Origin: a bacterium
Lineage (GTDB): Bacteria; Hinthialibacterota; Hinthialibacteria; H5-UNCL2
Assembly (NCBI GenBank): GCA_015075175.1
Contig: JABTUV010000009.1
Location: 62,001 to 126,000 of the forward strand
Length of the DNA stretch: 64,000 nt
Direction: 5' to 3'
In this document: positions 1-64,000 of the stretch, piece by piece
Layout of the letters: every line of letters begins with the position of its first letter
Position numbering within the stretch: the stretch's first letter is position 1
The notes under the pieces: generated by a model
Seen by the model: only the letters and a program-made list of their open reading frames with translations
Told to the model about the DNA's origin: nothing
Database searches by the model: none
Made by a program: the position numbers and the translations under genes

Positions 1-1307
1 CATCATCGGCACGCGCTCCGCCGTCTTCGCGCCGCTTTCCAAGCTGGGACTGATCGTGGTCGATGAAGAACATGACGGCAGCTACAAGCAGGATGATCCC
101 GCTCCCCGCTATCACGGCCGCGACGTGGCCATGATGCGCGCGCGCTTGGCGGCCTGCCCCATCCTCCTGGGCAGCGCCACTCCCGCGCTGGAGTCCTACA
201 CCAACGCGCTGGAAAAGAAATACACGCTGCTCTCCCTGCCGCGCCGCGCCGTCGAGCACGACCTGCCCGACGTGGAACTGGTCGACATGCGCGGCCATGA
301 TCCCGACAAGGGTCCGCTCTCCGACGAACTGGCTGAGGCGCTGGACGAGTGCCTCGCCGCGGGCGGGCAGGCCATCCTCTTTCTCAACCGCCGCGGCTTC
401 TCGCCCCAGGTCCTCTGCGCCCGCTGCGGCCACATCGTGCAATGCCCCAGTTGCAGCGTCGCCCTCGTCCAGCACAAACAGCCGCCGGGACTCCTCTGTC
501 ATCACTGTGAGCACCGCCAGCCGGAGCCGCGCATCTGTCCCGCTTGCCACGGCGAATGGATGCGCTATCGCGGCGTGGGAACCGAGCAACTGGCGCAATG
601 GGTCGAGGAGAACTACGCAGGCGCGCGCATCGCGCGCCTGGACCTGGACACCACTCGCAAGCGGGACGCGCACACGCGCCTCCTCTCAGCCTTCCGCCGC
701 CGCGAGACCGACGTGCTGGTCGGCACGCAGATGATCTCCAAGGGCCTGGACATGCCCGGCGTCACGCTGGTGGGCGTGATCGACGCCGACATCGGCCTGG
801 CGATGCCGGATTTCCGCAGCGCCGAGCGCACCTTCATGCTCTTGACGCAGGTGGCGGGGCGCGCGGGGCGCGGCGAGCATCCCGGACGCGTGTTCATCCA
901 GTCGCATTGCCCCAATCCCTACGCCGTCCTAGCGGCGATTTCGCAGAATTATGAGGCCTTATAGCGGGAGGCGCGCTATCGCAAGGCGGTGCACTTTCCG
1001 CCCTTCTGCTGGATGGTGCTGGTGCGAGGGACTGCGGAGGACGAGGGGACGAAGCGATTGTGCCGGCGGCTGGCCGAGGCGGCGCGCAGCTATCGTTTGG
1101 CCAGTCCGACGCCGTTGCGCGTCCTGCCGCCGGCGGAAGCGCCCATCCCGCGTCAAGAACCGCTACCGCTGGCAGCTCGCGGTTCTGCATCCGTCGTATC
1201 GCGCCATCGCCGGACTATTGCACGATCCCGGCCTGTCGCCCTGTGCACGAGCGAGCCGAGCTTGGAGCAAGAGTCAGCGTGGACGTGGACCCGCCTCCGT
1301 GTTGTGA
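1..1307 (+). CDS. priA: Primosomal helicase PriA, 3' part, with in-frame stop and frame breaks
   Basis: PriA is the superfamily 2 helicase that reloads the replisome at stalled forks. The gene enters from the left edge. Visible are motif II (DEEHD), motif III (GSATPALES), the zinc-binding cysteines (CARC, CPSC, CHHC, CPAC), the motif V region (VGTQMISKGLDMPG) and motif VI (QVAGRAGRG). A TAG at 962-964 interrupts the frame where the family has a Tyr-Glu-Arg-rich stretch. The same frame then resumes with PriA-like sequence ending in HFPPFCWMVLVRG. Beyond about 1150 the homology changes frame (RYRWQL near 1165, then VSVDVDP near 1280) and ends with the usual ASVL at 1307. The identification is certain. 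Whether the gene is broken or the sequence has errors is not settled. Confidence 0.88.
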
Positions 1308-1396
1308 TTCCTCTCCTCGGGAGAGGGTTAGGTGAGAAGTCCTCTCCTCGGGGAGGGTTAGGTGAGGGGAGCGTCATCTCCCACCGGCTGCTCCGC
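1308..1396. repeat. Imperfect direct repeat of a ctctcctcggggaggg unit
   Basis: Between the convergent ends of priA and the HD-GYP gene lie two imperfect copies of a short unit (cctctcctcgggagaggg followed by ttaggtgag), each a small hairpin. Related units occur near 7265-7400 and 49085-49120. They could act as bidirectional terminators, but no T-run follows them, so this is a repeat call only. Confidence 0.5.
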
Positions 1397-2929
1397 TCAA
1401 CCGGCGGCCTCCGACGTGTACGTAATCAGCCTCTCGGGATCGAAGCGCAGGAAGGCTTGCCCTCGCGCGCCAGCACCGCGTTGAAGGCCTCCACCGTGGC
1501 GCGGTCGAAATGTTGGCCGGCGCGTTTGCCAGATACTGGCGGCGCGCCCAGCGACCAGGCTGGCTTGTAGGCGCGCTCCGTCACCAGCGCGTCGAACACC
1601 TCGCATACGATGAGGAGATGCGCCTCGCGCGCGATCCCCTCGCCCGTGACGCCTGAGGGATAGCCCTTGCCGTCCATGCGCTCGTGATGCTGGAAAATCC
1701 AGCGCCGCACCTCCGACAGCGACCTCGATGGGAGAGAGAATCTTGTCGCCGATGGCCGGATGCCGGCGCATCTCCGCCCACTCCACCTCGGTGAGCGGAG
1801 CGGGCTTGCGCAAAATCGAGTCGGGAATGCCGATCTTGCCGATGTCGTGCAGAATGCCGGCCACCCCCAGCTTCTCCAGCGTGACGCGGTCGAAGCCGAG
1901 CATCTCGCCCACCGATTCGCAGTAATGCACCACGCGGTCGGAGTGGCCGCGCGTGTAGGGGTCCTTGGCCTCGACCGCGTAGGAAAGGGCGCGGATCACG
2001 CTGATGTAATCGTGGCGCAGTTCCTCGTGAATGCGGGCGTACTGAATGGTGCGGGCGACCGTATCCAGAAAGAGCGAGAGGGCCGCGCCCTTGCGCCGCT
2101 CGCCCGCCCGTCCCGCGTCAAAACCCAGGCACAGGAGACCCAGAAGGCGGCCCGGCACGGCGATCGGATAGGCCACCACCTCGGCGGCGGGCACGCCCGG
2201 AAGCGGCGGAGCGGGGACCGGCAGAAGCACCCCTTCCACCGCGAAGCGCGCGGCGATCTCCTCGCACAACTGCTCGTAGCCGGCCAAGACCTCCGCCGAC
2301 CAGGGAACCACGATTCGCTCCTGGCCGGCGACCGCTCCCGGCGCCACGCGATGACCCTTGCGCCGATCATGGTACAGCACGATCGCCCCGCCGCGCGTGT
2401 CCAGCTCCCGCACCGCCGAATCCACCAGCCGCGACAGCATCCCCGACAGCGACAGCTCCGAACCGCCCTGGCCCTGCCGGATCATGTTGATGGCGGACGC
2501 GAACTGCTGCACCTGCCGCGACAGGTTCCGCTTCTCCAGCCCGCGCTCGACCGTGCTCTGCAGGTCCGAAAGATTCACCGGCTTCTGCACGTAGTCGTAC
2601 GCCCCCTCTTTCAGCACCTGCACGGCCACGTCCAGCGAGGGATGCGCGGTCAGCAGGATGCCGACCGAGTCGGGATGGGTCTCATGCAGCTTGCGCAGCA
2701 CCCGCGTGCCGTCGATCTGGTCGGACAGCCGCAGGTCGCTGATGAGCAAATCGACCTCCAGGTCGGGAAGTCTCCGCAGCGCCAGCTCGGGATCGGTGAA
2801 GGTCACGACCTCGTAGCCGACCGAGAGGAAGTAATCCGACAGCAGCTGGCAGATGGCCGGTTCGTCGTCCACGACGACGATGGTGGGACGCGAGTTGCCA
2901 GGCGATGAAAGATTCATGAACGCAGTCAA
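1397..2929 (-). CDS. Response regulator with GAF-like and HD-GYP domains (frame break in HD-GYP)
   Basis: About 510 residues. An N-terminal receiver (acidic VVDDEP, phosphoacceptor in LISDLRLSD, Lys in VQKPVN) is followed by a GAF-like segment (about 150-300) and an HD-GYP domain (HDIGKIGIP and, in another frame, QHHERMDGKGYP). HD-GYP domains hydrolyse cyclic di-GMP, so this is probably a phosphorelay-controlled c-di-GMP phosphodiesterase. The frame slips near 1720-1727 and back near 1450, so the HD-GYP tail must be read across two frames. The start may be at 2929 or at the Met five codons in (2917). The gene diverges from the MFS gene at 3039. No sensor kinase is adjacent. Confidence 0.85.
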   Translation of the reverse strand: MTAFMNLSSPGNSRPTIVVVDDEPAICQLLSDYFLSVGYEVVTFTDPELALRRLPDLEVDLLISDLRLSDQIDGTRVLRKLHETHPDSVGILLTAHPSLDVAVQVLKEGAYDYVQKPVNLSDLQSTVERGLEKRNLSRQVQQFASAINMIRQGQGGSELSLSGMLSRLVDSAVRELDTRGGAIVLYHDRRKGHRVAPGAVAGQERIVVPWSAEVLAGYEQLCEEIAARFAVEGVLLPVPAPPLPGVPAAEVVAYPIAVPGRLLGLLCLGFDAGRAGERRKGAALSLFLDTVARTIQYARIHEELRHDYISVIRALSYAVEAKDPYTRGHSDRVVHYCESVGEMLGFDRVTLEKLGVAGILHDIGKIGIPDSILRKPAPLTEVEWAEMRRHPAIGDKILSPIEVAVGGAALDFPASRAHGRQGLSLRRHGRGDRARGASPHRMRGVRRAGDGARLQASLVAGRAASIWQTRRPTFRPRHGGGLQRGAGARGQAFLRFDPERLITYTSEAAG

Positions 2930-3038
2930 AACCTGCGCCGTAATGGCAGTCGACAGAACCGCCCGGCGCAGCTAGGATGCTCCTCTTGAATGCCGCTTCC
3001 CGGCCGCAGCCGGAGAGCGAACAATCCGAATCCTGACC

Positions 3039-4175
3039 ATGAAACCGGAAAAAGCGATCCTCGTCGCCGCGGTCCTCGCGGACTTCTGCTACTCGATTGC
3101 GGCCCTGACCATCCCCATGGTCCTGGTCAAGGAGCTGGGACTGGGTCCGCTGGAATGCGGCTGGATCGCGGCCGCCGCATCCCTACCCTATACTATCGCA
3201 TGTTTCGCATTTGGCAAGCTGGCGCGGCGCGAGGAACATCGCAGGTTTTGGAGTCTCGTGGCCATGGCATGGCTGGCGACGGGACTGGTCGCGCTGGCGT
3301 TCGCGAAGAGCTTCTCCGGCTACTTCCTCTGGGTCGCCACCCTGCCGGCACTGGGGCTTTTCTGGCCGGTCGCGCAAGCCTGGATGGGCGGACGCAACAC
3401 CCCCCAGGAGACCAGCCGCCGGCTGCGCTATTTCAACGTGGCCTGGACGGTCGGCATGATGATCGGCTTCGCCGCGGCGGGCGCCATCTATCGCTACGGA
3501 GCGGCCTGGAGTTTCCTGTCGGCGGCGGGCGTGGCCGTCATCATCGGGATCATGCTCTGGTTCGTCCAGACGCCGGCGCCTGCCTCCGCATCGGCGCTTG
3601 ACGCCGGACCGGCAGCGGTGGTGCATGGACCCGATCTGGTGCGGCTGGCCTGGGTGGGCAACTTCGCCGCCTACTTCGGACTGGGCATCGTGCGCTCCAT
3701 CTATCCCGACCTGGGACACTACCTGGGTTACTCCGAGTCGCTCATCGGCGGGTTGGAAGCGACCCTCATGGGAGTGCAGGCGGTGGCTTTCCTCCTGCTC
3801 GTCAACCACGCCTGGATGTACCGTCGGGGCTTTCTTTTCAGCGGCCTTCTGGCGGGGCTTTTGGGTCTCGTCTGTCTCTTTGTCTCGCGCGCGCCCTTCG
3901 TGCACGGCTTCGGCATGGTGCTCTTGGGCGTGATGGCGGCGGTAGCCTACAAGTTCAGCCTGTTTCACAGCGTGGTGCGACCGGCGGGCGGCCGCACGCT
4001 GACCGGGGCGCACGAGGGTATCTTGTCGGCAGGCTCGCTGCTGGGATTTGTCCTGGGCGGATACGCCGGCCACGTCACGGGCAATCACTTCGCCCCCTAT
4101 CAACTCTCGGCGGTGGTGCTGGCGGTGGTCCTGGTAGGCTACGTGATCATGTGGCGGAGGAAGGCAGCGGCATAG
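3039..4175 (+). CDS. MFS transporter
   Basis: A 378-residue protein of about twelve hydrophobic segments with a charged loop after the second segment (FGKLARREEHRR), the position of the conserved MFS loop motif. It fits the major facilitator superfamily in length and organisation. The substrate cannot be inferred. It is a single-gene unit diverging from the HD-GYP regulator, with no strong Shine-Dalgarno before the ATG. It is followed by 430 bp of repeats. The reading frame is intact. Confidence 0.75.
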   Translation: MKPEKAILVAAVLADFCYSIAALTIPMVLVKELGLGPLECGWIAAAASLPYTIACFAFGKLARREEHRRFWSLVAMAWLATGLVALAFAKSFSGYFLWVATLPALGLFWPVAQAWMGGRNTPQETSRRLRYFNVAWTVGMMIGFAAAGAIYRYGAAWSFLSAAGVAVIIGIMLWFVQTPAPASASALDAGPAAVVHGPDLVRLAWVGNFAAYFGLGIVRSIYPDLGHYLGYSESLIGGLEATLMGVQAVAFLLLVNHAWMYRRGFLFSGLLAGLLGLVCLFVSRAPFVHGFGMVLLGVMAAVAYKFSLFHSVVRPAGGRTLTGAHEGILSAGSLLGFVLGGYAGHVTGNHFAPYQLSAVVLAVVLVGYVIMWRRKAAA

Positions 4176-4199
4176 GTTTCACGGGGACGCTCCCATGCC

Positions 4200-4239
4200 G
4201 TTCTCTCGATGCGCGTCCTTACGGACGCTACTCGAGAAC
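4200..4239. repeat. Palindromic repeat, family E, copy 1
   Basis: A hairpin with outer arms gttctc/gagaac and inner arms gcgtcc/ggacgc around a ttac loop. The outer flanks (tctcgat, tactcgag) match copies at 4523-4562 and 62457-62529, while the inner stem differs but keeps pairing. This is typical of REP-like or MITE-like elements. Confidence 0.75.
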
Positions 4240-4301
4240 TCGGATTTTTCTTTAACCGACGCTACTCGAGAACTCGGATTCATGCTTTAGGCAGAAGCCA
4301 G

Positions 4302-4424
4302 AGCCGTGTCCTCGGAGGTCGGCACGCGCAAAAAGTAAGCCGTGTCCTCGGAGGTCGGCACGCGCAAAAAGTAAGCCGTGTCCTCGGGGGTCGGCACGCG
4401 CAAAAAGTAAGCCGTGTCCTCGAG
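4302..4424. repeat. 36-bp tandem repeat, 3.4 copies
   Basis: Units at 4302-4337, 4338-4373 and 4374-4409, plus a 15-bp partial copy to 4424. Copies 1 and 2 are identical and copy 3 has one A-to-G change. Because 36 is divisible by three, a frame here reads as a 12-residue repeat, but it has no start signal, no SD and no homology. It lies between two family E hairpins. Confidence 0.9.
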
Positions 4425-4522
4425 TAGGCCCCGCTGGAGCACTATCATTGGAGAGAAGACGCGACTTCGGGGCCGTATCGAGAGGCACGGCGGCGAGCAG
4501 GCGGCAACCTCGCTCCCATGCC

Positions 4523-4562
4523 GTTCTCTCGATACGTCCGCTGGCGCGGACTACTCGAGAAC
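4523..4562. repeat. Palindromic repeat, family E, copy 2
   Basis: Arms gttctc/gagaac and gtccgc/gcggac around a short loop, preceded by the same gctcccatgcc flank as copy 1. The inner stem differs from copy 1 by compensated changes. Half-sites of the same family (gtatcgagag) are seen near 4484 and 11967. Nothing else was recognised in the 4176-4608 gap. Confidence 0.75.
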
Positions 4563-4608
4563 TCGGATTTTGCTGTGTCGGACGACTCGAGAATTCGGAT
4601 CTCCCTCC

Positions 4609-5364
4609 TCACGCGCACGTCCGCCCGAAAATCACCATGCGCGGCGACTTTTCCGTATAGGCCGCGCCGTCCAGCGTGCCGTAAACCGACAGCGGGCACA
4701 GGCCCACGACCGACAACAGCGACAGCATCTCCTCGCAAGTATAGGCCCGCACCGACTCGTGATACGCCTCCATCTCGCCCTCGCTGCGATAGACGTAGAG
4801 GTCTTTCTCGATGCGGCGGCTCTCGGGATCATACGTGCGGCTCTCGACGACCTTCCCCAGTTCCGTCTCGCGCTCCGAGCAGGGGACCAGCCCGGCAATT
4901 ACGGCGGGGGCGTTCATGTAATCGAGTAGAAAAAACCCGCCGGGCAGCAGCACGCGGGCGATCTCGCGCAGGACCTCGCGGTTCTCCTCGTCGTCGAAGT
5001 AGCCGAAGCTGGTGAAGAAATTGAAGACGCCGGAAAAAGCGCGCGAGAAGGGCAGGCTTCGCATATCGCCGCGCACGAGCGAAAGTCGGCCACCGGGCGA
5101 GGCGACAAAACTGCGCGCCTCCGAAAGCAGCCAGGGCGACAGGTCCAACCCGACCACCCGGCAGCCCGCCGCCGCCAGCGCGTGGCTGTGGCGCCCCGCC
5201 CCGCAGCAAAGGTCCAGTACCGGCCCCTCGGGCACGCCTCCCAGAAGCGTCAGTGCGAACGCCGCCTCGCGGTTGGCCGACAACCGGTCCCGATGCGCAT
5301 AGATGTGCGCGTAGATGTCATTGAACCAGTTGGCGTACCAGGTCTCTTTTTCGTGGGACATCAT
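4609..5364 (-). CDS. Class I SAM-dependent methyltransferase
   Basis: A 251-residue Rossmann-fold methyltransferase: motif I VLDLCCGAGRHSHAL near residue 49, a VVGLDLS acidic strand, and later FNFFTSFGYFDDEENREVL. It is cytosolic, and the substrate (small molecule or protein) is unknown. Its start overlaps the aspS stop by 4 bp (ATGA), so translation is probably coupled and the pair is one transcript. The C-terminus runs into the repeat-rich gap. Confidence 0.8.
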   Translation of the reverse strand: MMSHEKETWYANWFNDIYAHIYAHRDRLSANREAAFALTLLGGVPEGPVLDLCCGAGRHSHALAAAGCRVVGLDLSPWLLSEARSFVASPGGRLSLVRGDMRSLPFSRAFSGVFNFFTSFGYFDDEENREVLREIARVLLPGGFFLLDYMNAPAVIAGLVPCSERETELGKVVESRTYDPESRRIEKDLYVYRSEGEMEAYHESVRAYTCEEMLSLLSVVGLCPLSVYGTLDGAAYTEKSPRMVIFGRTCA

Positions 5365-7127
5365 GCTCCGGGCTGGCTGCGCACCTTGATGCCGACGTCG
5401 ATCAGCTGCGCTTCGTCCACCGGCGACGGGCAGCTTTCCATGAGACCGGTCGCCTTCTGCGTCTTGGGAAAGGCGATCACGTCGCGAATGCTGTCGGTTC
5501 CGCAGATGAGGGCCACGAGACGATCCAACCCCAGCGCCAGCCCGCCGTGCGGCGGCGCTCCGTACTTGAACGCCCGCAGGAGAAAGCCGAACTTCCGCTC
5601 CGCCTCCTCCGGTCCGATGCCCAGAATGTCGAACACCGCCTGCTGCACGTCGGGCCGGTTGATCCGGATGCTGCCGCTGCCCAATTCGACGCCGTTCAGG
5701 ACGCAGTCGTAGCAGCGCGCCGATATGGCGTACGGGTCCGTCTTCATGCGCGGCACGTCCGCCTCGTGAATGCCGGTGAACGGATGATGCGCGAAGGTGG
5801 GACGGCCGTGCTCGTCCTCTTCAAAGAGGGGAAACTCGGTGATCCACAGGAAGTCCCAGCGACCCTCGGGGATGAGTTTCTCGCGCGCGGCGATCTCCTT
5901 GCGCAGGCGGCCCAGGGCGTCCCAGACGATCCTTCGCGGCCCCGCGCCGAAGAATAGGAGGTCGCCCGGTTCCGCCCCGCAGCGCACCAGGATTTGCTGG
6001 AGCACGTCCTCGGGGAAAAACTTGACGATGGAGGACTTGGGGCCCTCGGGCGTCACCTGAATGTACGCCAGGCCTTTCAAACCGAAGCGGCCCACGAACG
6101 CCGTCAGCGTGTCGATGTCCTTGCGGCTGTAGGACAGGCATCCCTTGGCGTTCAGGGCATAGGCGATGCCGCGCTGCTCCAACGCCGACACGAGCACCTT
6201 GAAGTCGCTTCTGGCCACGAGGTCGCCGATGTCGCACAGTTCCAGCCCGAAGCGCGTGTCCGGCTTGTCGCTGCCGTAGCGGCGCATCGCCTCCGCCCAG
6301 GGCAGGCGGGGAAAGGGCAGCGGGATGTCCAGATCGAGCGTGGCCTTCATGATGGCGGCCAGGATGCCTTCGACCGCCTCGTAGACGTCCTCCTCCTCCA
6401 CGAAGGACATCTCCAGGTCGATCTGGGTGAACTCGGGCTGGCGGTCAGCACGCAGGTCCTCGTCGCGCAGGCATTTGGCGATCTGCACGTAGCGGTCGCA
6501 CCCGCCTACCTGCAGGAGTTGCTTGTAAATCTGCGGCGATTGCGGCAGGGCGTAGAAGCAGCCGTGATGCACGCGGCTGGGCACGAGATAGTCGCGCGCC
6601 CCCTCGGGCGTGGACTTGGCCAGAAGGGGGGTTTCGACCTCCAGGAATCCGTGCGCATCGCACCAATCGCGGCAGGCTTTCACGGCGCGATGCCGCAGGC
6701 GCAGGTTGCGCTGCATGATGGGCCGCCGCAGGTCCAGGTAGCGATGCTCCAGGAGCACCTCCTCGCTCACGTCCACGTGGTCCTCGATGGGGAAGGGGGG
6801 CGTCTCGGACTTGTTGAAGACGGTCAGCGCATCTACGAGTACCTCGATCTGGCCGGTCGGCAGGTTGGGGTTTTGGGAGCCTTCGGGGCGCGGGCGCACC
6901 ACGCCTTTGACCTGGATGCAGTATTCGGACCGCAGGCGCTGCGCCTCGTCGTGGATGGCCGGGTTGTGCTCGGGATTGAAGACCACCTGCGACAGGCCGG
7001 TATAATCGCGCAGGTCGATGAAGACGACGCCGCCGTGGTCGCGCCAGCGCCACACCCAGCCGGCCAGGGTGACGGCCTGCCCGATGTGCTCGGGGCGCAG
7101 CTCTCCGCATCGATGGCTCCGCAGCAT
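5361..7127 (-). CDS. aspS: Aspartyl-tRNA synthetase
   Basis: A 588-residue bacterial-type class II synthetase: N-terminal anticodon-binding OB fold (AGWVWRWRDHGGVVFIDLRD), class II motif 1 region, motif 2 (KCLRDEDLRADRQPEFTQID), the bacterial GAD insertion, and motif 3 near the C-terminus (GGLALGLDRLV). The start is placed at 7127 because an AGAAGGGA Shine-Dalgarno lies 12 nt upstream and the frame further upstream is unrelated sequence. Whether it is discriminating or also charges tRNA-Asn cannot be told here. It is followed with a 4-bp overlap by the methyltransferase. Confidence 0.96.
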   Translation of the reverse strand: MLRSHRCGELRPEHIGQAVTLAGWVWRWRDHGGVVFIDLRDYTGLSQVVFNPEHNPAIHDEAQRLRSEYCIQVKGVVRPRPEGSQNPNLPTGQIEVLVDALTVFNKSETPPFPIEDHVDVSEEVLLEHRYLDLRRPIMQRNLRLRHRAVKACRDWCDAHGFLEVETPLLAKSTPEGARDYLVPSRVHHGCFYALPQSPQIYKQLLQVGGCDRYVQIAKCLRDEDLRADRQPEFTQIDLEMSFVEEEDVYEAVEGILAAIMKATLDLDIPLPFPRLPWAEAMRRYGSDKPDTRFGLELCDIGDLVARSDFKVLVSALEQRGIAYALNAKGCLSYSRKDIDTLTAFVGRFGLKGLAYIQVTPEGPKSSIVKFFPEDVLQQILVRCGAEPGDLLFFGAGPRRIVWDALGRLRKEIAAREKLIPEGRWDFLWITEFPLFEEDEHGRPTFAHHPFTGIHEADVPRMKTDPYAISARCYDCVLNGVELGSGSIRINRPDVQQAVFDILGIGPEEAERKFGFLLRAFKYGAPPHGGLALGLDRLVALICGTDSIRDVIAFPKTQKATGLMESCPSPVDEAQLIDVGIKVRSQPGA

Positions 7128-7610
7128 GAACGACGATTCCCTTCTGCCAGCGTGGACGTTCCACCCGGGAACGCGGATGGAACCGGGATTGTGGCGCAGA
7201 ACCGGCGGAGTGTCAATCGCGGGAGTGAACGGCGCGCGGCCGTAAAAATCTACGCCTGCGGGGTTTTTCACCTCTCCCTGAGGGAGAAGTCGGCGCAAGC
7301 GCCGCGAGGGGAGTGGAGACAGCGGGACGTATCGATAGAAAACGGTCGTAGCAACTCTCCTCACCCGCCCTCTCAGGGCGACCTCTCCCCTGAGGTGAAG
7401 GCCCGTCCTGGCCGGGCATCCGTGTCAGCAAAGCGCGATCGTGACCAAGAACGGTGAAAAAATGAATCTGCGCCTGATGAACGCCTTCCTTGGCGGCAGT
7501 CAAACCTCGCGGCCACGAATCGCATGGACCTGCATCACGCGGCGAGTGAAGTTGCGTTGGCATGGACTGGCAGTTCCGGACAAAGCCATTGTCTTTGCAC
7601 CTGAACCGCC
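7128..7610. other. Intergenic region without a recognised gene
   Basis: This stretch upstream of aspS holds imperfect ctctccc/gggagag hairpins (7268-7400) related to the unit at 1308 and then about 170 bp of unassigned sequence. A short frame starting at 7462 has no supporting homology and runs into the repeat array, so no gene is called. Confidence 0.5.
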
Positions 7611-8163
7611 TTGTCATTTCGACCGAAGGAGAATCTTACCCGCCGGCACCGCGGCTCGAGTACGTGGCAGCGGATTTCTCCCTTCTGGTCGAATGACAGC
7701 CCGCCGGCATGGCGGCTCGAGTATTGCGGCAGCGGATTCTCTGGTCGAAATGACAGCCCGCCGGCACGACGGCAACCATGGTAGCGGATTCTCTGGTCGA
7801 AATGACAGCCCGCCGGCATGGCGGCCTGAGTACGCGGCAGCATTTCCTTCGGTCAGAATGACAGCCCGCCGGCACGACGGCTCGAGTACGCGGCAGCGGA
7901 TTTCTCCCTTCGGTCGAAATGACAGCTCCGCCGGCACGGCGGCTCGAGTACGCGACAGCAGGTTTCTCCCTTCGGTCGAAATGACAGCTCCGCCGGCATG
8001 GCGGCTCCAGTACGCGACAGCAGGTTTCTCCCTTCGGTCGAAATGACAGCTCCGCCGGCACGACGGCTCGAGTACGCGGCAGCGGATTTCTCCCTTCGGT
8101 CGAAATGACAGCTCCGCCGGCACGGCGGCTCGAGCGGGTGGCGCAAGATTCCCCCCTTCGGCC
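7611..8163. repeat. Family A repeat array: about eight 58-62 bp units
   Basis: Tandem units, each containing a ccgccggcayggcggctcgag palindrome and the dispersed core ggatttctcccttcggtc followed by gaaatgacag. The last four units have an exact 62-bp period and the first ones are degenerate. The first arm (tgtcatttcgaccg, 7614) is inverted relative to the rest. The core is the same sequence that forms 26-27 bp inverted-repeat elements at 28641, 39651 and 41236. Both strands stay open by chance, giving spurious frames rich in His-Phe-Asp-Arg-Arg. This is not a CRISPR: there are no unique spacers and no cas genes. Confidence 0.9.
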
Positions 8164-8233
8164 GAGACAGCAGCCTCGCTTGCAGACGCCGGAATTTGAT
8201 TCAGCGCGCGTTGACGATCCCTCTCCTCTGTCG

Positions 8234-9640
8234 TCACTCCACCCGATACCTCATCCAAACGTCCCCCTGCATCGACCCCTCCGGTACCAGCAGGCTCTTG
8301 GCGCTCTGCCGTGCGCCCGGAACGTGATGGCGGCCCTCGGCGCGGTAGCCCGCTTCCTCCAGCGCCGACTCCAGCGCCTGCCAGACGTCCGCGCGCTTCT
8401 GGTTGAACGTCACGACCACCGCCGCGCCCGGTTTGAGGACCCTCCGGGCAGCTGCAAACGCTTCCACCAACTGCGCCCGAAAGCGCGCCAGCCCCGTCTT
8501 ACCATTGCTCATGGGCATGGTGATCTCGCGCGCAAAGTTCAGCGACTCGGCCTCTTCCGTCCACACCGCCCACATGAGTGACAGTCCCAGGTACGGCACC
8601 GCCCCTCCATAGGGCGGATCGGCGAACAGCATGTCGAAACTCTGCTCCGGCAGCGCGCGGCACGCTTCCGCCGCGTCACCGCACACGAATCGCCCGCTGC
8701 CCGAGATACGCTCCGCCGGCAGGTCTGCTTTGCCCCTGAGTACCTTGCGAAAACGCTGCTCGAAGCACTGCCAGGCGTTGACTTCAAAATGCCGCTTGGG
8801 AATCCAGTAGTTGGGAATGGTCCAACTGCCCAGCTCCGCCTTGCGCTTGACCGGGGCGCTCCGCGAGCGGCCGCGATGGTCGATCACGAACACCAGCCGG
8901 CTGGCCTGCGGCAGGGCGGCGGTGAAAACAAACCGCATCCAGTCGCGCATCACCCGGTCGGGCAGCTCCGAAATCGACTGGTAAATTTCCTCCAGCGCCA
9001 ACTGCGCCCGCTCGGTAAAGAGTTCGTCGACCGTCGCCACGGATTGATGCGCCGATGCGTGCAGGGATACCTTGAGCCGTGGAATCACCCTTCCCAATCC
9101 CCGCGCCTCGTCCCGGCGCCCCGGCTCCAGGTGCAACGGACCGCGCTTGCCGCAGCGCGGGCAGTTGTACTTTACCTGACTTGGGTGGTAATATTGAGTG
9201 TAGAACTCATCCCAGATGACGTGCGACAGGGTGGCGGTCGAGCCGCAGGCGCAAGGAAAGGCGTAGAGAGACAGGACGTCATCTCGACAGGCGCGGCTGA
9301 CCCGGTCGAAGGCCGCCCGGAGGAGAGCGGGGTCGACCGGTTCCAGGGTGTGCCGCGCGATATGGATGGCCAGGGGATTCAGGTCGATGCCCACTCCATG
9401 GCGCCCCGACAGGGCTGCCTCGACGGTCGCTACCCCGCTGCCGCAAAAAAGGTCCAGCACGCGACCCCCCGGCGGGCAGCCCCAGACCAGCGCGTCCCGC
9501 ACCAGGTTGTGGGCCTTGCGCGACCAGTACTTGTGCATCAGATAACGGGGCGGGTGGGTTTCGCCGCGCGGCGGCGAAAGAGGTGTGGCAGGTTGCGTCG
9601 CGTCGGCGATGGTGGACAAGCGGCCGGCACTCCCGTGCAC
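8234..9640 (-). CDS. Orphan DNA methyltransferase (amino-methylase type) with zinc ribbon
   Basis: A 468-residue protein. Motif I VLDLFCGSGVATVEA (about 61-75), a circularly separated motif IV FADPPYGG (about residue 338) and VVVTFNQKR near the end define an N6-adenine/N4-cytosine DNA methylase. The N-terminal MHKYWSRKAHNLV is typical of site-specific methylases of this type. Cysteines in CAC and CPRC suggest a zinc ribbon in the central insert (about 130-175). No restriction gene is adjacent, so it is a solitary methylase or the remnant of a restriction or defence system. Its C-terminal end abuts the repeat array. Confidence 0.8.
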   Translation of the reverse strand: MHGSAGRLSTIADATQPATPLSPPRGETHPPRYLMHKYWSRKAHNLVRDALVWGCPPGGRVLDLFCGSGVATVEAALSGRHGVGIDLNPLAIHIARHTLEPVDPALLRAAFDRVSRACRDDVLSLYAFPCACGSTATLSHVIWDEFYTQYYHPSQVKYNCPRCGKRGPLHLEPGRRDEARGLGRVIPRLKVSLHASAHQSVATVDELFTERAQLALEEIYQSISELPDRVMRDWMRFVFTAALPQASRLVFVIDHRGRSRSAPVKRKAELGSWTIPNYWIPKRHFEVNAWQCFEQRFRKVLRGKADLPAERISGSGRFVCGDAAEACRALPEQSFDMLFADPPYGGAVPYLGLSLMWAVWTEEAESLNFAREITMPMSNGKTGLARFRAQLVEAFAAARRVLKPGAAVVVTFNQKRADVWQALESALEEAGYRAEGRHHVPGARQSAKSLLVPEGSMQGDVWMRYRVE

Positions 9641-9744
9641 TTGCCCGCCATTGTCACGAGCGAGCCGCCGTTGTCAAGGGGAAAACATAGAATCGACGTT
9701 AAGCGCGCGTGTGCTACGCCTGTATTTTAAGCAGGTTAAGCATA

Positions 9745-9797
9745 CGCCGTAGTTGCGCAGCATGCTGCGCCTGCCGTAGCTGCGCAACTACGGCGCC
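9745..9797. repeat. Palindromic repeat, family B, at the 5' end of the permease gene
   Basis: Inverted arms gccgtagttgcgca and tgcgcaactacggc around a loop containing gcatgctgcgc. Single arms or variants recur at 32276, 33035, 38249, 47081 and 60129. The right arm ends directly before the first possible ATG of the next gene (9798). Confidence 0.85.
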
Positions 9798-11522
9798 ATG
9801 ACGGAAAGAGGCATGATGGCGGCTGAACCTTGGAGCAAACATCTGCGGGACTTCCGGCTCCTGTCCGGCGCGACCTGGACCAGCAGCCGCCGGGAATTCC
9901 TGCTCTTCTCCCGCGATCGCCTGGCCCGCTCGCTCATTCTGGGCGCCGTCGCCGGCTCGTTTCTCGTCGCCGTCTTCGGCCTCTGCCTCCTGTTCTTCTC
10001 GCTCGTCCTGTCCCTGGGGAATCGCGCCGGCTGGCAGGCGCTGGATCGCCTCGGCCAGTATGGGCTGGCGATCCTCTTCTGCATGATGCTTTACTCCAGC
10101 CTTCTGACGACTCTGCACGCGCTCTTCTCAGACTCCACCCTGCCGCTGCTCTGGTCCAGTCCCGTGGGATGGTGCGGGCTGTGGTGGAACCGCGTGTTCG
10201 TCATCATGCAGCGCAGCGGCTGGATGGTGGCGGGCTTCATCCTGCCCGTCCTGGTCGCACTGGGCGTGGCGGCGGGCAGCTCGCCGGAGTATTACGCCAC
10301 CGTTCCGGTCGTCCTGATCGCTTTGGGAATACTCCCCTGCGCCCTGGGCATCGCGCTGGGCCTCCTGCTCGTGTATCTCCTTCCCCCGAGAAGACTGCAG
10401 CAGGCGCTGGTCGTGCTGGGACTCTTGGCGGGCATGGTCGCGGTCGTCGCGTTTCAACACATGCGGCTGGAACGCATCCTGTCGGAGCGGAACGCGGTCG
10501 CAGTGACGGGTGAGTTGCTCGCCCTGCGCCCCCTGCCCGGCAGCGTGGGCGCGCCGCTGGCTTGGGCGGCCGGCGCACTGCTGTCGGCCGCCGAGACGGG
10601 AGCCTGGCCCTGGAGGCCTCTTGCACTCCTGCTCTTCGTCGGCGCCCTCTGCCTCCGGGCCCTGCATGGCCTGGGCGGCGCGCTCTTTTACCGCTGCTGG
10701 TCGCGCAACCTGGCCGTCCCGCAGACGGCCCACGCCCGCCGCAACGGCCGCCGGCGCTTCTGGGCACGCCTCTCCTGGCCCGACCTCGGCAATCCCATCA
10801 TCCGCAAGGACGCCCGCGTCTTCTTCCGCGAACTGGAGCAATGGAGCTCGCTGGCCATGGTCCTGCCCCTGCTCCTTCTGTGCGTCGGCAACATGAAGCT
10901 CATCTTCGCCTCCGTGCCGTCGCCGCAGCCGATTCTGGGCTGGCTCAACCTGCTGGTGTGCGGACTGGTCGTGGGAGGCGTGGGAGCGAGAATCCTCTAT
11001 CCCTGCTTCAGCATGGAAGGACCCGCCTTCTGGAATACCATGGTGGCCCCGCTGCCCGCGGGCCGCCTCTTGTGGAGCAAGTTCATCTTCTATTCCGTTC
11101 CGCTGGTCGGCGCCGCGCTGCTTTTGACCGTGGCCAACAACCTGCTGTTCCAGGTGCACGGAGCGCTGTGGGGGCTGTCGCTGTTTACCAGCGGGGTGTG
11201 CGCCATCACGCTCTGCGCGATGGGCGTGGCCTTTGCCGCCGCGTTTCCCCACTTCGGACGACGCCAGATTTCCCAGGTCGTCCTGTCCATGGGCGGTCTC
11301 TATTACATGCTGGCCGCGTTCGCTTACGTGGCGCTCTTGGGAGTCCTGTGGTGCTTGCCGTTTCTATCGCGCATCCCCGACGCCCGCGAGGTCCTCGGTC
11401 CCTATGCCGCCCTCTCATCCGAGCCCTGGCTGTGGGCCGGCGCCTGCCTGTCAATGGGACTGTCCATTGTCAGCATGCTCCTGGCGCATCGCGCCCTGTC
11501 CCGGCTGGAATGGAGGGTATGA
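9798..11522 (+). CDS. Putative ABC-type export permease
   Basis: A 574-residue integral membrane protein with about twelve or more hydrophobic segments, cytoplasmic at the N-terminus, and a charged central loop (about 305-340, ending PDLGNPIIRKDARVFFRE). The PxxRKDxxxFxRE segment and the overall build resemble the putative ABC exporter family (Pfam ABC_export). No ATPase gene is adjacent; the nearest is at 47339. The first ATG (9798) lies against a family B hairpin. The ATG at 9816, preceded by GGAAAGAGG, is a better start. Confidence 0.65.
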   Translation: MTERGMMAAEPWSKHLRDFRLLSGATWTSSRREFLLFSRDRLARSLILGAVAGSFLVAVFGLCLLFFSLVLSLGNRAGWQALDRLGQYGLAILFCMMLYSSLLTTLHALFSDSTLPLLWSSPVGWCGLWWNRVFVIMQRSGWMVAGFILPVLVALGVAAGSSPEYYATVPVVLIALGILPCALGIALGLLLVYLLPPRRLQQALVVLGLLAGMVAVVAFQHMRLERILSERNAVAVTGELLALRPLPGSVGAPLAWAAGALLSAAETGAWPWRPLALLLFVGALCLRALHGLGGALFYRCWSRNLAVPQTAHARRNGRRRFWARLSWPDLGNPIIRKDARVFFRELEQWSSLAMVLPLLLLCVGNMKLIFASVPSPQPILGWLNLLVCGLVVGGVGARILYPCFSMEGPAFWNTMVAPLPAGRLLWSKFIFYSVPLVGAALLLTVANNLLFQVHGALWGLSLFTSGVCAITLCAMGVAFAAAFPHFGRRQISQVVLSMGGLYYMLAAFAYVALLGVLWCLPFLSRIPDAREVLGPYAALSSEPWLWAGACLSMGLSIVSMLLAHRALSRLEWRV

Positions 11523-11570
11523 CGCCCACGGGCGCCTGCCCCAAGACACCACCCGGCGCGACCTTCCGCC

Positions 11571-11870
11571 CTCCGCATAGAGCCGCCGACTACGGTCTAC
11601 CGCATCCTGTCGGAGCGCCACCTGTCGTCGCTTTGGAAGCCGAAGGCGGGCAGCGCGGGGCAGAAGCCCAAGCCGGCCAGTCGGCCGCGCGAGCGCTGGC
11701 ATACGGACCTGATGTACCCGTGGGTGCGGGGCCGTTGGTACTTCCTGGTGACGTTGCTGGATGCCTACAGCCGCTACCTGGTCCATTCGGAGTTGCTGTG
11801 GAGCATGCGCGCGGAAGAGGTGGTCGGCGTCGTGAACGCCGCACTGGAAATGTATCCGGGTGAGTCTCCG
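11571..11870 (+). pseudogene. Transposase remnant (integrase-core DDE fragment)
   Basis: The frame reads PPTTVYRILSERHLSSLWKP, then RPRERWHTDLMYPW and LLDAYSRYLVHSELL. This is the start of an IS3-type orfB/rve integrase core with the first catalytic Asp in HTD. Homology ends near 11870, before the second Asp and the Glu, so only about 100 residues remain. No terminal inverted repeats were found. It could belong to the same element type as the orfA fragment at 25425. Confidence 0.75.
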
Positions 11871-12584
11871 CAGCTCCGGCGTAGCTGCGGTACATCCACT
11901 AGCGCCGTTTCTCAAGAAGTTGCGGAAAGGAGAAACCGAGTCCGGCAGCAGCGCTGCTATCCGCGTATCGAGAGGACGACCGGGCGCTACAACTTTTCTT
12001 GAAACGGCACTAGCGCGCGCTCATTCTAGCCGGATGTCGCGAGATGGAATTGGATGAGCGCGAGTTGGCTGTCGAACCGGATGGATGCGAGGGTATAGTG
12101 CTTTACTAAACGGCCGCCGGAGGTTGCGGCCATTGTCTGGAGCTGCTGCATTGCGGACCTGCATGGCCCCAGCGGGCCAGGAAGGCCCTCTTCATAAATC
12201 CGCAGCACAACGAACGCTGCGACCGCGCAGGCCTCGATCGCGTGCTCACTTTCGGCGCCCAGTGGAAGGCGCACTTACTCGACCGTCGTGGTGCTCTGGA
12301 TCTTCTGGACATGCTGCTGCAACAACACGCATGAATGTGCCGTGCAATTCCGCATAATGTGAGGGAATTTGAAGGTGGTCTTGGGGTAGCGTCAGCGTGG
12401 TGTGTCCGGTCTTGTAAGTTTTATAACTAACTCCGTCTTATGGGCTTATGACATCACAAGAGGTTACATTCCGGACAAATCCACGTGACTCGGCACCGAA
12501 TACTTCGGCCGCCTCAACCATGGTCAGTCCGCTTCTGTCGGATAACGCAGCTGAATGGCCCTACGGAAGACACGCGGATGCCGC
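11871..12584. other. Decayed region without an assignable gene
   Basis: It contains a family E half-site (gtatcgagaggac near 11967) and a short plus-strand frame ending at 12334 whose product includes LFINPQHNERCDRAGLDRV. That fragment is faintly reminiscent of the end of a STAS domain but too short to name. There is no start signal, no intact gene and no structured RNA that I can recognise. Confidence 0.4.
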
Positions 12585-12920
12585 TCATTCTGGCGAACTG
12601 GCCAACGAATCCAGACGCGCCAGCAGGCGTTGGGCCGGCACGTTATCGGGATCCCGCGCCAAGACGCGGGCCAGACACTCCCGGGCTTCCGGCGTTCTCT
12701 TCAGCCGCTGCAGGCACTGCGCCAAGTGCAGCTTGAAGAGCGATTCAAAAGGATTCAGCCAGATGGCGCGACGCAGCTGGGCTTCCGCAAGCGCGAAGCT
12801 TCCGCACTTGATCAAGTGCACCGCCAGAATGTCCCGGTCGTAACCGAGACTCGGGCTGGGTCGCAAGGCCTCCTCGCGCAACTCGGCGCGCGTCTTCTTT
12901 GCGATTGGTGGCTTGCTCAC
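12585..12920 (-). CDS. Small TPR-like protein
   Basis: A 111-residue soluble protein. Its middle (FALAEAQLRRAIWLNPFESLFKLHLAQCLQ and TPEARECLARVLARDPDN) reads as two tetratricopeptide repeats, after a basic N-terminus. TPRs mediate protein-protein contacts. It starts 44 bp downstream of the MFS stop in the fluoride operon and is probably its last gene, though it could be a separate unit. The specific role is unknown. Confidence 0.55.
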   Translation of the reverse strand: MSKPPIAKKTRAELREEALRPSPSLGYDRDILAVHLIKCGSFALAEAQLRRAIWLNPFESLFKLHLAQCLQRLKRTPEARECLARVLARDPDNVPAQRLLARLDSLASSPE

Positions 12921-12964
12921 TTCTCCCCCCGGCGGCTTCTCGCGCGTGGACGAGGGTGCGTCGC

Positions 12965-14200
12965 CTACGCCCCTCCCGCCGCGTTGCGCCGGATGCGCGA
13001 CAGATGAAGCATCCAGAGCGCCCCGGCGACCATCAGAACCAAAGCATAGCTAAACGCGACGCGCACACCCAACGTCGCCCACAGCCAACCGACCACGACG
13101 CTGCTCAACCAGTCTCCCGTTCCCGTGACGACCGCAAGCGCCCCGAACCCGCTCCCGCGAATGGCAGGGGGCAGCAACTCGGCCGCGACCGCGTCCTCCA
13201 CCGCCTCGTAAAGGCCCACTCCCATTCCGCCCAAGGCGAACATGACGGCAAGTCCCGCCTGGCTCCGCACTCCCATGATCATGCACAGCGCAGCCAGCCC
13301 GGCGGACAGGTATCCGACCACCAGAAGAAGGCGACGGTTGATGTGGTCCGCCGTCCAACCGCCCAAGTAGGAGCACGCGGCGTAGAGGACGTTGTGCAGG
13401 GCGTAAAAAGCCACCGAAAGCGCGGAGGCGTGGACCGTCCCAACCTCGGGCGTCAACACCGCAACGGCGTAGAGAATATAGAAAGTGTCGGCAAAGTCCC
13501 CCAGTCCAAAAAGTCCGACCGCGCCCAGGAATTCCTTGAACGGGACGCCAAAGCCGCGGAAGCTCTTGAGCATGGGCGCCTTTGTCGGCACTCGCTTGGG
13601 GGTTTCCCCGACCAGGAACACGATGGCCAGCGCGGCCGCCAACGCGGGAAACGTGGCGAGTAAAATCAGCGTGCGTTCGCTCAGCCCTGTTGCAACCAGG
13701 CCGAGCACCAGCAGCGGCGCCAGGACGGCGCCGGTTGTGTCCATGGCGCGCTCGAAGCCAAAAGCCCGGCCGTATGCCTCCGGCGCCACCGCCTCCGCCA
13801 TGAGCGCCTTGCGCGCGGGGGTGCGCAGGCCCCGTGAAATCCACGCCCAGACGCGGCCTGCCAACACAGTGGGCCAGCTCGCAGCGGCGGAGATGATCAG
13901 CGGCGCCAGCGCCATCGACGCGTATCCGCCGGCGCAGAGGGGCTTGCGGCGCCGGAGTCGGTCCGCCAGCCAACCCCCGTAGAGCTTGGCTAAACTCGAA
14001 AGTCCGTCCGCAAAGCCCTCAATGGTCCCAAGCGCTCCCGCGGCCAGACCCATCGAGGCCAGAAACGCGGGTAGCACCGACGTGACCGTTTCATGACTCA
14101 GGTCGCTGGCCAGCGAAGCCAAACCGATCCCCAGGACCGTCCGGGTAAGCCAGCGTACTTGCGGTTCGCGCAACGCCGCGGCTTCAGCGGCTTCACTCAT
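12965..14200 (-). CDS. MFS transporter, end of the fluoride operon
   Basis: A 411-residue, roughly twelve-segment permease beginning [10 protein letters not shown]. The segment SDLSHETVTSVLPAFL in the first membrane region and the loop LADRLRRRKPL are typical of one bacterial MFS subgroup. The start at 14200 overlaps the preceding stop by 4 bp (ATGA), placing it in the operon led by riboswitch 1. Export of a fluoride-related or stress-related solute is an inference from context only; the family does not show a substrate. Confidence 0.75.
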   Translation of the reverse strand: MSEAAEAAALREPQVRWLTRTVLGIGLASLASDLSHETVTSVLPAFLASMGLAAGALGTIEGFADGLSSLAKLYGGWLADRLRRRKPLCAGGYASMALAPLIISAAASWPTVLAGRVWAWISRGLRTPARKALMAEAVAPEAYGRAFGFERAMDTTGAVLAPLLVLGLVATGLSERTLILLATFPALAAALAIVFLVGETPKRVPTKAPMLKSFRGFGVPFKEFLGAVGLFGLGDFADTFYILYAVAVLTPEVGTVHASALSVAFYALHNVLYAACSYLGGWTADHINRRLLLVVGYLSAGLAALCMIMGVRSQAGLAVMFALGGMGVGLYEAVEDAVAAELLPPAIRGSGFGALAVVTGTGDWLSSVVVGWLWATLGVRVAFSYALVLMVAGALWMLHLSRIRRNAAGGA

Positions 14201-14661
14201 GAACTCTCCTCCCGGTCGGACCCCAAATCTTGATGACCCATGGCGGCCTCGATCCGGTGCAAGCTCAAGCACAATTCATCCAGCTTGGGATCCAGATAGG
14301 CGGCCAGCTCCGGGGTCGGATCGCCGTAGCCGCGCAAGCGCCTGCTCTGGATTTCCTGCAAGTCCGACCAAGCGCAGGCGCAGTCACCGCGAATCGTCTG
14401 GGAGACAAGCAAGACGCGTTCGGCGAGACCCAGCTTGTCGCGCACACAGGCGATGGCCTGCTGCGCTTCGGCGACCGCCTGCTTCACTTGCCGGCGTTGT
14501 GCGGTGTCCAGGTCGTTCCGCATGTGATACAGAACCGAGGCAATCCCCCGTCCCTCCGCCCACAACCGAAACTGGCACAACGTTTCGTCCAGCAGCCCCA
14601 GCGTGGTGGATATCACGCGCCGATGGTTCTCGCTGATCGGTAGTATTTCCCGCTCGCTCAT
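14197..14661 (-). CDS. Unknown alpha-helical protein in the fluoride operon
   Basis: A 154-residue soluble protein that I do not recognise. It looks mostly helical, with one CVRDK and one CACAWSD segment, and no signal peptide or membrane span. It overlaps the enolase stop and the MFS start by 4 bp each, so it is almost certainly translated as part of this operon. The position suggests a role in the fluoride response or in enolase protection, but nothing in the sequence shows this. Confidence 0.7.
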
Positions 14662-15935
14662 GGCGCCAATGGATTGTCGAAAATCGCCGCCGCTCCCAGC
14701 TCCATTTCGATCTCCAAGAGGCGGTTGTACTTGGCGATCCGCTCACTGCGGCAAGCCGAGCCGGTCTTGATCTGCCCGCCGCCCATGGCGACCGCGAAAT
14801 CGGCCATAAACGTATCCTCCGTTTCGCCGGAGCGATGCGAGATGACGTAGCCCCAGCCCGCCTTGCGGCACAGCGCGACGGCCTGGATGGTCTCCGTAAC
14901 CGTCCCGATCTGGTTCAACTTGATGAGCACGGCGTTGGTGGACTTCTCTCGAATCCCGCGCGCGATGAAGCTGGTGTTGGTCACGTAGATGTCGTCGCCG
15001 ACGATCTGAATCTTGTCGCCCAGCCGCGCCGTATGCTCCGCAAACCCCTCCCAGTCGTTCTCGGCCAGCCCGTCCTCAATGGATACAATGGGATACTTCT
15101 TGAGCCAGTCGGCGTAGAGATCGGTCATCTGGGCGCTGTTCTTCCTGCCCTGGCCGGACTTGGCAAGATTGTATCGGCCGTCTTCGTAAAAGGAGCTGGC
15201 GGCGGGATCGAGCGCAATGGCCACGTCCTTGCCCGGCGAGTAGCCTGCGGCGGAGATGGCCTCGACGATCACCTCGCAGGCTTCCTCGTTGCTTTTCAGA
15301 TTGGGGGCGAAACCGCCTTCATCGCCGACGCTGGTGGCATAGCCCTTCTTGCCGAGTATTTTCTTGAGGGCATGGAAGGTCTCGGCGCCGTAACGCAGGG
15401 CTTCCGCAAAGTTGGGTGCGCCGAGCGGCATGACCATGAACTCCTGCAGGTCCACGCTGTTGTCGGCGTGCTTGCCGCCGTTGAGGATGTTCATCATGGG
15501 AACCGGCAGCCGTGCCGCCCCGACTCCGCCGAGATAGGCATAGAGCGACAGGCCGGCCGCCGCCGCGGCCGCCTTGGCGACCGCCATGGAGACGGCCAAA
15601 ATGGCGTTGGCGCCCAGCTTCCCCTTGTTGGCCGTGCCGTCCAGCTCGATCATCAGCGCGTCGATTTCCGCTTGCCGTTGCGGGGGCATGCCCAGCACTT
15701 TCGGCGCGATGACCGTGTTGACGTTGTGCACCGCTTTCAGCACGCCCTTGCCGCCGTAACGCTTCCCGTCTCCATCGCGCAATTCGACGGCCTCGTTCTC
15801 TCCGGTGGAAGCGCCCGAGGGCACGGAGGCCGTGACCTCGATCCCATTACTCAGCCGGCATCGCACGCGCACCGTCGGGTTGCCGCGCGAATCCAGAATT
15901 TCCATCGCCTTGAGCGCTTCGAGGGTGGTTGGCAT
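14658..15935 (-). CDS. eno: Enolase
   Basis: A 425-residue enolase of normal length: N-terminal [12 protein letters not shown] and [14 protein letters not shown], catalytic-loop GDEGGFAPN, the metal-binding region [10 protein letters not shown] and [11 protein letters not shown], and the signature [17 protein letters not shown] containing the catalytic Lys. It interconverts 2-phosphoglycerate and phosphoenolpyruvate. Enolase is strongly inhibited by fluoride with phosphate and Mg, and eno genes are known members of crcB-riboswitch regulons. Its place in an operon with FluC fits that. I cannot tell whether the genome has a second, housekeeping enolase. Confidence 0.97.
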
Positions 15936-15959
15936 GATCTATGGCTCCTTATCGATCGG

Positions 15960-16433
15960 TTATTCCCGCAGGGTCGCCTTCAACCGCAGCGGGTGTAGAA
16001 TCAAGTCCAGGGCGTCGGCGATATCTCGGACGACGACATCCGCCACGCGCAGCAATTCGGCCGCGGCGCCCTCCGGCCCGACTACCGCAATCGCCAACTC
16101 AGCCAGCTGCAGGAGCGGCGCGTCGTTGCGCCCGTTGCCGATGGCTATGACTCCCTTGGCGGCCGTGGCGCGAACCACTTCGGCCTTCTCTGCGCCGGTC
16201 TCTACGATCCTTACTTTCACGGGCAGACCGTCCAGTTGCGCCACCGCCGTTCCGAACGTGTCCGCCGTGAGCACCGTGATTCGGAGATTTTGGGCGAGCG
16301 AGCGCAGCCGCTCGGCAACGCCCGGCAGAAGTACGCCATCGCGCGAGAGCGTTCCGGTAAAGTCCACAATCAAGTCGGTAAACCTCTGCTCGGGACGCCC
16401 CGCCGGCGGCAGGGCAGGTAAGCGATCGCTCAT
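15960..16433 (-). CDS. HAD-family phosphatase, soluble P-type-ATPase-like
   Basis: 157 residues. HAD motif I is DFTGTLSRDG (nucleophile Asp followed by Thr-Gly-Thr, as in P-type ATPases, rather than DxDGT), motif II region VLTADTFG, motif III Lys in TGAEKAEV, and motif IV GNGRNDAPLL. This matches the small soluble P-type-ATPase-like group. The length excludes a membrane pump. It starts 4 bp inside the GTPase stop and ends 24 bp before enolase. A phosphatase acting on a fluoride-stress metabolite is a contextual guess. Confidence 0.8.
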   Translation of the reverse strand: MSDRLPALPPAGRPEQRFTDLIVDFTGTLSRDGVLLPGVAERLRSLAQNLRITVLTADTFGTAVAQLDGLPVKVRIVETGAEKAEVVRATAAKGVIAIGNGRNDAPLLQLAELAIAVVGPEGAAAELLRVADVVVRDIADALDLILHPLRLKATLRE

Positions 16434-18139
16434 CGCATCCCCTCCATGGCGCGCAAGCGTTCCAGGGTCTCCGCAATGTCGGTTGAAGACTCCTGCGATG
16501 CGCTTTCCAAAAGGGTCTTCAGGGTTTCCAGCTCGCGCTCCACGAACTGCCCGGCGGCCTCGACCAGGGCGCGCACGGAGGCGGAGATCGACTCGGTCCA
16601 CTGCGAGGCCAGGCGGTAGAGATGTTTTTCCACTTCCCAGGCCACGGCGCGTCGAAAACTGCGATGGACGAGGGGCCGGACGAACCTCATGGGGATCAGC
16701 ATGCCGGACGGCCTCCCAGGGTGTGTCGAAGACCCGACCAGGGAGATGCTCATGCCGGGGGCGGCCGGATGGGCCTCAAAGGTCGCCCCGAGAACTTTGC
16801 GATGCAGCACGGCCTCCACATCGCCGGAGACGCGATCCTGAAAGCCTGGACGATCCGGTTCGCGGTCTTCGCGGCGGGTTGGACCTTTCCCCATTCGCCG
16901 GCGCTGTCGCGACTGAGCCCTCCAATCGCACGAGCAGGGTCTCCCCTGCCAGCGCCTGAATTCCGAGCACTCCTCATCCAGGCGTCCCCGCCACTGCGGC
17001 AGGCGCCGGTCGAGATCGCGCCGCATCTCGTCGGCCAGGTTTCGCTTGTGCGCCAAAAAGCGACTCTCGGTAGCCGCGCGTGCTCTCTCTTCCGCATCCC
17101 GCGCCAACAGCGCCAGTTCGCGCTTGAACAGGGCGAGGTGAGTCTCCTCCTGTTCGATGCTGCGCAGCAGATCCGCCCGCGCCCGCGCCTCGTCCCGCGC
17201 GGCGTCCAGCGCCAGCTGCAGATAATCGCAGCAGGCCGTCCGGAGCGTCTCGATCTTGTGCGCCAAGATGTCCGCCGCACGCCGCTTTTCGTCGCTGCCG
17301 AAGCGCCGCGAGAGAAGCTGCCGGAGCGCATGCAGACTCTCCTCGTGGCCGGGCCGGACGGAGACCGCCGCCACCGGAAGGTCCCGACCGAGTCCCCGCC
17401 GCAGTTGCGCGTGCACAAAGGCCTCGATGTTCCGCAGTTGCGCCGGATCGACCAGATCGGCCTTGGTCAAAAGCAGGATGATCTCAGGCGTGTAGGGTTC
17501 CAGCTCGCGCAGCAGGGCGAGGTCGTCTTCCGCAAGGGGTTGGGCGACGCTGACGGCGACCAGCCCCGCGCCGACCCGCGGCAGCCATTGCATCGCCGCC
17601 CGCGTGTTTTCCAGATGCACGCTGCCGGTGCCCGGCGTGTCCACGAAGCGGACGCCGTCCAGCAATCCCTGCGTGGCCACGCGCACTTCGACGCGGGACA
17701 CGTTGCGCCGGTTGCCGGGATTCTCCCTTTCGGTGACGTATTCACTCAGGCGACCGAGCGGGACCTCAAGCGAGGCGCCATCGGCAAATCGGACGATGGC
17801 GCCATCCTGCCGGCCCGGCGTGATACGCGTGACCACCGCCGTCGCCGGCAGGACGTCGACGGGCAGGATCTCGCGCTGCAGCAAGGCGTTGAGGAGGGAG
17901 CTCTTACCGGCCTTGAAGCGTCCCAGCACCACCACGTCGATCCTGTCCGCCTCGCCGGCGTAAGCGGAAACTTCGCGCACCTGCGCGCTCAAGGACGCAA
18001 GGCCGTACTTGCGGCAGGTTTCATCCAAGTAGGCAAGCACGCCGTCCATGGGAGGTCCCATAGCGTTTCCGTCCCGCACTTTCGGTTCGCTCCCGGCGGC
18101 GCAGGCGTCGGATGGTCCTGCATTCCGTCGGGTCGTCAT
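16430..18139 (-). CDS. Dynamin-like GTPase in the fluoride operon
   Basis: About 569 residues. G1 GRFKAGKSS (about 73-81), G3 DTPG (167-170) and G4 TKAD (225-228) sit in an N-terminal GTPase domain of the bacterial dynamin-like type. A long helical stalk-like region follows. Between about 16965 and 16845 the best reading moves through the other two frames (AGETLLVRLEGSVATAPA, then KTANRIVQAF) and returns to QDRVSGDVEAVLHRK, so the total length is nearly preserved. The start overlaps the DUF190-CBS stop by 4 bp. Such GTPases remodel membranes. A membrane-protective role under fluoride stress is inference. Confidence 0.8.
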   Translation of the reverse strand: MTTRRNAGPSDACAAGSEPKVRDGNAMGPPMDGVLAYLDETCRKYGLASLSAQVREVSAYAGEADRIDVVVLGRFKAGKSSLLNALLQREILPVDVLPATAVVTRITPGRQDGAIVRFADGASLEVPLGRLSEYVTERENPGNRRNVSRVEVRVATQGLLDGVRFVDTPGTGSVHLENTRAAMQWLPRVGAGLVAVSVAQPLAEDDLALLRELEPYTPEIILLLTKADLVDPAQLRNIEAFVHAQLRRGLGRDLPVAAVSVRPGHEESLHALRQLLSRRFGSDEKRRAADILAHKIETLRTACCDYLQLALDAARDEARARADLLRSIEQEETHLALFKRELALLARDAEERARAATESRFLAHKRNLADEMRRDLDRRLPQWRGRLDEECSEFRRWQGRPCSCDWRAQSRQRRRMGKGPTRREDREPDRPGFQDRVSGDVEAVLHRKVLGATFEAHPAAPGMSISLVGSSTHPGRPSGMLIPMRFVRPLVHRSFRRAVAWEVEKHLYRLASQWTESISASVRALVEAAGQFVERELETLKTLLESASQESSTDIAETLERLRAMEGMR

Positions 18140-19419
18140 GGCTCCGCCACACCCGCCCGCAACAGCGAATCCCGGCTGACCATGCCCTTGAACTTACCCT
18201 CCCCGTCCAGTACCGGAAGGCGCTTGATCCGTTTTTCGACCATGACGCGCACGGCCTCCTCGATGGGGGTCTCCTCGCGCACCGTGATGAGGTCCGTCTG
18301 CATCACTTCCCGGGCGGTCTTGTTTTCCAGACTGGTCAAGAGCTCCTTGGGGCGCTTTCCGATCTCCAGAAAAATCAGTTTGCTGACGAGATAATCCCAC
18401 CATCCGGCGCGATGCTCGGAGAACGCGCCCAGCAGCGTGCGATCCGAGATTAATCCGAGAAATTCTCCCGCCGGACCAACCACGGCAACCCGCTGGATGT
18501 CGTTGTCGTCGATGATCTTGAGCACCTCCAGCACGGGAGTGTCGGGCGGCACCACGTGGGTGTCGCGCCGCATGATATCGCGCACAAACCGGGCCTCCCG
18601 TATGTCCACGCGCTGCGCGCGCATGGCGTCCCAGTCGGGAGCCGTAGTCATGATGGTCCTGAAAATGTCCAAACGCGCGAGGACGCCTGCCAGCTTGCCG
18701 CTCGCATCCACCACCGGCACGCGCTTGAGTCCCTTGGACAGCATGAGGTTCACGGCCGCCACCAGCCTCTCCTCTTCTTTGACCGTTACGGGAGGCTTAC
18801 TCATGATGTCCCGGGCTGCCAGAGTGGGCATGGCGGCAAACAACTCTTGCGATTTGGAGTCATCCTCCATCTCGCGCAGGATTCCGAGGCGGACCGGCAT
18901 CCCGGCGCGCGTGATGAGATCCCCTTGGGTGATGATGCCGATGGGACGCTGCTCGTCGTCCACCACGGGTACTCCGTTGAAGGTCGCGCTCAGCAATAGC
19001 CGGGCGACGTCACTGGCCGGCGTGGCCGCTTTCACGGTTTGGGGCAGGGGTGTCATCGCGTCGCGCACCAGCAGCTGGCGCGGCAGCAGCCGGGATTTCG
19101 CGCGGTGGAGGCGGATGTCCATCTCCTCCACGACGATGATGCCATCTTCGACCATCGCCTCGATGGCGGGCAGCAGCCGGTCCAGCTCCGGCGCGGGCAG
19201 AATAATCTCGATCTTCAGCGGCATGTTGAACGAGAGGATTTCGATTCCGTGCGAGGCGATCTCACCGTTCTCATAGCAACCGGCAACCCCCTTGGTGACG
19301 GTGCAGCGCGCGGCGATGCGTTGAGCGCGGACGCGTTCGAGAACCGCCTGGTAAAGCGGCTTGCCGTGGAAGCGCGTTTCTTCGCTGGTGAAAATCTCGA
19401 TCACGTGATACTTGAGCAT
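18136..19419 (-). CDS. DUF190 domain fused to four CBS domains
   Basis: A 427-residue soluble protein. The N-terminal 105 residues (KPLYQAVLERVRAQRIA, GCYENGEIASHGIEILSF, LPIxxIIVPA-like LKIEIILPAPELDRLL) match DUF190, a PII-like domain commonly encoded next to CrcB. Four CBS repeats follow as two pairs, with motifs such as VRDAMTPLPQTV, DIMSKPPVTV, DIMRRDTHVV and VMQTDLITV. CBS pairs bind adenine nucleotides, so this looks like an energy or nucleotide sensor that could gate FluC or another operon product. It lies 18 bp downstream of fluC. Confidence 0.85.
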   Translation of the reverse strand: MLKYHVIEIFTSEETRFHGKPLYQAVLERVRAQRIAARCTVTKGVAGCYENGEIASHGIEILSFNMPLKIEIILPAPELDRLLPAIEAMVEDGIIVVEEMDIRLHRAKSRLLPRQLLVRDAMTPLPQTVKAATPASDVARLLLSATFNGVPVVDDEQRPIGIITQGDLITRAGMPVRLGILREMEDDSKSQELFAAMPTLAARDIMSKPPVTVKEEERLVAAVNLMLSKGLKRVPVVDASGKLAGVLARLDIFRTIMTTAPDWDAMRAQRVDIREARFVRDIMRRDTHVVPPDTPVLEVLKIIDDNDIQRVAVVGPAGEFLGLISDRTLLGAFSEHRAGWWDYLVSKLIFLEIGKRPKELLTSLENKTAREVMQTDLITVREETPIEEAVRVMVEKRIKRLPVLDGEGKFKGMVSRDSLLRAGVAEP

Positions 19420-19437
19420 CCGCGCGCGCCTCCCTCT

Positions 19438-19812
19438 TCAGACCATCAGCTTCGAAAGTAACATGCCGGCCACAACCAGTGCAAATCCCAACAGGTTGTT
19501 GGCCAAGAGGTTGCATCCGGCGACCAAAAACGACGTCGTACGCGCGGCGTTTATCGTCTCCAGGGCATAGGATGAGAAGGTCGTGAGCGCACCCAGATAT
19601 CCCGTGATGAAGAACAAACGGACGTTGGGGCCAAGCAGGTTGGCGCGTTCGGAAAGGCCGAACGCCAGGCCGATCAGCAGGCATCCCGTGAGGTTTACCA
19701 TCAGCGTTCCATAGGGAAAGCCCGCGCCCCAACTGCGCGTGGCCCAAAGACTCACGCCGTAACGGCATGCGGCGCCCAGGCTGCCGCCGATGAAGACGTA
19801 CACGAGTTTCAT
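19438..19812 (-). CDS. fluC: Fluoride channel FluC/CrcB
   Basis: A 124-residue, four-helix membrane protein with GGSLGAACRYG (9-19), NLTGCLLIG in helix 2 and the broken-helix signature GYLGALTTFSSY (about 71-82), which holds the central sodium site and the Phe residues that line the fluoride pathway. FluC dimers let fluoride leave the cytoplasm passively. The start is set at 19812 (MKLVYVFIGG); the longer frame adds a charged non-conserved tail. It sits between uspA and the DUF190-CBS gene and is the key reason the operon is assigned to fluoride resistance. Confidence 0.95.
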   Translation of the reverse strand: MKLVYVFIGGSLGAACRYGVSLWATRSWGAGFPYGTLMVNLTGCLLIGLAFGLSERANLLGPNVRLFFITGYLGALTTFSSYALETINAARTTSFLVAGCNLLANNLLGFALVVAGMLLSKLMV

Positions 19813-19878
19813 GACCCCGCTCCACGCCGCGCGCCGCGCGTCCGCCTTCCCGCCGTCGCGATCGTCCCCTCGCATGGT

Positions 19879-20295
19879 CTACCGCACGACCGTGACGGAG
19901 CAGGGCGCGTAGCTGAGCACGCGCTTGGACACGGACCCCAGGAGCCATCGTTCCATCACGCTCTTGCCGCGATGGCCCATGACAATCAGGTCCGCCTTCT
20001 CCTCGGCCGCCATGTGCACGATCTGCTCGGCGGGATGGCCCACCACCACACGGCTCTCCATGACCACTGCGGCGGCCTCGGCGGCGGCGCGGAAGGCCAC
20101 GAACTGCCTTTCAAAGTGCTCGGTGGCGGAGTCGAGCATGGCGGACGTTTCGACCATCGTTGGTGGATCCGGCGGGCGCGCCACCGACAGCACGATAAGA
20201 TCGGCGCTGAATTGCCTGGCCAGCTCCAGCGCGAAATCAAAGGCGCGCGCCGCCGATTTCGATCCGTCATAAGCGACGAGAATCTTGCGCAGCAT
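19879..20295 (-). CDS. Universal stress protein UspA family
   Basis: 138 residues with the Usp fold: ILVAYDGSKSA at the N-terminus, ADLIVMGHRGKSVMERWLLGSVSKRVL matching the ATP-binding GxxGx9GS pattern, and the SVTVVR end. An AAGGAG Shine-Dalgarno precedes the ATG. It lies 15 bp downstream of the antiporter stop. Single-domain ATP-binding Usp proteins are reported in crcB-riboswitch regulons, consistent with this position. Confidence 0.9.
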   Translation of the reverse strand: MLRKILVAYDGSKSAARAFDFALELARQFSADLIVLSVARPPDPPTMVETSAMLDSATEHFERQFVAFRAAAEAAAVVMESRVVVGHPAEQIVHMAAEEKADLIVMGHRGKSVMERWLLGSVSKRVLSYAPCSVTVVR

Positions 20296-20310
20296 GGTCC
20301 ATCTCCTTTC

Positions 20311-21552
20311 TCAGTCCGCGTCCGACGGGGCTTCAGTGGACGGCGACAGCCGGGACTCCACCGCCCCCAACGGCCCGATCGCCTCTCGTGCGTCCACCAG
20401 GGTACGCTTGGGAAGCAGGTAATGAGGGATAAAGAAGGCGTTGGCGATCAGCGTCGGCACCACCGCGCTGCCGATTACGGTAGCCACCAGATAGGAATAC
20501 TGTTCCTGCGTAATCACGCCGTGGGTCAAGCCGAAGAGTGCGGAGATGGTCCCAAAGGTAAGCCCGGTAGACATCAACAAAGTGGAATAGACGGCTTCGC
20601 GCTGGGCGTAGCGAAAGAGCTTGGTCGCCGGATATACACCCACGCTCTTGGTCAGCAACTTGGCGGCAAGCAAAGTGAAGAAGACCACCGGCGCCGCCGC
20701 CAGCGCAGGGACCGACACAAAGGAGCCCGCGCGAATGAAATAAAAGGGGGTGAGCAGGCCGAAAGTCAGAGTGCGCAAACGTCGCACCAAAACGTGATCT
20801 TTACCCACTGATCCAGCCAACACCATGCCGATGAGATAGGCGGGCAGAACGGCCTCGCTGCCGGACCACGTGGCCAGCGCCGCCATACCGAAAAGGAGAA
20901 GTAGCAGATACTTCGCCTCCAACTCCGAAGGCCGTCCCCCGTACCTGGCGAAAAAACGCGGTGTGAGCCAGGGGATCACGAAAAAGACCGCGATGCCGAC
21001 CAGGACGAATACGAGGGTCTTGTAGGTGAAAGGCGCGAATATCAGCCCCAGCGCAAGCACTGTTCCCAAATCGGTGATGAAACAGGCGGCCAAGATGGCT
21101 TTCCCAAAGTCGGTGCGGTTGAAACCCAGCTCCAGCATCACGGCATACACCACTGCCACGGAGGTTGTGGACAGGGCCACGCCAGCCAACCAGCTGGCCA
21201 TGATCCCCCAGTGCAGAATGTATCGCGCGACTGCCGCGCAGCCCAGGAAAGGTGCGAAAAAGGCAACGAGGCCGACGAACGTGGCCTCCTTCCAGCGGGC
21301 GCGGAAGACCACCGGATCCAATTCCGCTCCGGCCAGAAAGGTCAGCACGATCGCCCCGGTACCCGAAAGGAAGCGAATCCAGGATTCATCCGCGCCCAGC
21401 GCCACTCCGACGGCCGCACCGATCAAGAGTTGCGCCACGGTTCCCACCACGATTTCCGACAGCGCGGTGGCGATACGGAACCAAATGGATAACAGCGTGG
21501 CGATTAGTGCCAGCCCCACCCAGAGGGCCGCTTGCGCCCATACTTCAGTCAT
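20311..21552 (-). CDS. CPA2-type cation:proton antiporter, first gene of the fluoride operon
   Basis: 413 residues and about twelve or thirteen membrane segments, matching the Na+/H+ or K+/H+ exchanger (Kef-like) membrane domain without the C-terminal TrkA-N domain. The unwound-helix region is likely around FITDLGTVLALG, where Asp is the proton carrier. The start at 21552 (MTEVW) has AAGGGGG 6 nt upstream; an in-frame ATG at 21558 is possible. It is the first gene behind riboswitch 1. Sodium/proton antiporters are known crcB-RNA targets. Fluoride/proton or cation/proton exchange cannot be distinguished here. Confidence 0.88.
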   Translation of the reverse strand: MTEVWAQAALWVGLALIATLLSIWFRIATALSEIVVGTVAQLLIGAAVGVALGADESWIRFLSGTGAIVLTFLAGAELDPVVFRARWKEATFVGLVAFFAPFLGCAAVARYILHWGIMASWLAGVALSTTSVAVVYAVMLELGFNRTDFGKAILAACFITDLGTVLALGLIFAPFTYKTLVFVLVGIAVFFVIPWLTPRFFARYGGRPSELEAKYLLLLLFGMAALATWSGSEAVLPAYLIGMVLAGSVGKDHVLVRRLRTLTFGLLTPFYFIRAGSFVSVPALAAAPVVFFTLLAAKLLTKSVGVYPATKLFRYAQREAVYSTLLMSTGLTFGTISALFGLTHGVITQEQYSYLVATVIGSAVVPTLIANAFFIPHYLLPKRTLVDAREAIGPLGAVESRLSPSTEAPSDAD

Positions 21553-21655
21553 CTCCATCCCCCTTCCGCTCCAGCGGATGTCTCCGTCGCGGCGGCGTGG
21601 GCGAAGATGCGGTCGAGCCACACAAGGAGCTTATAGGTCCCGGCAGCTGTAGGCC

Positions 21656-21731
21656 GACTCCTGCTCCACGATCCGTCGCGGCAGGAGTCATCAGCCTGGT
21701 GGGGCAGTTCTGAAAGGGGGACTCCATCCCC
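21656..21731 (-). promoter_or_regulatory. Fluoride riboswitch (crcB motif) 1, leader of the antiporter-fluC-eno operon
   Basis: Read on the minus strand from 21731: P1 hairpin GGGG-AUGGAGU-CCCC, then a GAACUGCC...GGCUGAUGACUCC segment. P3 is GCC/GGC. The P1 loop GGAGUC can pair with the 3' GACUCC as the pseudoknot that defines the fluoride fold. This agrees with the crcB consensus GGNGAUG...CUGAUGRCUCCU. The 3' strand GACUCCUGC can alternatively pair with GCAGGAGUC (21656-21664), giving a mutually exclusive hairpin suitable as an expression platform. No clear U-run follows. Its place between a promoter and the fluC operon strengthens the call. Confidence 0.93.
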
Positions 21732-21751
21732 TGTCCGAGTTATTACCACAA

Positions 21752-21781
21752 ATGATAAACGAGCGACACCATCATTTTCAA
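21752..21781 (-). promoter_or_regulatory. Sigma70-like promoter for riboswitch 1 operon
   Basis: On the minus strand TTGAAA (21781-21776) and TATCAT (21757-21752) are 18 bp apart. Transcription would begin about 15 bp before the riboswitch P1 stem. It lies in the 220-bp gap after the second MutS-like gene. Confidence 0.7.
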
Positions 21782-21952
21782 CTCCAAAGTAGCTCTCGCA
21801 TTGGGCCCGGAGCAAAGGACATGGCCGGCGGCCGGTGAAACCCGCAGGAGCACCGCCGACTCTCCTCTGCGGCACGCCGACCTGTGCACAACGCGACGCA
21901 TCCGTCCCGGACAACTGCACTGGATCTCCAGCGCCCCTGTAGGCGCCTCGTC

Positions 21953-23467
21953 TCAACAAACCGGGTGGTCTGTTGTGAAGATCGCCCGGTACAAGTCCGC
22001 GCCATAACAGGTCGGCAGAGGGTCTCCCTCGACCAGATGGAAGGTCCGGCTTCCGTCCGACTCTCTCTCGGCCCGCAGGAACGTCACGTTTTTCACCCGT
22101 GCCTTACTGAAGCCGCAGGCAAAATCGTACAGATGCGTCACGAAGAAGACCTTGACGCGGCGTTCCAGGAGCACACGGACAATCTGGCGGGCGATCTCCG
22201 AGCCTTCGCGCTCGTTGGTGGCGGAAAAGGATTCGTTGAACAGAATCAGGGCGTCGGAGGTAATATGGTCTACGATCTCGCTCATGCGGCTGAGCTCCTC
22301 GTCAAACTTGCCGCTTTTCATGTCGGCGTCCTCTTCCCGCTTGTAGTGGGTGAAAACTCCACTGCACACATTGGCGGAAAAGGACTCGGCCGGCACGAAC
22401 ATACCGCACTGCATCATCACCTGCGCCAGTCCGATGCTGCGCAAAAAGACCGATTTTCCGCCCTGGTTGGCCCCCGTGATGATCACGAGGTCTCGCGCAT
22501 CCGCATCCACATTGTTGCCGACTACCTTGCGGTCCATGGTCAGCGCCAGGCAGGGGTCGTAAAGCCCGCGGAAGTTGTGCCGGCGCTGCCCGGGCGGGGC
22601 CGGTGTGGGAAAGCATACCGGCTCGCCCAGCCTGACCAGATGCTCGTACAGGTTCATGCACCCGATGTAGAAGGCCAGCTCCGTGCGCAGCGCCTCCAGG
22701 AAGCTCTCTACGTGGTGGGCGGACTGGGCCACGGCGTTGGCGACCAGGTTCAGCCCGCGATCCCGCAGTTCCGAAAGCCCTCGCGCCCCCGGCTCGTCGC
22801 GCGGATCGAGGCGAAAGCTGTAAGCCTGCGCGCGCATGGGCACGAGCCGCCTCCACCAGCCTCCCCGCTCCGACCGGGGCCGGCGGAGAACATACTCGGC
22901 GCCCTCGTTGCCGTTTCCCAAGTGCGCGCTGATGGGGACGCCGCGACGGAACTTCAGCGTGCGGAGGTGGAATCGGACGCGCGCAAAGTAGTCCTCATCC
23001 AGCTCGGTTTCCAGCATCGTGAAGAAGCGCGCAAAACCTTCCGATGAAAACTCCCCGGCATGTTCGCGGCCGACCCGGCAGAGTTCGCTCATAAGCCCGA
23101 CCAGGAACTCCAGCAGTTGCACCGCGCTGGAGAGAATCGTCCTGGTTGCCACGGCCGAAGACGCCCAGCCCAGCCAGTGTCTTCGCTTGCCGGCGGCCAG
23201 CTCTCCCGTGAGAGCGTAGATCTCCCGCACGACCTGCGAATTCCTCAGGCAATCCCGGAGCACGTCCTGTCGGTAATGCAGGGTCGCCAGATTCGTGGTC
23301 CGGGCCAGCAGGCAGCGGGTCGCCACGTCCCGCACCAGTCGGTCCTCCCCCGCCATGGCGTCCAGCAGGACCCGTAACTCGAGATCCTGCAAGAGCGCCT
23401 GCCCGTTCCATGGCAGCGGTTCTTGACGGCTGAAGTCCCGGTCCGGGTAGAGAAGATTAACCTTCAT
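21953..23467 (-). CDS. MutS-like ATPase B
   Basis: 504 residues. The C-terminal half is a MutS-type ABC ATPase: Walker A TGANQGGKS (332-339), FVPAESFSANVC, then Walker B LILFNES (about 408-413) and a late VFFVTHLYDF. The N-terminal half is the helical core/lever type; the mismatch-recognition domain I of MutS and the Smr domain of MutS2 are absent. The start overlaps the stop of MutS-like A by 4 bp, so the two probably form a heterodimer. MutS-like genes are reported downstream of crcB RNAs, but their role in fluoride tolerance is not established. Confidence 0.87.
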   Translation of the reverse strand: MKVNLLYPDRDFSRQEPLPWNGQALLQDLELRVLLDAMAGEDRLVRDVATRCLLARTTNLATLHYRQDVLRDCLRNSQVVREIYALTGELAAGKRRHWLGWASSAVATRTILSSAVQLLEFLVGLMSELCRVGREHAGEFSSEGFARFFTMLETELDEDYFARVRFHLRTLKFRRGVPISAHLGNGNEGAEYVLRRPRSERGGWWRRLVPMRAQAYSFRLDPRDEPGARGLSELRDRGLNLVANAVAQSAHHVESFLEALRTELAFYIGCMNLYEHLVRLGEPVCFPTPAPPGQRRHNFRGLYDPCLALTMDRKVVGNNVDADARDLVIITGANQGGKSVFLRSIGLAQVMMQCGMFVPAESFSANVCSGVFTHYKREEDADMKSGKFDEELSRMSEIVDHITSDALILFNESFSATNEREGSEIARQIVRVLLERRVKVFFVTHLYDFACGFSKARVKNVTFLRAERESDGSRTFHLVEGDPLPTCYGADLYRAIFTTDHPVC

Positions 23468-25056
23468 TCCGGCAGCCGCTCCAGCAGTTGTTGGTAAGTC
23501 AGGCGGTACTTCTGGGCGATGGCCAGCGCGTACGCCAGACCGTCGGCGGGCCGCCGCACGATCTTGAAGGTCCGCAAGGCGGGATTCTCGGGATGGACGG
23601 TCGCAACCATGCTGACGATCCGCTCGTCCCCCGCGGCCAGCTCGGCCATGAACGTCACCCAGACGCACACACAGCCTCGTTGGAGCAGCTGGCGCAGGAC
23701 GTTCCGGCTCAGCAGCAGCGCGTCCTCAAAAGTCGTCGAATTGAACGCCTCGTTGAGAATCACGAGGCTGCGGGAGTTGGCCTGGGCCAGGATGTCGTGG
23801 GCCCGCACGAGATCATCCTGCAATTTGCCGCGCAGGGTCGCGATGTCTTCCTCCTTCTGAAACAGGGTAAAAAGGTGGTGGCAAAGGAGCAGGCGGGCCT
23901 CCCTGGCCGGCACGGGCAGGCCGAGCGCGGCCAGATAGTGCAACTGCCCGAAGGCACGGGCGAAGGTGGTCTTGCCGCCCTGGTTGGGACCGGAGACGAC
24001 GATCACGCGCTCGCCTTGCCGCAGCGCGTAGTCGTTACACACCACGGGCTGCCCGGCATCGACCAACTGGCGGGCCAGGGCAAGATCGAAAATCCGAGCC
24101 GCCCCGTTCTGTTCCAGGGTGCTGAAAAGTCGCGGATAGCAGAAGGCGAGCCCCTTCTCTCGCAGAGCGGCGATGTACTCGAAGTAGGCCAGGTAAAACT
24201 GAACCTCGCGGTCGAAGACGGCGATCGCGTTATCGATAAAGGCGGTGTTCCGCGCACAGTATGCGTCGAGACGGAGGAAGACGTCGGGGTGCAGTTTGGC
24301 CACGAGCCCGACAATGCGCGCCTGGACGGAGCTCATCCCGCCGCCCGCGCGCAGATCGAAGAGGTAATCCTCGACCTCGCCCTGCTGAAACCTGGCGAAG
24401 GTCGCCTCTACCTCGCGGCTGTAGTCGGGCTCGCCGGCATAATTCCGCACGGAGACCCGATCTCCGTCGATCAGCACGCAATATTCGATGGCCGACAAGT
24501 CGTCCTTGAGCGCCTGCGTCTCGGCGCGCAGCCGGACAAACCGCTCCCCGGCAACGTAGCCGCGGAGATACTCCTCAAAACCCAGCAGGCCACGCGACTG
24601 CAATTCCGCGTGCTCCAGCTCACGGACCAGACCCACCACGGCGTCACAGTACGCCTCGGCGGCGCACAGGAACCAGCCTTCCTTGTGGTACCGATCGTCG
24701 AGCTTCCCGATGGCGGCCAGATGCTGGCGGGTCGCGCGAAAGCGGGACGCGAACGCCTTGATGGGCGCGGCGACCGCCTCCTTTTCCATATCCCGCGCGA
24801 TCTCATGGCGGTAGTAGACGTCCTCGGTCCTCTTCAAAGGCGCATAGTACCACGGCTTGAGATCGTATTCCTCGCGGCCGGTCGTGAGGGCGTCAATGAC
24901 CTGATCCAGATTCAGGTCACCGAAGAAGGCGGGTTCCTCGGCCGTTGCCGAGTCGACAGGGCCGGACGCTGCCGGGAACAGAAGACTCGTGGCCGCCCTA
25001 CCGCCCTGACTTGAGGGCGGAACATCCGACATGGCTTCCACCCGGACTGTCGTCAT
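23464..25056 (-). CDS. MutS-like ATPase A, first gene behind riboswitch 2
   Basis: 530 residues from the ATG at 25056, chosen because an AAGGAG Shine-Dalgarno lies 9 nt upstream and the longer frame would run through a terminator and the riboswitch. It contains Walker A SGPNQGGKTT (about 355-364), GLPVPAREARL, FQKEEDIATL and Walker B LVILNEAFNSTT (about 431). Like its partner it lacks the MutS mismatch-binding and Smr domains. It shares only the ATPase signature with MutS-like B, so this is an old divergence, not a tandem duplication. Confidence 0.87.
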   Translation of the reverse strand: MTTVRVEAMSDVPPSSQGGRAATSLLFPAASGPVDSATAEEPAFFGDLNLDQVIDALTTGREEYDLKPWYYAPLKRTEDVYYRHEIARDMEKEAVAAPIKAFASRFRATRQHLAAIGKLDDRYHKEGWFLCAAEAYCDAVVGLVRELEHAELQSRGLLGFEEYLRGYVAGERFVRLRAETQALKDDLSAIEYCVLIDGDRVSVRNYAGEPDYSREVEATFARFQQGEVEDYLFDLRAGGGMSSVQARIVGLVAKLHPDVFLRLDAYCARNTAFIDNAIAVFDREVQFYLAYFEYIAALREKGLAFCYPRLFSTLEQNGAARIFDLALARQLVDAGQPVVCNDYALRQGERVIVVSGPNQGGKTTFARAFGQLHYLAALGLPVPAREARLLLCHHLFTLFQKEEDIATLRGKLQDDLVRAHDILAQANSRSLVILNEAFNSTTFEDALLLSRNVLRQLLQRGCVCVWVTFMAELAAGDERIVSMVATVHPENPALRTFKIVRRPADGLAYALAIAQKYRLTYQQLLERLPE

Positions 25057-25106
25057 CTCTCGCGTCTCCTTCCGCCGGCCGGAGCGCGATACTCGCCTCG
25101 ACCCAA

Positions 25107-25128
25107 CAAAAAACCGCCTCGCGGCGGT
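25107..25128 (-). terminator. Intrinsic terminator between riboswitch 2 and the MutS-like gene
   Basis: Minus-strand hairpin ACCGCC-GCGA-GGCGGT followed by six U residues. It sits about 25 nt after the riboswitch's alternative hairpin and 50 nt before the start codon. It is therefore well placed to stop transcription unless fluoride-bound RNA prevents it. Confidence 0.85.
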
Positions 25129-25153
25129 CGTGGGCGCTGCCTCGCCGGACACG

Positions 25154-25224
25154 CTCCTGCCGCAGCTCTCATGCAGCAGGAGTCATCAGCCCGACAGGCG
25201 CTTGTTTCGGGGGACTCCATCCCC
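25154..25224 (-). promoter_or_regulatory. Fluoride riboswitch (crcB motif) 2, leader of the MutS-like pair
   Basis: On the minus strand from 25224: P1 GGGG-AUGGAGU-CCCC, then AAACAAGCGCC...GGGCUGAUGACUCC. The pseudoknot partners GGAGUC/GACUCC, the CUGAUGACUCCUGC block and the P1 stem are the same as in riboswitch 1, while the joining sequence and P3 loop differ. GACUCCUGC can re-pair with GCAGGAG at 25154-25160. An intrinsic terminator lies further downstream (25107-25128), so transcription attenuation is the likely mechanism. Confidence 0.93.
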
Positions 25225-25232
25225 ACGATGGA

Positions 25233-25261
25233 AAATTACCGCATCAGGCCCGCGCCGTCAA
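25233..25261 (-). promoter_or_regulatory. Sigma70-like promoter for riboswitch 2
   Basis: Minus strand TTGACG (25261-25256) and TAATTT (25238-25233) with a 17-bp spacer, placed just upstream of the riboswitch P1 stem. The same arrangement precedes riboswitch 1. Confidence 0.7.
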
Positions 25262-25287
25262 CCCGGTTGATGCCGCGCTTCGCCGTG

Positions 25288-25432
25288 TCAAATCTCTCGG
25301 TCCAGCGCCCAGGGCGACTGAACATCCTTGTCTCCCATAATGTGAATCAACGCCCGCAGGTAAGCGTCCTGCTCGTCGCGGTGCAGCAAAGAGCGTCGAA
25401 CGGCATCGCGCTTGAGCGCGTAACTGCGCATG
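25288..25432 (-). pseudogene. Unassigned C-terminal fragment
   Basis: A minus-strand frame from about 25432 gives MRSYALKRDAVRRSLL and ends IHIMGDKDVQSPWALDREI at 25288. Composition looks protein-like, but I do not recognise it. It appears cut off by the transposase fragment on its upstream side and ends just before the riboswitch 2 promoter. It may be the tail of a lost gene or a chance frame. Confidence 0.3.
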
Positions 25433-25679
25433 TCCTCCGCGCATTCCGCCAGCTGGCGCCGCCTGTACCACGCCGGCGCCCTCTCGAGCCTGCGCGACGA
25501 CAAACGCGGCCGCAAGCCCACGCGCCATCCCCTGGAGGAAGAGGTCGAGCGCCTGCGCAAACAACTGGCCCGCACCGAAAAGCGTCTCCAACAGGCGGAG
25601 AACATCATCGATATCCAAAAATGTTGCGCAGATGCTGGGCATTCCCCTCAAGAACGTCGAGGACGAAGAAAGCGCATGA
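25425..25679 (+). pseudogene. IS3-type transposase orfA fragment with one frameshift
   Basis: The frame reads SWRRLYHAGALSSLRDDKRGRKP and then LEEEVERLRKQLARTEKRLQ, AENIIDIQK: the end of the helix-turn-helix and the leucine-zipper part of an IS3-family OrfA. After IDIQK one extra T (near 25621) shifts the frame. The continuation VAQMLGIPLKNVEDEESA ends at 25679. The N-terminal third of OrfA and all of OrfB are missing here. It directly abuts the duplicated segment at 25681. Confidence 0.8.
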
Positions 25680-25680
25680 T

Positions 25681-25889
25681 CGCCGCGACACCGGCGGTTC
25701 CAGCAGCCAGACGTACAGCGCGGGCAGGAGCACCAGCGCGTACAGGGGATACAGGGCGAGAAAGAGCGGACTGTAGCGCCCGAAAAGCACCGGAGCCAGG
25801 AGGGGGTTGGTACTGGCGGGATAGCCGGCGAGGATCCAGGGAGCCGCCGCCGCAGTGCACCAGACGGCCCAGGGGAGGAGACGCTTCAA
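25681..25889 (-). pseudogene. Truncated copy of the SGNH-protein N-terminus
   Basis: From a TTG at 25889 the minus strand encodes the same 69 residues or so as the start of the SGNH/AlgX-like protein at 50303 (KRLLPWAVWCTAAAAPWILA through WLLEPPVSRR). It then runs into the reversed transposase sequence at 25680. This copy keeps the frame (CCCC) where the 50-kb copy has CCC. It is not a functional gene. Confidence 0.85.
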
Positions 25890-26027
25890 GCCGGGCTCCC
25901 TTCGCGCGGATGATGGAGAGGGATGATAGAGACCGGCGAGGGAGAGGGGAAGGGGGTTTGTGCCGCCCGTCCCCCAGGCATGGGGAGTCGAGCTACGAGG
26001 GACAGTTCGCGGGTGAATGCAGGTTGC
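25681..26027. repeat. Inverted segmental duplication, copy 1
   Basis: About 347 bp, nearly identical in inverse orientation to 50170-50510. The left edge coincides exactly with the stop of the IS3 orfA fragment. The right edge lies inside the last codons of the FGE-sulfatase gene. Differences between the copies are small indels in C or G runs and a few substitutions around the gap before the TTG. Confidence 0.92.
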
Positions 26028-28335
26028 TGACGCTCATCTCCTCCAGCCCGAACGTCGGCGTCGGCGTCGGGGTGTGAGTATAGGTGGGCGTGGCCGTCCA
26101 CGTCAGCGTCGGCGTGAGAGTTGGTGGGGTGGCTGACTCGACCGTCCGTACCACACGGAAGCCAGTATAGTCGCGTCCATACGTGGTGTAGCCGACGCCA
26201 CGACCTGCCGAGCGGCACCCACTCGCGTAGAAACCCCAGGCGCCACCCCGAATCTGGTGGTAGCTGGGATCCCCCGTTGTCCATGCGCTTCCATCCACGG
26301 GTGCGCCCACGTAATCGCGATTGCGCCAGTCTTCGCACCACTCAGCCACGTTCCCGCTCATGTCATGGAGCCCCCACCCGTTGGGCAGCTTGAGCCCTAC
26401 CACGTGACCATACGGCTCACCGACAAGAGTTGTATTGTCCCGATACCATGCGAAGTCATTGATTTTCGTTTCGCTCAGATCGTCGCCCCAATAGTACGAC
26501 GTGATAGACGTCGCCCGGCATGCGTATTCCCATTCCGCCTCGCTTGGCAGGCGGAATGATCCCTGCCCCAAGGCATTGAGCCTTTCCAGAAAACCAGTCG
26601 CATCCCGGATGTCATTCCACGACACGTGGACCGCAGGGCTGTCCGGGTCGCTGAGAACACCGTCCCGTCCCAACCAAGGCGCAGTACCCATGACGGCTTC
26701 CCACTGCGCCTTGGTGATTTCATGTTTGCCCAGGTAGAAGTCGTAACCGATGTCGACCCGGTGCCGGGGATCCTCGGAGGGATAACCACCACCTTCGTCC
26801 GGACCGTGGCCCATCGTGAAGCGCCCGGCGGGAATCTTCACCAGCATCAAGGGAGTAGCGTCCTGCGGCAGGCCGGGAAGATCAATGATGATCTCTTCCT
26901 GGCTTCCGGAAGCGACGGTATAGCTGGCATGCTGCGACTTCACATACGGAGTCTGGCTGGTGACGCGAACGAAGGCTTCATAGCTTCCCGGTTCACCGGT
27001 GGGAAAGCTGTTGTACGGCAGTATCAGCGCCTCACCGTCAACCATAGGTACGATGAACGGGCCGCTGTCGTGCTGAAGAATCCCATCCCGAAGTGTGACC
27101 CAGTGGTATTCCACCGGTCCGCTGCCCGAACCGAAAAGCGCGCCATCATTGGATACCCTGCCCCCCTGCCACGTGGTGGACGGCGAAAATGAATCGACCG
27201 AGACGGAATCCACGCGGGCCGGCGCCGACTCTACCTCCCGCACAATGCGCAAACCGGAAAATTCGCCGCCGCGAGCGGGAGAGTCGTAGTCCCGGTGCGC
27301 CGAACGGCAGATGTAGTCCGAAACCGCGAAATCGCCGCCGCGACGCACCCGGTAACCGCTGTCTCCGGATGTCCAGGCGCTTCCATCGGCGGGCGCGCCC
27401 TGGTAACTCTCATTCCACCAGTCCTCACACCACTCCCACACGTTGCCGCTCATATCGTGGAGTCCCCACGCGTTGGCAAGCTTCAGCCCGACGACGTGGG
27501 CGTATGATTCGCCTGCCTTCCATGCGTTCCAGTAGTACCATGCGTAATTGCCGATCTGAGTACCGGCGGAATCGTCGCCCCAATAGTACCGCGTGGTCGT
27601 GCCGGCGCGGCAGGCGTATTCCCACTCCGCCTCGCTGGGCAAACGGAACTTGCCGCTACCCAATAGATTCAATTTGTAGAGGAAGCCGTTGGTACCGTGG
27701 ACGCGATACCAGCTGAGGCAAATCGCCGGGCTGTTCGGATCATGGAGCACGTGAACCGCCTGACCCTGCCAGGGCGCCGCGCCCATTACTGCCTGCCACT
27801 GCGCTTTGGTGATCTCGTATTTCCCGATGTAGAAGTCGTGGCCGATATCTACCCGGTGCTGGGGTTCTTCATTGCTGGCGCCGAGTATTTCACCGGCGTA
27901 ATGGCCCATCATAAAGCTGCCGGCGGGAATCCGAACCATGATAAGCGGCGTGGCGTCAGCCGGCAGGCCGGGAATGTCGATGATGATCTCACTGGGTTCC
28001 GCGGTCGGCGATGGAGTCGGCGTGGAGCCGGGCGCGTCCGTCCACGTCGGCGTGTTCGTCGGCGTGGGCGTGGCAGTCCCGGTCGGGCTGGGCGTAAACG
28101 TGAACGTGGGCGTCGGGCTGGTGGCCTGTTTCCAGTGCTCGATGATGTAGAGCACATCGGCCTCATCGACGATGCCGTCGCCGTTCAAGTCGCCCGCACC
28201 GCCGCCCCCGCGCTGCCAATTCTCGGCGACGTTGAGGAGATCGCCGCCGTCGATGCGACCGTCGGGATACGCCACAAGCGCGCAAAAGAGTACGAGAGCC
28301 GCCGTGAGCGGAAGCGAGGGGAGAGGTCGCTTCAT
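25993..28335 (-). CDS. Secreted protein with dockerin-like module and two FGE-sulfatase domains
   Basis: 780 residues from MKRPLPSLPL (signal peptide). Next comes a dockerin-like pair of calcium loops (DGRIDGGDLLNVAENW, DLNGDGIVDEADVLYI), a Thr/Pro linker, FGE-sulfatase domain 1 (MVRIPAGSFMMG, FRLPSEAEWEYACRAG, GLHDMSGNVWEWCEDWW), an intervening Ig-like stretch, domain 2 (MLVKIPAGRFTMG, LHDMSGNVAEWCEDW, GFRVVRTVE) and a second Thr/Pro linker. FGE-like domains occur in formylglycine-generating enzymes and many non-enzymatic secreted proteins; activity is not assured here. The linker leads nowhere: the last ten or so residues come from the duplicated segment, so the C-terminus is probably truncated. 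Confidence 0.88.
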   Translation of the reverse strand: MKRPLPSLPLTAALVLFCALVAYPDGRIDGGDLLNVAENWQRGGGGAGDLNGDGIVDEADVLYIIEHWKQATSPTPTFTFTPSPTGTATPTPTNTPTWTDAPGSTPTPSPTAEPSEIIIDIPGLPADATPLIMVRIPAGSFMMGHYAGEILGASNEEPQHRVDIGHDFYIGKYEITKAQWQAVMGAAPWQGQAVHVLHDPNSPAICLSWYRVHGTNGFLYKLNLLGSGKFRLPSEAEWEYACRAGTTTRYYWGDDSAGTQIGNYAWYYWNAWKAGESYAHVVGLKLANAWGLHDMSGNVWEWCEDWWNESYQGAPADGSAWTSGDSGYRVRRGGDFAVSDYICRSAHRDYDSPARGGEFSGLRIVREVESAPARVDSVSVDSFSPSTTWQGGRVSNDGALFGSGSGPVEYHWVTLRDGILQHDSGPFIVPMVDGEALILPYNSFPTGEPGSYEAFVRVTSQTPYVKSQHASYTVASGSQEEIIIDLPGLPQDATPLMLVKIPAGRFTMGHGPDEGGGYPSEDPRHRVDIGYDFYLGKHEITKAQWEAVMGTAPWLGRDGVLSDPDSPAVHVSWNDIRDATGFLERLNALGQGSFRLPSEAEWEYACRATSITSYYWGDDLSETKINDFAWYRDNTTLVGEPYGHVVGLKLPNGWGLHDMSGNVAEWCEDWRNRDYVGAPVDGSAWTTGDPSYHQIRGGAWGFYASGCRSAGRGVGYTTYGRDYTGFRVVRTVESATPPTLTPTLTWTATPTYTHTPTPTPTFGLEEMSVSNLHSPANCPS

Positions 28336-28549
28336 GGCGGTCCTCCAAGCGGAAAACAAACTGCATCGCGTGTTCGGGTATTCGGGGAAGGACCAGAAGC
28401 AGATTGCGCCCCGACACGGACGTTCCGACGCGAGCCAAAAAGAGAAGTTCACAAGGGTATTCTCTTCCCTTTCGGAGGCTCTTGTCAAGGACCAATACGC
28501 CGCAGGGTGCAGCCGTGAGGATTTACGGCTTCGAGTGCCGTTGCGCGCA

Positions 28550-28640
28550 GGCTGAAGCCTGTACTCCGGATACAGTCGGAGTACAAACTTTAGTTTGCGT
28601 CTTGCAGGCCGAAGCTCGTACTCCGCGTGTTCCCGGCGCC
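28550..28640. repeat. Dispersed repeat, family D (gagtacaaactttagtttg)
   Basis: Small imperfect palindromes such as gcaggctgaagcctg and caaactttagtttg joined by tactccg. The same units occur at 39511-39600. The 28336-28549 stretch upstream of the FGE gene shows no recognisable gene and would hold its promoter. Confidence 0.6.
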
Positions 28641-28729
28641 TGTCATTTCGACCGCAGGGAGAAATCCTGCCTTTCGCGGGGGGGGTGGGGAAGAGGGAGG
28701 AAAGATTTCTCCCTGCGGTCGAAATGACA
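28641..28729. repeat. Family A inverted-repeat element, perfect 26-bp arms
   Basis: Arms 28641-28666 and 28704-28729 are perfect inverted repeats of the tgtcatttcgaccgcaggga core, around a purine-rich 37-bp loop. The sequence has ccgcaggg where other copies have ccgaaggg, changed on both arms, so pairing is conserved. It is MITE-like in form. It lies 66 bp before neuA. Confidence 0.9.
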
Positions 28730-28794
28730 GCGGGACTCCTCCCTGCGGTCGGCCCTACCCTTCTCTGCGTTCTCGTGGTAAATATAGAGACATC

Positions 28795-29517
28795 ATGACG
28801 CCTTCCACGCTCGCCGTCATCCCCGCCCGCGGCGGCTCCAAGGGACTCCCGCGCAAGAACCTGCGCCAACTGGCGGGGCGCCCCTTGCTCTCCTTCACCA
28901 TCGAGGCCGCAAAAAACAGCCGCCTGGATCGCGTCATCCTGTCGACTGACTCGGAGGAGATCGCCGACATCGGGCGCAAGTACGGCGCGGAGGTTCCCTT
29001 CATGCGCCCCGCCGAACTGGCCCGCGACCAGTCCTCCTCGCTCTCCGTGCTGTTGCACGCCCTCCACTGGGTGCGTAAGCACGACCGTTTCTTCCCCGAC
29101 GTGGTCGCGCTCCTGCAACCCACCTCCCCGCTGCGCACCGCCGAACACATCAACGAGGGCCTGGACATCCTTTCGGCGACCGGCGCGCGCTCGGTGATCG
29201 GCATCTCCCCCGTCGAGGAAATCCACCCTTATTACATGTTCACGCTGGCGGCGGACTTCCGGCTGCGCTACATCATGGACGTGCATCCGCGCCCCATGCG
29301 GCGCCAGGACCTGCCCCCCGTCTACCGCATCAACGGCGCGCTCTACCTGACCCGCAGCGACTACTACGACCTGCCGTTGGAACCCGACGCGCCCGTCTAC
29401 GACGCGACCCATCTCGTGGGACTGCCGATGGACGCCGTTTCCAGCATCGACATCAACACCCTCGTGGACCTGGAGCAGGCGGAGGCGCTGCTGCGGCAGC
29501 GCTCCCAATCCTCATGA
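28795..29517 (+). CDS. neuA: Acylneuraminate cytidylyltransferase (NeuA family)
   Basis: 240 residues. IPARGGSKGLPRKN is the CTP-binding signature, followed by STDSEEIADIGRKYGAEVPFMRP and LLQPTSPLRTAEHI. The enzyme activates a nonulosonic acid (sialic, legionaminic or similar) with CTP for transfer to a cell-surface glycan. The start is the ATG at 28795; the frame upstream is repeat sequence. It opens a four-gene operon in which each junction is a 4-bp overlap. Confidence 0.92.
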   Translation: MTPSTLAVIPARGGSKGLPRKNLRQLAGRPLLSFTIEAAKNSRLDRVILSTDSEEIADIGRKYGAEVPFMRPAELARDQSSSLSVLLHALHWVRKHDRFFPDVVALLQPTSPLRTAEHINEGLDILSATGARSVIGISPVEEIHPYYMFTLAADFRLRYIMDVHPRPMRRQDLPPVYRINGALYLTRSDYYDLPLEPDAPVYDATHLVGLPMDAVSSIDINTLVDLEQAEALLRQRSQSS

Positions 29518-30485
29518 GAGTCGCCGTCCTGTCAGCTACGGAGGTGGGTTACGACGCGGTGCGCGCGCTTCTGGAGCTGGGCGCGGAGGTCGTCGCCATG
29601 GTCGCCGTCGACGACGCCTACATCCTCGACTCCGGCCTGGATCGAAAGTATTTCGTCGATCTCTCACCCCTGTCGGTCGAGTTCGGAATCCCCCTCTACA
29701 CGACCGGCAGCGGAGATGACGCGGGACTGTGCCGGACTCTGGCGGAGCGGGCGCCGGACCTCATCGTCTGCGCCGGTTGGCCGTTCTACGTGCCGCCGTC
29801 CATCCTGGACCTGCCGCGGCTGGGCGTGATCGGCGCACATCCGAGCCGGCTGCCGGAGCGACGCGGGGCCTCCACCTTCTCCTGGACCCTCATCGACGAC
29901 CTGCCTTCGACCGCCGTCTCACTTTACTTTCTCAGCGAGGAGATGCACGCCGGCGATCTCATCGGCCAGTTGGAAGTCCCGCTGGAGCCTGACGATACCG
30001 TAGGCATGTTGCTGGCGCGCTTCAATCGCACCACCGTCGAGCTCCTGCGCCGCTACTATCAGCCGCTGGAGGCGGAGACGGCTCCGCGCGCGCCCCAGGA
30101 ACCCGCCCGCGCAACCTACACCCGCGCGCGCAAACCCGCTGACAATCGCATCCTCTGGCGTGACTCCTCGCGGCGCATCTATAACCTCATCCGCGCCGTC
30201 ACCAAACCCTTCTCCGGCGCCCACACCACCCTGCGGGGCGAGCCGCTCACCATCTGGAAGGCGCGTCCCATCTTCGGCGAGTGTTTCACCGATTTCTCTC
30301 AACCGGGTATGATCGCCCAAGTCTATCCCCACGACCGCGCCTTCGCCGTGATCACGGGCGACAACGCGCTGCTGGTCACGCTGGTGCAACCGATGCTGGG
30401 CGAGATCACCTCCGCCAGCCGCTTCGCGGAGGACGTGGACCTCACCGCGGGCGAGATGCTGGGCGAAAGGGAGGACTCGGCGTGA
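29514..30485 (+). CDS. Formyltransferase-like protein (Fmt family)
   Basis: 323 residues with the N-terminal formyltransferase fold (LIVCAGWPFYVPPSIL, IGAHPSRLPERRGAS, then SEEMHAGDLIGQLEVPL) and a C-terminal OB-like tail (RDSSRRIYNLIRAVTKPFSGAHT). The usual Asn-x-His active-site pair reads Gly-Ala-His, so the Asn is replaced, while His and the later Asp (AGDLIG) are kept. Between NeuA and NeuC, a sugar N-formyltransferase using formyl-tetrahydrofolate is more likely than Met-tRNA formyltransferase. The altered motif makes activity uncertain. Confidence 0.8.
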   Translation: MRVAVLSATEVGYDAVRALLELGAEVVAMVAVDDAYILDSGLDRKYFVDLSPLSVEFGIPLYTTGSGDDAGLCRTLAERAPDLIVCAGWPFYVPPSILDLPRLGVIGAHPSRLPERRGASTFSWTLIDDLPSTAVSLYFLSEEMHAGDLIGQLEVPLEPDDTVGMLLARFNRTTVELLRRYYQPLEAETAPRAPQEPARATYTRARKPADNRILWRDSSRRIYNLIRAVTKPFSGAHTTLRGEPLTIWKARPIFGECFTDFSQPGMIAQVYPHDRAFAVITGDNALLVTLVQPMLGEITSASRFAEDVDLTAGEMLGEREDSA

Positions 30486-31039
30486 GCGAGACCGTGCTGG
30501 CGTTGGGACTGTCGTCCATCGATCTGCTGCTTTTTGCGGGCGGAACGCTGCTCCGCCATCACGCGGCAGGCGACGACGTGGAGGTGCGCGTCGAGTCGGA
30601 GCTGGAGCCTCCCGCCGTGCGCGCGGCGTGGGAGAAGCTGGCGCAGCCCGGCCCGCGCTTCTTCGTCCTCCATGAACTGTCGGCGCTGTGGAGCGGGCTG
30701 TCGCCGACGATCGTCTATCTGCCCCAGGCGCCGTTCTATTGTCCCGAGGCGGCGCAACTCTTGCGCATGGTGTTGGCGGTCGCGCGCGAAGAGGGCGGCG
30801 GCGCGTTGCAGCTCCTGGCCTATCCCACCGAGGAGCTCCTGGCCTCGCCGGTCGAGCCGTTTGCGCCGCACGTGTACGTGGACGTCACGGCGCAGGCGGC
30901 GGTCAAGCGGCGCGGGCTGGCCGGCCTGGGCGAGGCGCGGCTCCAGCGGGCGGAGATCGAGGCCGCGCGCCGCGGCGCCGCCGCCGGCCTCTCCGCCGCC
31001 GAGGCCTTCACCCTCCTCTTCGAAAGGATCGCCCCGTGA
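30482..31039 (+). CDS. Degenerate PIG-L/LmbE-like protein
   Basis: 185 residues from a GTG at 30482 that overlaps the preceding stop. The N-terminus VLALGLSSIDLLLFAGGTLLRHHAAGD aligns with the PIG-L deacetylase start (xxxxGAHPDDxExGxGGTLL), but the zinc-binding His-Pro-Asp-Asp is replaced by Leu-Ser-Ser-Ile-Asp. The C-terminus (FAPHVYVDVT, RRGAAAGLSAAEAFTLL) also follows the family. The protein keeps the fold but not the catalytic metal site, so it is probably a non-catalytic partner in the nonulosonic-acid cluster. Confidence 0.7.
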   Translation: MSETVLALGLSSIDLLLFAGGTLLRHHAAGDDVEVRVESELEPPAVRAAWEKLAQPGPRFFVLHELSALWSGLSPTIVYLPQAPFYCPEAAQLLRMVLAVAREEGGGALQLLAYPTEELLASPVEPFAPHVYVDVTAQAAVKRRGLAGLGEARLQRAEIEAARRGAAAGLSAAEAFTLLFERIAP

Positions 31040-32187
31040 AACGCATCCTCGTCGTCACGGGTACGCGCGCCGAGTACGGCCTCTTGCGTCCCGTCATCCG
31101 CGCCATCGCCCGGCATCCGCAACTCCATCTGCAACTGGCGGTGACCGGCACGCACCTGGAGAAACGTTTTGGCTCCACCATCAACGAGATCCAACGCGAG
31201 TGGCCCGTGGACGCGGAGATTCCGCTGCAACTGGGGGAGGGCGAGCCTGGCGACGTGGCGCGCGCGGTGGGACGCGCCGTGCTGGGCATGGCCGACGCCA
31301 TCGCCCGCCTCTCGCCCCAGCTTGTGCTCGTCCTGGGCGACCGCTTTGAAATCCTCGGCGCCGCCGTCGCCGCCGTATACTCGGGCGTCTTTCTCGGCCA
31401 TATCCACGGCGGCGACGTCTCGGACGCGGGCTACGACGAGTACGCGCGCCACGCCATCACCAAACTGGCGCATCTGCACTTCTGCGTGTCGGAGAAGAGC
31501 GCCGAGCGCGTGCGGCGGCTGGGCGAGGATGCGCGCTTCGTCTTCAACGTGGGCGCGCCCGGCCTGGACACCATTCTGCACACGCCGCTGCCGGACTGGC
31601 GCGAGGTGCAAACGCGCTACCATCTTTCCGGCGCTCCGCTGGCGCTCTTGGTGCAACATCCCGTCAGCATCCGTCCCGGCGATGCGGCGCGCGAGTTGTC
31701 GATCACGCTGGCCGCATTGGAGGCGTTTCCCGAGCTGGAAATAATCGCGCTCTATCCCAACGCCGACGCGGGCGGGCGGGCCATGATCGACGTGTACGAG
31801 AGTCTGCCGGCCCGCCCCCGCTTTCACGTTCATCCCAGCCTGCCGCACGCGGACTATCTCGCCCTGCTCTCGCATTGCGCGGTACTCGTGGGCAACTCCA
31901 GCAGCGGGATTCTGGAAGCGCCGTCGTTTCGCGTGCCGGTCGTCAACATCGGGCCGCGCCAAGTGGGGCGCGAGCGGGCGGACAATATCCTGGACGTTCC
32001 GCACGATGCGCCCGCCATCCGCGCCGCCGTCCGCACCGCGCTTTCGGATCCGGACTTCCGCCGGCGTGTGGAGCAATGTAAAAGTCCCTACGGCGACGGG
32101 CATGCGGGTGAGCGAATCGCTACCCTTCTGGCCGATACGGCGTTCTCCGATGAACTCAGAAGAAAGCGGCTGCACTATGATGTTTAG
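31036..32187 (+). CDS. neuC: UDP-N-acetylglucosamine 2-epimerase, hydrolysing (NeuC family)
   Basis: 383 residues from a GTG overlapping the previous stop. ILVVTGTRAEYGLLRPVI at the start, LVLGDRFEILGAAVAAV, HIHGGDVSDAGYDEYAR and VLVGNSSSGILEAPSF are the NeuC signatures. The enzyme releases UDP while making ManNAc or a di-N-acetyl analogue, the precursor of a nonulosonic acid. The condensing enzyme NeuB is absent from this window. Confidence 0.93.
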   Translation: MKRILVVTGTRAEYGLLRPVIRAIARHPQLHLQLAVTGTHLEKRFGSTINEIQREWPVDAEIPLQLGEGEPGDVARAVGRAVLGMADAIARLSPQLVLVLGDRFEILGAAVAAVYSGVFLGHIHGGDVSDAGYDEYARHAITKLAHLHFCVSEKSAERVRRLGEDARFVFNVGAPGLDTILHTPLPDWREVQTRYHLSGAPLALLVQHPVSIRPGDAARELSITLAALEAFPELEIIALYPNADAGGRAMIDVYESLPARPRFHVHPSLPHADYLALLSHCAVLVGNSSSGILEAPSFRVPVVNIGPRQVGRERADNILDVPHDAPAIRAAVRTALSDPDFRRRVEQCKSPYGDGHAGERIATLLADTAFSDELRRKRLHYDV

Positions 32188-32431
32188 CACGAGAGGGACA
32201 CGCGCCGATTTTAGGACTAACATGCACGCGAGCGCCCTTCTTCATACTCCCGGGTTCATGATTTACGCAGACGCCGTGGGGCGTAGTTGCGCAGCGTGCC
32301 GCGCCTTGAGCACTGCGGGCGTTTACAAGATTCGCGCCCGAGGTAGTAATCGGCGCCCGTCCGTCGGCAGCTCCCGGCCATCGCAAGCGATTACGATTGA
32401 GATTGCGTGTTTATCCTGAAGGAGGTCGGCC
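32188..32431. other. Intergenic region with a family B half-element
   Basis: Contains gcgtagttgcgcagcgtgcc near 32281, a family B half-site, and otherwise unassigned sequence. An AAGGAGG at 32419-32425 serves the next gene. No gene is visible. Confidence 0.5.
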
Positions 32432-32836
32432 TTGGTTCCACCGTCAAGTACCGCGCGGCTCCGGGTGCGTTACAGCGACATCGATGCTCTGGGAACCTAC
32501 TACAATTCCCGGGCGCTGGAGTGGTTTGAAGTCGCCCGCCTGCAGTGGCTGCGCGACGTGGGCCGACCCTACCGCGAGATCGAGGCGGCCGGATACCATC
32601 TGCCGGTGACGGAGGCGCATCTGCGCTTTCTGGGACGGGCGACGTTTGACGATGAACTCGTGCTCTCGACCCGCGTGCAGCGCGAGGGGCGGGCGGCGGT
32701 GCGCTTCCAGGTGCGCGTCACCCACGCCGAGACCGGCGCGCCGGTCTGCGAGGGCTATACCATCCACGCTTTCACCGATGCCGCGGGCAAGCCGCTGCGC
32801 CCGCCGCGATGGTTCCTGGATCTGTTGGGGGAATGA
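32432..32836 (+). CDS. Hotdog-fold acyl-CoA thioesterase (YbgC/4HBT type)
   Basis: 134 residues from a TTG start with AAGGAGG 6 nt upstream. RVRYSDIDALGTYYNSRALEWFEVARLQWL matches the 4-hydroxybenzoyl-CoA thioesterase signature, including the catalytic Asp; a Thr-Tyr follows Gly where YbgC proteins have Val-Val. FLGRATFDDELVLSTRV and the length are also typical. It hydrolyses acyl-CoA or acyl-ACP in the cytosol. It is a single gene here; in many bacteria ybgC adjoins the Tol-Pal genes, not seen in this window. Confidence 0.88.
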   Translation: MVPPSSTARLRVRYSDIDALGTYYNSRALEWFEVARLQWLRDVGRPYREIEAAGYHLPVTEAHLRFLGRATFDDELVLSTRVQREGRAAVRFQVRVTHAETGAPVCEGYTIHAFTDAAGKPLRPPRWFLDLLGE

Positions 32837-33156
32837 TGAGGCAATGAGGGACAGTCACCAGTTTTGACCGGCGCGTCCCGTCATGGTACGAGTTGTCTCT
32901 TTCAAAATCGGCACCTGTCCCTCGCCGGATCGCGCAGGCCGACCACCCATCCCGACAGTTCTGAGCGAAGCGCGAAGTCGAGGGGCGATCTTGAATGCGG
33001 CATTGTGGACTGCGGCTGCTTGCTGCCGCGCACAGCACGCTGCGCAACTACCGGCGCGCGCTTTATCCCCCAGCCCCTTGTTGAGGGGAGCCGATGGCCG
33101 CATCAAGTAAGTCCGCAGCATCCAGGCCGGGCTTCGAAACGCCGCTTCGCAGCGGC
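32837..33156. other. Intergenic region with composite C-B repeat
   Basis: At 33004-33056 a family C arm (gactgcggctgcttgctgc) is followed directly by a family B arm (cagcacgctgcgcaactac). The same composite order is seen at 38228-38275. The rest shows no gene that I can support. Confidence 0.6.
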
Positions 33157-34847
33157 TCAGCCCGGTCGGTTCCAGAGCGGCTGTCCCGCGAGGATCAGCG
33201 GCGGCCGAGGATGGAGCGCATCACGCGCGAGAGCCAGCCGTGGCCGCGGATGGCGCTGGGTTGCGTGTGGGCGGCGACGGTATCGGCGACGACGGAATCG
33301 GCGCGGTCCCAGTGTCGCTTGCGGGGCCGACGCTCCTTTTCGGCGTGGGTTCGGCGGGCGGGGCGTGCACGGGGACAGCCTCGGCGACCGCCACGGGTTG
33401 GGACGTGCCTTCACGCCGTCCGCGATGGCCCGCGCCCTCCGCGACGGCGGCGGCGTCGCCGCTCGGGCTGTTCCGACGTGGATTCGGCGGCGGTCGCGGG
33501 CAGCCTCGGCGCCGCCGGGCTCCGTCTCCATCCCGGCCCGCGCAACTTCCGCCTCGCCGCGGCGCCAGCCGCGTGACGCGCCGCCGCTTGCCGTCCCTTC
33601 TTCCGGCACGCGCTCGATCCCCAGAATCTTGTCCAGCGGAATGCGTGGAAACTCCCGAAGCGGAAGCGCGGCGACCGATCCGGCATGAAAATCTCCTCGT
33701 TGACCGGAACCACTCAATCTCCGCCCCAGGTGGGCCTCGATTTCCGGAATATTATAGACGCTCGAACCCGCCGCCAGCGTGATCGCCTTGCCGGTGTGCC
33801 CCGCGCGCGGTGCGACTGGATGCGATGCACGTAGTTGACCGCCTCGTTGGGCAGATCGTAGTTGACGACCAGATCGACCTCTTCCACGTGAATGCCGCGG
33901 CAGGCCACGTCGCTGGCGACCACGATGGGCAGGCTGCCGTCGCGGAAGGCCTCCAGGATGCGCATGCGGCGGTTCTGCGGCACGTCCCCCGTCCACATGG
34001 CCGCGGGCAGGCCGTTGTGATACAGCGCGAAGGCGACCCGCTCCACGTCCCGCTTCTGGTTGCAGAAGATCAGCGCCCGCCGGGGATGCTCCGTCGCCAG
34101 AATGCCCAGCAGCGCCGGAATCCGCTCCTCCCTCTTGAGGTGGTACATTTCCTCCTCGACCTGGTCCACCGTCACCTGGTCGGGCGCCACCAGGACCTCG
34201 ACGTAGTCGGGCATGAACTCGTAGGCGAGGCGCTTGACTTCGGGCGTGAGCGTGGCGCTGTAGAGCTGCGTGTGGATGTCGCGGTCGGTCGGCAGCTTGG
34301 CGCGCAGGTAGCGCACGTCGGGAATGAAGCCCATGTCGAACATGCGGTCGGCCTCGTCGATCACTAGCACCTCGATGGAGTCGACAGAGATGCGGCGGTT
34401 CTTGTAGAAATCGATGAGGCGGCCGGGGGTGGCGACGAGAATGTCGCAGGCGGGCAGGTCGCGCTCCTGCTGCTCGTAGCCCACGCCGCCGTAGACCGCG
34501 ACCACGGAGAGCTTGCAATGGCGGCCGAGCAGCGCGGCTTCCTTGGCGATCTGGTCGGCGAGTTCGCGCGTCGGCGCCAGCACCAGGGCGCGGGGACGGG
34601 AAATATCTCGGGGCGTCCGACCCCCTCCCGCCTCGTGGTCCGGGCGGGGACGGCTCAAGAGCCGCGTCAATATACCGATCACGAACACGGCGGTCTTGCC
34701 GGTCCCCGTCTGGGCCTGGGCGGCTACGTTGCGTCCCGCCAGGAGCTCCGGCAGGGTCTCTTCCTGGACGGGGGTGCAACGCTCAAAACCGGCGTCGCGG
34801 ATGCCGGCCAATACCGGCTCAGGCAGGCCCAAAACGTCAAATCTCAA
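33157..34847 (-). CDS. DEAD-box RNA helicase with frame breaks in the C-terminal third
   Basis: All core motifs are present: Q motif (CTPVQEETLP), I (AQTGTGKT), Ia (PTRELADQI), TPGR, II (DEAD), III (SAT), IV (LIFCNQKRD), V (ASDVACRGIHVEEVD) and VI. Motif VI is split: YVHRI in the first frame, then RAGHTGKAITLA in another (near 33815). A third frame supplies VPVNEEIFMPDRSP (near 33700). A basic, Pro/Arg-rich tail follows, typical of RhlB/RhlE-like proteins, whose true stop (about 33220-33160) is uncertain. It unwinds RNA in degradation or ribosome assembly. It faces the thioesterase gene. Confidence 0.85.
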
Positions 34848-35005
34848 GCGGGTGCACTCCTGGAGACTGCGGAAATCCGGGTCTTCTCACCGGAGGAGTA
34901 TACATCGGGCATGGATGGTAGGGAAATGAGCGGGGATCAGGAACGGCGTTCGACCGATGTGGCGTGATCGGACCTCGATCGGGTCAGGATGACCAGCGCG
35001 GCGTC

Positions 35006-36267
35006 TCACCTGAAGGCCAGCGCCAGCCACGGGCATGAAGCCACGATTCCCAGGACGACCAGCATGGCGAGAATATAGGGAATCGCCGCGCCGCTGACGG
35101 TGTGAAGCGGGCGGCCCGAAATGCTGCTGGCCACGAAGATATTGGCGCCCACCGGCGGCGTGAACATGCCGATGGCCAGGTTGAAGACCGTCATCACCCC
35201 GAAATGCACCGGGTCCATGCCGATCTCGCGCGCCACCGGCAGAAGCACGGGCACGAGGATGATCATGGCCGAGATCGACTCCATCAGCGTGCCCGCCACG
35301 AGAAAATGACGTTGAAAATGAGGATGATGCCCAGCTTGCTGCGCGTGATGCCGAGCAGCCCCTCGGCGACTTCCTCGGGGATGTTCTCGCTGGCCAGAAT
35401 CCAGCCGAACATCGACGCGGCGACCACAAGCAGCATGGGGATGGCGGTCTTGATGGCGCTGTCCACGACGAGCTGGGGCAGATCGCGCCAGGAGAGCGTA
35501 CGATAGACGACCATGCCGACGAAGAGGCCGTAGGCGACGGCGATGGCGGCGGCCTCGGTCGCGGTGAACTGGCCGGAGAAGATGCCGCCAGGATGACGAT
35601 GGGCATCCTGAAGGCCCCACAGGGCGGAGACGAAGGCACGGCCCATTTGGCGAGGGCGGCGCGCCGCTCAGGCGCGTAGCGCCGGCGCCGCGCGATGGCG
35701 AACGCCACCCCATCATCACCCGCCCGCCAGGATGCCGGGCAGGATGCCGCCCTTGACGATGTCCGCCACCGACGCCTCGGTCACGATGGAGCCGTAGATG
35801 ATCATGGGGATGCTGGGGAATCACCACCACGAGGGCGCCTGCGGCGGCGACCACGGCGGTGCAATCGTCGGGGGGCGTAGCGGCGCGACCATGGCGGGGA
35901 TCATGATGGTCCCGATCGCCGCGGTCGCGGCAGTCCCCTCACCCGAGATGGCGCCGAAGATCATCGCCGCCACGATGGCGATCATGGACAGGCCCCCCGG
36001 CAGCCAGCCCACCAGCGCCTGACTGAAGCGGATGATGCGGTCGGAGATGCCCGAGCTGTTCATCAACGCCCCGCCAGCATGAAGAAGGCACGGCGGCCAG
36101 AGCGGAAACTTGGCGGAGGCGGTGTAGCCGGTACGGGCGATCTCGATCAGGGGTTCGCCCAGGTAGAGCAGGGTGACGATGGAGGCGCCCAGCATGGCGA
36201 AGGAGACGGGCGTGTTCACGACCAGCAGCGCGAAGAAGACGAGGAGCAGGACCCAGCCGGCGCTCAC
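35006..36267 (-). pseudogene. dctM: TRAP transporter large permease DctM, read across several frames
   Basis: From a GTG at 36267 (VSAGWVLLLVFFALLVVNTP) the DctM family can be followed to LAMLVVLGIVASCPWLALAF at 35006, but only by changing frame at least four times: near 36090 (compensated), 35880, 35800 and 35310. Recognisable pieces are ALVGWLPGGLSM, MIIYGSIVTEASVADIVKG, AIKTAIPMLLVVAASMFGW and FTPPVGANIFVASSIS. The total length is right for an intact gene, so errors in the sequence are as likely as decay. The start overlaps the DctQ stop by 4 bp. Confidence 0.82.
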
Positions 36268-36779
36268 GAGGGGCGACCTCCGCCCCGGAGCTCCTGCCAG
36301 GCCAGGATCAGCACGTAACGCAGCATGAGCGCGCCGCTGACGGGAATGGCGAGGTAAGCCGTGGTGCGAGGCAGCCGCCGACCGAACAGCGAGAGGGTGG
36401 AGAACGTCTGCTTCAGGCCGTCGGCGCACAGTTCGACGCCGAAGGCGATGAGGACGCCGATCACGAGCAGCATCGCGAGTGCAGCGAGAAGCGTCGCAGC
36501 GCGCCGCCCGCCGGCCGGCAGCGCCTTTACGACCAGGTCGATGCCGAAATGGGCGCGCGCCTGCACTCCCAGTGAAGCTCCCAGAAAGACCAGCCACACA
36601 AAGAGCAGCAGCGCCAGTTCCTGCGTCCAGGCGTGCGAGTGATACTCGTCGAAGAGGCGCGAAATCCACGTGTCCACGATCTGCAGGAGGATGACGGCGA
36701 CACAGGCGAGCATGAGCGCGACCACGGCCCAGACCTCGAGTCGATTGAGAGCGCGATGCAGCTTGACGAACACCTTCAT
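36264..36779 (-). CDS. dctQ: TRAP transporter small permease DctQ
   Basis: 171 residues with four membrane helices and the DctQ-type mid-section TWISRLFDEYHSHAWTQELALLLFVWLVFLGAS. It forms the membrane domain with DctM and takes substrate from the binding protein DctP. Its start overlaps the dctP stop by 4 bp and its end overlaps dctM, giving the order dctP-dctQ-dctM. The substrate (dicarboxylate, sialic acid or other acid) is not evident. Confidence 0.9.
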   Translation of the reverse strand: MKVFVKLHRALNRLEVWAVVALMLACVAVILLQIVDTWISRLFDEYHSHAWTQELALLLFVWLVFLGASLGVQARAHFGIDLVVKALPAGGRRAATLLAALAMLLVIGVLIAFGVELCADGLKQTFSTLSLFGRRLPRTTAYLAIPVSGALMLRYVLILAWQELRGGGRPS

Positions 36780-37816
36780 GGAGCCGACTGGACTTCCGCC
36801 AGGGCGCGGGCCAAGAGGTCCGCGCCGATTTCGTTCTCGAAGCGAGGATAAACCTTCCTGGCGATTTCGGCAAAGGGTTGCGGATCGACGGCGGCGACTT
36901 CGACGCCCGCAGCGCGCAGCTTGTCCAGCGCGGCCTGGTTCAGCTCGGCGGCCAGCGCGCGCTCGTAGTCGCGCGCCTCTCGCGCCGCCTCCGTAATGAC
37001 GACTTTCACGTCGTCGGGCAGCGATTGCCAGAAGCGCTCGCTGATGGATAGCGGTATGGCGGTATAGACGTGATTGGTGAGGGTGAAGTACTTGCAGACT
37101 TCGTAGAACTTGCCCGAGTAGAAGGCGTCGGCGTCGTTCTCGGCGGCGTCCACGTTACCCTGCTGGAGGGCGGTGTAGAGTTCGGAGAAGGGCATGGGCC
37201 GCGCGTTGGCCCCCAAGGCGTTGAAGACGGCGATGTGCACCGGCGTCTCCATCACGCGGATGTTGGTTCCCGAGAGGTCGGCGGGTTGCCGGTAGATGCG
37301 CTTGGTCGAGTAGATGCTGCGGAAGCCGGAGACCCAGAAGGCCAGCACGCGCAGGCCGGCTTTTTGGGGCAGGTCTTTGACCATCTCCTCCCCGATGGGG
37401 CCGTCCAGCAGCCGCTCGGCGGTGCGCGCGTCGGGAAAGAGGAACGGCAGATCGACCAGCTTGAGTTTGCTCTCGAAATTGGAGAGCGGGGCGTTGGCGG
37501 TGAGGCACATCTGCACGCTGTTGCTTTTCAGGCGCTCCAGCAGTTCGGCGGAGTCGCCCAGTTGGCCGCTGTGGTAGAGCTGCACGTCGATGCGGCCGGG
37601 GGCCTTGGCTTCGACCAGTTCTTTAAACCTGATGAGGCCCTTGTGGCAGTGAGTCTCGGGGGTGAGGGTATGGGCGACCTTCATGCGGATGCCGGCGGTC
37701 GCCGAAGGCGAGTCGCCTTCCTCTCTTCCCTTTCCGCCGCAGGCGGAAAGGAGAGCGAGGGCGGCGACGAGCAGAAGCACGAAAGGGCGCAATTTGGGGA
37801 ATGTAAACGTTAACAT
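36776..37816 (-). CDS. dctP: TRAP transporter substrate-binding lipoprotein DctP
   Basis: 346 residues starting MLTFTFPKLRP, with a lipobox LALLSAC (Cys about residue 26), so it is a lipid-anchored periplasmic protein. MKVAHTLTPETHCHKGLIRFKELVE, YHSGQLGDSAELLERLKSN, the substrate-carboxylate Arg region FRSIYSTKRIYRQPADLSGTNIRVMETP and AENDADAFYSGKFYEVCKYFTLT follow the DctP family. The start at 37816 is preferred over the longer frame because the signal sequence begins there. Confidence 0.92.
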   Translation of the reverse strand: MLTFTFPKLRPFVLLLVAALALLSACGGKGREEGDSPSATAGIRMKVAHTLTPETHCHKGLIRFKELVEAKAPGRIDVQLYHSGQLGDSAELLERLKSNSVQMCLTANAPLSNFESKLKLVDLPFLFPDARTAERLLDGPIGEEMVKDLPQKAGLRVLAFWVSGFRSIYSTKRIYRQPADLSGTNIRVMETPVHIAVFNALGANARPMPFSELYTALQQGNVDAAENDADAFYSGKFYEVCKYFTLTNHVYTAIPLSISERFWQSLPDDVKVVITEAAREARDYERALAAELNQAALDKLRAAGVEVAAVDPQPFAEIARKVYPRFENEIGADLLARALAEVQSAP

Positions 37817-37941
37817 GCGGGACTCCGAAAACACCGCCGACGGCGGTATGATGTCCCAAGGTAGCACCCGCGCGGGGATTGTAAAGCGGATATGGGGAGC
37901 GCGTCGGGAGCGGGAGGGCGGAGATGACCGGGGTGGGCGCT

Positions 37942-38136
37942 TTACGCGATCAGATTGACCAGCTGGCCGACGCGCGCAGCACGCTGCGCAAGTTGGCGTC
38001 GCAGCTCTTCAGTACTGGCCTCGATGCTCTGGTAGAGTTGCGCGGCGACGGCGGAATAGACGGCGTTGGAGGCGGCCAGCGTACGCATGAGCGCTTGTGC
38101 GGCGGCCAGATCGACGGGCAGGGCGGTCGGTTCCAT
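37942..38136 (-). CDS. Possible small helical protein
   Basis: 64 residues, Ala-rich and amphipathic (LAAAQALMRTLAASNAVYSA, STEELRRQLAQRAARVGQLV). There is no recognisable domain. It sits alone between dctP and a composite repeat and has a plausible start, but such a short Ala-rich frame in GC-rich DNA may be chance. Confidence 0.35.
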   Translation of the reverse strand: MEPTALPVDLAAAQALMRTLAASNAVYSAVAAQLYQSIEASTEELRRQLAQRAARVGQLVNLIA

Positions 38137-38227
38137 CGATTCTGCGGTCTCCTCTCTCTGCGCCGTAGTTGCGCCGCGCCTCGCCCCGAGTAGGTCGAAG
38201 ACGGTATCGAGGGGTGCTGCGCTTACG

Positions 38228-38275
38228 GAATGCGGCGGCTGGCCGCCGCGCGCAGCACGCTGCGCAACTACGGGC
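38228..38275. repeat. Composite C-B palindromic repeat overlapping the rsmE stop
   Basis: A family C-like arm (gaatgcggcggctggcc) followed by a family B arm (cgcagcacgctgcgcaac). The rsmE stop codon (38268-38270, TAG on the minus strand) is made by the repeat's ctacgg. A further B-like half-site lies near 38160. Confidence 0.75.
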
Positions 38276-38999
38276 GCGAAAGCAGCGCCAGGCCGGCAGT
38301 GGCGGCCAGTTCGGCGCGCAGGATGCGCGGGCCCAGGCTGACCGCCTCAAAGCCGGCGGCCACGGCTGTCTCCAGCTCGCCCGGCGAAAGATGGCCCTCC
38401 GGGCCGACCAACCAGGCCAGCGCGACGCCGGGCGGTTGCGCCTCGCTCCAGGCGCGCAGGCTCTGGCCGGCGTTCGGGTCTCCCACCGCACCCCGGACGG
38501 CCGGCAGCGCCGCGTGCAGCTCTGCCACCGCTTCCGCAAGCGATCGCGCCGGCTCGGCGAGCTCGGGCGTGGTGGTGCGTCCGCATTGCCGCGCCGCTTC
38601 CAGCGCGGCCTTGTTCCAGCGCGCGCGCTGATGGGCGGAAGGTTTACCCTCCGAACGCGCCGATACAAAGGGAAATATGCACGTCGCGCCCAGCGCGGTG
38701 GCCGCCTCGATCATCGCCTCCAGCTTGCCCGCCTTGGGCAGGGCCACGACCAGGACCAGCTCGCGCGTAGGATCGGTCCGGACCTGCCGGCGCTCGACGA
38801 AACGCAAGTGGACTTGTGACGGCAACACGGAAGAAACTTCATAAAGGTAATCATGGCCGTCGCCGCAGAAGGCCCATACCTGCTCGCCGGTCCGGGCGCG
38901 CAGGACGCGCGCCAGGTAGTGCGCCCACTCGCCCGTGAGCGTGGCGTTGCAGCCGGCGGACTCGGACGCGATGGGAATGCGGCGGCGCTCGGGCGGCAT
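38268..38999 (-). CDS. rsmE: 16S rRNA (uracil-1498-N3)-methyltransferase RsmE
   Basis: 243 residues of the SPOUT class: an N-terminal PUA-like domain (HYLARVLRARTGEQVWAFCGDG), then ELVLVVALPKAGKLEAMIEAATALGA, WNKAALEAARQCGRTTTPEL and the knotted SAM site LVGPEGHLSPGELE, SLGPRILRAELAATAGLALL. It methylates U1498 of 16S rRNA. The last residues and stop fall in a dispersed repeat. Confidence 0.93.
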   Translation of the reverse strand: MPPERRRIPIASESAGCNATLTGEWAHYLARVLRARTGEQVWAFCGDGHDYLYEVSSVLPSQVHLRFVERRQVRTDPTRELVLVVALPKAGKLEAMIEAATALGATCIFPFVSARSEGKPSAHQRARWNKAALEAARQCGRTTTPELAEPARSLAEAVAELHAALPAVRGAVGDPNAGQSLRAWSEAQPPGVALAWLVGPEGHLSPGELETAVAAGFEAVSLGPRILRAELAATAGLALLSRP

Positions 39000-39003
39000 G
39001 GCG

Positions 39004-39606
39004 TCAGCGCGGGCCCAGCGGCAGCTTGCGGAAGTCGGCGGGCAACTTGAACTCGACCGTGGCGCCGGCGGCGATCCCGCGCGCGGCGAACCACCCCTGG
39101 TTGACCTCCAAGGCGGCTACGCAGCGATGCTCCGGGAAATAGCGCCGCTGCGCGTCCATCGGCTGCATGTCCAGGATCGCGTCGATGCGCCCGGAGGCGT
39201 CGATGAAGGCGATGGAGAGCGGCAGGCGAGTATTGCGCATCCAGAAAGAGAGGAACTCGGGCCGGTCGTAGTAGAAGAGCATCCCGTGATCGTCGGGCAG
39301 ACTGTCGCGGAACATGAGGCCGCGGGCGCTTTCTTCGGGCGTTTGCGGCAGCTCGACGACCAGGCGATGGCCGGCGATGACGACCTCGCCGGTCGCCGCG
39401 AGCGGGCGGGCCAGGTGCGCGCGGGAGGCCGCGGAGTCGGAGGCGGTCGCGGCGGGCTGATTCTGACAGCCCGCCACAATCAGCGCGAGCGCCAGGATGA
39501 GACACGTGCGGAGTACAAACTTAAGTTTGGATTCGAGGACTCCGCGGAGTACAAACTTCAGTTTGGATTCGCGCAAACTGAAGTTTGAACTCCGGGGACG
39601 CGGCAA
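39004..39606 (-). CDS. DUF192 lipoprotein, N-terminus altered by repeats
   Basis: The conserved DUF192 part is complete: ARGLMFRDSLPDDHGMLFYYDRPEFLSFWMRNTRLPLSIAFID and ILDMQPMDAQRRYFPEHRCVAALEVNQGWFAARGI. Before it is a lipoprotein signal (LILALALIVAGC). No ATG precedes it closely: the frame runs back through family D repeats to a GTG or TTG near 39604-39609, giving an unusually long n-region. The repeats may have displaced the original start. The function of DUF192 proteins is unknown; they are secreted in many bacteria. Confidence 0.8.
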   Translation of the reverse strand: MPRPRSSNFSLRESKLKFVLRGVLESKLKFVLRTCLILALALIVAGCQNQPAATASDSAASRAHLARPLAATGEVVIAGHRLVVELPQTPEESARGLMFRDSLPDDHGMLFYYDRPEFLSFWMRNTRLPLSIAFIDASGRIDAILDMQPMDAQRRYFPEHRCVAALEVNQGWFAARGIAAGATVEFKLPADFRKLPLGPR

Positions 39607-39614
39607 CACGGCAC

Positions 39615-39771
39615 TGTCATTTCGACCGTCACTGTCATTTCGACCGTCACTGTCATTTCGACCGAAGGGAGAAATCCTTCCCACGGCGCAGGTGGAGTGG
39701 AGGAAAGGGAGAAAGATTTCTCCCTTCGGTCGAAATGACAGTTGGATTTCTCCCTTCGGTCGAAATGACAG
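39615..39771. repeat. Family A inverted-repeat cluster
   Basis: Two short left arms (39615, 39633), then a full left arm 39651-39676, a 38-bp loop and the right arm 39715-39740, followed by another right arm to 39771. Arms are perfect 26-bp inverted repeats with the ccgaaggg core. It lies between the giant AsmA-like gene and the DUF192 gene. Confidence 0.9.
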
Positions 39772-39785
39772 GGGGGGGCGGAGGA

Positions 39786-42700
39786 TCATTTGCTCTTGCG
39801 CAGGACTCCTTCCAGGAGGTTGAGGCCGGTGTCGATGAGGGCGTCCTTCTCGGACTTCTTCTCGGGAGAAGCGGGCGCAACCTGGGGCGCGGCGGGTTTG
39901 GAAGAGCCTTCCGGCAGCAACATGCGCAGTTTGCCGCCGCTTTTGAGGATGCGCACCGCGCCGCCGGCGGCGTCGCCGACCAGGGGGACGCCGCCCGCCC
40001 CCTTGGTGTCGATGCCAAAGAGCTCGCGCACGATGTCCTCGCCTCCCGGCCCCAGCGCGCTGATGGCGATCTCCGGCTCCTCCGCCGTGGCATACTTGAT
40101 CGCCTGGAAGGAGACCGTGTACGCCGAGCCCAGCTTGGCCTCGACCGAGTCGTCTTTGAGTCCCAGCGGCGTCTTGATGACGGGCTTGATGACGGGGTCC
40201 AGGAGCGAGGGGGACTTGACGTGGCCCTCGAAACGGTAGCGCTGGGCGCCGTCGGGCAGGACCTGCGCCCAACCCCAGGTCTCGACGCGATGCGGCAGCT
40301 TCAGGCCCGGCGCTTCCGCCAGGCACACCAGCCGGGGCACGAGCACGCTGCGATCCTTGACGGAAATCTCGGCGCGCAGGTCGGTGATCTTGCGTTTCTC
40401 GTAGCGCAACTCTGCGATGGTGAGGTTGGGCTGGTAGGCGTCGCCCTTGGGCGCGGCGAGCGCCGCCAACTGCGCGTCCGACAGCGGCGTCGCTCCGCTG
40501 TCGATGGGCAGCGTTCCCGACAGCTTCTGGAAGCGCACGTCCACGCCGCGACCGCTGTCGACTTCGAGATTGGAGAACGATACCGTACCCTTCACCGCCA
40601 GCGGCTCCAGGGCGAATTGCAGGGGCAGCTCGGCCTTGCCGCCGGCTTTCACGTTGGGATAGACGGTGCGACGAGCCGGGCTGTCGAAGGCGATCGTGGC
40701 CGGACGCAGCACGGAGGGATCGCCGGCGCCCTCGGGAAGCTCGATTTTCAGAACCGGCTGCGCGGCGGAGAGCGACAGCTGCTTGACGCGATAGTCCTTG
40801 CCTTCCAGCGTCGCGCTGCCCCGGCCGGTGAGGCCGTCGAGAAAGACCGCGTCGCCGCCGGGGGTCGTGAGTTGGGCCCCGCGCAGCGTCCAGTCCGCCG
40901 ACGCCCGCTGATAAGCGAGCTCGTAGCGGCCGGAGAGTTCCGCCGCCAGGTTGCGCAGCGCCACGCCCTCGCCGGGGAGGGAGAGGGTCGCCCCGGCCAG
41001 CGTGAGCTTGCCGTCGATCAGCGTGGGTGTGCCGTCCACAAGGGTCGCCCGGCCCGCAGTCGTCAGCGGCCCCTCGGACTTGAAGGGAAACGTGGCCGAG
41101 ACGACTTCCACACCCGCAGCGGAGAGCTCCCAGCGCGCATCCACGCCGGACGGATGCGTGCCGGACAAGTCGATCGTGCCCGCAAGCGCGGTGAGTGTTG
41201 CGCTCTGGTCCTTGTTCTCGCCACCGAAGTCGAAGCTGTCATTTCGACCGAAGGGAGAAATCCCGCGATTGGCGCCGGGAGAGGGAGAAAGGGAGGGAAA
41301 GATTTCTCCCTTCGGTCGAAATGACAGATTGGCGTGGTCCAACTTGAGCCGGCCCGCCAGCTTGACGGCGGCGTCGCGGCCGGGGACGGGCGAAGCCGAC
41401 AGTTGCAGCGAACCGGTGATGGGCTGCAGCGCCAGCGCGGGCTGTTGGGCGGAAACCGATACGTTGTCCATGCGCACGGAGACTTCAGCGCGGGTGAGTC
41501 GGCCCTCTTCGGTCACGGCGGAAAGCGCGAGGCGCGCCTTGCCTCCCAGCTGCAACTCCTGTCCCGCCAGAGCCGCCATCGTCCGCGACCACGGCGCCAG
41601 ATCGAGATCCGTCTCGGAGAGATTCACCTCCAAGCTGGCTTTTCCGGCAAGTTTGGCCTTGCCGGAGACGACCGTCTCCAAGTTGGGCGGAGCGACCACG
41701 GTGAGCTTGGGGACGGACAGCGACCGGTCCTTCTGGTTGTAGGAGAGCGAGCCGGAAAGAGACAGGTCGGAGAGCGCGGGCAGGGGCGGCAGCGCCGCGC
41801 CGGGGGGCAAGAGCCGCGCCGGATCGGTGAACTTGGCGCGTTGAATCTCCAGCGCAAGCGTGGCGCCGTCGTACTTGCCCGAGACGGCGGCATCGACCAG
41901 CCCCGGCGCCGAGAACGCCAGTCCCGCCACGCTGCCCCGACCGCTCTTCGGCTCATAAGTGAACTCGCCGCTGACCGACAGCTCGGCAATGCCGGGAAAT
42001 CCTGCCGGCGGTTTCTCGGCCAACAGTTGCCCCGGGTTGTACAGCACCCCGCGCGTGATCTTGCCCGAGACGCCCGTCTTCTCCGAGTACTCGGCGTCCA
42101 GCGCCAGCGTCGCCACGCCGGTCCACTCCCCGCCGGAGTTCTTCAACCTGATGGAGGAGAAGTCGGAGGGGCCGGCGGCCTCCACGAGCAGGCGCATGGG
42201 CCGGACGGGCAGGCCCGCGGGCAGGCGCCGGGGCGCAAAGTCGGCCGTGACGCGCGTCTCCTGCTCTTGCCCGAAGAAACGCATCCGGCCCTGCGTCTCC
42301 AGCCGTCCCGCCAGCTCCTTCTCGCTGTACTGGCCGGCCAACCGGAAGGCGACGAGGGTATCCTCGCCGGTCGTAAGCGTCATTTGGCCGGTGAGGTTCT
42401 CCAGTCCGCGCTCGCCTTGCACGAGGCGGGCCACTGTGAAGCTGCCCTCGCCCGAGCCGGAGGTCCGGCCGCCCTGTCGGCGCGCGTCGGTTTTCGCGGT
42501 CAGCGCCAGGTCGGAGATGGTCGCCGGACCCGACAGCGAGCGCACGGTCAGGCGGACGTCTTCCGAGACGCTCCAGTCTTCGTTCTCCAGGGTGAAGGCC
42601 AGGTTGGAGACGCGCAGTTCTCCGTCGGCCTTGATGCCGCCGGCGGCGTCCATGGCGGACAGGAGCGAGAGCGGAAGCGTCAGCGGCGAGGCGGTGCGGC

Positions 42701-43644
42701 CGGACAAGTGGACGATCGGCTCGCCCGACAACCGCTGGACAGCTCCCTCCGCCGACAGCCACGGCTCGCCGTTGACGTCGATGGCCAGCCGCGCAATCTC
42801 CAGCGCATCGCCGGTATAATTAAGATCAAAATGGTGCGCGAGGGCCAGCCTCTGCCCGATGGGCTTGCCGCCGGTTCCCACCGCGATGGCGCCGGCGACT
42901 TTGGGGTCCAGGTTTTCGATGGCCGTCGTCAGTGAGCCGGAGAGCGCGGCGGTCCTGCCGTCGTCGCTCTTGATGGTGACATCCGAGGCGAGTCCCAGGG
43001 CCAGCGGCGGCCAGTCCGAGCCGGGCGTGATCTCCACTTTCGCGTCCGGCGTACTCTTGACCATTAGTACGGGAGCCTTGGGGAAGTCGCGGCCCTCCAG
43101 CTGGAGGCCGCGCAGCATGAGCCGGCGGTCCTCCTGGCGGGCGGATAGGGTCGCGTTATCGACCGAGAGGTGGTCGATGACGAGGAAGCCTGGAGCCACA
43201 AGGCTTCCGGTTCGCGTTCTTTCGCGAGTCGGAAGCGGCGACCTGGCCGGTGGCATCTTCGACGGCGGGCGCGGCCCGCCGGGCGGGTTGCGCGGAGTCT
43301 ACCGCCACGACACGCACGCTCAGACGGACCAGGTGGACCTTGCCTGAGAGGAGGGAGAAGAGCGAGGCTTTGCCCTCCGCCGCGCCGACTTCGACCTTCA
43401 GTTCGTCGCCGCGTTGCAAGGCGATGGGACCGACGGCGAACCAGCCGCCGGGCGAGAGCGAGAGGCTGCCCAGCGAGAGGCTCTCGCCTTTTTCCGGGCG
43501 AGTCATGGCTGACTCGACCAGGCGCTGGATGCGGCGTTCGCCCAAGGGCGAAAACGCCAGCGCGCCCAAAATGACGGCCACGACCACCACGCCGATGAAG
43601 ATGAACAGCGATCGCTTGATCCAACGACGGGAACGGTCAGACAT
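39786..43644 (-). CDS. Giant AsmA/TamB-type envelope protein
   Basis: About 1285 residues. MSDRSRRWIKRSLFIFIGVVVVAVILGALAFSPLG is a single N-terminal membrane anchor; the rest is repetitive beta-rich sequence (LSGTHPSG, LSVSGEFTY, VSGKAKLAGKASLEVNL) like AsmA, DUF748 and TamB proteins that bridge the periplasm for lipid transport or outer-membrane protein assembly. A frame break near 43200-43240 joins the N-terminal 150 residues to the main frame. A 92-bp family A palindrome (41236-41327) lies inside the coding region and is read through. Its start overlaps the glycosyltransferase stop by 8 bp. Confidence 0.82.
41236..41327. repeat. Family A element inserted inside the AsmA-like coding region
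   Basis: Perfect 27-bp inverted arms (41236-41262, 41301-41327) with a 38-bp loop. On the coding (minus) strand it is translated as LSFRPKGEIFPSLSPS and then GISPFGRNDS, between LKLDHAN and FDFGGENKDQ, without a stop or net frame loss. Confidence 0.92.
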
Positions 43645-44809
43645 GAGTCACTCCCCAGCGGGCATAGAATTCGAGCAGGGCGGCTTTGCGGCGGGCGGGC
43701 GCAAAGGGCCCCTCGGCGGCGCGGCGCGCCGCCGTCGCATACTGGCTTCGACGCGGTCCGTCCGCCAAACATTCACGGAGTCCAGCCCCCAGCGCCTCCG
43801 CCGTCGGCTCCACCGCCCAGCCGGCGCCCGTCTCGCGCAGCACCGGCCCCCCGTCTCCCACCGCCGAGGCGACGATGGCCCGCCCCGCCGCCAAGTAGTC
43901 CGCCAGCCGATTGGGGAACCGGCCGCGGTTGACCAGCGTATCCGCCATTGGCAGCGCCAGCACGTCCGCCGCGCCCAGGACGTGCTCCAAGTCGGCGAAA
44001 GGAACCGTAGACAGGATTGTAACACAGTCTCGCGCCGGATAGTCGGCCAATCGCTCTGCGAGGCGTCCTTCCCGGTCGCTTCCCACGATCACCAACCGAC
44101 TGCGTGGAAAGGACTTATGCACGTTAAGAAAAGCCGAGAGAAGCATCTCGGCGTCCCAGACGGCATGGCCGACCATGAGGACGACGGGCGCATCGGCGGG
44201 CAGGCCCAGGCCGGCGCGGCAGGCGCCTCCTGGTTGCGGGCGAATAGCGTCGATGGGGGCGGCGGGCGGCAGGAGCAGCAGCCGCTCTTCCGGGATGCCC
44301 AGCGCCCGCGCGCGGTCGTAGAGCGCCGTGCTGATGACCGTGACGGCGGTCGCGCGGCGCTTGGTCCCCTCCTCCAATTGCGCTTCAAGGCCATCCATCC
44401 AGCGCCAGGGCCGCCGTTCGGTGACGATTCCTCCCCGCGTCCACCAGTCGGCCCAGTCGGAGAACATCAGTCGTGCGCCGCGCACGCTGGCCAGCCATGC
44501 CGGAAGCGCGACGTTGGGGCGATGGTCGAATGACACGACGGCGTCGTATCGATGCCTCAAAGCATGGCCCAGCCGCCACAGGTTATCGAGGGGGGCGTAG
44601 CCGCCGTCGTGGCGACCGACCCGGCCCCAGCGCGTCGTGCAAATCTCGGTATAGCCGGCTTCATGGCGACGCGAGGTGAGGGAGGGATGGTCCGCGCAGG
44701 TCAAGAGCGTGACGCGATGGCCGGCTTCCGCCAACCACCGGGCGAAAGCGCGCGCGCGGAAGTAGGTCCCGCGCTGGTAGAGATTATGGTTCAAGCACAG
44801 TATGCGCAT
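43637..44809 (-). CDS. Glycosyltransferase, GT4-like (1)
   Basis: 390 residues, GT-B fold: an N-terminal acceptor domain (YFRARAFARWLAEAGHRVTLLTC) and a C-terminal donor domain (VVLMVGHAVWDAEMLL, SRLVIVGSDREGRLAE, VLALPMADTLVNRGRFPNRLADYLAAGRAIVAS). The last stretch replaces the usual GT4 Glu-x7-Glu signature loosely, so donor specificity is open. It is the first gene of a pair with the AsmA-like gene. Confidence 0.8.
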   Translation of the reverse strand: MRILCLNHNLYQRGTYFRARAFARWLAEAGHRVTLLTCADHPSLTSRRHEAGYTEICTTRWGRVGRHDGGYAPLDNLWRLGHALRHRYDAVVSFDHRPNVALPAWLASVRGARLMFSDWADWWTRGGIVTERRPWRWMDGLEAQLEEGTKRRATAVTVISTALYDRARALGIPEERLLLLPPAAPIDAIRPQPGGACRAGLGLPADAPVVLMVGHAVWDAEMLLSAFLNVHKSFPRSRLVIVGSDREGRLAERLADYPARDCVTILSTVPFADLEHVLGAADVLALPMADTLVNRGRFPNRLADYLAAGRAIVASAVGDGGPVLRETGAGWAVEPTAEALGAGLRECLADGPRRSQYATAARRAAEGPFAPARRKAALLEFYARWGVTHV

Positions 44810-44824
44810 ATTGATCCGGGGTCG

Positions 44825-44882
44825 TCACCGATTTCCGCCGGGTAGTCGACCGGGACCGTCACCGATTTCCGCTGGGTAGTCG
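44825..44882. repeat. 34-bp direct repeat, 1.7 copies
   Basis: tcaccgatttccgcygggta recurs at 44825 and 44859 with one mismatch, between the two glycosyltransferase genes. Confidence 0.75.
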
Positions 44883-44961
44883 CGCTTGGCACGATGATGT
44901 ACCTTCGGAAACCGGCGGCTGTCCCGGCGCCGGCGACGGTCCCTTGTCAATCATGACCCTT

Positions 44962-46128
44962 TCAAGCTTCCGCTTGGCTGCCTTCTTCTTCATGCTTTCT
45001 TCGCTCCCTCCGCGTCGCCGTCAGGTAGGCGCGCTCCAGCGTCTCGGCGGCGCGCGGCCAAGTGTAGTGGCCCGCGCGGGCCGGGGCGCGCGCGCGCCAT
45101 GCTTCCCGCTCCAAAGGCAGCCCTGAGAGAATCTCGCGGACCGCCGCGGCCAGGCCGGGAACGTCGCCGGCGGGAACCAGCCGACCCGCCTCGCCCACCA
45201 TCTCGGGCACGTCGCCCACGCGGTTGCTGACCACGGGCAGACCCGCCGCCAACGCTTCAGCGACCTTGAGGGGACTCTTGCAGCGTTCCATCTGCGTATC
45301 CTGGAAGGGCAGGAGCGCCAGGTCCGCGCCCGCCAGCCGAGCTGCGACGTCCCTGCGGTAGCCCATAAAATGCACCCGCGCCCGGATGCCCAGCGCCTCC
45401 GCCCGCGCCTCCAGCGCCGGCCGCGCCGGCCCGTCCCCGACCATCTCCAGCTCAACCTCACACCCCTGCTCCACCAGCGCCTTGACTACATGAAGGCATA
45501 TTTCCGCCTGCTGCACGCTCTCCAACTGGCCCACGTAGATGAGCCGCGGCGAGTGCGATGCGTTGCCGGGTGAGGGTAAAACGGGTGCAGAGTCCGCGCC
45601 CACGGGTAGATAAAACAGCTGGTCGTCGGGAACGCCCAGCCGCCGCGCCTCGTCCATGAGGGCATGGCTGGCCGCGCTCACGGTGTCCGCCAGCGTCGGC
45701 AGAAGCCGGTCGTAGCGAGACAGGAGATCAGCCAGGGCCGCCGAGCCGGTCAGCGCACGCGTAACCTCCGGCTCCCAGTCGTCCCAGTCGTAGTGCAGGG
45801 GTCGATCCGCCAGGTAGGCGCCCCACACGGCCGGAAGGCCGGCGTCGGGATAGGACTTCCAGAGATGCACCACGTCGGCGCGCCGCGCCAGTCGGCGTAT
45901 CCGCGAGAGATTGCCGGGCAGGGCGGTCGCGCGGCGCTCCAAGGCGACGACCTCGACGCCCTCCGGCAGCGCCCGCATGGGGCCGTACTCCGCCAACCGC
46001 CGCGCATGGGGAAAGTCGATCAGGGTTACCGCATGGCCGCGCCGCGCCAGCTCCTCGCAGAGGCGGGTCGCCCGCACCGCGCATCCTACGGTGCGCAAAC
46101 AGAACCGTTGCACGAAAAGGATTCTCAT
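44962..46128 (-). CDS. Glycosyltransferase, GT4 family (2)
   Basis: 388 residues of GT-B type: RILFVQRFCLRTVGCAVRATRLCEELARRGHAVTLID at the start, VVHLWKSYPDAGLPAVW, then LIYVGQLESVQQAEICLHVV, VHFMGYRRDVAARLAGADLALLPF and the ERCKSPLKVAEALAAGLPVVS donor motif. It is probably involved in surface polysaccharide or glycolipid synthesis. It is transcribed in the same direction as glycosyltransferase 1, after a short repeat gap, and diverges from the methyltransferase at 46220. Confidence 0.85.
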   Translation of the reverse strand: MRILFVQRFCLRTVGCAVRATRLCEELARRGHAVTLIDFPHARRLAEYGPMRALPEGVEVVALERRATALPGNLSRIRRLARRADVVHLWKSYPDAGLPAVWGAYLADRPLHYDWDDWEPEVTRALTGSAALADLLSRYDRLLPTLADTVSAASHALMDEARRLGVPDDQLFYLPVGADSAPVLPSPGNASHSPRLIYVGQLESVQQAEICLHVVKALVEQGCEVELEMVGDGPARPALEARAEALGIRARVHFMGYRRDVAARLAGADLALLPFQDTQMERCKSPLKVAEALAAGLPVVSNRVGDVPEMVGEAGRLVPAGDVPGLAAAVREILSGLPLEREAWRARAPARAGHYTWPRAAETLERAYLTATRRERRKHEEEGSQAEA

Positions 46129-46219
46129 GGACGCCTACGCGTGCTAATTTTATAAGTTGTATATACCATGAGTCGTCCCGAGCCGGGGAGAGATTTTCGG
46201 GACTCAACGTGAAGCGCGT

Positions 46220-46906
46220 ATGCATGCCAACGCGGCGTTGCCAACGTTCGACGGCGGGCGGCTGCGGCTGTTGCCGGAAAGGATGCTGGTCAAGACCGGC
46301 CCGGTAGACTTCGCGGACTGGAACTATCACGGCGTGCTGGGCTACATCCAGCGCCGCCGCTTCCACCTGGTGCTGGATGCGTTGAAGGGGCGGCGCGTCG
46401 AGCGGCTGTTGGAGCTGGGTTACGGCAGCGGCGTCTTCCAGCCCGAGCTGGCCCGGCATTGCGGCGAACTGCACGGCCTGGATGCGCACGACCAGAACCG
46501 CGCCGTAGCCGATGTCCTTTTTCGCGTCGGCGTCGCTTCGCAACTGATCTCGGCCTCGGCCGATCCCATGCCCTATCCGTCGGAGTACTTCGACTGCGTG
46601 GTGGCGGTGAGCGTGTTGGAGTTCATCGATGAGCTGGACCGCGCGTGCGGGGAAGTTGCGCGTGTCCTGAAGCCCGAGGGCGTATTGATCGTGGTCGCGC
46701 CGGGCCAGTCGCCGATTCTGGACCTGGGGCTGAAACTGTTGACCGGCCAGTCGGCGAAGCAGGATTTCGGCGACCGCCGGCGGAAGGAGGCCGCTGCGTT
46801 GGAGCGGCATTTTGAAACCGTGCAGCGCAAGACGTTTCCCGCCATTCCCCTTCCCGGTCTTTGCATCTACACCCTGAGGGTTCTGCGCAAGCGGCGGGTG
46901 CGGTAG
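46220..46906 (+). CDS. SAM-dependent methyltransferase (Methyltransf_11 type)
   Basis: 228 residues. Motif I LLELGYGSGVFQPELA (Gly-Tyr-Gly instead of Gly-x-Gly-x-Gly), an acidic strand LHGLDAHDQN, FDCVVAVSVLEFIDELD and VLKPEGVLIVVAPG define a class I small-molecule methyltransferase. It probably acts on a glycan or lipid, given the divergent glycosyltransferase genes. The intergenic region contains AT-rich tataa and tatata stretches that may be the divergent promoters. Confidence 0.8.
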   Translation: MHANAALPTFDGGRLRLLPERMLVKTGPVDFADWNYHGVLGYIQRRRFHLVLDALKGRRVERLLELGYGSGVFQPELARHCGELHGLDAHDQNRAVADVLFRVGVASQLISASADPMPYPSEYFDCVVAVSVLEFIDELDRACGEVARVLKPEGVLIVVAPGQSPILDLGLKLLTGQSAKQDFGDRRRKEAAALERHFETVQRKTFPAIPLPGLCIYTLRVLRKRRVR

Positions 46907-47080
46907 GCGCTCTTGCGGGCGATGGGGCGCCGGGCTTACGGGTGGGGACGGCTCCCCTCACCCCACTCGAAGCGCCGGTACCACCCCGGCCAATTCCGCT
47001 CGCATGGGCAGGATGCCCATGCCACCCAAGAGTACTCTCCTCGGTATTACTACTGTGGCCATAATTTGTGTGGCATCGAG

Positions 47081-47106
47081 ACGCCGTAGTTGCGCAGCGT
47101 GCTGCG
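47081..47106. repeat. Family B repeat arm
   Basis: cgccgtagttgcgcagcgtg followed by ctgcgc, identical over 26 bp to 60131-60156. Preceded in both cases by the same catcgaga flank. Confidence 0.8.
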
Positions 47107-47158
47107 CCCGCGAGCGCCCGAACACGCCCGGTGATTCATGGCCTCAGTATTATTCTCC

Positions 47159-47290
47159 GCGCTCTCTGCGCCTCTCCGCGCTCTCTGCGCCTCTCCGCGC
47201 CCTCTGCGCCTCTCCGCGCCCTCTGCGCCTCTGCGCGCCCTCTGCGCCTCTGCGCGAGCTCTGCGCCTCTGCGCGAGCTCTCCCCTCTGC
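47159..47290. repeat. 18-bp tandem repeat (ctctgcgcctctccgcgc)
   Basis: About seven imperfect copies of an 18-bp pyrimidine-rich unit, open in all plus-strand frames by composition. It lies 50 bp upstream of the ABC ATPase gene. Nothing in the 46907-47338 gap looks like a gene. Confidence 0.88.
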
Positions 47291-47338
47291 ATTCTCTGCG
47301 CTTGCGCGGGGGGGCGGTTCTGCTAGGCTGGCGCCGTC

Positions 47339-48262
47339 ATGCGCGACGTGAATGCTCCCGTAGTTCGGGCGAGAAATCTCACCAAGCGCTACGGCCCCTT
47401 CCTTGCGGTCGATCACATCGACTTCGACATCCGGCCGGGCGAGTGTTTCGGCCTGTTGGGTCCCAACGGCGCCGGCAAGAGCACCACCATCAAGATGCTG
47501 CACTGCTTCTTTCCCCCCAGCGAGGGGGAGCTGTCGCTGTTCGGCCTTCCGGCGGAGACGCACGCGCGCGAGATCAAGGCGCGCATGGGCGTGTGCGGGC
47601 AGGAGCCCAGCCTGGACCCCGATCTATCGGTCCTGCAGAACTTGGTCGTGTTCGCGCGCTACTTCAACAACACGGGCCGCGAGGCGCGGCGGCGCGCCGA
47701 GCAGCTCTTGGCCTTCATCTCGCTCTCGCACAAGAAAAACGCGCCCATCGTCTCGCTCTCCGGCGGCATGAAGCGGCGCCTGCAGATCGCCCGCGCGCTT
47801 CTCTCCGACCCGCAACTGGTCATCCTCGACGAGCCGACCACCGGCCTGGACCCCCAGTCCCGCCACCAGGTGTGGGACCGCATCAGCCATCTCAAAATGG
47901 AGGGCAAGACGATTCTCCTGACCACGCACTACATGGATGAGGCGGAGACGCTGTGCGACCGGCTGCTCATCATGGACCACGGAAAGATTTTGGAGGAGGG
48001 GACGCCGCCGGAGCTGATCGCGCGCCACGTGGGCGGCTGGGTGATTGAGATCGTCCACCCCACCTTGGAGGTGCGGGCCTGGTTGTCGGAGCGGGGACTG
48101 GCGTTCGAGGAGACGAGCGCGCGCGCGGTGCTGCATCCGCCGGACGCGGAGGCGCTCTTCCACGCGCTGCGGCAGCGCTTCCCCGGTTGCAGTTGCAGCC
48201 TGCGACGGGCCACGCTGGAGGACGTGTTTCTCAAACTGACCGGGAGGGAGCTGCGTGAATAG
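47339..48262 (+). CDS. ABC transporter ATP-binding protein (NodI-like)
   Basis: 307 residues. Walker A GPNGAGKST, Q-loop GVCGQEPSLDPD, signature LSGGMKRRLQIARALL, Walker B LVILDEPTTGLDP and the switch His (TTHYMDEAE) are intact. The C-terminal extension (VRAWLSERGLAFEETS, LEDVFLKLTGRELRE) is like NodI/DrrA ATPases. It energises the ABC-2 permease encoded next, overlapping by 8 bp. The exported substrate is unknown; a lipid-linked or glycan compound is possible. Confidence 0.92.
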   Translation: MRDVNAPVVRARNLTKRYGPFLAVDHIDFDIRPGECFGLLGPNGAGKSTTIKMLHCFFPPSEGELSLFGLPAETHAREIKARMGVCGQEPSLDPDLSVLQNLVVFARYFNNTGREARRRAEQLLAFISLSHKKNAPIVSLSGGMKRRLQIARALLSDPQLVILDEPTTGLDPQSRHQVWDRISHLKMEGKTILLTTHYMDEAETLCDRLLIMDHGKILEEGTPPELIARHVGGWVIEIVHPTLEVRAWLSERGLAFEETSARAVLHPPDAEALFHALRQRFPGCSCSLRRATLEDVFLKLTGRELRE

Positions 48263-49079
48263 GCGCGCCCACGGACTCAGTTGGCGCGCGGTGCGCGTCT
48301 GGCAGCGCAACCTGGACGTCTGGAAGCGCGGCTGGAAGATCAACTTTCTGCCGCCGCTCCTGGAACCCATCTTCACCATTCTCGCCTTCGGCGCGGGCCT
48401 CGGCGCCATGATCGGCAGCGTCACCTATCGCGGCCAGGACTACGGCTACGTGCAGTTCATCATCCCCGCCATCATCAGCATCAGCATGATGTACTCGTCG
48501 TTTTTCGAGACCAGCTACGCCTCGTTCGTGCGCATGTATTACCAGAAAACCTTTGACGCCATGATGACCACGCCGCTTTCGGCCTACGACGTGATCGCCG
48601 GCGAACTCCTGTGGGGCGCGACCAAACCGGTTTTTTATACCTCGATCCTGCTCTGCGTGGTCAGCGTGATGGACCTCTTCGTCGGCGGGCCGCCGTTCCT
48701 GCACTATCCCGACAGCCTGTTGCTTCTGCCCTTCTGCGTCGTGCCCGGGATCGCTGTTGCATGCACGGGGATGGTGTGCACGGCGCTGGTGCCGCACATC
48801 GAGGATTTCAACATTCCGTTTTTTCTCTTCGTGACGCCGATGTTTCTTTTTTCGGGGACGTTCTTCCCGCTGGACCAGTTGCCCGACTGGGTGGGCATCG
48901 TGGCGCAGGCGTTTCCCTTGACCCACACGGTCCGGATCGCGCGCGCGGCGACGCTGGGGCGACTGGAGGCGGGCCTCTTCCTGTCGCTTCTCTTTCTTGC
49001 CGTCTGGACGCTCGTGTTCGGCTGGCTGGCGCTGCGGCTGATGCGGCGGCGACTGCTGGGGACGAACCTGCCGGGATGA
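48255..49079 (+). CDS. ABC-2 type permease (NodJ-like)
   Basis: 274 residues, six membrane segments, with the typical ABC-2 N-terminal cytoplasmic helix (RVWQRNLDVWKRGWKINFLPPLLEPI), YYQKTFDAMMTTPLSAYDVIAGELLWG coupling region and the late FFLFVTPMFLFSGTFFPLDQLPDW motif of NodJ-like exporters. It partners the upstream ATPase. Confidence 0.9.
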   Translation: MNRRAHGLSWRAVRVWQRNLDVWKRGWKINFLPPLLEPIFTILAFGAGLGAMIGSVTYRGQDYGYVQFIIPAIISISMMYSSFFETSYASFVRMYYQKTFDAMMTTPLSAYDVIAGELLWGATKPVFYTSILLCVVSVMDLFVGGPPFLHYPDSLLLLPFCVVPGIAVACTGMVCTALVPHIEDFNIPFFLFVTPMFLFSGTFFPLDQLPDWVGIVAQAFPLTHTVRIARAATLGRLEAGLFLSLLFLAVWTLVFGWLALRLMRRRLLGTNLPG

Positions 49080-49332
49080 CCTCTGAACCCTCTCCCGCCG
49101 GGAGAGGGCAGGGTGAGGGGAGAGGAGGCGCAGTTGCAACTTCAGATTGAGTCCGATTCATGCCATGATCTCGCCGACATGCCCGGGGAATCGTGTGGAG
49201 TGCGGCTGCTTGCAGCCGCTATTGTCGGTAAAGGCTCGCCCGCGGCAGCAAGCAGCCGCATTCCCCACGACAAGCCAGGTATTCCCCGGCCGCCATACCA
49301 TCCTATCAACCGGGAGCCTGGGGGCGGCGCCA
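49080..49332. repeat. Inverted repeats, families H and C
   Basis: ctctcccgccgggagag directly after the permease stop is a strong hairpin and may terminate or protect the transcript. At 49195-49267 two family C arms face each other (gtggagtgcggctgcttgc and gcaagcagccgcattcccc). No gene is visible. Confidence 0.7.
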
Positions 49333-50126
49333 TTGAAAATCAGAGAGATTCGCAATCATTTCCTCGCCCGCGCCGATTGGGTGGATCCCGAGCGGACGGT
49401 GGACCGCGTGATCGTGGGCGATCCTGAGCGCGACGTCGACCGCTGCCTGGTCGTCTGGATGCCGAGCCTCTCCGCGCTGCACACGCCGCGGACGAGGGCT
49501 TTCCGCTCGTCATCTGCCATGGTTTCACCTTCTGGAATCATCGCGATGAGATACCGCCCGACAACCGGCTGATGCGGGAGAAGCTGCAATTCATCCGCGA
49601 CCACGAGCTGGCGATTCTGCGCAATCATGACTGCTGGGACCGCTGGCCCGGAATCGGCATTCCCTTTGCCTGGGCGCGGGCGCTGGGATTCGAGAACGAG
49701 CCGAGCCGGGTGAGCGCCTCCCGCTACCAGCACCGCTATGACATCCCGCCCATTTCGCTGGACAGGTTGGCGGCGCGCATCGCCCGCCGCTGCCAATCGT
49801 TGGGAGAGCGCGCGGTGCAAGTCATCGGCGACGGGGACGCGCGGGTCTCGCGCATCGGCGTCGGCACGGGCGCCGTCTGCCGCATCGAGGAGTTTCTCCA
49901 GTTGGAATGCGACTGCTCCATCGTGTGCGATGACGGCGCCCGCTACTGGGACCAGATTCAGTTGGCGGCGGACATGGACCACCCGGTGGTCCGGGTGAAT
50001 CACGGCACCTCCGAGGAGCCGGGCATGGCCACGCTTGCCGGCTACATCAACGCGAACCTGCCGGGGCTTTCCGCCCGTCATCTGTCCCAGGGTTGCCGGT
50101 ACCGGCTGGTGGGCGGGAGGAGCTGA
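49333..50126 (+). CDS. Nif3-like protein (DUF34), one frame break
   Basis: About 264 residues. From a TTG at 49333: KIREIRNHFLARADWVDPERTVDRVIVGDPERDV and CLVVWMPSLSALHT. After a slip near 49484 the text continues in another frame with ADEGFPLVICHGFTFWNHRDE, LRNHDCWDRWPGIGIPFAW and later VIGDGDARVSRIGVGTGAVC, AADMDHPVVRVNHGTSEEPGM. This is the Nif3/NGG1-interacting family, metal-binding proteins of uncertain function once called GTP cyclohydrolase I type 2. The usual His-Glu-Pro-x-Phe-Trp-Asn-His is His-Gly-Phe-Thr-Phe-Trp-Asn-His here. Confidence 0.78.
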
Positions 50127-50169
50127 GGCGGGCGGCGCGCAATCGTAGGGTGCGCACCGCGCACCACTC

Positions 50170-50510
50170 GCAACCTGCATTCACCCGCGAACTGTCCCTC
50201 GTGAGCGACTCCCCATGCCTGGGGGACGGGCGGCACAAACCCTCCCTCTCCCTCGCCGGTCTCTATCATCCCTCTCCATCATCCGCGCGAAGGGATTTCG
50301 GCTTGAAGCGTCTCCTCCCCTGGGCCGTCTGGTGCACTGCGGCGGCGGCTCCCTGGATCCTCGCCGGCTATCCCGCCAGTACCAACCCCCTCCTGGCTCC
50401 GGTGCTATTCGGGCGCTACAGTCCGCTCTTTCTCGCCCTGTATCCCTGTACGCGCTGGTGCTCCTGCCCGCGCTGTACGTCTGGCTGCTGGAACCGCCGG
50501 TGTCGCGGCG
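50170..50510. repeat. Inverted segmental duplication, copy 2
   Basis: 341 bp, the inverse of 25681-26027. It contains the upstream region and first 69 codons or so of the SGNH gene. A CCCC run in copy 1 is CCC here (about 50447), shifting the frame. Copy 2 is the likely source because the open frame continues beyond it. Confidence 0.92.
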
Positions 50511-51801
50511 TGGGCGGCTGTGGGCGACCTCGCGCGTGACGTTCACTTTCGCCGTCTGGTTCCTGGGCGGCGCCCTGCTGCTGGAAGGCTTCCTGCGCCT
50601 TCGCCCCGACTTCGTCGCCGGCCCGGTTCGCGTCTTTCTTCCCGCCTTCGGGGATTATCTCACTCAGGGCCGCGCCCGCGCCCGCTTTCCCGATCCCGTG
50701 CTGGGTTATCGCCTGGATCCCGACTTCCAGTACTTCCAACCCACCACGGCGTGCGACGGTGACCTTTATCATCTGGGTCACGCCTTTCCCACCGACTGGG
50801 AGCTGGAAAACCTCGACCGGACCCCCTCTCCCGAACTGGTCCTGGATGCGCGCGGCTTCCGCGGCCTCTCCGGCCGGGGCGACCGGCGCCTGCTCTTTCT
50901 GGGCGACTCTTTCGTGGACAACTGGCGCTATCCGCTGGCCGACAACTGGTGTAATCGCGTCGGCGCGGCGCTGGCGCGGCAGGTCGTGGTCATGGGCGTG
51001 GGCGGCTACGGCGTACCCCAGGAGGCCATCGCCCTGCACCAGCATTTTTCCGCCTACCGGCCGCACGGCGTCCTGCACTGCATCTTCACCGGCAACGACA
51101 TCTACGACGCGCAGGTTTTCACGGCCTGGCGGGCCTCGGGATTGCCCCTCTGGCAGTGGGAAATCCGCGACAGCCGCCCGCTGGAGCGTTCGCCCACGCT
51201 GGCCTACGCCGCCGCCCTCTTTTCCCCTTTCTGGCAGCGCCGCCATGAAGAACGGGCGGCGCGCTGGAAGACCGACAACCTGCAACCCTTTCGCGGCGTG
51301 ATCGGCGGCGCGAGCATGACGCTCGCCTTCCATCCCATTTACCTGCGCAACGTGGCCGCCTCCTCGGCCGAGATCATGGCGCAACCCGGCTGGCCGCCGA
51401 CCGTCGCCGGCCTCGTGGCCTGCCGGCGGCTGTGCGAAAAGCACGGCGCCCGCTATGGGTTGGTGATTCTGCCCAGCAAGGCGGACGTGTATCTGCCCCA
51501 CATTCTGGACCAGGTAGACGGTCTGGCGCTCCTGCGGGCCGCCGAGGCGCCGCCGTACACGCCCGGCCACGCCCACAGATTCAAAGAGGCCGTCAAGTCC
51601 CATCGCAACGGAACCGCCGCCGCCGTCGCGGCCTGGGCCAAAGAGGCGGGCGTGCCCGTTTACGACCTCTCTCCGGCGTTCTTTGCGGCGGCCGATGAGG
51701 GAAAGCAAACCTACCTTAGCTTCGATACCCACTGGAACGACGCCGGCCATCGCCTCGCCGCCGAAACCCTCGCCTCCCTGCTCGCCGCCGACGGGTGGTA
51801 G
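50303..51801 (+). CDS. Membrane-anchored SGNH/AlgX-like protein, one frameshift
   Basis: About 499 residues from a TTG (shared with the truncated copy at 25889). Two N-terminal membrane helices (AVWCTAAAAPWILA; TFTFAVWFLGGALLLEGFL) precede a periplasmic domain with the GDS block (RRLLFLGDSFVDNWRYPL), GVGGYGVPQEAIALHQHF, FTGNDIYDAQVF and the catalytic SFDTHWNDAGHRLAAE. This is the arrangement of SGNH-hydrolase-like proteins related to AlgX/AlgJ that move or remove acetyl groups on exopolysaccharide. A one-base C-run difference near 50447 breaks the frame after LFLALYP. Confidence 0.8.
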
Positions 51802-51942
51802 CGCCGCCCCTTTCCCGACTATAGGTCCTATTGGTCCTATGCGTCCTATAGGTCCCATTGAAAAAAGTTGCGGACAAGCCGGTCTTTCCGGCGTATCCTG
51901 AGCCATTGCCTTGCCGTGTAACCCATATTTCATGTAGTAAAG

Positions 51943-54153
51943 GTGCGCTTCAGGATGGTCAGACTCCTTTTCGCCGCCCTTTTGGGCTTCGTCATGCTTG
52001 CGCCCGGTTCGTACGGGCAGTCCAAGCGAATCGACTTGCAGAGCGAGTCGGCGCGGGCAGAGACGGTGCGGCAACTTCTGGACGAAAGCGTGCGCGCCAA
52101 GGCGGAGGCCGAGGCCGTCGCCCGCGCCCGCGGCCTTTCCGTGCGCGGACGAACCCTGGACGGCCGCACCTACGAACTGATGGAGTTCCATCCCGACGCC
52201 GGAAGCGTCTACTACATCAGCGACAACCGCAACGCCGCCATCACCACCAACGCGCACGCCATCCGCAATACGGCCCCGTACAACCTGTCGGGAGCGGGCC
52301 TGCGCGTCGGCATCTGGGACGAGGCGGGCGCACGTCCCACCCACCAGGAGCTGGCGGGCCGGGTCACGCTCAAGGATGGCACCCCCGTGGCCTCGCACTC
52401 GACCCACGTGGCGGGAACCATCGGAGCGGCGGGCATCGATCCCAACGCCCTGGGCATGGCCCCCAGCGTGCTCTTTGACTCTTACGACTGGGCCTCCGAT
52501 TATCCCGAGATGACCGCCGCGGCGGCTACCGCGCCGGGCCAGGCGGGCCGCATCCACCTCTCCAACCACTCCTACGGCACGCTGGCCGGCTGGGAGCAGG
52601 GCGACTTCTCCGGCAACACCGGCTACCACTGGTTCGGCGGCGCCCTGGCGCGCGAGGACTTCGAGTTCGGCCGCTACAGCGCCCGCGCCCGCGACTGGGA
52701 CGCCCTCTGCGTCGCCGCTCCCTATTATCTGCCCTTCAAGTCCACCGGCAACGACCGCGACCACGCCGCTCCCCCCAATGGCACGATCTACTGGTACGAA
52801 CTCAACGACAGCTTCGGCAACTGGGTCTCCAAAACCTACAATCCCGCGACCGACCCCTATCCCGACGGTTACAAGGGAGGCTACGACACGATTCCCTCCT
52901 ACGCCAACGCCAAGAACATCGTCACGGTCGGCGCGGTCAACGACGCGGTCGTCGGGGGGAACCGCAATCTGTCGGGCGCGACCATGTCCAGCTTCTCCGG
53001 GTGGGGTCCCAGCGACGACGGGCGCATCAAGCCCGACCTGGTCGCCAACGGCGTCAGCGTCTATTCCGCCTTGGCCACGTCAGACACCGCCTACGGCGCC
53101 GCCAGCGGGTCGAGCATGAGTACCCCCAACGCCGCGGGCACGGCGCTGCTACTGGTCGAGTACTACAACCGGCTCTTCCCCGGTTCCGCCATGCGCAACA
53201 GCACGTTGAAGGGACTGCTCATTCATACCGCCGACGATTTGGGCAATCCCGGCCCCGACTACCAGTTCGGTTGGGGTCTCATCAATGCTCAGGCGGCGGC
53301 GGACTTGATCGCGGCGCACGCGGCGACTCCCGCCGACCAGCGCATCTTTGAGGCGCAACTGGACGGCGCCAACCCGACACGCTCCTACGCCCTCTACTGG
53401 AACGGCGTCTCCCCGATTCGCGTCACCCTCTGCTGGACCGACCCGGAAGCCAACTCCAGCGTCACGCTCAACGACCCGACTCCGCGCCTGATTAACGATC
53501 TGGACCTGCGGGTGCTGGGACCCGGCGGTTCGCCGACCTATCCGCCTTTTATTTTGGACCCGGACAATCCGGGCAATCCGGCGATTACGGGGGACAACGT
53601 CCGAGACAACGTGGAGCAGATGTTCCTGCCTGCGCCGCCCGCCGCAGGTCAATACACCGTCCAGGTTTCGCACAAGGGCGCGTTGAACGGCGGCTCGCAG
53701 GTCTTTTCGCTGCTGACGACGGGCCTGGTCGCGGCCGTCGGGACGCCGACGCCCACGCCCACGCCGACCCACACCGGCACTCCCACGCCCACCCCGACCC
53801 TGGCGCCGCCCTCCGCGCCGCCGCAGTGGTTCCCGCCCGAGTTGGTCGGGCTGCCCGCCAACTCCGGTCTGCACGCCGCCGCCCTCGACCTGTCCAACTA
53901 CGTACAGGACGACAACACGCCCCCGCACTTCCTCATTTTCAGCGTGGTGTCGCAGACCCAACCGGGCGTGGTTTTCGTGAGCGTGACGCCGACCGGCGTG
54001 GTCTCCGCGGACGTGCAGCCCAACCAGCGGGGCGTAAACACCGTGGTCTTCCGCGTCCGCGACGCCTCCGGCAATACCGCCGACGTCGCCCTCGACTTCG
54101 CAGTCATGGGCGCGACCGGCGTGCCCCTTGGAGCCTGGCAGCGGCTGGAATAG
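51943..54153 (+). CDS. Secreted subtilisin-like serine protease with Thr/Pro linker
   Basis: 736 residues. A signal peptide (LLFAALLGFVMLAPGSYG) and propeptide-like helical region precede an S8 catalytic domain: Asp in VGIWDEAGARPTHQEL, His in SHSTHVAGTIGAAG, Ser in SGSSMSTPNAAGTALL. A jelly-roll segment (RVTLCWTDPEANSS, YTVQVSHKGAL), a TPTPTPTPTHTGTPTPTPT linker and a C-terminal cadherin-like domain (LDLSNYVQDDNTPPHFLIF) follow. It should degrade extracellular protein or peptide. The linker style matches the FGE-domain protein at 25993. The start may be 51943 or 51955. Confidence 0.9.
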   Translation: MRFRMVRLLFAALLGFVMLAPGSYGQSKRIDLQSESARAETVRQLLDESVRAKAEAEAVARARGLSVRGRTLDGRTYELMEFHPDAGSVYYISDNRNAAITTNAHAIRNTAPYNLSGAGLRVGIWDEAGARPTHQELAGRVTLKDGTPVASHSTHVAGTIGAAGIDPNALGMAPSVLFDSYDWASDYPEMTAAAATAPGQAGRIHLSNHSYGTLAGWEQGDFSGNTGYHWFGGALAREDFEFGRYSARARDWDALCVAAPYYLPFKSTGNDRDHAAPPNGTIYWYELNDSFGNWVSKTYNPATDPYPDGYKGGYDTIPSYANAKNIVTVGAVNDAVVGGNRNLSGATMSSFSGWGPSDDGRIKPDLVANGVSVYSALATSDTAYGAASGSSMSTPNAAGTALLLVEYYNRLFPGSAMRNSTLKGLLIHTADDLGNPGPDYQFGWGLINAQAAADLIAAHAATPADQRIFEAQLDGANPTRSYALYWNGVSPIRVTLCWTDPEANSSVTLNDPTPRLINDLDLRVLGPGGSPTYPPFILDPDNPGNPAITGDNVRDNVEQMFLPAPPAAGQYTVQVSHKGALNGGSQVFSLLTTGLVAAVGTPTPTPTPTHTGTPTPTPTLAPPSAPPQWFPPELVGLPANSGLHAAALDLSNYVQDDNTPPHFLIFSVVSQTQPGVVFVSVTPTGVVSADVQPNQRGVNTVVFRVRDASGNTADVALDFAVMGATGVPLGAWQRLE

Positions 54154-54275
54154 GCGGGGGCATTTTGCCGCAGACTCCCGCGTCTCCCGCGACATTATTG
54201 GTTTCCTGCATACCGGGGACCTGCCCAGTCCTGTCAAAATCGCGGATTTGACGTCAAAACCACCCGCTCCGGTTC

Positions 54276-54290
54276 AGGCACGCGCCTTGC
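54276..54290 (+). promoter_or_regulatory. Sigma54-like promoter before the response regulator
   Basis: AGGCACGCGCCTTGC: GG at 54277-54278 and GC at 54289-54290 with the invariant 10-nt gap, matching TGGCACNNNNNTTGC except for the first base. About 40 bp upstream of the start codon. Confidence 0.6.
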
Positions 54291-54328
54291 TACCTTCCCT
54301 CCCGCGAAAGGATGCACCCCTGACCGCC

Positions 54329-54751
54329 ATGTTTTATGAAGGACGGATCCACCTATTGGAGACCAGACCCCAGTCCCCGCCGCGAGTACTGGTTTTGGAC
54401 GACGATCCCGAAATGGTTCGCCTGGTGGAAAAAGTCCTGTCCCGCCGCAACTATGCCGTCACCGCCGCGGTTTCCCCCCAGGATGCCCTCGAAGAGCTGC
54501 TGTCGGGCTATTATGACCTGCTCATTACCGACCTGCGGATGCCGGGCATGGACGGGTTGTCGCTCATGCGCATCTGCCTGGAGGCGGTCCCGCGCATGAA
54601 AGTCGTCGTGATGAGCGCCTACGGGGACATCGAGGACTACCGGGCGGCTTTGGCCGCCGGCGCCTTCGGCTATCTGCCCAAGCCGCTCTCCATTACTGAG
54701 TTGCAGGAGATCACCGACCGCGCCCTCGCCGACCGCCGCAACCGCCGCTGA
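54329..54751 (+). CDS. Single-domain response regulator (receiver only)
   Basis: 140 residues. A complete receiver fold: acidic VLDDDP, phosphoacceptor Asp in LLITDLRMPGMDGLSL, Ser in VVMSAYG, Lys in YLPKPLS. There is no output domain, so it acts by protein interaction or in a phosphorelay. The start is ATG 54329; longer in-frame sequence upstream is not conserved-looking. A sigma54-like site precedes it, and the hydrogenase operon with its own sigma54 site follows 310 bp later. Confidence 0.82.
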   Translation: MFYEGRIHLLETRPQSPPRVLVLDDDPEMVRLVEKVLSRRNYAVTAAVSPQDALEELLSGYYDLLITDLRMPGMDGLSLMRICLEAVPRMKVVVMSAYGDIEDYRAALAAGAFGYLPKPLSITELQEITDRALADRRNRR

Positions 54752-55004
54752 GCATTCGTTCCATACGTGCCATAAGTCCTACTCGTCCCATTCTGCCTCA
54801 CTTCCCCCTCTTTTTTGAGACAGCTACCGTCTCAATTAGGGACAACATGCCCCGATATTTCTCGCTCTCCGCCAAGCGTGGTTTTTCACAACATGCGCCC
54901 ATGGCTCCACTTGCGTTTGTAACTGTGATAAAAATAACGAGTTACGATGCCTGCTTGCCCCGCCGCCTCGAGTTCCCTTAACCAAACTAAGCAAATCCCC
55001 CTTC
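54752..55004. other. Intergenic region upstream of the hydrogenase promoter
   Basis: Holds imperfect gtcctactcgtcccattctg-type repeats (relatives at 51815-51860) and an inverted repeat ttgagac/gtctcaa near 54813-54835. The T-run precedes rather than follows the latter on the plus strand, so it is not a terminator for the upstream gene. Possible activator sites for the sigma54 promoter would lie here, but none is evident. Confidence 0.45.
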
Positions 55005-55019
55005 TGGCACGGCCTTTGC
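55005..55019 (+). promoter_or_regulatory. Sigma54 promoter of the hydrogenase operon
   Basis: TGGCACGGCCTTTGC: exact -24 TGGCAC and -12 TTGC elements with the required spacing (GG at 55006-55007, GC at 55018-55019). The hydB start codon lies 45 bp downstream, behind a GGGAGGGG Shine-Dalgarno. Transcription would depend on an activator of the NtrC type, not encoded in this window. Confidence 0.85.
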
Positions 55020-55063
55020 CTTCTCTCTGCGGAACTACCGCTCGAACACGTGGGAGGGGCCTC

Positions 55064-56161
55064 GTGACCAACAAGTTTCTTGCCAACCAGGAAATCCCCT
55101 CGTTTCTGTCCGCCCTGGCCCAGGAGTACCAAGTCATCGCGCCGGTTCGCCGCAGCGAAGTCCTGCCCGACGGCTCCAGCCGCTACTCGTTCCAGCCGCT
55201 CAACGCCGGTCCGGGCGATGCGACCGGCCTGTCGGCGGCCGTGCTGGATTATCCCATCGCCCTCAACGACCCGAAGAAGTTCTTCTTTCCCGCCCGCGAG
55301 GAGCTCCTGCGCTTCCAGCGCGACGGCTCGGGCCAGTTCGGGTCCGCCCGCGACCTTTCCGAGACCATCGCACCGCCGCCCCGCGCGCTGGTGGGTCTGC
55401 ATCCCTGCGACGTGGCCGCGCTGGAGCAACTCGACCTCTACTTCGGCTCCGACCGCATCGACCCCTATTACCAGGCGCGCCGCAGCGGCCGCCTCCTGCT
55501 CGTCGCCGTCTCGTGCCTGTCGCCGTGCAGCGAAGAATGCTTCTGCGCCTCCATGAAAACCTATCGCGTCGATTCCGGCTACGATTTGCTCCTGACGCGA
55601 CTGGGCGAAGGTTTCGCGGCGACCGCCGCCTCCGAGCTGGGAGACCAGTGGTTGCAGCGCCTCACCAGCCTGGCGCCGCTGGACGCCGACCGCGAGGAGC
55701 TCCTCACCGAAGTGTTCTCCGAAATCGAGGAGACCTTTGCCGCCGGCGTCGCCTTCGACGCCGCCGCCGTGCCCCGCAACCTCGCCAAAGGCTACCGCGA
55801 CCCCGTCTGGCGCGAGGAGGCCGAGCGCTGTCTCTCCTGCGGCTCCTGTAACCTGGTCTGTCCCACCTGCTACTGCTTCGACGTGTTCGACGAAGTGGAC
55901 ATCGCGGCAACCGAGGGGGCGCGGCTGCGCACCTGGGACGGCTGCATGTTGAAGTCGTTCGCCGAAATCGCCGGCGGCGAAAACTTCCGCGCGGCCCGGG
56001 AAGCCCGCTTGCGCCATCGCATCAACCGCAAGGGCAGCTATCTCCATCAACGCTACGGGCGCCTGTTCTGCGTCGGCTGCGGCCGCTGCGCCTCCGCCTG
56101 CCTCGTCGACATCTCTCCGGCCACCATCTTTCGCACCCTGGAGGAACGCTATGGGCATTAA
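55064..56161 (+). CDS. hydB: Group 3b-type hydrogenase, iron-sulfur beta subunit
   Basis: 365 residues from a GTG. The N-terminal part resembles AsrA/HydB (YPIALNDPKKFFFPAREELLRF, LVGLHPCDVAALEQLD, YxARRxGRLLLVAVSCLSPC). Two ferredoxin-like cysteine clusters follow (CLSCGSCNLVCPTCYC; CVGCGRCASACLVDI). It passes electrons between the FAD subunit and the [NiFe] dimer. Gene order beta-gamma-delta-alpha is that of the archaeal and bacterial NADP-linked sulfhydrogenases. It overlaps the next gene by 11 bp. Confidence 0.9.
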   Translation: MTNKFLANQEIPSFLSALAQEYQVIAPVRRSEVLPDGSSRYSFQPLNAGPGDATGLSAAVLDYPIALNDPKKFFFPAREELLRFQRDGSGQFGSARDLSETIAPPPRALVGLHPCDVAALEQLDLYFGSDRIDPYYQARRSGRLLLVAVSCLSPCSEECFCASMKTYRVDSGYDLLLTRLGEGFAATAASELGDQWLQRLTSLAPLDADREELLTEVFSEIEETFAAGVAFDAAAVPRNLAKGYRDPVWREEAERCLSCGSCNLVCPTCYCFDVFDEVDIAATEGARLRTWDGCMLKSFAEIAGGENFRAAREARLRHRINRKGSYLHQRYGRLFCVGCGRCASACLVDISPATIFRTLEERYGH

Positions 56162-56999
56162 ATTGCGTCACTTCGAGCCGTCCAAGGTCTCCTATCTCTC
56201 CCTGCCCGCGCGCATCGAGAGCGTCCAGAAACTGACCCGGGCGGAGACGCTCTATCGCATTCAGTTGTGTGACGGCCGGCCGCTCGGCCACCAGCCGGGC
56301 CAGTTTGTGCAGGTCTCCCTTTTCGGCGTAGGCGAGGCCCCCATCTCCATCACGTCCTCGCCCACCCAAACCCCCGGTTTCGAGCTGTGCGTGCGCCGCG
56401 TGGGCAGCGTCACCGGCGCCCTCGCCCGCCTCTCGGAGGGCGCCACGCTGGGCATCCGCGGCCCCTTCGGAAGCGGCTTCCCCGTCCAACAATTGACCGG
56501 CCGCAACCTCGTCCTGGTCGCCGGCGGCCTCGGCCTCGCGCCCCTCCGCTCCCTCATCAACTACGTCCTGGACAAGCGCCCCGACTTCGGCGAGGTTCAC
56601 GTCGTCTACGGGACCCGCTCCCCCGACGACATCCTCTTCCAGCGCGACATCATCAGCTGGTCCACTTCCGACATCGTCCGGTTCCACCTCACCGTGGACA
56701 TCGCCCCCGTCGGCTGGCGCGGCAACGTCGGCGTCGTCACCACCCTCTTTCCCCGCCTCACCGTCGATCCCGACAACACCAGCGCCGTCATCGTCGGTCC
56801 GCCCGTCATGTACAAATTCGTGGTGCGCGAACTCCTGGAGATGGGCGTCTCCGCCGACCAGATGTTCCTGTCGCTGGAGCGCCGCATGAAGTGCGGCCTG
56901 GGCAAGTGCGGCCACTGCCAGATCAACCAGGTCTACGTCTGCCAGGAAGGCCCCTGCTTCTGCTACGCCGATCTCGCCGACCTGCCGGAGGCCATCTGA
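56151..56999 (+). CDS. hydG: Group 3b-type hydrogenase, FAD/NAD(P)-binding gamma subunit
   Basis: 282 residues. An FAD-binding barrel (PGQFVQVSLFGVGEAPISITSSP), a nucleotide-binding GGLGLAPLRSLI segment and a C-terminal [2Fe-2S] cysteine set (RRMKCGLGKCGHCQINQVYVCQEGPCF), as in ferredoxin-NADP reductase-like HydG/PyrK proteins. It exchanges electrons with NAD(P)H. Note that this hydG is the hydrogenase subunit, not the [FeFe] maturase of the same name. Confidence 0.92.
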   Translation: MGIKLRHFEPSKVSYLSLPARIESVQKLTRAETLYRIQLCDGRPLGHQPGQFVQVSLFGVGEAPISITSSPTQTPGFELCVRRVGSVTGALARLSEGATLGIRGPFGSGFPVQQLTGRNLVLVAGGLGLAPLRSLINYVLDKRPDFGEVHVVYGTRSPDDILFQRDIISWSTSDIVRFHLTVDIAPVGWRGNVGVVTTLFPRLTVDPDNTSAVIVGPPVMYKFVVRELLEMGVSADQMFLSLERRMKCGLGKCGHCQINQVYVCQEGPCFCYADLADLPEAI

Positions 57000-57736
57000 T
57001 GAAACCCAAAGTCGCCTTCTTCAGCTTCACCAGTTGCGAGGGCTGCCAGCTCACGGTGCTGGAGTGCGAAGACATCCTCCTGGACATGCTGGGCCAGATC
57101 GAGATCGTGCGCTTCCGCGAAGCCTCCAGCCTGAAACGCGACGACTACGAGATCGCCTTCATCGAGGGCTCGGCCAGCCGCCCCGACGACGTGACGCGCA
57201 TGAGAAAAATCCGCGAGCGCGCCAACCTCGTGGTCGCCATCGGCGCCTGCGCCGTCAGCGGCGGCGTCAACTTCATGAAGAACTTTCACTATCTCCAGCG
57301 CACCCGCGAGCATGTGTACGGCGCGCAGGCCGACTGGTTCCCCACCACCCAGGTGCAACCCGTGGAAGCCGTCATCAAGGTGGACCACTCCGTTTACGGC
57401 TGCCCCATGACCAAGGACGAGTTCTTGGAGACGGTCAAGAGCCTCTTGGTGGGACGTACCCCGCGCATTCCTCAGTATCCGGTCTGCGTCGAGTGCAAGA
57501 TGGCGGAAAACGTGTGCCTGTTTCATCGCGGTCAGACCTGCCTGGGGCCGGTCATCCGGGCCGGCTGCCAGGCCTTCTGTCCCGGCCTGGGTGCGGGCTG
57601 CGACGGCTGCCGCGGCCTGGCCCCCGACCACAACCTGGCCTCCCTGACCAACGTGCTGGGCGAGTACGGCATGAAACCGGAGGAGGTCCGGCGCAAGCTG
57701 CGCCTGTTCAACGGCTACATCGAGGTGCAACCATGA
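56999..57736 (+). CDS. hydD: Group 3b-type hydrogenase, small (delta) subunit
   Basis: 245 residues. FTSCEGCQLTVLECED carries the first two proximal-cluster cysteines; GACAVSGGVNFMKN and VYGCPMTKDEFLE the others, followed by CVECKMAENVCLFHRGQTCLGPVIRAGCQAFCPGLGAGCDGCRG for further clusters. It is short, without a Tat signal, as in cytoplasmic group 3 enzymes. Start and stop overlap the neighbours (TGATG and ATGA). Confidence 0.93.
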   Translation: MKPKVAFFSFTSCEGCQLTVLECEDILLDMLGQIEIVRFREASSLKRDDYEIAFIEGSASRPDDVTRMRKIRERANLVVAIGACAVSGGVNFMKNFHYLQRTREHVYGAQADWFPTTQVQPVEAVIKVDHSVYGCPMTKDEFLETVKSLLVGRTPRIPQYPVCVECKMAENVCLFHRGQTCLGPVIRAGCQAFCPGLGAGCDGCRGLAPDHNLASLTNVLGEYGMKPEEVRRKLRLFNGYIEVQP

Positions 57737-59019
57737 CCGACATCACCATCAACGTCGAGCACATCGCCCGCGTGGAAGGCCACGGCAACGTGGTCATGTC
57801 GGTGCGCGACGGCCGGATCAAGGAACTGCGGCTGGAGATCGTCGAGTCCCCCCGCTTCTTCGAGGTCATGCTGCAGGGCCGGCCCTGGCACGAGGTCCCC
57901 CACATCGTCGCCCGCATCTGCGGCATCTGCGCCGCCAGCCACACCTTGGCTTCTCTCCGCGCCGTCGAGGACGCCTTCAAGCTCGTCCCCAGCCCCCAGA
58001 CCGTCCTCTTGCGCAAGCTGCTGCTCTACGGCGAGTTCCTCCAGAGCCACCTTCTGCACGTCTATTTCCTCGTGGCGCCGGACTTCTTCCGGGTCGACAG
58101 CGTCATCCCGCTGGCCTCCACCCATCCTGAAGTCGTCAAGCGGGCGCTGCGCATGAAGATGCTGGCCAACGAACTCTGCGCGGTCGTGGGCGGGCGCCAC
58201 ATCCATCCCGTCACGCCCGTCCCGGGCGGCTTCACCCGCCTGAACCGGAACTGACCGCCATCCGCGCCAAGGCTGGCCGAGATGGAGGCCGACCTGGTCG
58301 AGACCGTCAAGCTCTATAAGACGCTGGAAATACCCGCCTTCTCGCGTCCCACTACCTGCGTTTCGCTGGCCGATCCCGACGAGTACCCGCTCTACTCGGG
58401 CCTGGTAGGATGCAGCGGCCGCCCCGCCATTCCCGTCATCGACTATCAGACGCTGGTGCACGAATACGTGGTCCCGCACAGCGCGGCCAAGCACGCCTCG
58501 GGTTACGAGGCGCCCTACCTGGTGGGCGCACTGGCGCGCGTCAACAACAACCACAAGCTACTGTCGCCGCGCGCCCAAGAGGTCGCGGCGGAACTGGGAC
58601 TGGAGATTCCCAATTCCAACACCTTCCACAACAACACCGCGCAACTGGTCGAGTGCGTGCACTGCTGGGAACAATCGCTGGCCATCCTGGACCGCTTGCT
58701 GGAACAGGGAATCGAGCCGGAGACGCCGCAGGTCCAGCCGCGCGCCGGCCACGGCTACGGCGCCGTCGAGGCCCCCCGCGGCATCCTTTTTCACGAGTAC
58801 GAGTTCGACAAGGACGCCCGCGTCAAGCGCGCCAACTGCGTCATTCCCACCGCCCAGAATCTGGCCAACTGCGAGGCCGACCTGCAGGCTTTCGCCCCCA
58901 GCCTGTTGAGCCGCCCCGCGGACGAAATCCGCCTCGCCCTGGAGATGCTCGTGCGCGCCTACGATCCCTGCATCTCCTGCGCGACCCATCTTCTGGACGT
59001 GGAGTTCGTCGATGAATAG
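57733..59019 (+). CDS. hydA: Group 3b-type [NiFe] hydrogenase, large (alpha) subunit, compensated frame break
   Basis: About 428 residues. Nickel ligands are present at both ends: RICGICAASH (L1) and DPCISCATH (L2), with IARVEGHGN at the start. Between about 58234 and 58268 the frame shifts and returns: PEPELTAIRAK is read in another frame, and the original frame, with a TGA at 58251-58253, would stop. Both flanks are in the same frame, so the net shift is zero. The C-terminus continues past the L2 His (LLDVEFVDE), giving a cleavable tail for the protease next door. Either two sequence errors or a very recent mutation. Confidence 0.88.
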
Positions 59020-59554
59020 GATGCTCGTGGCCGCAGTCGGCGGGGAACTGGCGACCGACGACGCCGTCGGTCTCCACGTCCTGCGACGCCTCCAAGCGGT
59101 CGGCGGCTACCCGGACGCGGACCTCCTGGACGCCGGCACCGCCGGCTTCGACCTGGTCGCGCGCCTCTCCCAGTATGAGCGCGCCGTCATCCTCGACGCC
59201 GCCCTGCTCGGCGCCCCTCCCGGAACCGTCCGCGCCTTCACCCCCGCGGACTATCGCCCCAAGCGGCCGGCGCCCCTCTCCGGCCACACGATCAGTCTGG
59301 ACAGCGTCCTCTCCGCGGCGCGATACTTGGACGTGAATAGCGAACTCCTGCTCGTCGGCATCCAGCCCTCCCGCGTCACGCCCGGCTACGGCCTGTCGCC
59401 CGAAATGCAGGCGCTCCTGCCGCGCATCACCGCCGAGGTGGACGCCATCATTCGCCGGCAACTCCTAACCGGCTGGATGGCACCCGCGTGGCACAGGCCC
59501 TTCGACTGGGCTCAGGGGAGCCATTCCGGCCCGTGTGCGGCGAGTGAGGATTAA
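59012..59554 (+). CDS. Hydrogenase maturation protease (HycI/HyaD family)
   Basis: 180 residues. AVGGELATDDAVGLHVLRRL (the GxxLxxDDxxG pattern with the metal Asp), LLDAGTAGFDLVARLSQYERAVILDAA and GHTISLDSVLSAARYL match the endopeptidases that remove the C-terminal tail of the large subunit after nickel insertion. The start overlaps the hydA stop by 8 bp. The extra C-terminal 30 residues are not conserved-looking. Confidence 0.9.
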   Translation: MNRMLVAAVGGELATDDAVGLHVLRRLQAVGGYPDADLLDAGTAGFDLVARLSQYERAVILDAALLGAPPGTVRAFTPADYRPKRPAPLSGHTISLDSVLSAARYLDVNSELLLVGIQPSRVTPGYGLSPEMQALLPRITAEVDAIIRRQLLTGWMAPAWHRPFDWAQGSHSGPCAASED

Positions 59555-59616
59555 GATTAAGAGCAAGATTAAGAGTAAGAGCAAGACTAAGAGAATGCTC
59601 CTGGAGGCACGGCATC

Positions 59617-60078
59617 ATGGTTACCGCTGACGACCTGTCCGACATCTGGTTCTTTCAGGGACTGTCCGAAAAGCACAAGGAGAAGATCGGGGCGCTGTGT
59701 GAACCGATCGAATACAAGGCCACGCAGGTGATCTTCCGCGAGTACACGCCGGCGCAACAGGTGTTCATCCAGAAGAGCGGGCGCATCGCCATCACCATCG
59801 ACGTCGGCAACGAGCGCACCGCCCTCGTGGGGACCATCACCTCGGGCCGCATGTTCGGATGGTCGGCGCTGGTCCCGCCCAACCAGTGGACGGCGACCGC
59901 CTCCGCCATCGAGAACTCCGTCGTCTACCGCATCGACGGCGAGGCGCTGCGCAAGATGATGGAGGAGGACACCGAACTCGGCTACCAGTTCATGCGCCGG
60001 CTGGTCGCGGTCGTCTCGGGACGGCTCAAAGACACGCGCCTGCAACTCATCAGCCTGATGAACTGGCCGCGCGACTGA
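59617..60078 (+). CDS. Cyclic-nucleotide-binding-domain protein
   Basis: 153 residues: a single cNMP-binding fold (IGALCEPIEYKATQVIFREY, VFIQKSGRIAITIDVG, GRMFGWSALVPPNQWTATASAIENSVVYRIDGEAL) without the Crp DNA-binding HTH. It follows the hydrogenase genes after a 62-bp gap holding an aagattaagag-type repeat and a TGGAGG Shine-Dalgarno. Stand-alone cNMP-binding proteins are often encoded beside group 3b hydrogenases, so a regulatory contact with the enzyme is plausible but unproven. Confidence 0.82.
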   Translation: MVTADDLSDIWFFQGLSEKHKEKIGALCEPIEYKATQVIFREYTPAQQVFIQKSGRIAITIDVGNERTALVGTITSGRMFGWSALVPPNQWTATASAIENSVVYRIDGEALRKMMEEDTELGYQFMRRLVAVVSGRLKDTRLQLISLMNWPRD

Positions 60079-60418
60079 CGCAAACCGGCGCCGGTACCGG
60101 CGCGGCCACAGTCTGTCCGGCATCGAGACGCCGTAGTTGCGCAGCGTGCTGCGCCGCACTTCGTGGTCGTGTTCCCAAGTACGATGACACATGATCGGCG
60201 CGTGGGAGCGGGGTGCCACCCTTTTGTACTCAAATGGGTGGACGGGGTTGCTCCGCGCCAACCTGGGAGGCCGAGGCTCCGCCACAGCACCCCTTGGAGT
60301 ACTAAGGGGTGGCGCGCCGGCGGCCCTTTGATTCAAATCAGAGGTCCGCAAGGCCGCCATGCTCGCGGCGGCAAGCAGCCGCACTCCACATCGTCAAGGC
60401 CCGCAGGGGCGTGCGCCT
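60079..60418. repeat. Repeat-rich gap: families B and C and a gtgccaccc palindrome
   Basis: A family B arm at 60131-60156 (same catcgaga flank as 47081), an imperfect palindrome built of gggtgccaccctttt and aaggggtggcgcgcc near 60210-60320, and a family C arm at 60364-60389. No gene is visible. It separates convergent genes, so the hairpins may also terminate transcription. Confidence 0.65.
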
Positions 60419-62300
60419 TCAAAAGGCGTGACCGATGCTGAAGTGCAACCGCCAGTCGTCCTCGTGCTCCTTGGGTTCCAAGTTGACCGCCGCGTCCACC
60501 CGAATGGCGGCTACCGGCGAGATGAACCGCAGCCCCGCTCCCGCGCTCTGCCGCAGGTCCCCCGGGTCCAGCTGCGAAACGCCCTCCCACACGTTGCCCG
60601 TATCATAGAACACCGCCCCCCGCAGCCGCTTGTACACGGGAAAGCGATACTCGGCGGATAGTAGCAGCATGGCGTCGCCGCCCACGTACTTGCCATAAGC
60701 GTCGCGCGGCCCCACCTTGTCGCGCTCGAATCCCCGCAGCGTGTCGTCCCCGCCTAGGAGAAAGCGCTCGCCCAAGGGCGACTCCTCCGAGCGGCCGTAA
60801 GGCTCCAACCACCCCACTTCGCCGTACAGCGCCAGCGTGGTGGAACGGCTCGTGGGCAGGAACCAGGCCCGCGAGCACGCCGCCGTCACGAAGTCGAAAT
60901 CGCCCACCAACGGTCCGCCCGCCAGCTCCACCTCCAGCCGCGACAGGCTGCCCCGATGCGGGTCCAGCGGCAGGTCGCGGGCGTCGTGAACCAACGCCGC
61001 CGCCAGCTTCGACAGCATCCCCTCGCTCTCCCGCAAGTCCAACCGCGAACGGTCCACGCTCACGTCCGAGAGCGAGAGGTCCTCCAGCGAGTACTTCCAG
61101 GACACCGTCCAGCGCCGGCCCATCCGGCGATGTAGGGCGACGCTGCCGCCCATCCGCTCCACGTCGAAACTGGGCTCGTCCTTCATACGATGATAAAGCT
61201 CCGACTTCAGGTCATAACCCGATCCCAGAAACCGCGGGACCTGGTAGTAGAGGCTCTCCTCGTCGCCGATGTCGGAGACCTCGGCCAACAGTCCCAGCGC
61301 GTGGGCGCGGCCGAAAAGATTGGAGTAGGCGGCTTCGGCGCTGGCGCGCGGCCCGTAGAGCGTGGCGTACCCGCCCCCCAGCCGCAGCCGCGCAAACCTG
61401 CCCTCCTCCACCGCTACGCGCACGTCCGCGGTCGGCTCTCCTACCATGGGACTGGCCGCTTCCACCGTTACGGACGAGAAAAGGCCCAAAGCGAAGATGT
61501 CGCGGCGCGTCTCGTACAGTTCCCGCCGCGAGTACGGCTCGCCGGGTTCGACGGTCACGCGCCGACGGATCACTTCCGGCCGCGTCTTGTCATATCCCTC
61601 CAGAATCACGTCTCCCACAAAAACCCGCGTGCCCTCGACGATTTGATAGCCGGCCGCGGCCGCATGGAGCTCATGGTTCACGTCAACCGACAGCGACACG
61701 TCGGCGTAGGCGTAACCCAGGTTGCGATAGTGGTCCAGGAGCCGCGCGCGCGCCGCGTCCACTTCGATGGGGTTGTACGGTCCGCCCACGGAGAGCGCCG
61801 TCAACTCCAACAAGCGGCTGGCGGACTCCACCTCCGCACCGGAAAAGTCCACCCGCCCCAGCCGGTAGCGTGGACCTTCCGTGACGTGATGATGGACGGC
61901 GGCACGGCCCGTGCCCGCCTCCAGCGTCTCGCTGCCCGTCACATCCGCGACGAGGAACCCGTGCGCCCGGTAGTAATCCCCGAGGCGGCGCCGATCCTCG
62001 GCGACGGCGTGCCGGTCGAAGGGCAGCGACCGCCCCCAGCGGCGCGGCCGCTGCGCCAGGATGCCCATCAACTCGCCGCGGTCGAAGGCAAGATTACCCT
62101 CCAGCGCCGCCTCGTGCACCGTGTGGCGCGGCCCTTCCATGATTTCAAGCGCGGGGGCGGCCGCCGTTGCGCCGCCACGTCCATGCCCGAAACCACGACC
62201 TCCGCGTATCCGCGGCGGCTGTAAAGCTCACGCACCGACGCGGCGATCTCCTCGACCAGGTGGGGTGAATAGCGCGCGTACTCCAGGCCGGTCCAATATC
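60419..62300 (-). CDS. TamA/BamA-like Omp85 outer-membrane protein, N-terminus disrupted
   Basis: The long frame (60419-62140) has several POTRA repeats (YRLGRVDFSGAEVESASRLL, AYADVSLSVDVNHELHAAAA, VFVGDVILEGYDKTRPEVI) and a 16-strand Omp85 barrel with the LGGDDTLRGFERD motif and a C-terminal Phe (FSIGHAF). Upstream homology (SPHLVEEIAASVRELYSRRGYAEVVVSGMDV) is in another frame, joined near 62150, and stops by about 62300, where repeat sequence begins; the signal peptide is missing. With the TamB-like gene upstream it would form a translocation and assembly module. Confidence 0.82.
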
Positions 62301-62456
62301 GCCTCAAGCAGCCTGCCCGCGACCTGCCGCTGGCCCCGGCTCGACGCGATAGTCGCGCCCCCTTCGCTTCAGAAGCGATGGCGGACGCCCCACACAAGAG
62401 ACGAGCAACAGGCTGGCGCCGACTCCAGAATGGTGGCTCGTAAGAAACAAGACCGA

Positions 62457-62529
62457 GTCCTCGAGTAGCGGCCCGCCGATTTCCTTCCAGTGTCCTGATA
62501 CGTAACTCCGGGCCGCGTATCGAGAGGAC
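62457..62529. repeat. Palindromic repeat, family E, copy 3 (extended stem)
   Basis: Outer arms gtcctcgagtag and a matching cgtatcgagaggac, inner stem gcggccc/gggccgc, with a longer loop than copies 1 and 2. It lies between the TamB-like stop and the truncated TamA-like gene. Confidence 0.75.
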
Positions 62530-62561
62530 GGCTTTTCGCTGCCACCTTCGTGAAGAGCGCG

Positions 62562-64000
62562 CTAAAACAGAATCTCATAGATCATTTCAAGGATGTAGAC
62601 GTTGTTGCGGCGGGCGCGCCCGGAGAGGCGCAGCCGCCGCGAGTGCGAGAGGTCCGCGCCCAGCCCGCTGGTCGACGGATCTTCCACCCCCACGTACTGT
62701 TTGAGCGTTAAACGCTCGGTAAGTCTCTCCTCGGCGACCAGTTCCGAGGCCACGCCCTGTTCCGTTCGCACCGGCCGCAGCTCCAGCGAGTCGACCGCCA
62801 GCGCGCGCGAGGCGGTCTCGCCCGCCGAGTGGCGCAGCCCTTGGGTGAGAATCCACGCCGCCGCCGCGCTGCTCCCGCTCGCGCCGTTGCGCGCGACCGT
62901 CCCCGTCGAAAGCAGCCGCACGATCTCCTCCTCCGACAGCGGCGGACTGGAGGACCACGCCAGCTCCAGCGCGTTCGGCTCGCCGCTGATCTCGACCCGG
63001 ATCACGTAACCCGCTTCGCGCGCGACTCCCGAGACCAGCAGATAGGGCTTGAAGGGGCGGCTCTCCTCGAAAATGGCGGACGCGCGCTCGAACTGAAAGC
63101 GGGCGAAGTCCAGTTGGAAGGCGCCCCGCAAGACGTCCGCCTTGCCGGTAAACGACGGCGAAAGCAGCCTGCCGACCAGCCGCCCCCGCCCGGACAGCTC
63201 GGCGTTGACCATGCTGTTCCTGACCCAGAAGTTTCCCGGCACGGCCACGGCCAAGTCCAGTCGCGGCTGCCAGGCGGCGGTGCGCGGCGCGGGCGCGGGC
63301 CGCGGCCCCAGCCGCGCCAAGACCAGCCGCGTCCAGTCGAACGCCCGCGTGTACGCCCCGCGCGTGATGCGTACGTCGCCGGACAGGAGCGGACTTCCCA
63401 GCGGACCCGCCAGGCGCAGCCGCCCCTCGCCTTCGACGGACAGATCGCGGCCGTCCGTGTAGCGCAGGTCGGCGAAGCGGCCCGCAAGCTCGATCCGCGG
63501 CGAGCCGCCCGCCAGCGTGATCTCGCCCGAGGCCACGATCGTCCCTCGTCCCATCCTGCCCGACAACTCCCGCAACGCCAGCGCGTTCTCGTCTCCCGCC
63601 AGCGTGAACCGCCCGTCGTAGAACGTGTCCGGCAGGCCCTCCGCGCGCAGGCGTATCTCCCGTCCCTGCACCTGCCCCACGATGGCCGGATCGCCGACCG
63701 GTCCCGTGACGCGCCCGCTGCCTTCCACCACGCCCGACAGCTCGTGCACCCACCACGCCAACTCGGACAACCCCGACAGGTTGAGCCGCTCGAGTCGATA
63801 GCCGATGTCCAGGATGGGTTCGCCGGTTTCCCACGTTACGCTTCCCGACAGTGAGAGCCGCGCGTCCGGCAGGCGCGGATCGCGCCATTCCCACGGCGGA
63901 ATCTCGACCCGCGAGGCATGAATCCGCAGTCTCGTCGGTTGCGTCTGCTCCAGATTCCAGCCGGGAAGGGCGAGAGCCGTGCGCCGGCACGAGACCTCCA
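62562..64000 (-). CDS. tamB: TamB-like (DUF490) protein, C-terminal part
   Basis: About 479 residues visible; the gene runs past the right edge. Beta-repetitive sequence (LRLAGPLGSPLLSGDVRITRGAY, LSGRGRLVGRLLSPSFTGKADVLRGAFQLD) leads to the conserved TamB C-terminus (SSSPPLSEEEIVRLLSTGTVA, LSHSRRLRLSGRARRNNVYILEMIYEILF). TamB spans the periplasm and works with TamA. Order tamB-tamA in one transcript is clear. The frame is open to position 64000. Confidence 0.88.
   Translation of the reverse strand, partial: EVSCRRTALALPGWNLEQTQPTRLRIHASRVEIPPWEWRDPRLPDARLSLSGSVTWETGEPILDIGYRLERLNLSGLSELAWWVHELSGVVEGSGRVTGPVGDPAIVGQVQGREIRLRAEGLPDTFYDGRFTLAGDENALALRELSGRMGRGTIVASGEITLAGGSPRIELAGRFADLRYTDGRDLSVEGEGRLRLAGPLGSPLLSGDVRITRGAYTRAFDWTRLVLARLGPRPAPAPRTAAWQPRLDLAVAVPGNFWVRNSMVNAELSGRGRLVGRLLSPSFTGKADVLRGAFQLDFARFQFERASAIFEESRPFKPYLLVSGVAREAGYVIRVEISGEPNALELAWSSSPPLSEEEIVRLLSTGTVARNGASGSSAAAAWILTQGLRHSAGETASRALAVDSLELRPVRTEQGVASELVAEERLTERLTLKQYVGVEDPSTSGLGADLSHSRRLRLSGRARRNNVYILEMIYEILF

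Follow-up and report, generated by a model that had tools for sequence, protein, structure and literature searches.

The locus described here is probably a two-unit fluoride regulon, which would combine fluoride export, pH and ion balance and a replacement enolase with membrane remodelling by an IniA-like, dynamin-like GTPase (DLP). It comprises eleven genes on the minus strand of the window, i.e. the whole stretch of 64,000 nucleotides analysed: a MutS-like pair behind one fluoride riboswitch (riboswitch 1) and nine tightly packed genes behind a second (riboswitch 2). Across phyla, the DLP, a 154-AA protein, a HAD protein and the enolase are recurrently linked to fluoride riboswitches, and regulation and membership of the locus are well supported. 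Induction by fluoride is predicted, as are the biochemical roles given below, above all the membrane role of the DLP. An earlier note on this DNA had described at least eleven genes in two units with the same identities; Pfam and NCBIfam agree with it, whereby the match of the HAD protein is weak and the 154-AA protein belongs to no family.

Both copies of the fluoride riboswitch (RF01734, gathering score 34 bits) are full-length matches above the gathering score. Riboswitch 1 is located at 25170..25233 on the minus strand (Rfam 46.0 bits, E-value 1.5e-9) and riboswitch 2 at 21675..21740 on the minus strand (49.4 bits, E-value 1e-10), about 9-19 nt off the two crcB-motif RNAs which had been proposed for this strand at 25154-25224 and 21656-21731. 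An Rfam search of the whole 4.98 Mb assembly, which is fragmentary and 84% complete, gave no further fluoride riboswitch. In both copies the pseudoknot arms GGAGTC and GACTCC are present, in register with 19 other riboswitches in an alignment. The predicted function of both is fluoride binding and expression control: with rising cytoplasmic fluoride, each aptamer would fold with its pseudoknot and permit expression. Between riboswitch 1 and the start of MutS-a, an intrinsic-terminator-like G+C hairpin is followed by a T run (25112..25129, minus strand), as is expected for a transcription-terminating switch, and the whole leader has a fold z of -4.2; the MutS unit may be controlled by anti-termination. 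No terminator of this type was found downstream of riboswitch 2. The earlier note had also placed each riboswitch behind its own promoter. The promoter scan gave 3 matches compared to 2.2 by chance; one sigma-70-like candidate (TTGAAA-18-TATCAT, 21752..21781, minus strand), not above the chance count, is located upstream of riboswitch 2 and none passed the scan for riboswitch 1, so that an own promoter for each switch is unsupported.

Gene identities were assigned using Pfam and NCBIfam and the starts of four genes were trimmed (CPA2 antiporter 21558, FluC 19812, MFS transporter 14200, MutS-b 23467). Starting from riboswitch 2, the nine-gene unit encodes a CPA2-type cation/proton antiporter (20311..21558; PF00999, Na_H_Exchanger, 112.8 bits; TIGR00932 103 bits, under its cut-off), a UspA universal stress protein (19879..20295; PF00582, Usp, 127.8 bits), a FluC/CrcB fluoride channel of 124 AA from the trimmed ATG (19438..19812; PF02537 88.1 bits, cut-off 32.9; TIGR00494 85.5 bits, cut-off 80.45), a fusion of DUF190 with four CBS domains (18136..19419; PF02641 81 bits; PF00571 four times), the DLP (16430..18139), the HAD protein (15960..16433), a second enolase (14658..15935), the 154-AA protein (14197..14661) and, as the last gene, an MFS transporter (12965..14200; PF07690, MFS_1, 94.1 bits), all on the minus strand. 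Intergenic gaps are at most about 70 nt and the pairs DUF190-CBS/DLP, DLP/HAD, enolase/154-AA protein and 154-AA protein/MFS overlap by 4 nt; therefore, a single transcript is likely. FluC would export fluoride, with the DUF190-CBS fusion, probably a nucleotide-sensing protein, as the probable regulator of export, while the antiporter and UspA would serve pH and cation balance. The MFS transporter, which recurs at riboswitch loci in the survey, is a putative exporter and would form a less understood set with the dynamin, the HAD protein and the 154-AA protein.

The operon enolase matches TIGR01060 with 652 bits (cut-off 300), contains the motifs GASTG, SHRSGE, GDD and KTGSA, and is 62% identical to the other enolase copy of the genome. 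In the tree, ten riboswitch-linked enolases are placed apart from other copies (83/90) and five of them, including that of the window, group with support of 100/99. The operon enolase hence belongs to a riboswitch-linked lineage of which the other copy in the genome is not a member, and it would replace the enolase inhibited by fluoride.

The HAD protein (157 AA) was described in the earlier note as P-type-ATPase-like, which is apt: it has weak matches to P-type models and carries the motifs DFTGT (residue 24), TADTF, K and GNGRND (residue 99), including the P-type phosphorylation and hinge motifs (DKTGT-like and GDGxND-like). Of P-type ATPases, only the P-domain part is matched; the transmembrane, actuator and nucleotide-binding domains are absent from this soluble protein. 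The gene adjoins the DLP gene in riboswitch units of the window and of five other loci (L065, L194, L228, L229 and L251). A fluoride-specific HAD family was rejected as a general statement, as most relatives are found elsewhere and have no constant neighbour.

The DLP matches PF00350 (Dynamin_N) with 77.7 bits and is recurrent in riboswitch units. The GTPase motifs G1 (GRFKAGKS), G3 (DTPG) and G4 (TKAD) are present in the alignment, and IniA is the best match both by sequence and by fold. The predicted model, which is moderately confident (pLDDT 74, stalk tip < 50), has a dynamin fold with a helical stalk and gave Foldseek E-values of 5e-18 for IniA and 6e-15 for BDLP. The protein is divergent, with a top identity of 31%. 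A frameshift, suspected from a middle part of low similarity, was ruled out using tblastn, since the alignments of five relatives run through almost all of the protein without a change of frame. Mycobacterial IniA, like the DLP a bacterial dynamin associated with stress, binds and cuts membranes and has a basic lipid-interacting loop (PMC6715688); expression of iniBAC reduces the permeability of the mycobacterial envelope (PMC13413693). Whereas IniA is induced by cell-wall drugs and encoded in iniBAC, the DLP gene is located behind a fluoride riboswitch. From these relationships we infer GTPase activity and GTP-driven membrane binding or remodelling for the DLP. The dynamin would most likely coat and remodel the inner membrane and keep it tight, or repair it, while fluoride enters as HF, and perhaps this reduces HF permeability. 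At the stalk tip, the alignment has a run of aromatic residues, after which come LP and basic residues; this part resembles the basic lipid-interacting loop of IniA.

The linkage of the DLP to the riboswitch was surveyed in other genomes. Members of the subfamily (> 460 bits) were found in 22 of 386 genomes, all of them among the 86 riboswitch-positive ones and none among the 300 others (Fisher's exact test, p = 4e-16), and 22 of the 24 copies belong to a riboswitch unit; the DLP and 154-AA profiles were built from riboswitch-linked members and, therefore, the genome-wide counts are partly circular. A second, independent scan, which covered about 85,000 species genomes and starts from the same riboswitch-derived DLP profile, gave 73 untruncated DLP loci: in 52 of them a riboswitch precedes the DLP gene on its own strand (within 1 kb in 41 cases) and 21 have none. 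Re-testing by Rfam confirmed the riboswitch in 16 of 16 loci. The riboswitch-linked loci span over a dozen phyla and include archaea. Lower-scoring DLPs form a separate clade without riboswitch. Proteins of about 210-235 AA in a cluster labelled 'DLP~' were left out of the DLP counts; the label was wrong, as the five tested are DUF6062 proteins. A search for plasmid-borne DLP genes gave a single weak match.

The 154-AA protein has a conserved YG motif and a predicted helical-bundle fold. Its family has no significant match in Pfam, NCBIfam, PHROGs or PDB sequences, and it is nearly confined to fluoride riboswitch loci (10 of 386 genomes, 9 of these in a riboswitch unit, with the profile-derived circularity stated above). 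Assignment of a known fold failed: Foldseek and VIA-align gave values at helical-bundle background level only, the best comparison to ferritin-like proteins and rubrerythrin having a Z of 6.8 and an rmsd of 6.2 over 122 residues (Foldseek E-value 0.8). The co-occurrence of GTPase, HAD and unknown gene with fluC or the riboswitch elsewhere, for which the earlier note had proposed a survey, is strong for the GTPase and the unknown gene and moderate for the HAD (six loci including the window). Together, the cross-domain dynamin branch and this new protein could tentatively be regarded as a riboswitch-induced membrane arm, which would remodel the inner membrane and so cut HF entry or repair fluoride damage, in addition to export and enzyme replacement.

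Earlier descriptions of fluoride regulons already include FluC, antiporter, UspA, enolase, HAD and MutS. The available parts of PMC2864571 and PMC11139923 name FluC, Na+/H+ antiporters, enolase, HAD and mutS; the same parts name no dynamin or 154-AA family, both of which recur here. In the most similar operon (PMC5533749), crcB, uspA and eno follow a single fluoride riboswitch, as in the window; this operon was shown by experiment to be induced by fluoride and is needed for high fluoride resistance. Its six genes include a pyrophosphatase and a phosphoglycerate mutase, both missing in the window, but no dynamin, HAD, 154-AA protein, MFS transporter, CPA2 antiporter or MutS-like pair. A connection of bacterial dynamins to the fluoride response was not found in the literature searched, the gene table of the founding 2012 paper being outside its scope, and the description 'partly undescribed' in the earlier note fits this literature. 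'Complete' was a looser term: two riboswitches and eleven genes are present, whereas the pyrophosphatase, CLC-type transporters, hydrogenase-like gene sets and DUF6062 of relatives are absent from the window. The recurrence of DLP and 154-AA protein behind fluoride riboswitches suggests that fluoride resistance has a further arm which is, for the most part, not yet described. This bears on the roles of bacterial dynamins and on the measures of fluoride-resistant cells beyond fluoride export: with a DLP subfamily behind a fluoride sensor, dynamin function could be studied with a known inducer and by simple measurement of growth. In addition, a new protein family is named, and the riboswitch-linked enolase lineage is a candidate for fluoride insensitivity. 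The parts might be used in strains making or degrading organofluorines, for which fluoride toxicity is a major limit according to the available text of PMC11139923.

Alternatively, the locus might be an ordinary fluoride regulon in which FluC, antiporter, UspA, enolase and MutS suffice and DLP, HAD and 154-AA protein are generic stress passengers without a function specific to fluoride. The core genes and HADs are indeed described for fluoride riboswitches (PMC5533749 and the available parts of PMC11139923 and PMC2864571), DLPs, UspA and HADs are stress genes with a wide distribution, and the HAD is mostly found outside fluoride loci. We consider this unlikely, since the DLP frequently comes first behind the switch and is the sole supported gene (first in 64 of 189 riboswitch units, a set partly chosen by DLP), is about as frequent as FluC in a set chosen by riboswitch (21 and 19 of 95, respectively), and since the almost riboswitch-confined 154-AA protein is the sole supported gene of the unit in L148.

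The MutS-like pair consists of MutS-a (23464..25056, minus strand; PF00488 63.7 bits; the ORF opens at 25152, ATG at 25056) and the KamC/MutS2-like MutS-b (21953..23467, minus strand; PF00488 87 bits), whose ATG at 23467 overlaps the stop of MutS-a. Pfam found only the MutS_V ATPase domain and one weak AAA match in the pair, while mismatch-recognition (MutS_I), connector, clamp and Smr domains are absent; the name 'MutS-like' in the earlier note is right. The top NCBIfam relative of MutS-b is KamC, named as lysine 5,6-aminomutase reactivase ATPase (90.7 bits, cut-off 300); a search for KamC literature gave nothing relevant. The window pair shares the MutS_V domain with KamC and MutS2-type ATPases. 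It differs from them by scores far under both cut-offs, by the absence of the Smr nuclease domain and by its tandem arrangement behind a fluoride riboswitch.

P-type ATPases bind metal fluorides. MutS-like ATPases, DLP, HAD and helical bundle might form a machine which frees or repairs enzymes trapped in metal-fluoride(-phosphate) complexes, acting neither on membrane nor on DNA. The KamC relationship of an ATPase-only pair, the P-type motifs of the HAD and the enolase in the nine-gene unit would be consistent with this. It appears somewhat less probable than the passenger explanation, as the DLP is closest to membrane dynamins in both sequence and fold, and the KamC score is far under its cut-off; membrane remodelling by the DLP is preferred. 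DNA repair by the MutS-like pair during fluoride stress, as suggested with the first motif description, which lists mutS among the crcB-motif genes and mentions DNA damage (Weinberg 2010, PMC2864571, available parts), is improbable: despite the MutS-type ATPase domain, mismatch repair is not to be assumed for a pair without mismatch-binding, connector or Smr domain, and the Walker B Asp, replaced by Asn in MutS-a of the window, is Asn in 14 of 14 MutS-a relatives and in the majority of 13 MutS-b relatives examined.

The Rfam covariance model of the fluoride (crcB-motif) riboswitch (RF01734, cut-off 34 bits) gave exactly two matches in the window, both full-length, above the cut-off and on the minus strand, at 25233-25170 (46.0 bits) and 21740-21675 (49.4 bits); a search of the whole genome found no further one. 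The two crcB RNAs of the earlier note are thus borne out, its coordinates overlapping the matches with an offset of 9-19 nt, and every gene identity it named was confirmed by family searches. The first riboswitch heads MutS-a and MutS-b, the second a unit encoding a CPA2 antiporter, UspA, FluC, DUF190-CBS, a dynamin-like GTPase (DLP), HAD, enolase, a 154-aa protein and MFS. With start codons trimmed by homology, only small gaps and several 4-nt overlaps separate the genes from antiporter to MFS, so that a single nine-gene transcript is likely from the sequence; MutS-a and MutS-b overlap each other similarly. The stretch separating riboswitch 1 from MutS-a contains a terminator-like hairpin and T run that fit a transcriptional switch; no such hairpin was found downstream of riboswitch 2. 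A promoter had been proposed for each riboswitch; one candidate was found, but support is weak and the count is at chance level.

Two riboswitch-headed units, with the DLP and the 154-aa protein as members of the fluoride regulon, are well supported, and the proposed co-occurrence survey showed DLP, HAD and 154-aa genes recurring in fluoride riboswitch units of other genomes. RF01734 matched in 86 of 386 genomes (E 0.001) picked for kinship, mostly from different families. DNA was collected around nearly all above-cut-off riboswitches and ORFs were scored by profiles seeded with the window proteins. Downstream same-strand units of 95 riboswitches (70 genomes) contained DLP (21), CPA2 (21), FluC (19), DUF190 (16), MFS (16), the 154-aa family (10), MutS pairs (9) and enolase (6); both window riboswitches are included, as one unit continues into the other. 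The closest gene order, in G010 of the same class, is riboswitch-DLP-enolase-unknown-MFS-CPA2-UspA-DUF190-DUF190-FluC; G274, of another lineage, has CPA2-UspA-DLP-HAD-MFS. Five to six fluoride riboswitches, several heading different units, lie within about 25 kb at single loci in Methanoregula (L232) and G140 (L109/L110).

DLP-alignment scores among the 386 genomes were bimodal, with 24 matches of at least 460 bits and the next at 315 and lower. These 24 fall in 22 genomes, all riboswitch-positive (22/86 vs 0/300, Fisher p 4e-16), an association that is partly circular because linked DLPs (those within a riboswitch unit) supplied the profile. Twenty-two lie within such units, the G109 riboswitch narrowly missing the cut-off at 32.8; the remaining two are additional to a linked DLP of the same genome. 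Among DLPs absent from the profile, those of G373 and G105 are linked and two further ones are not. Separately, GTDB species genomes were searched with the DLP profile, the best 80 loci were retained, and riboswitches were sought with a model built from 21 riboswitches. Of the 73 loci whose upstream DNA sufficed, 52 had a same-strand riboswitch upstream, 41 of these within 1 kb, and Rfam re-testing confirmed 16/16. Linked loci comprise 18 of the 19 from Nitrospirota, others from Thermodesulfobacteriota, Myxococcota, Acidobacteriota, Bacillota, Pseudomonadota, Armatimonadota, Bacteroidota, Spirochaetota, Caldisericota and more, and three archaeal ones (Methanoregula, Thermoplasmata, Micrarchaeota). 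A quick-method tree of 135 DLPs places 19 never-linked sequences on one side (99); the remaining 116 contain all 81 linked ones. Some fluoride loci of Acidobacteriota, Pseudomonadota and Myxococcota hold two or more DLPs (L191, L207, L238, L210, L234, L185, L241), one of about 700 aa. Bacterial dynamins frequently act in pairs.

IniA is the top match of the window DLP by sequence (2e-15) and by predicted fold (5e-18; model pLDDT 74). In most members an aromatic stretch precedes LP and basic residues at the stalk tip; the lipid loop of IniA relies on basic residues (PMC6715688), and iniBAC reduces envelope permeability (PMC13413693). The DLP may act on the membrane, perhaps limiting HF entry or repairing damage. 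Fluoride operons and most of their components are already known, defence being described in PMC11139923 and PMC5533749 as export, pH balance and extra enolase. No dynamin-fluoride riboswitch link was found in the literature searched, a scope that stops short of the 2012 founding paper and does not prove priority.

The 154-aa protein, a predicted four-helix bundle (pLDDT 89.5), had no match in Pfam, NCBIfam, PHROGs or PDB sequences and no convincing fold match. An alignment search found its family in 10 of the 386 genomes, nine times in riboswitch units and once outside (G388), and it recurs at GTDB-derived riboswitch loci L213 and L237; YG is invariant within an R-x-L-R-G-Y-G-like stretch. The HAD protein (157 aa; DFTGT, TADTF, GNGRND) most closely resembles the P-domain found in copper P-type ATPases and would work as a phosphatase; such a HAD also adjoins a DLP in riboswitch units L065, L194, L228, L229 and L251. 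DUF190-CBS might serve FluC as a sensor.

The operon enolase has intact catalytic motifs and is 62% identical to a second copy elsewhere in the genome. It shares more identity (82, 80, 78 and 70%) with riboswitch-linked enolases from other lineages. Ten riboswitch-linked sequences cluster in the tree (83/90), with a core of five (100/99) marked by S37 near the mobile loop and M384 and G386 near KTGSA; riboswitch-linked enolases of Nitrospirota, Syntrophomonas and Hungateiclostridiaceae fall outside. The MutS-like pair showed only the ATPase domain in Pfam searches, and in fluoride-linked relatives, including window 23464-25056, the Walker B Asp is Asn (NE) in 14/14 MutS-a and most MutS-b; mismatch repair is therefore an unsafe reading.

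In seven genomes a fluoride riboswitch is followed immediately, or nearly so, by a DUF6062 (PF19538) protein rich in cysteine and histidine (L062:8463-9113, L079:8802-9428, L137:9387-10058, L144:10967-11653, L156:12347-13054, also L129 and L152; Pfam on five), which looks like a further undescribed fluoride gene. HEAT-repeat proteins, either small (12 loci, sometimes with a zinc ribbon) or of about 460 aa, also recur in riboswitch-headed units (e.g. L228:3632-4018, L185:7174-8565). In the window, inspection by eye suggested a long minus-strand ORF (25993-29508) with dockerin-like and two formylglycine-enzyme-like (SUMF1-type) repeats, and, overlapping or following it on the plus strand, cytidylyltransferase-like (28627-29517) and formyltransferase-like (29514-30485) genes.
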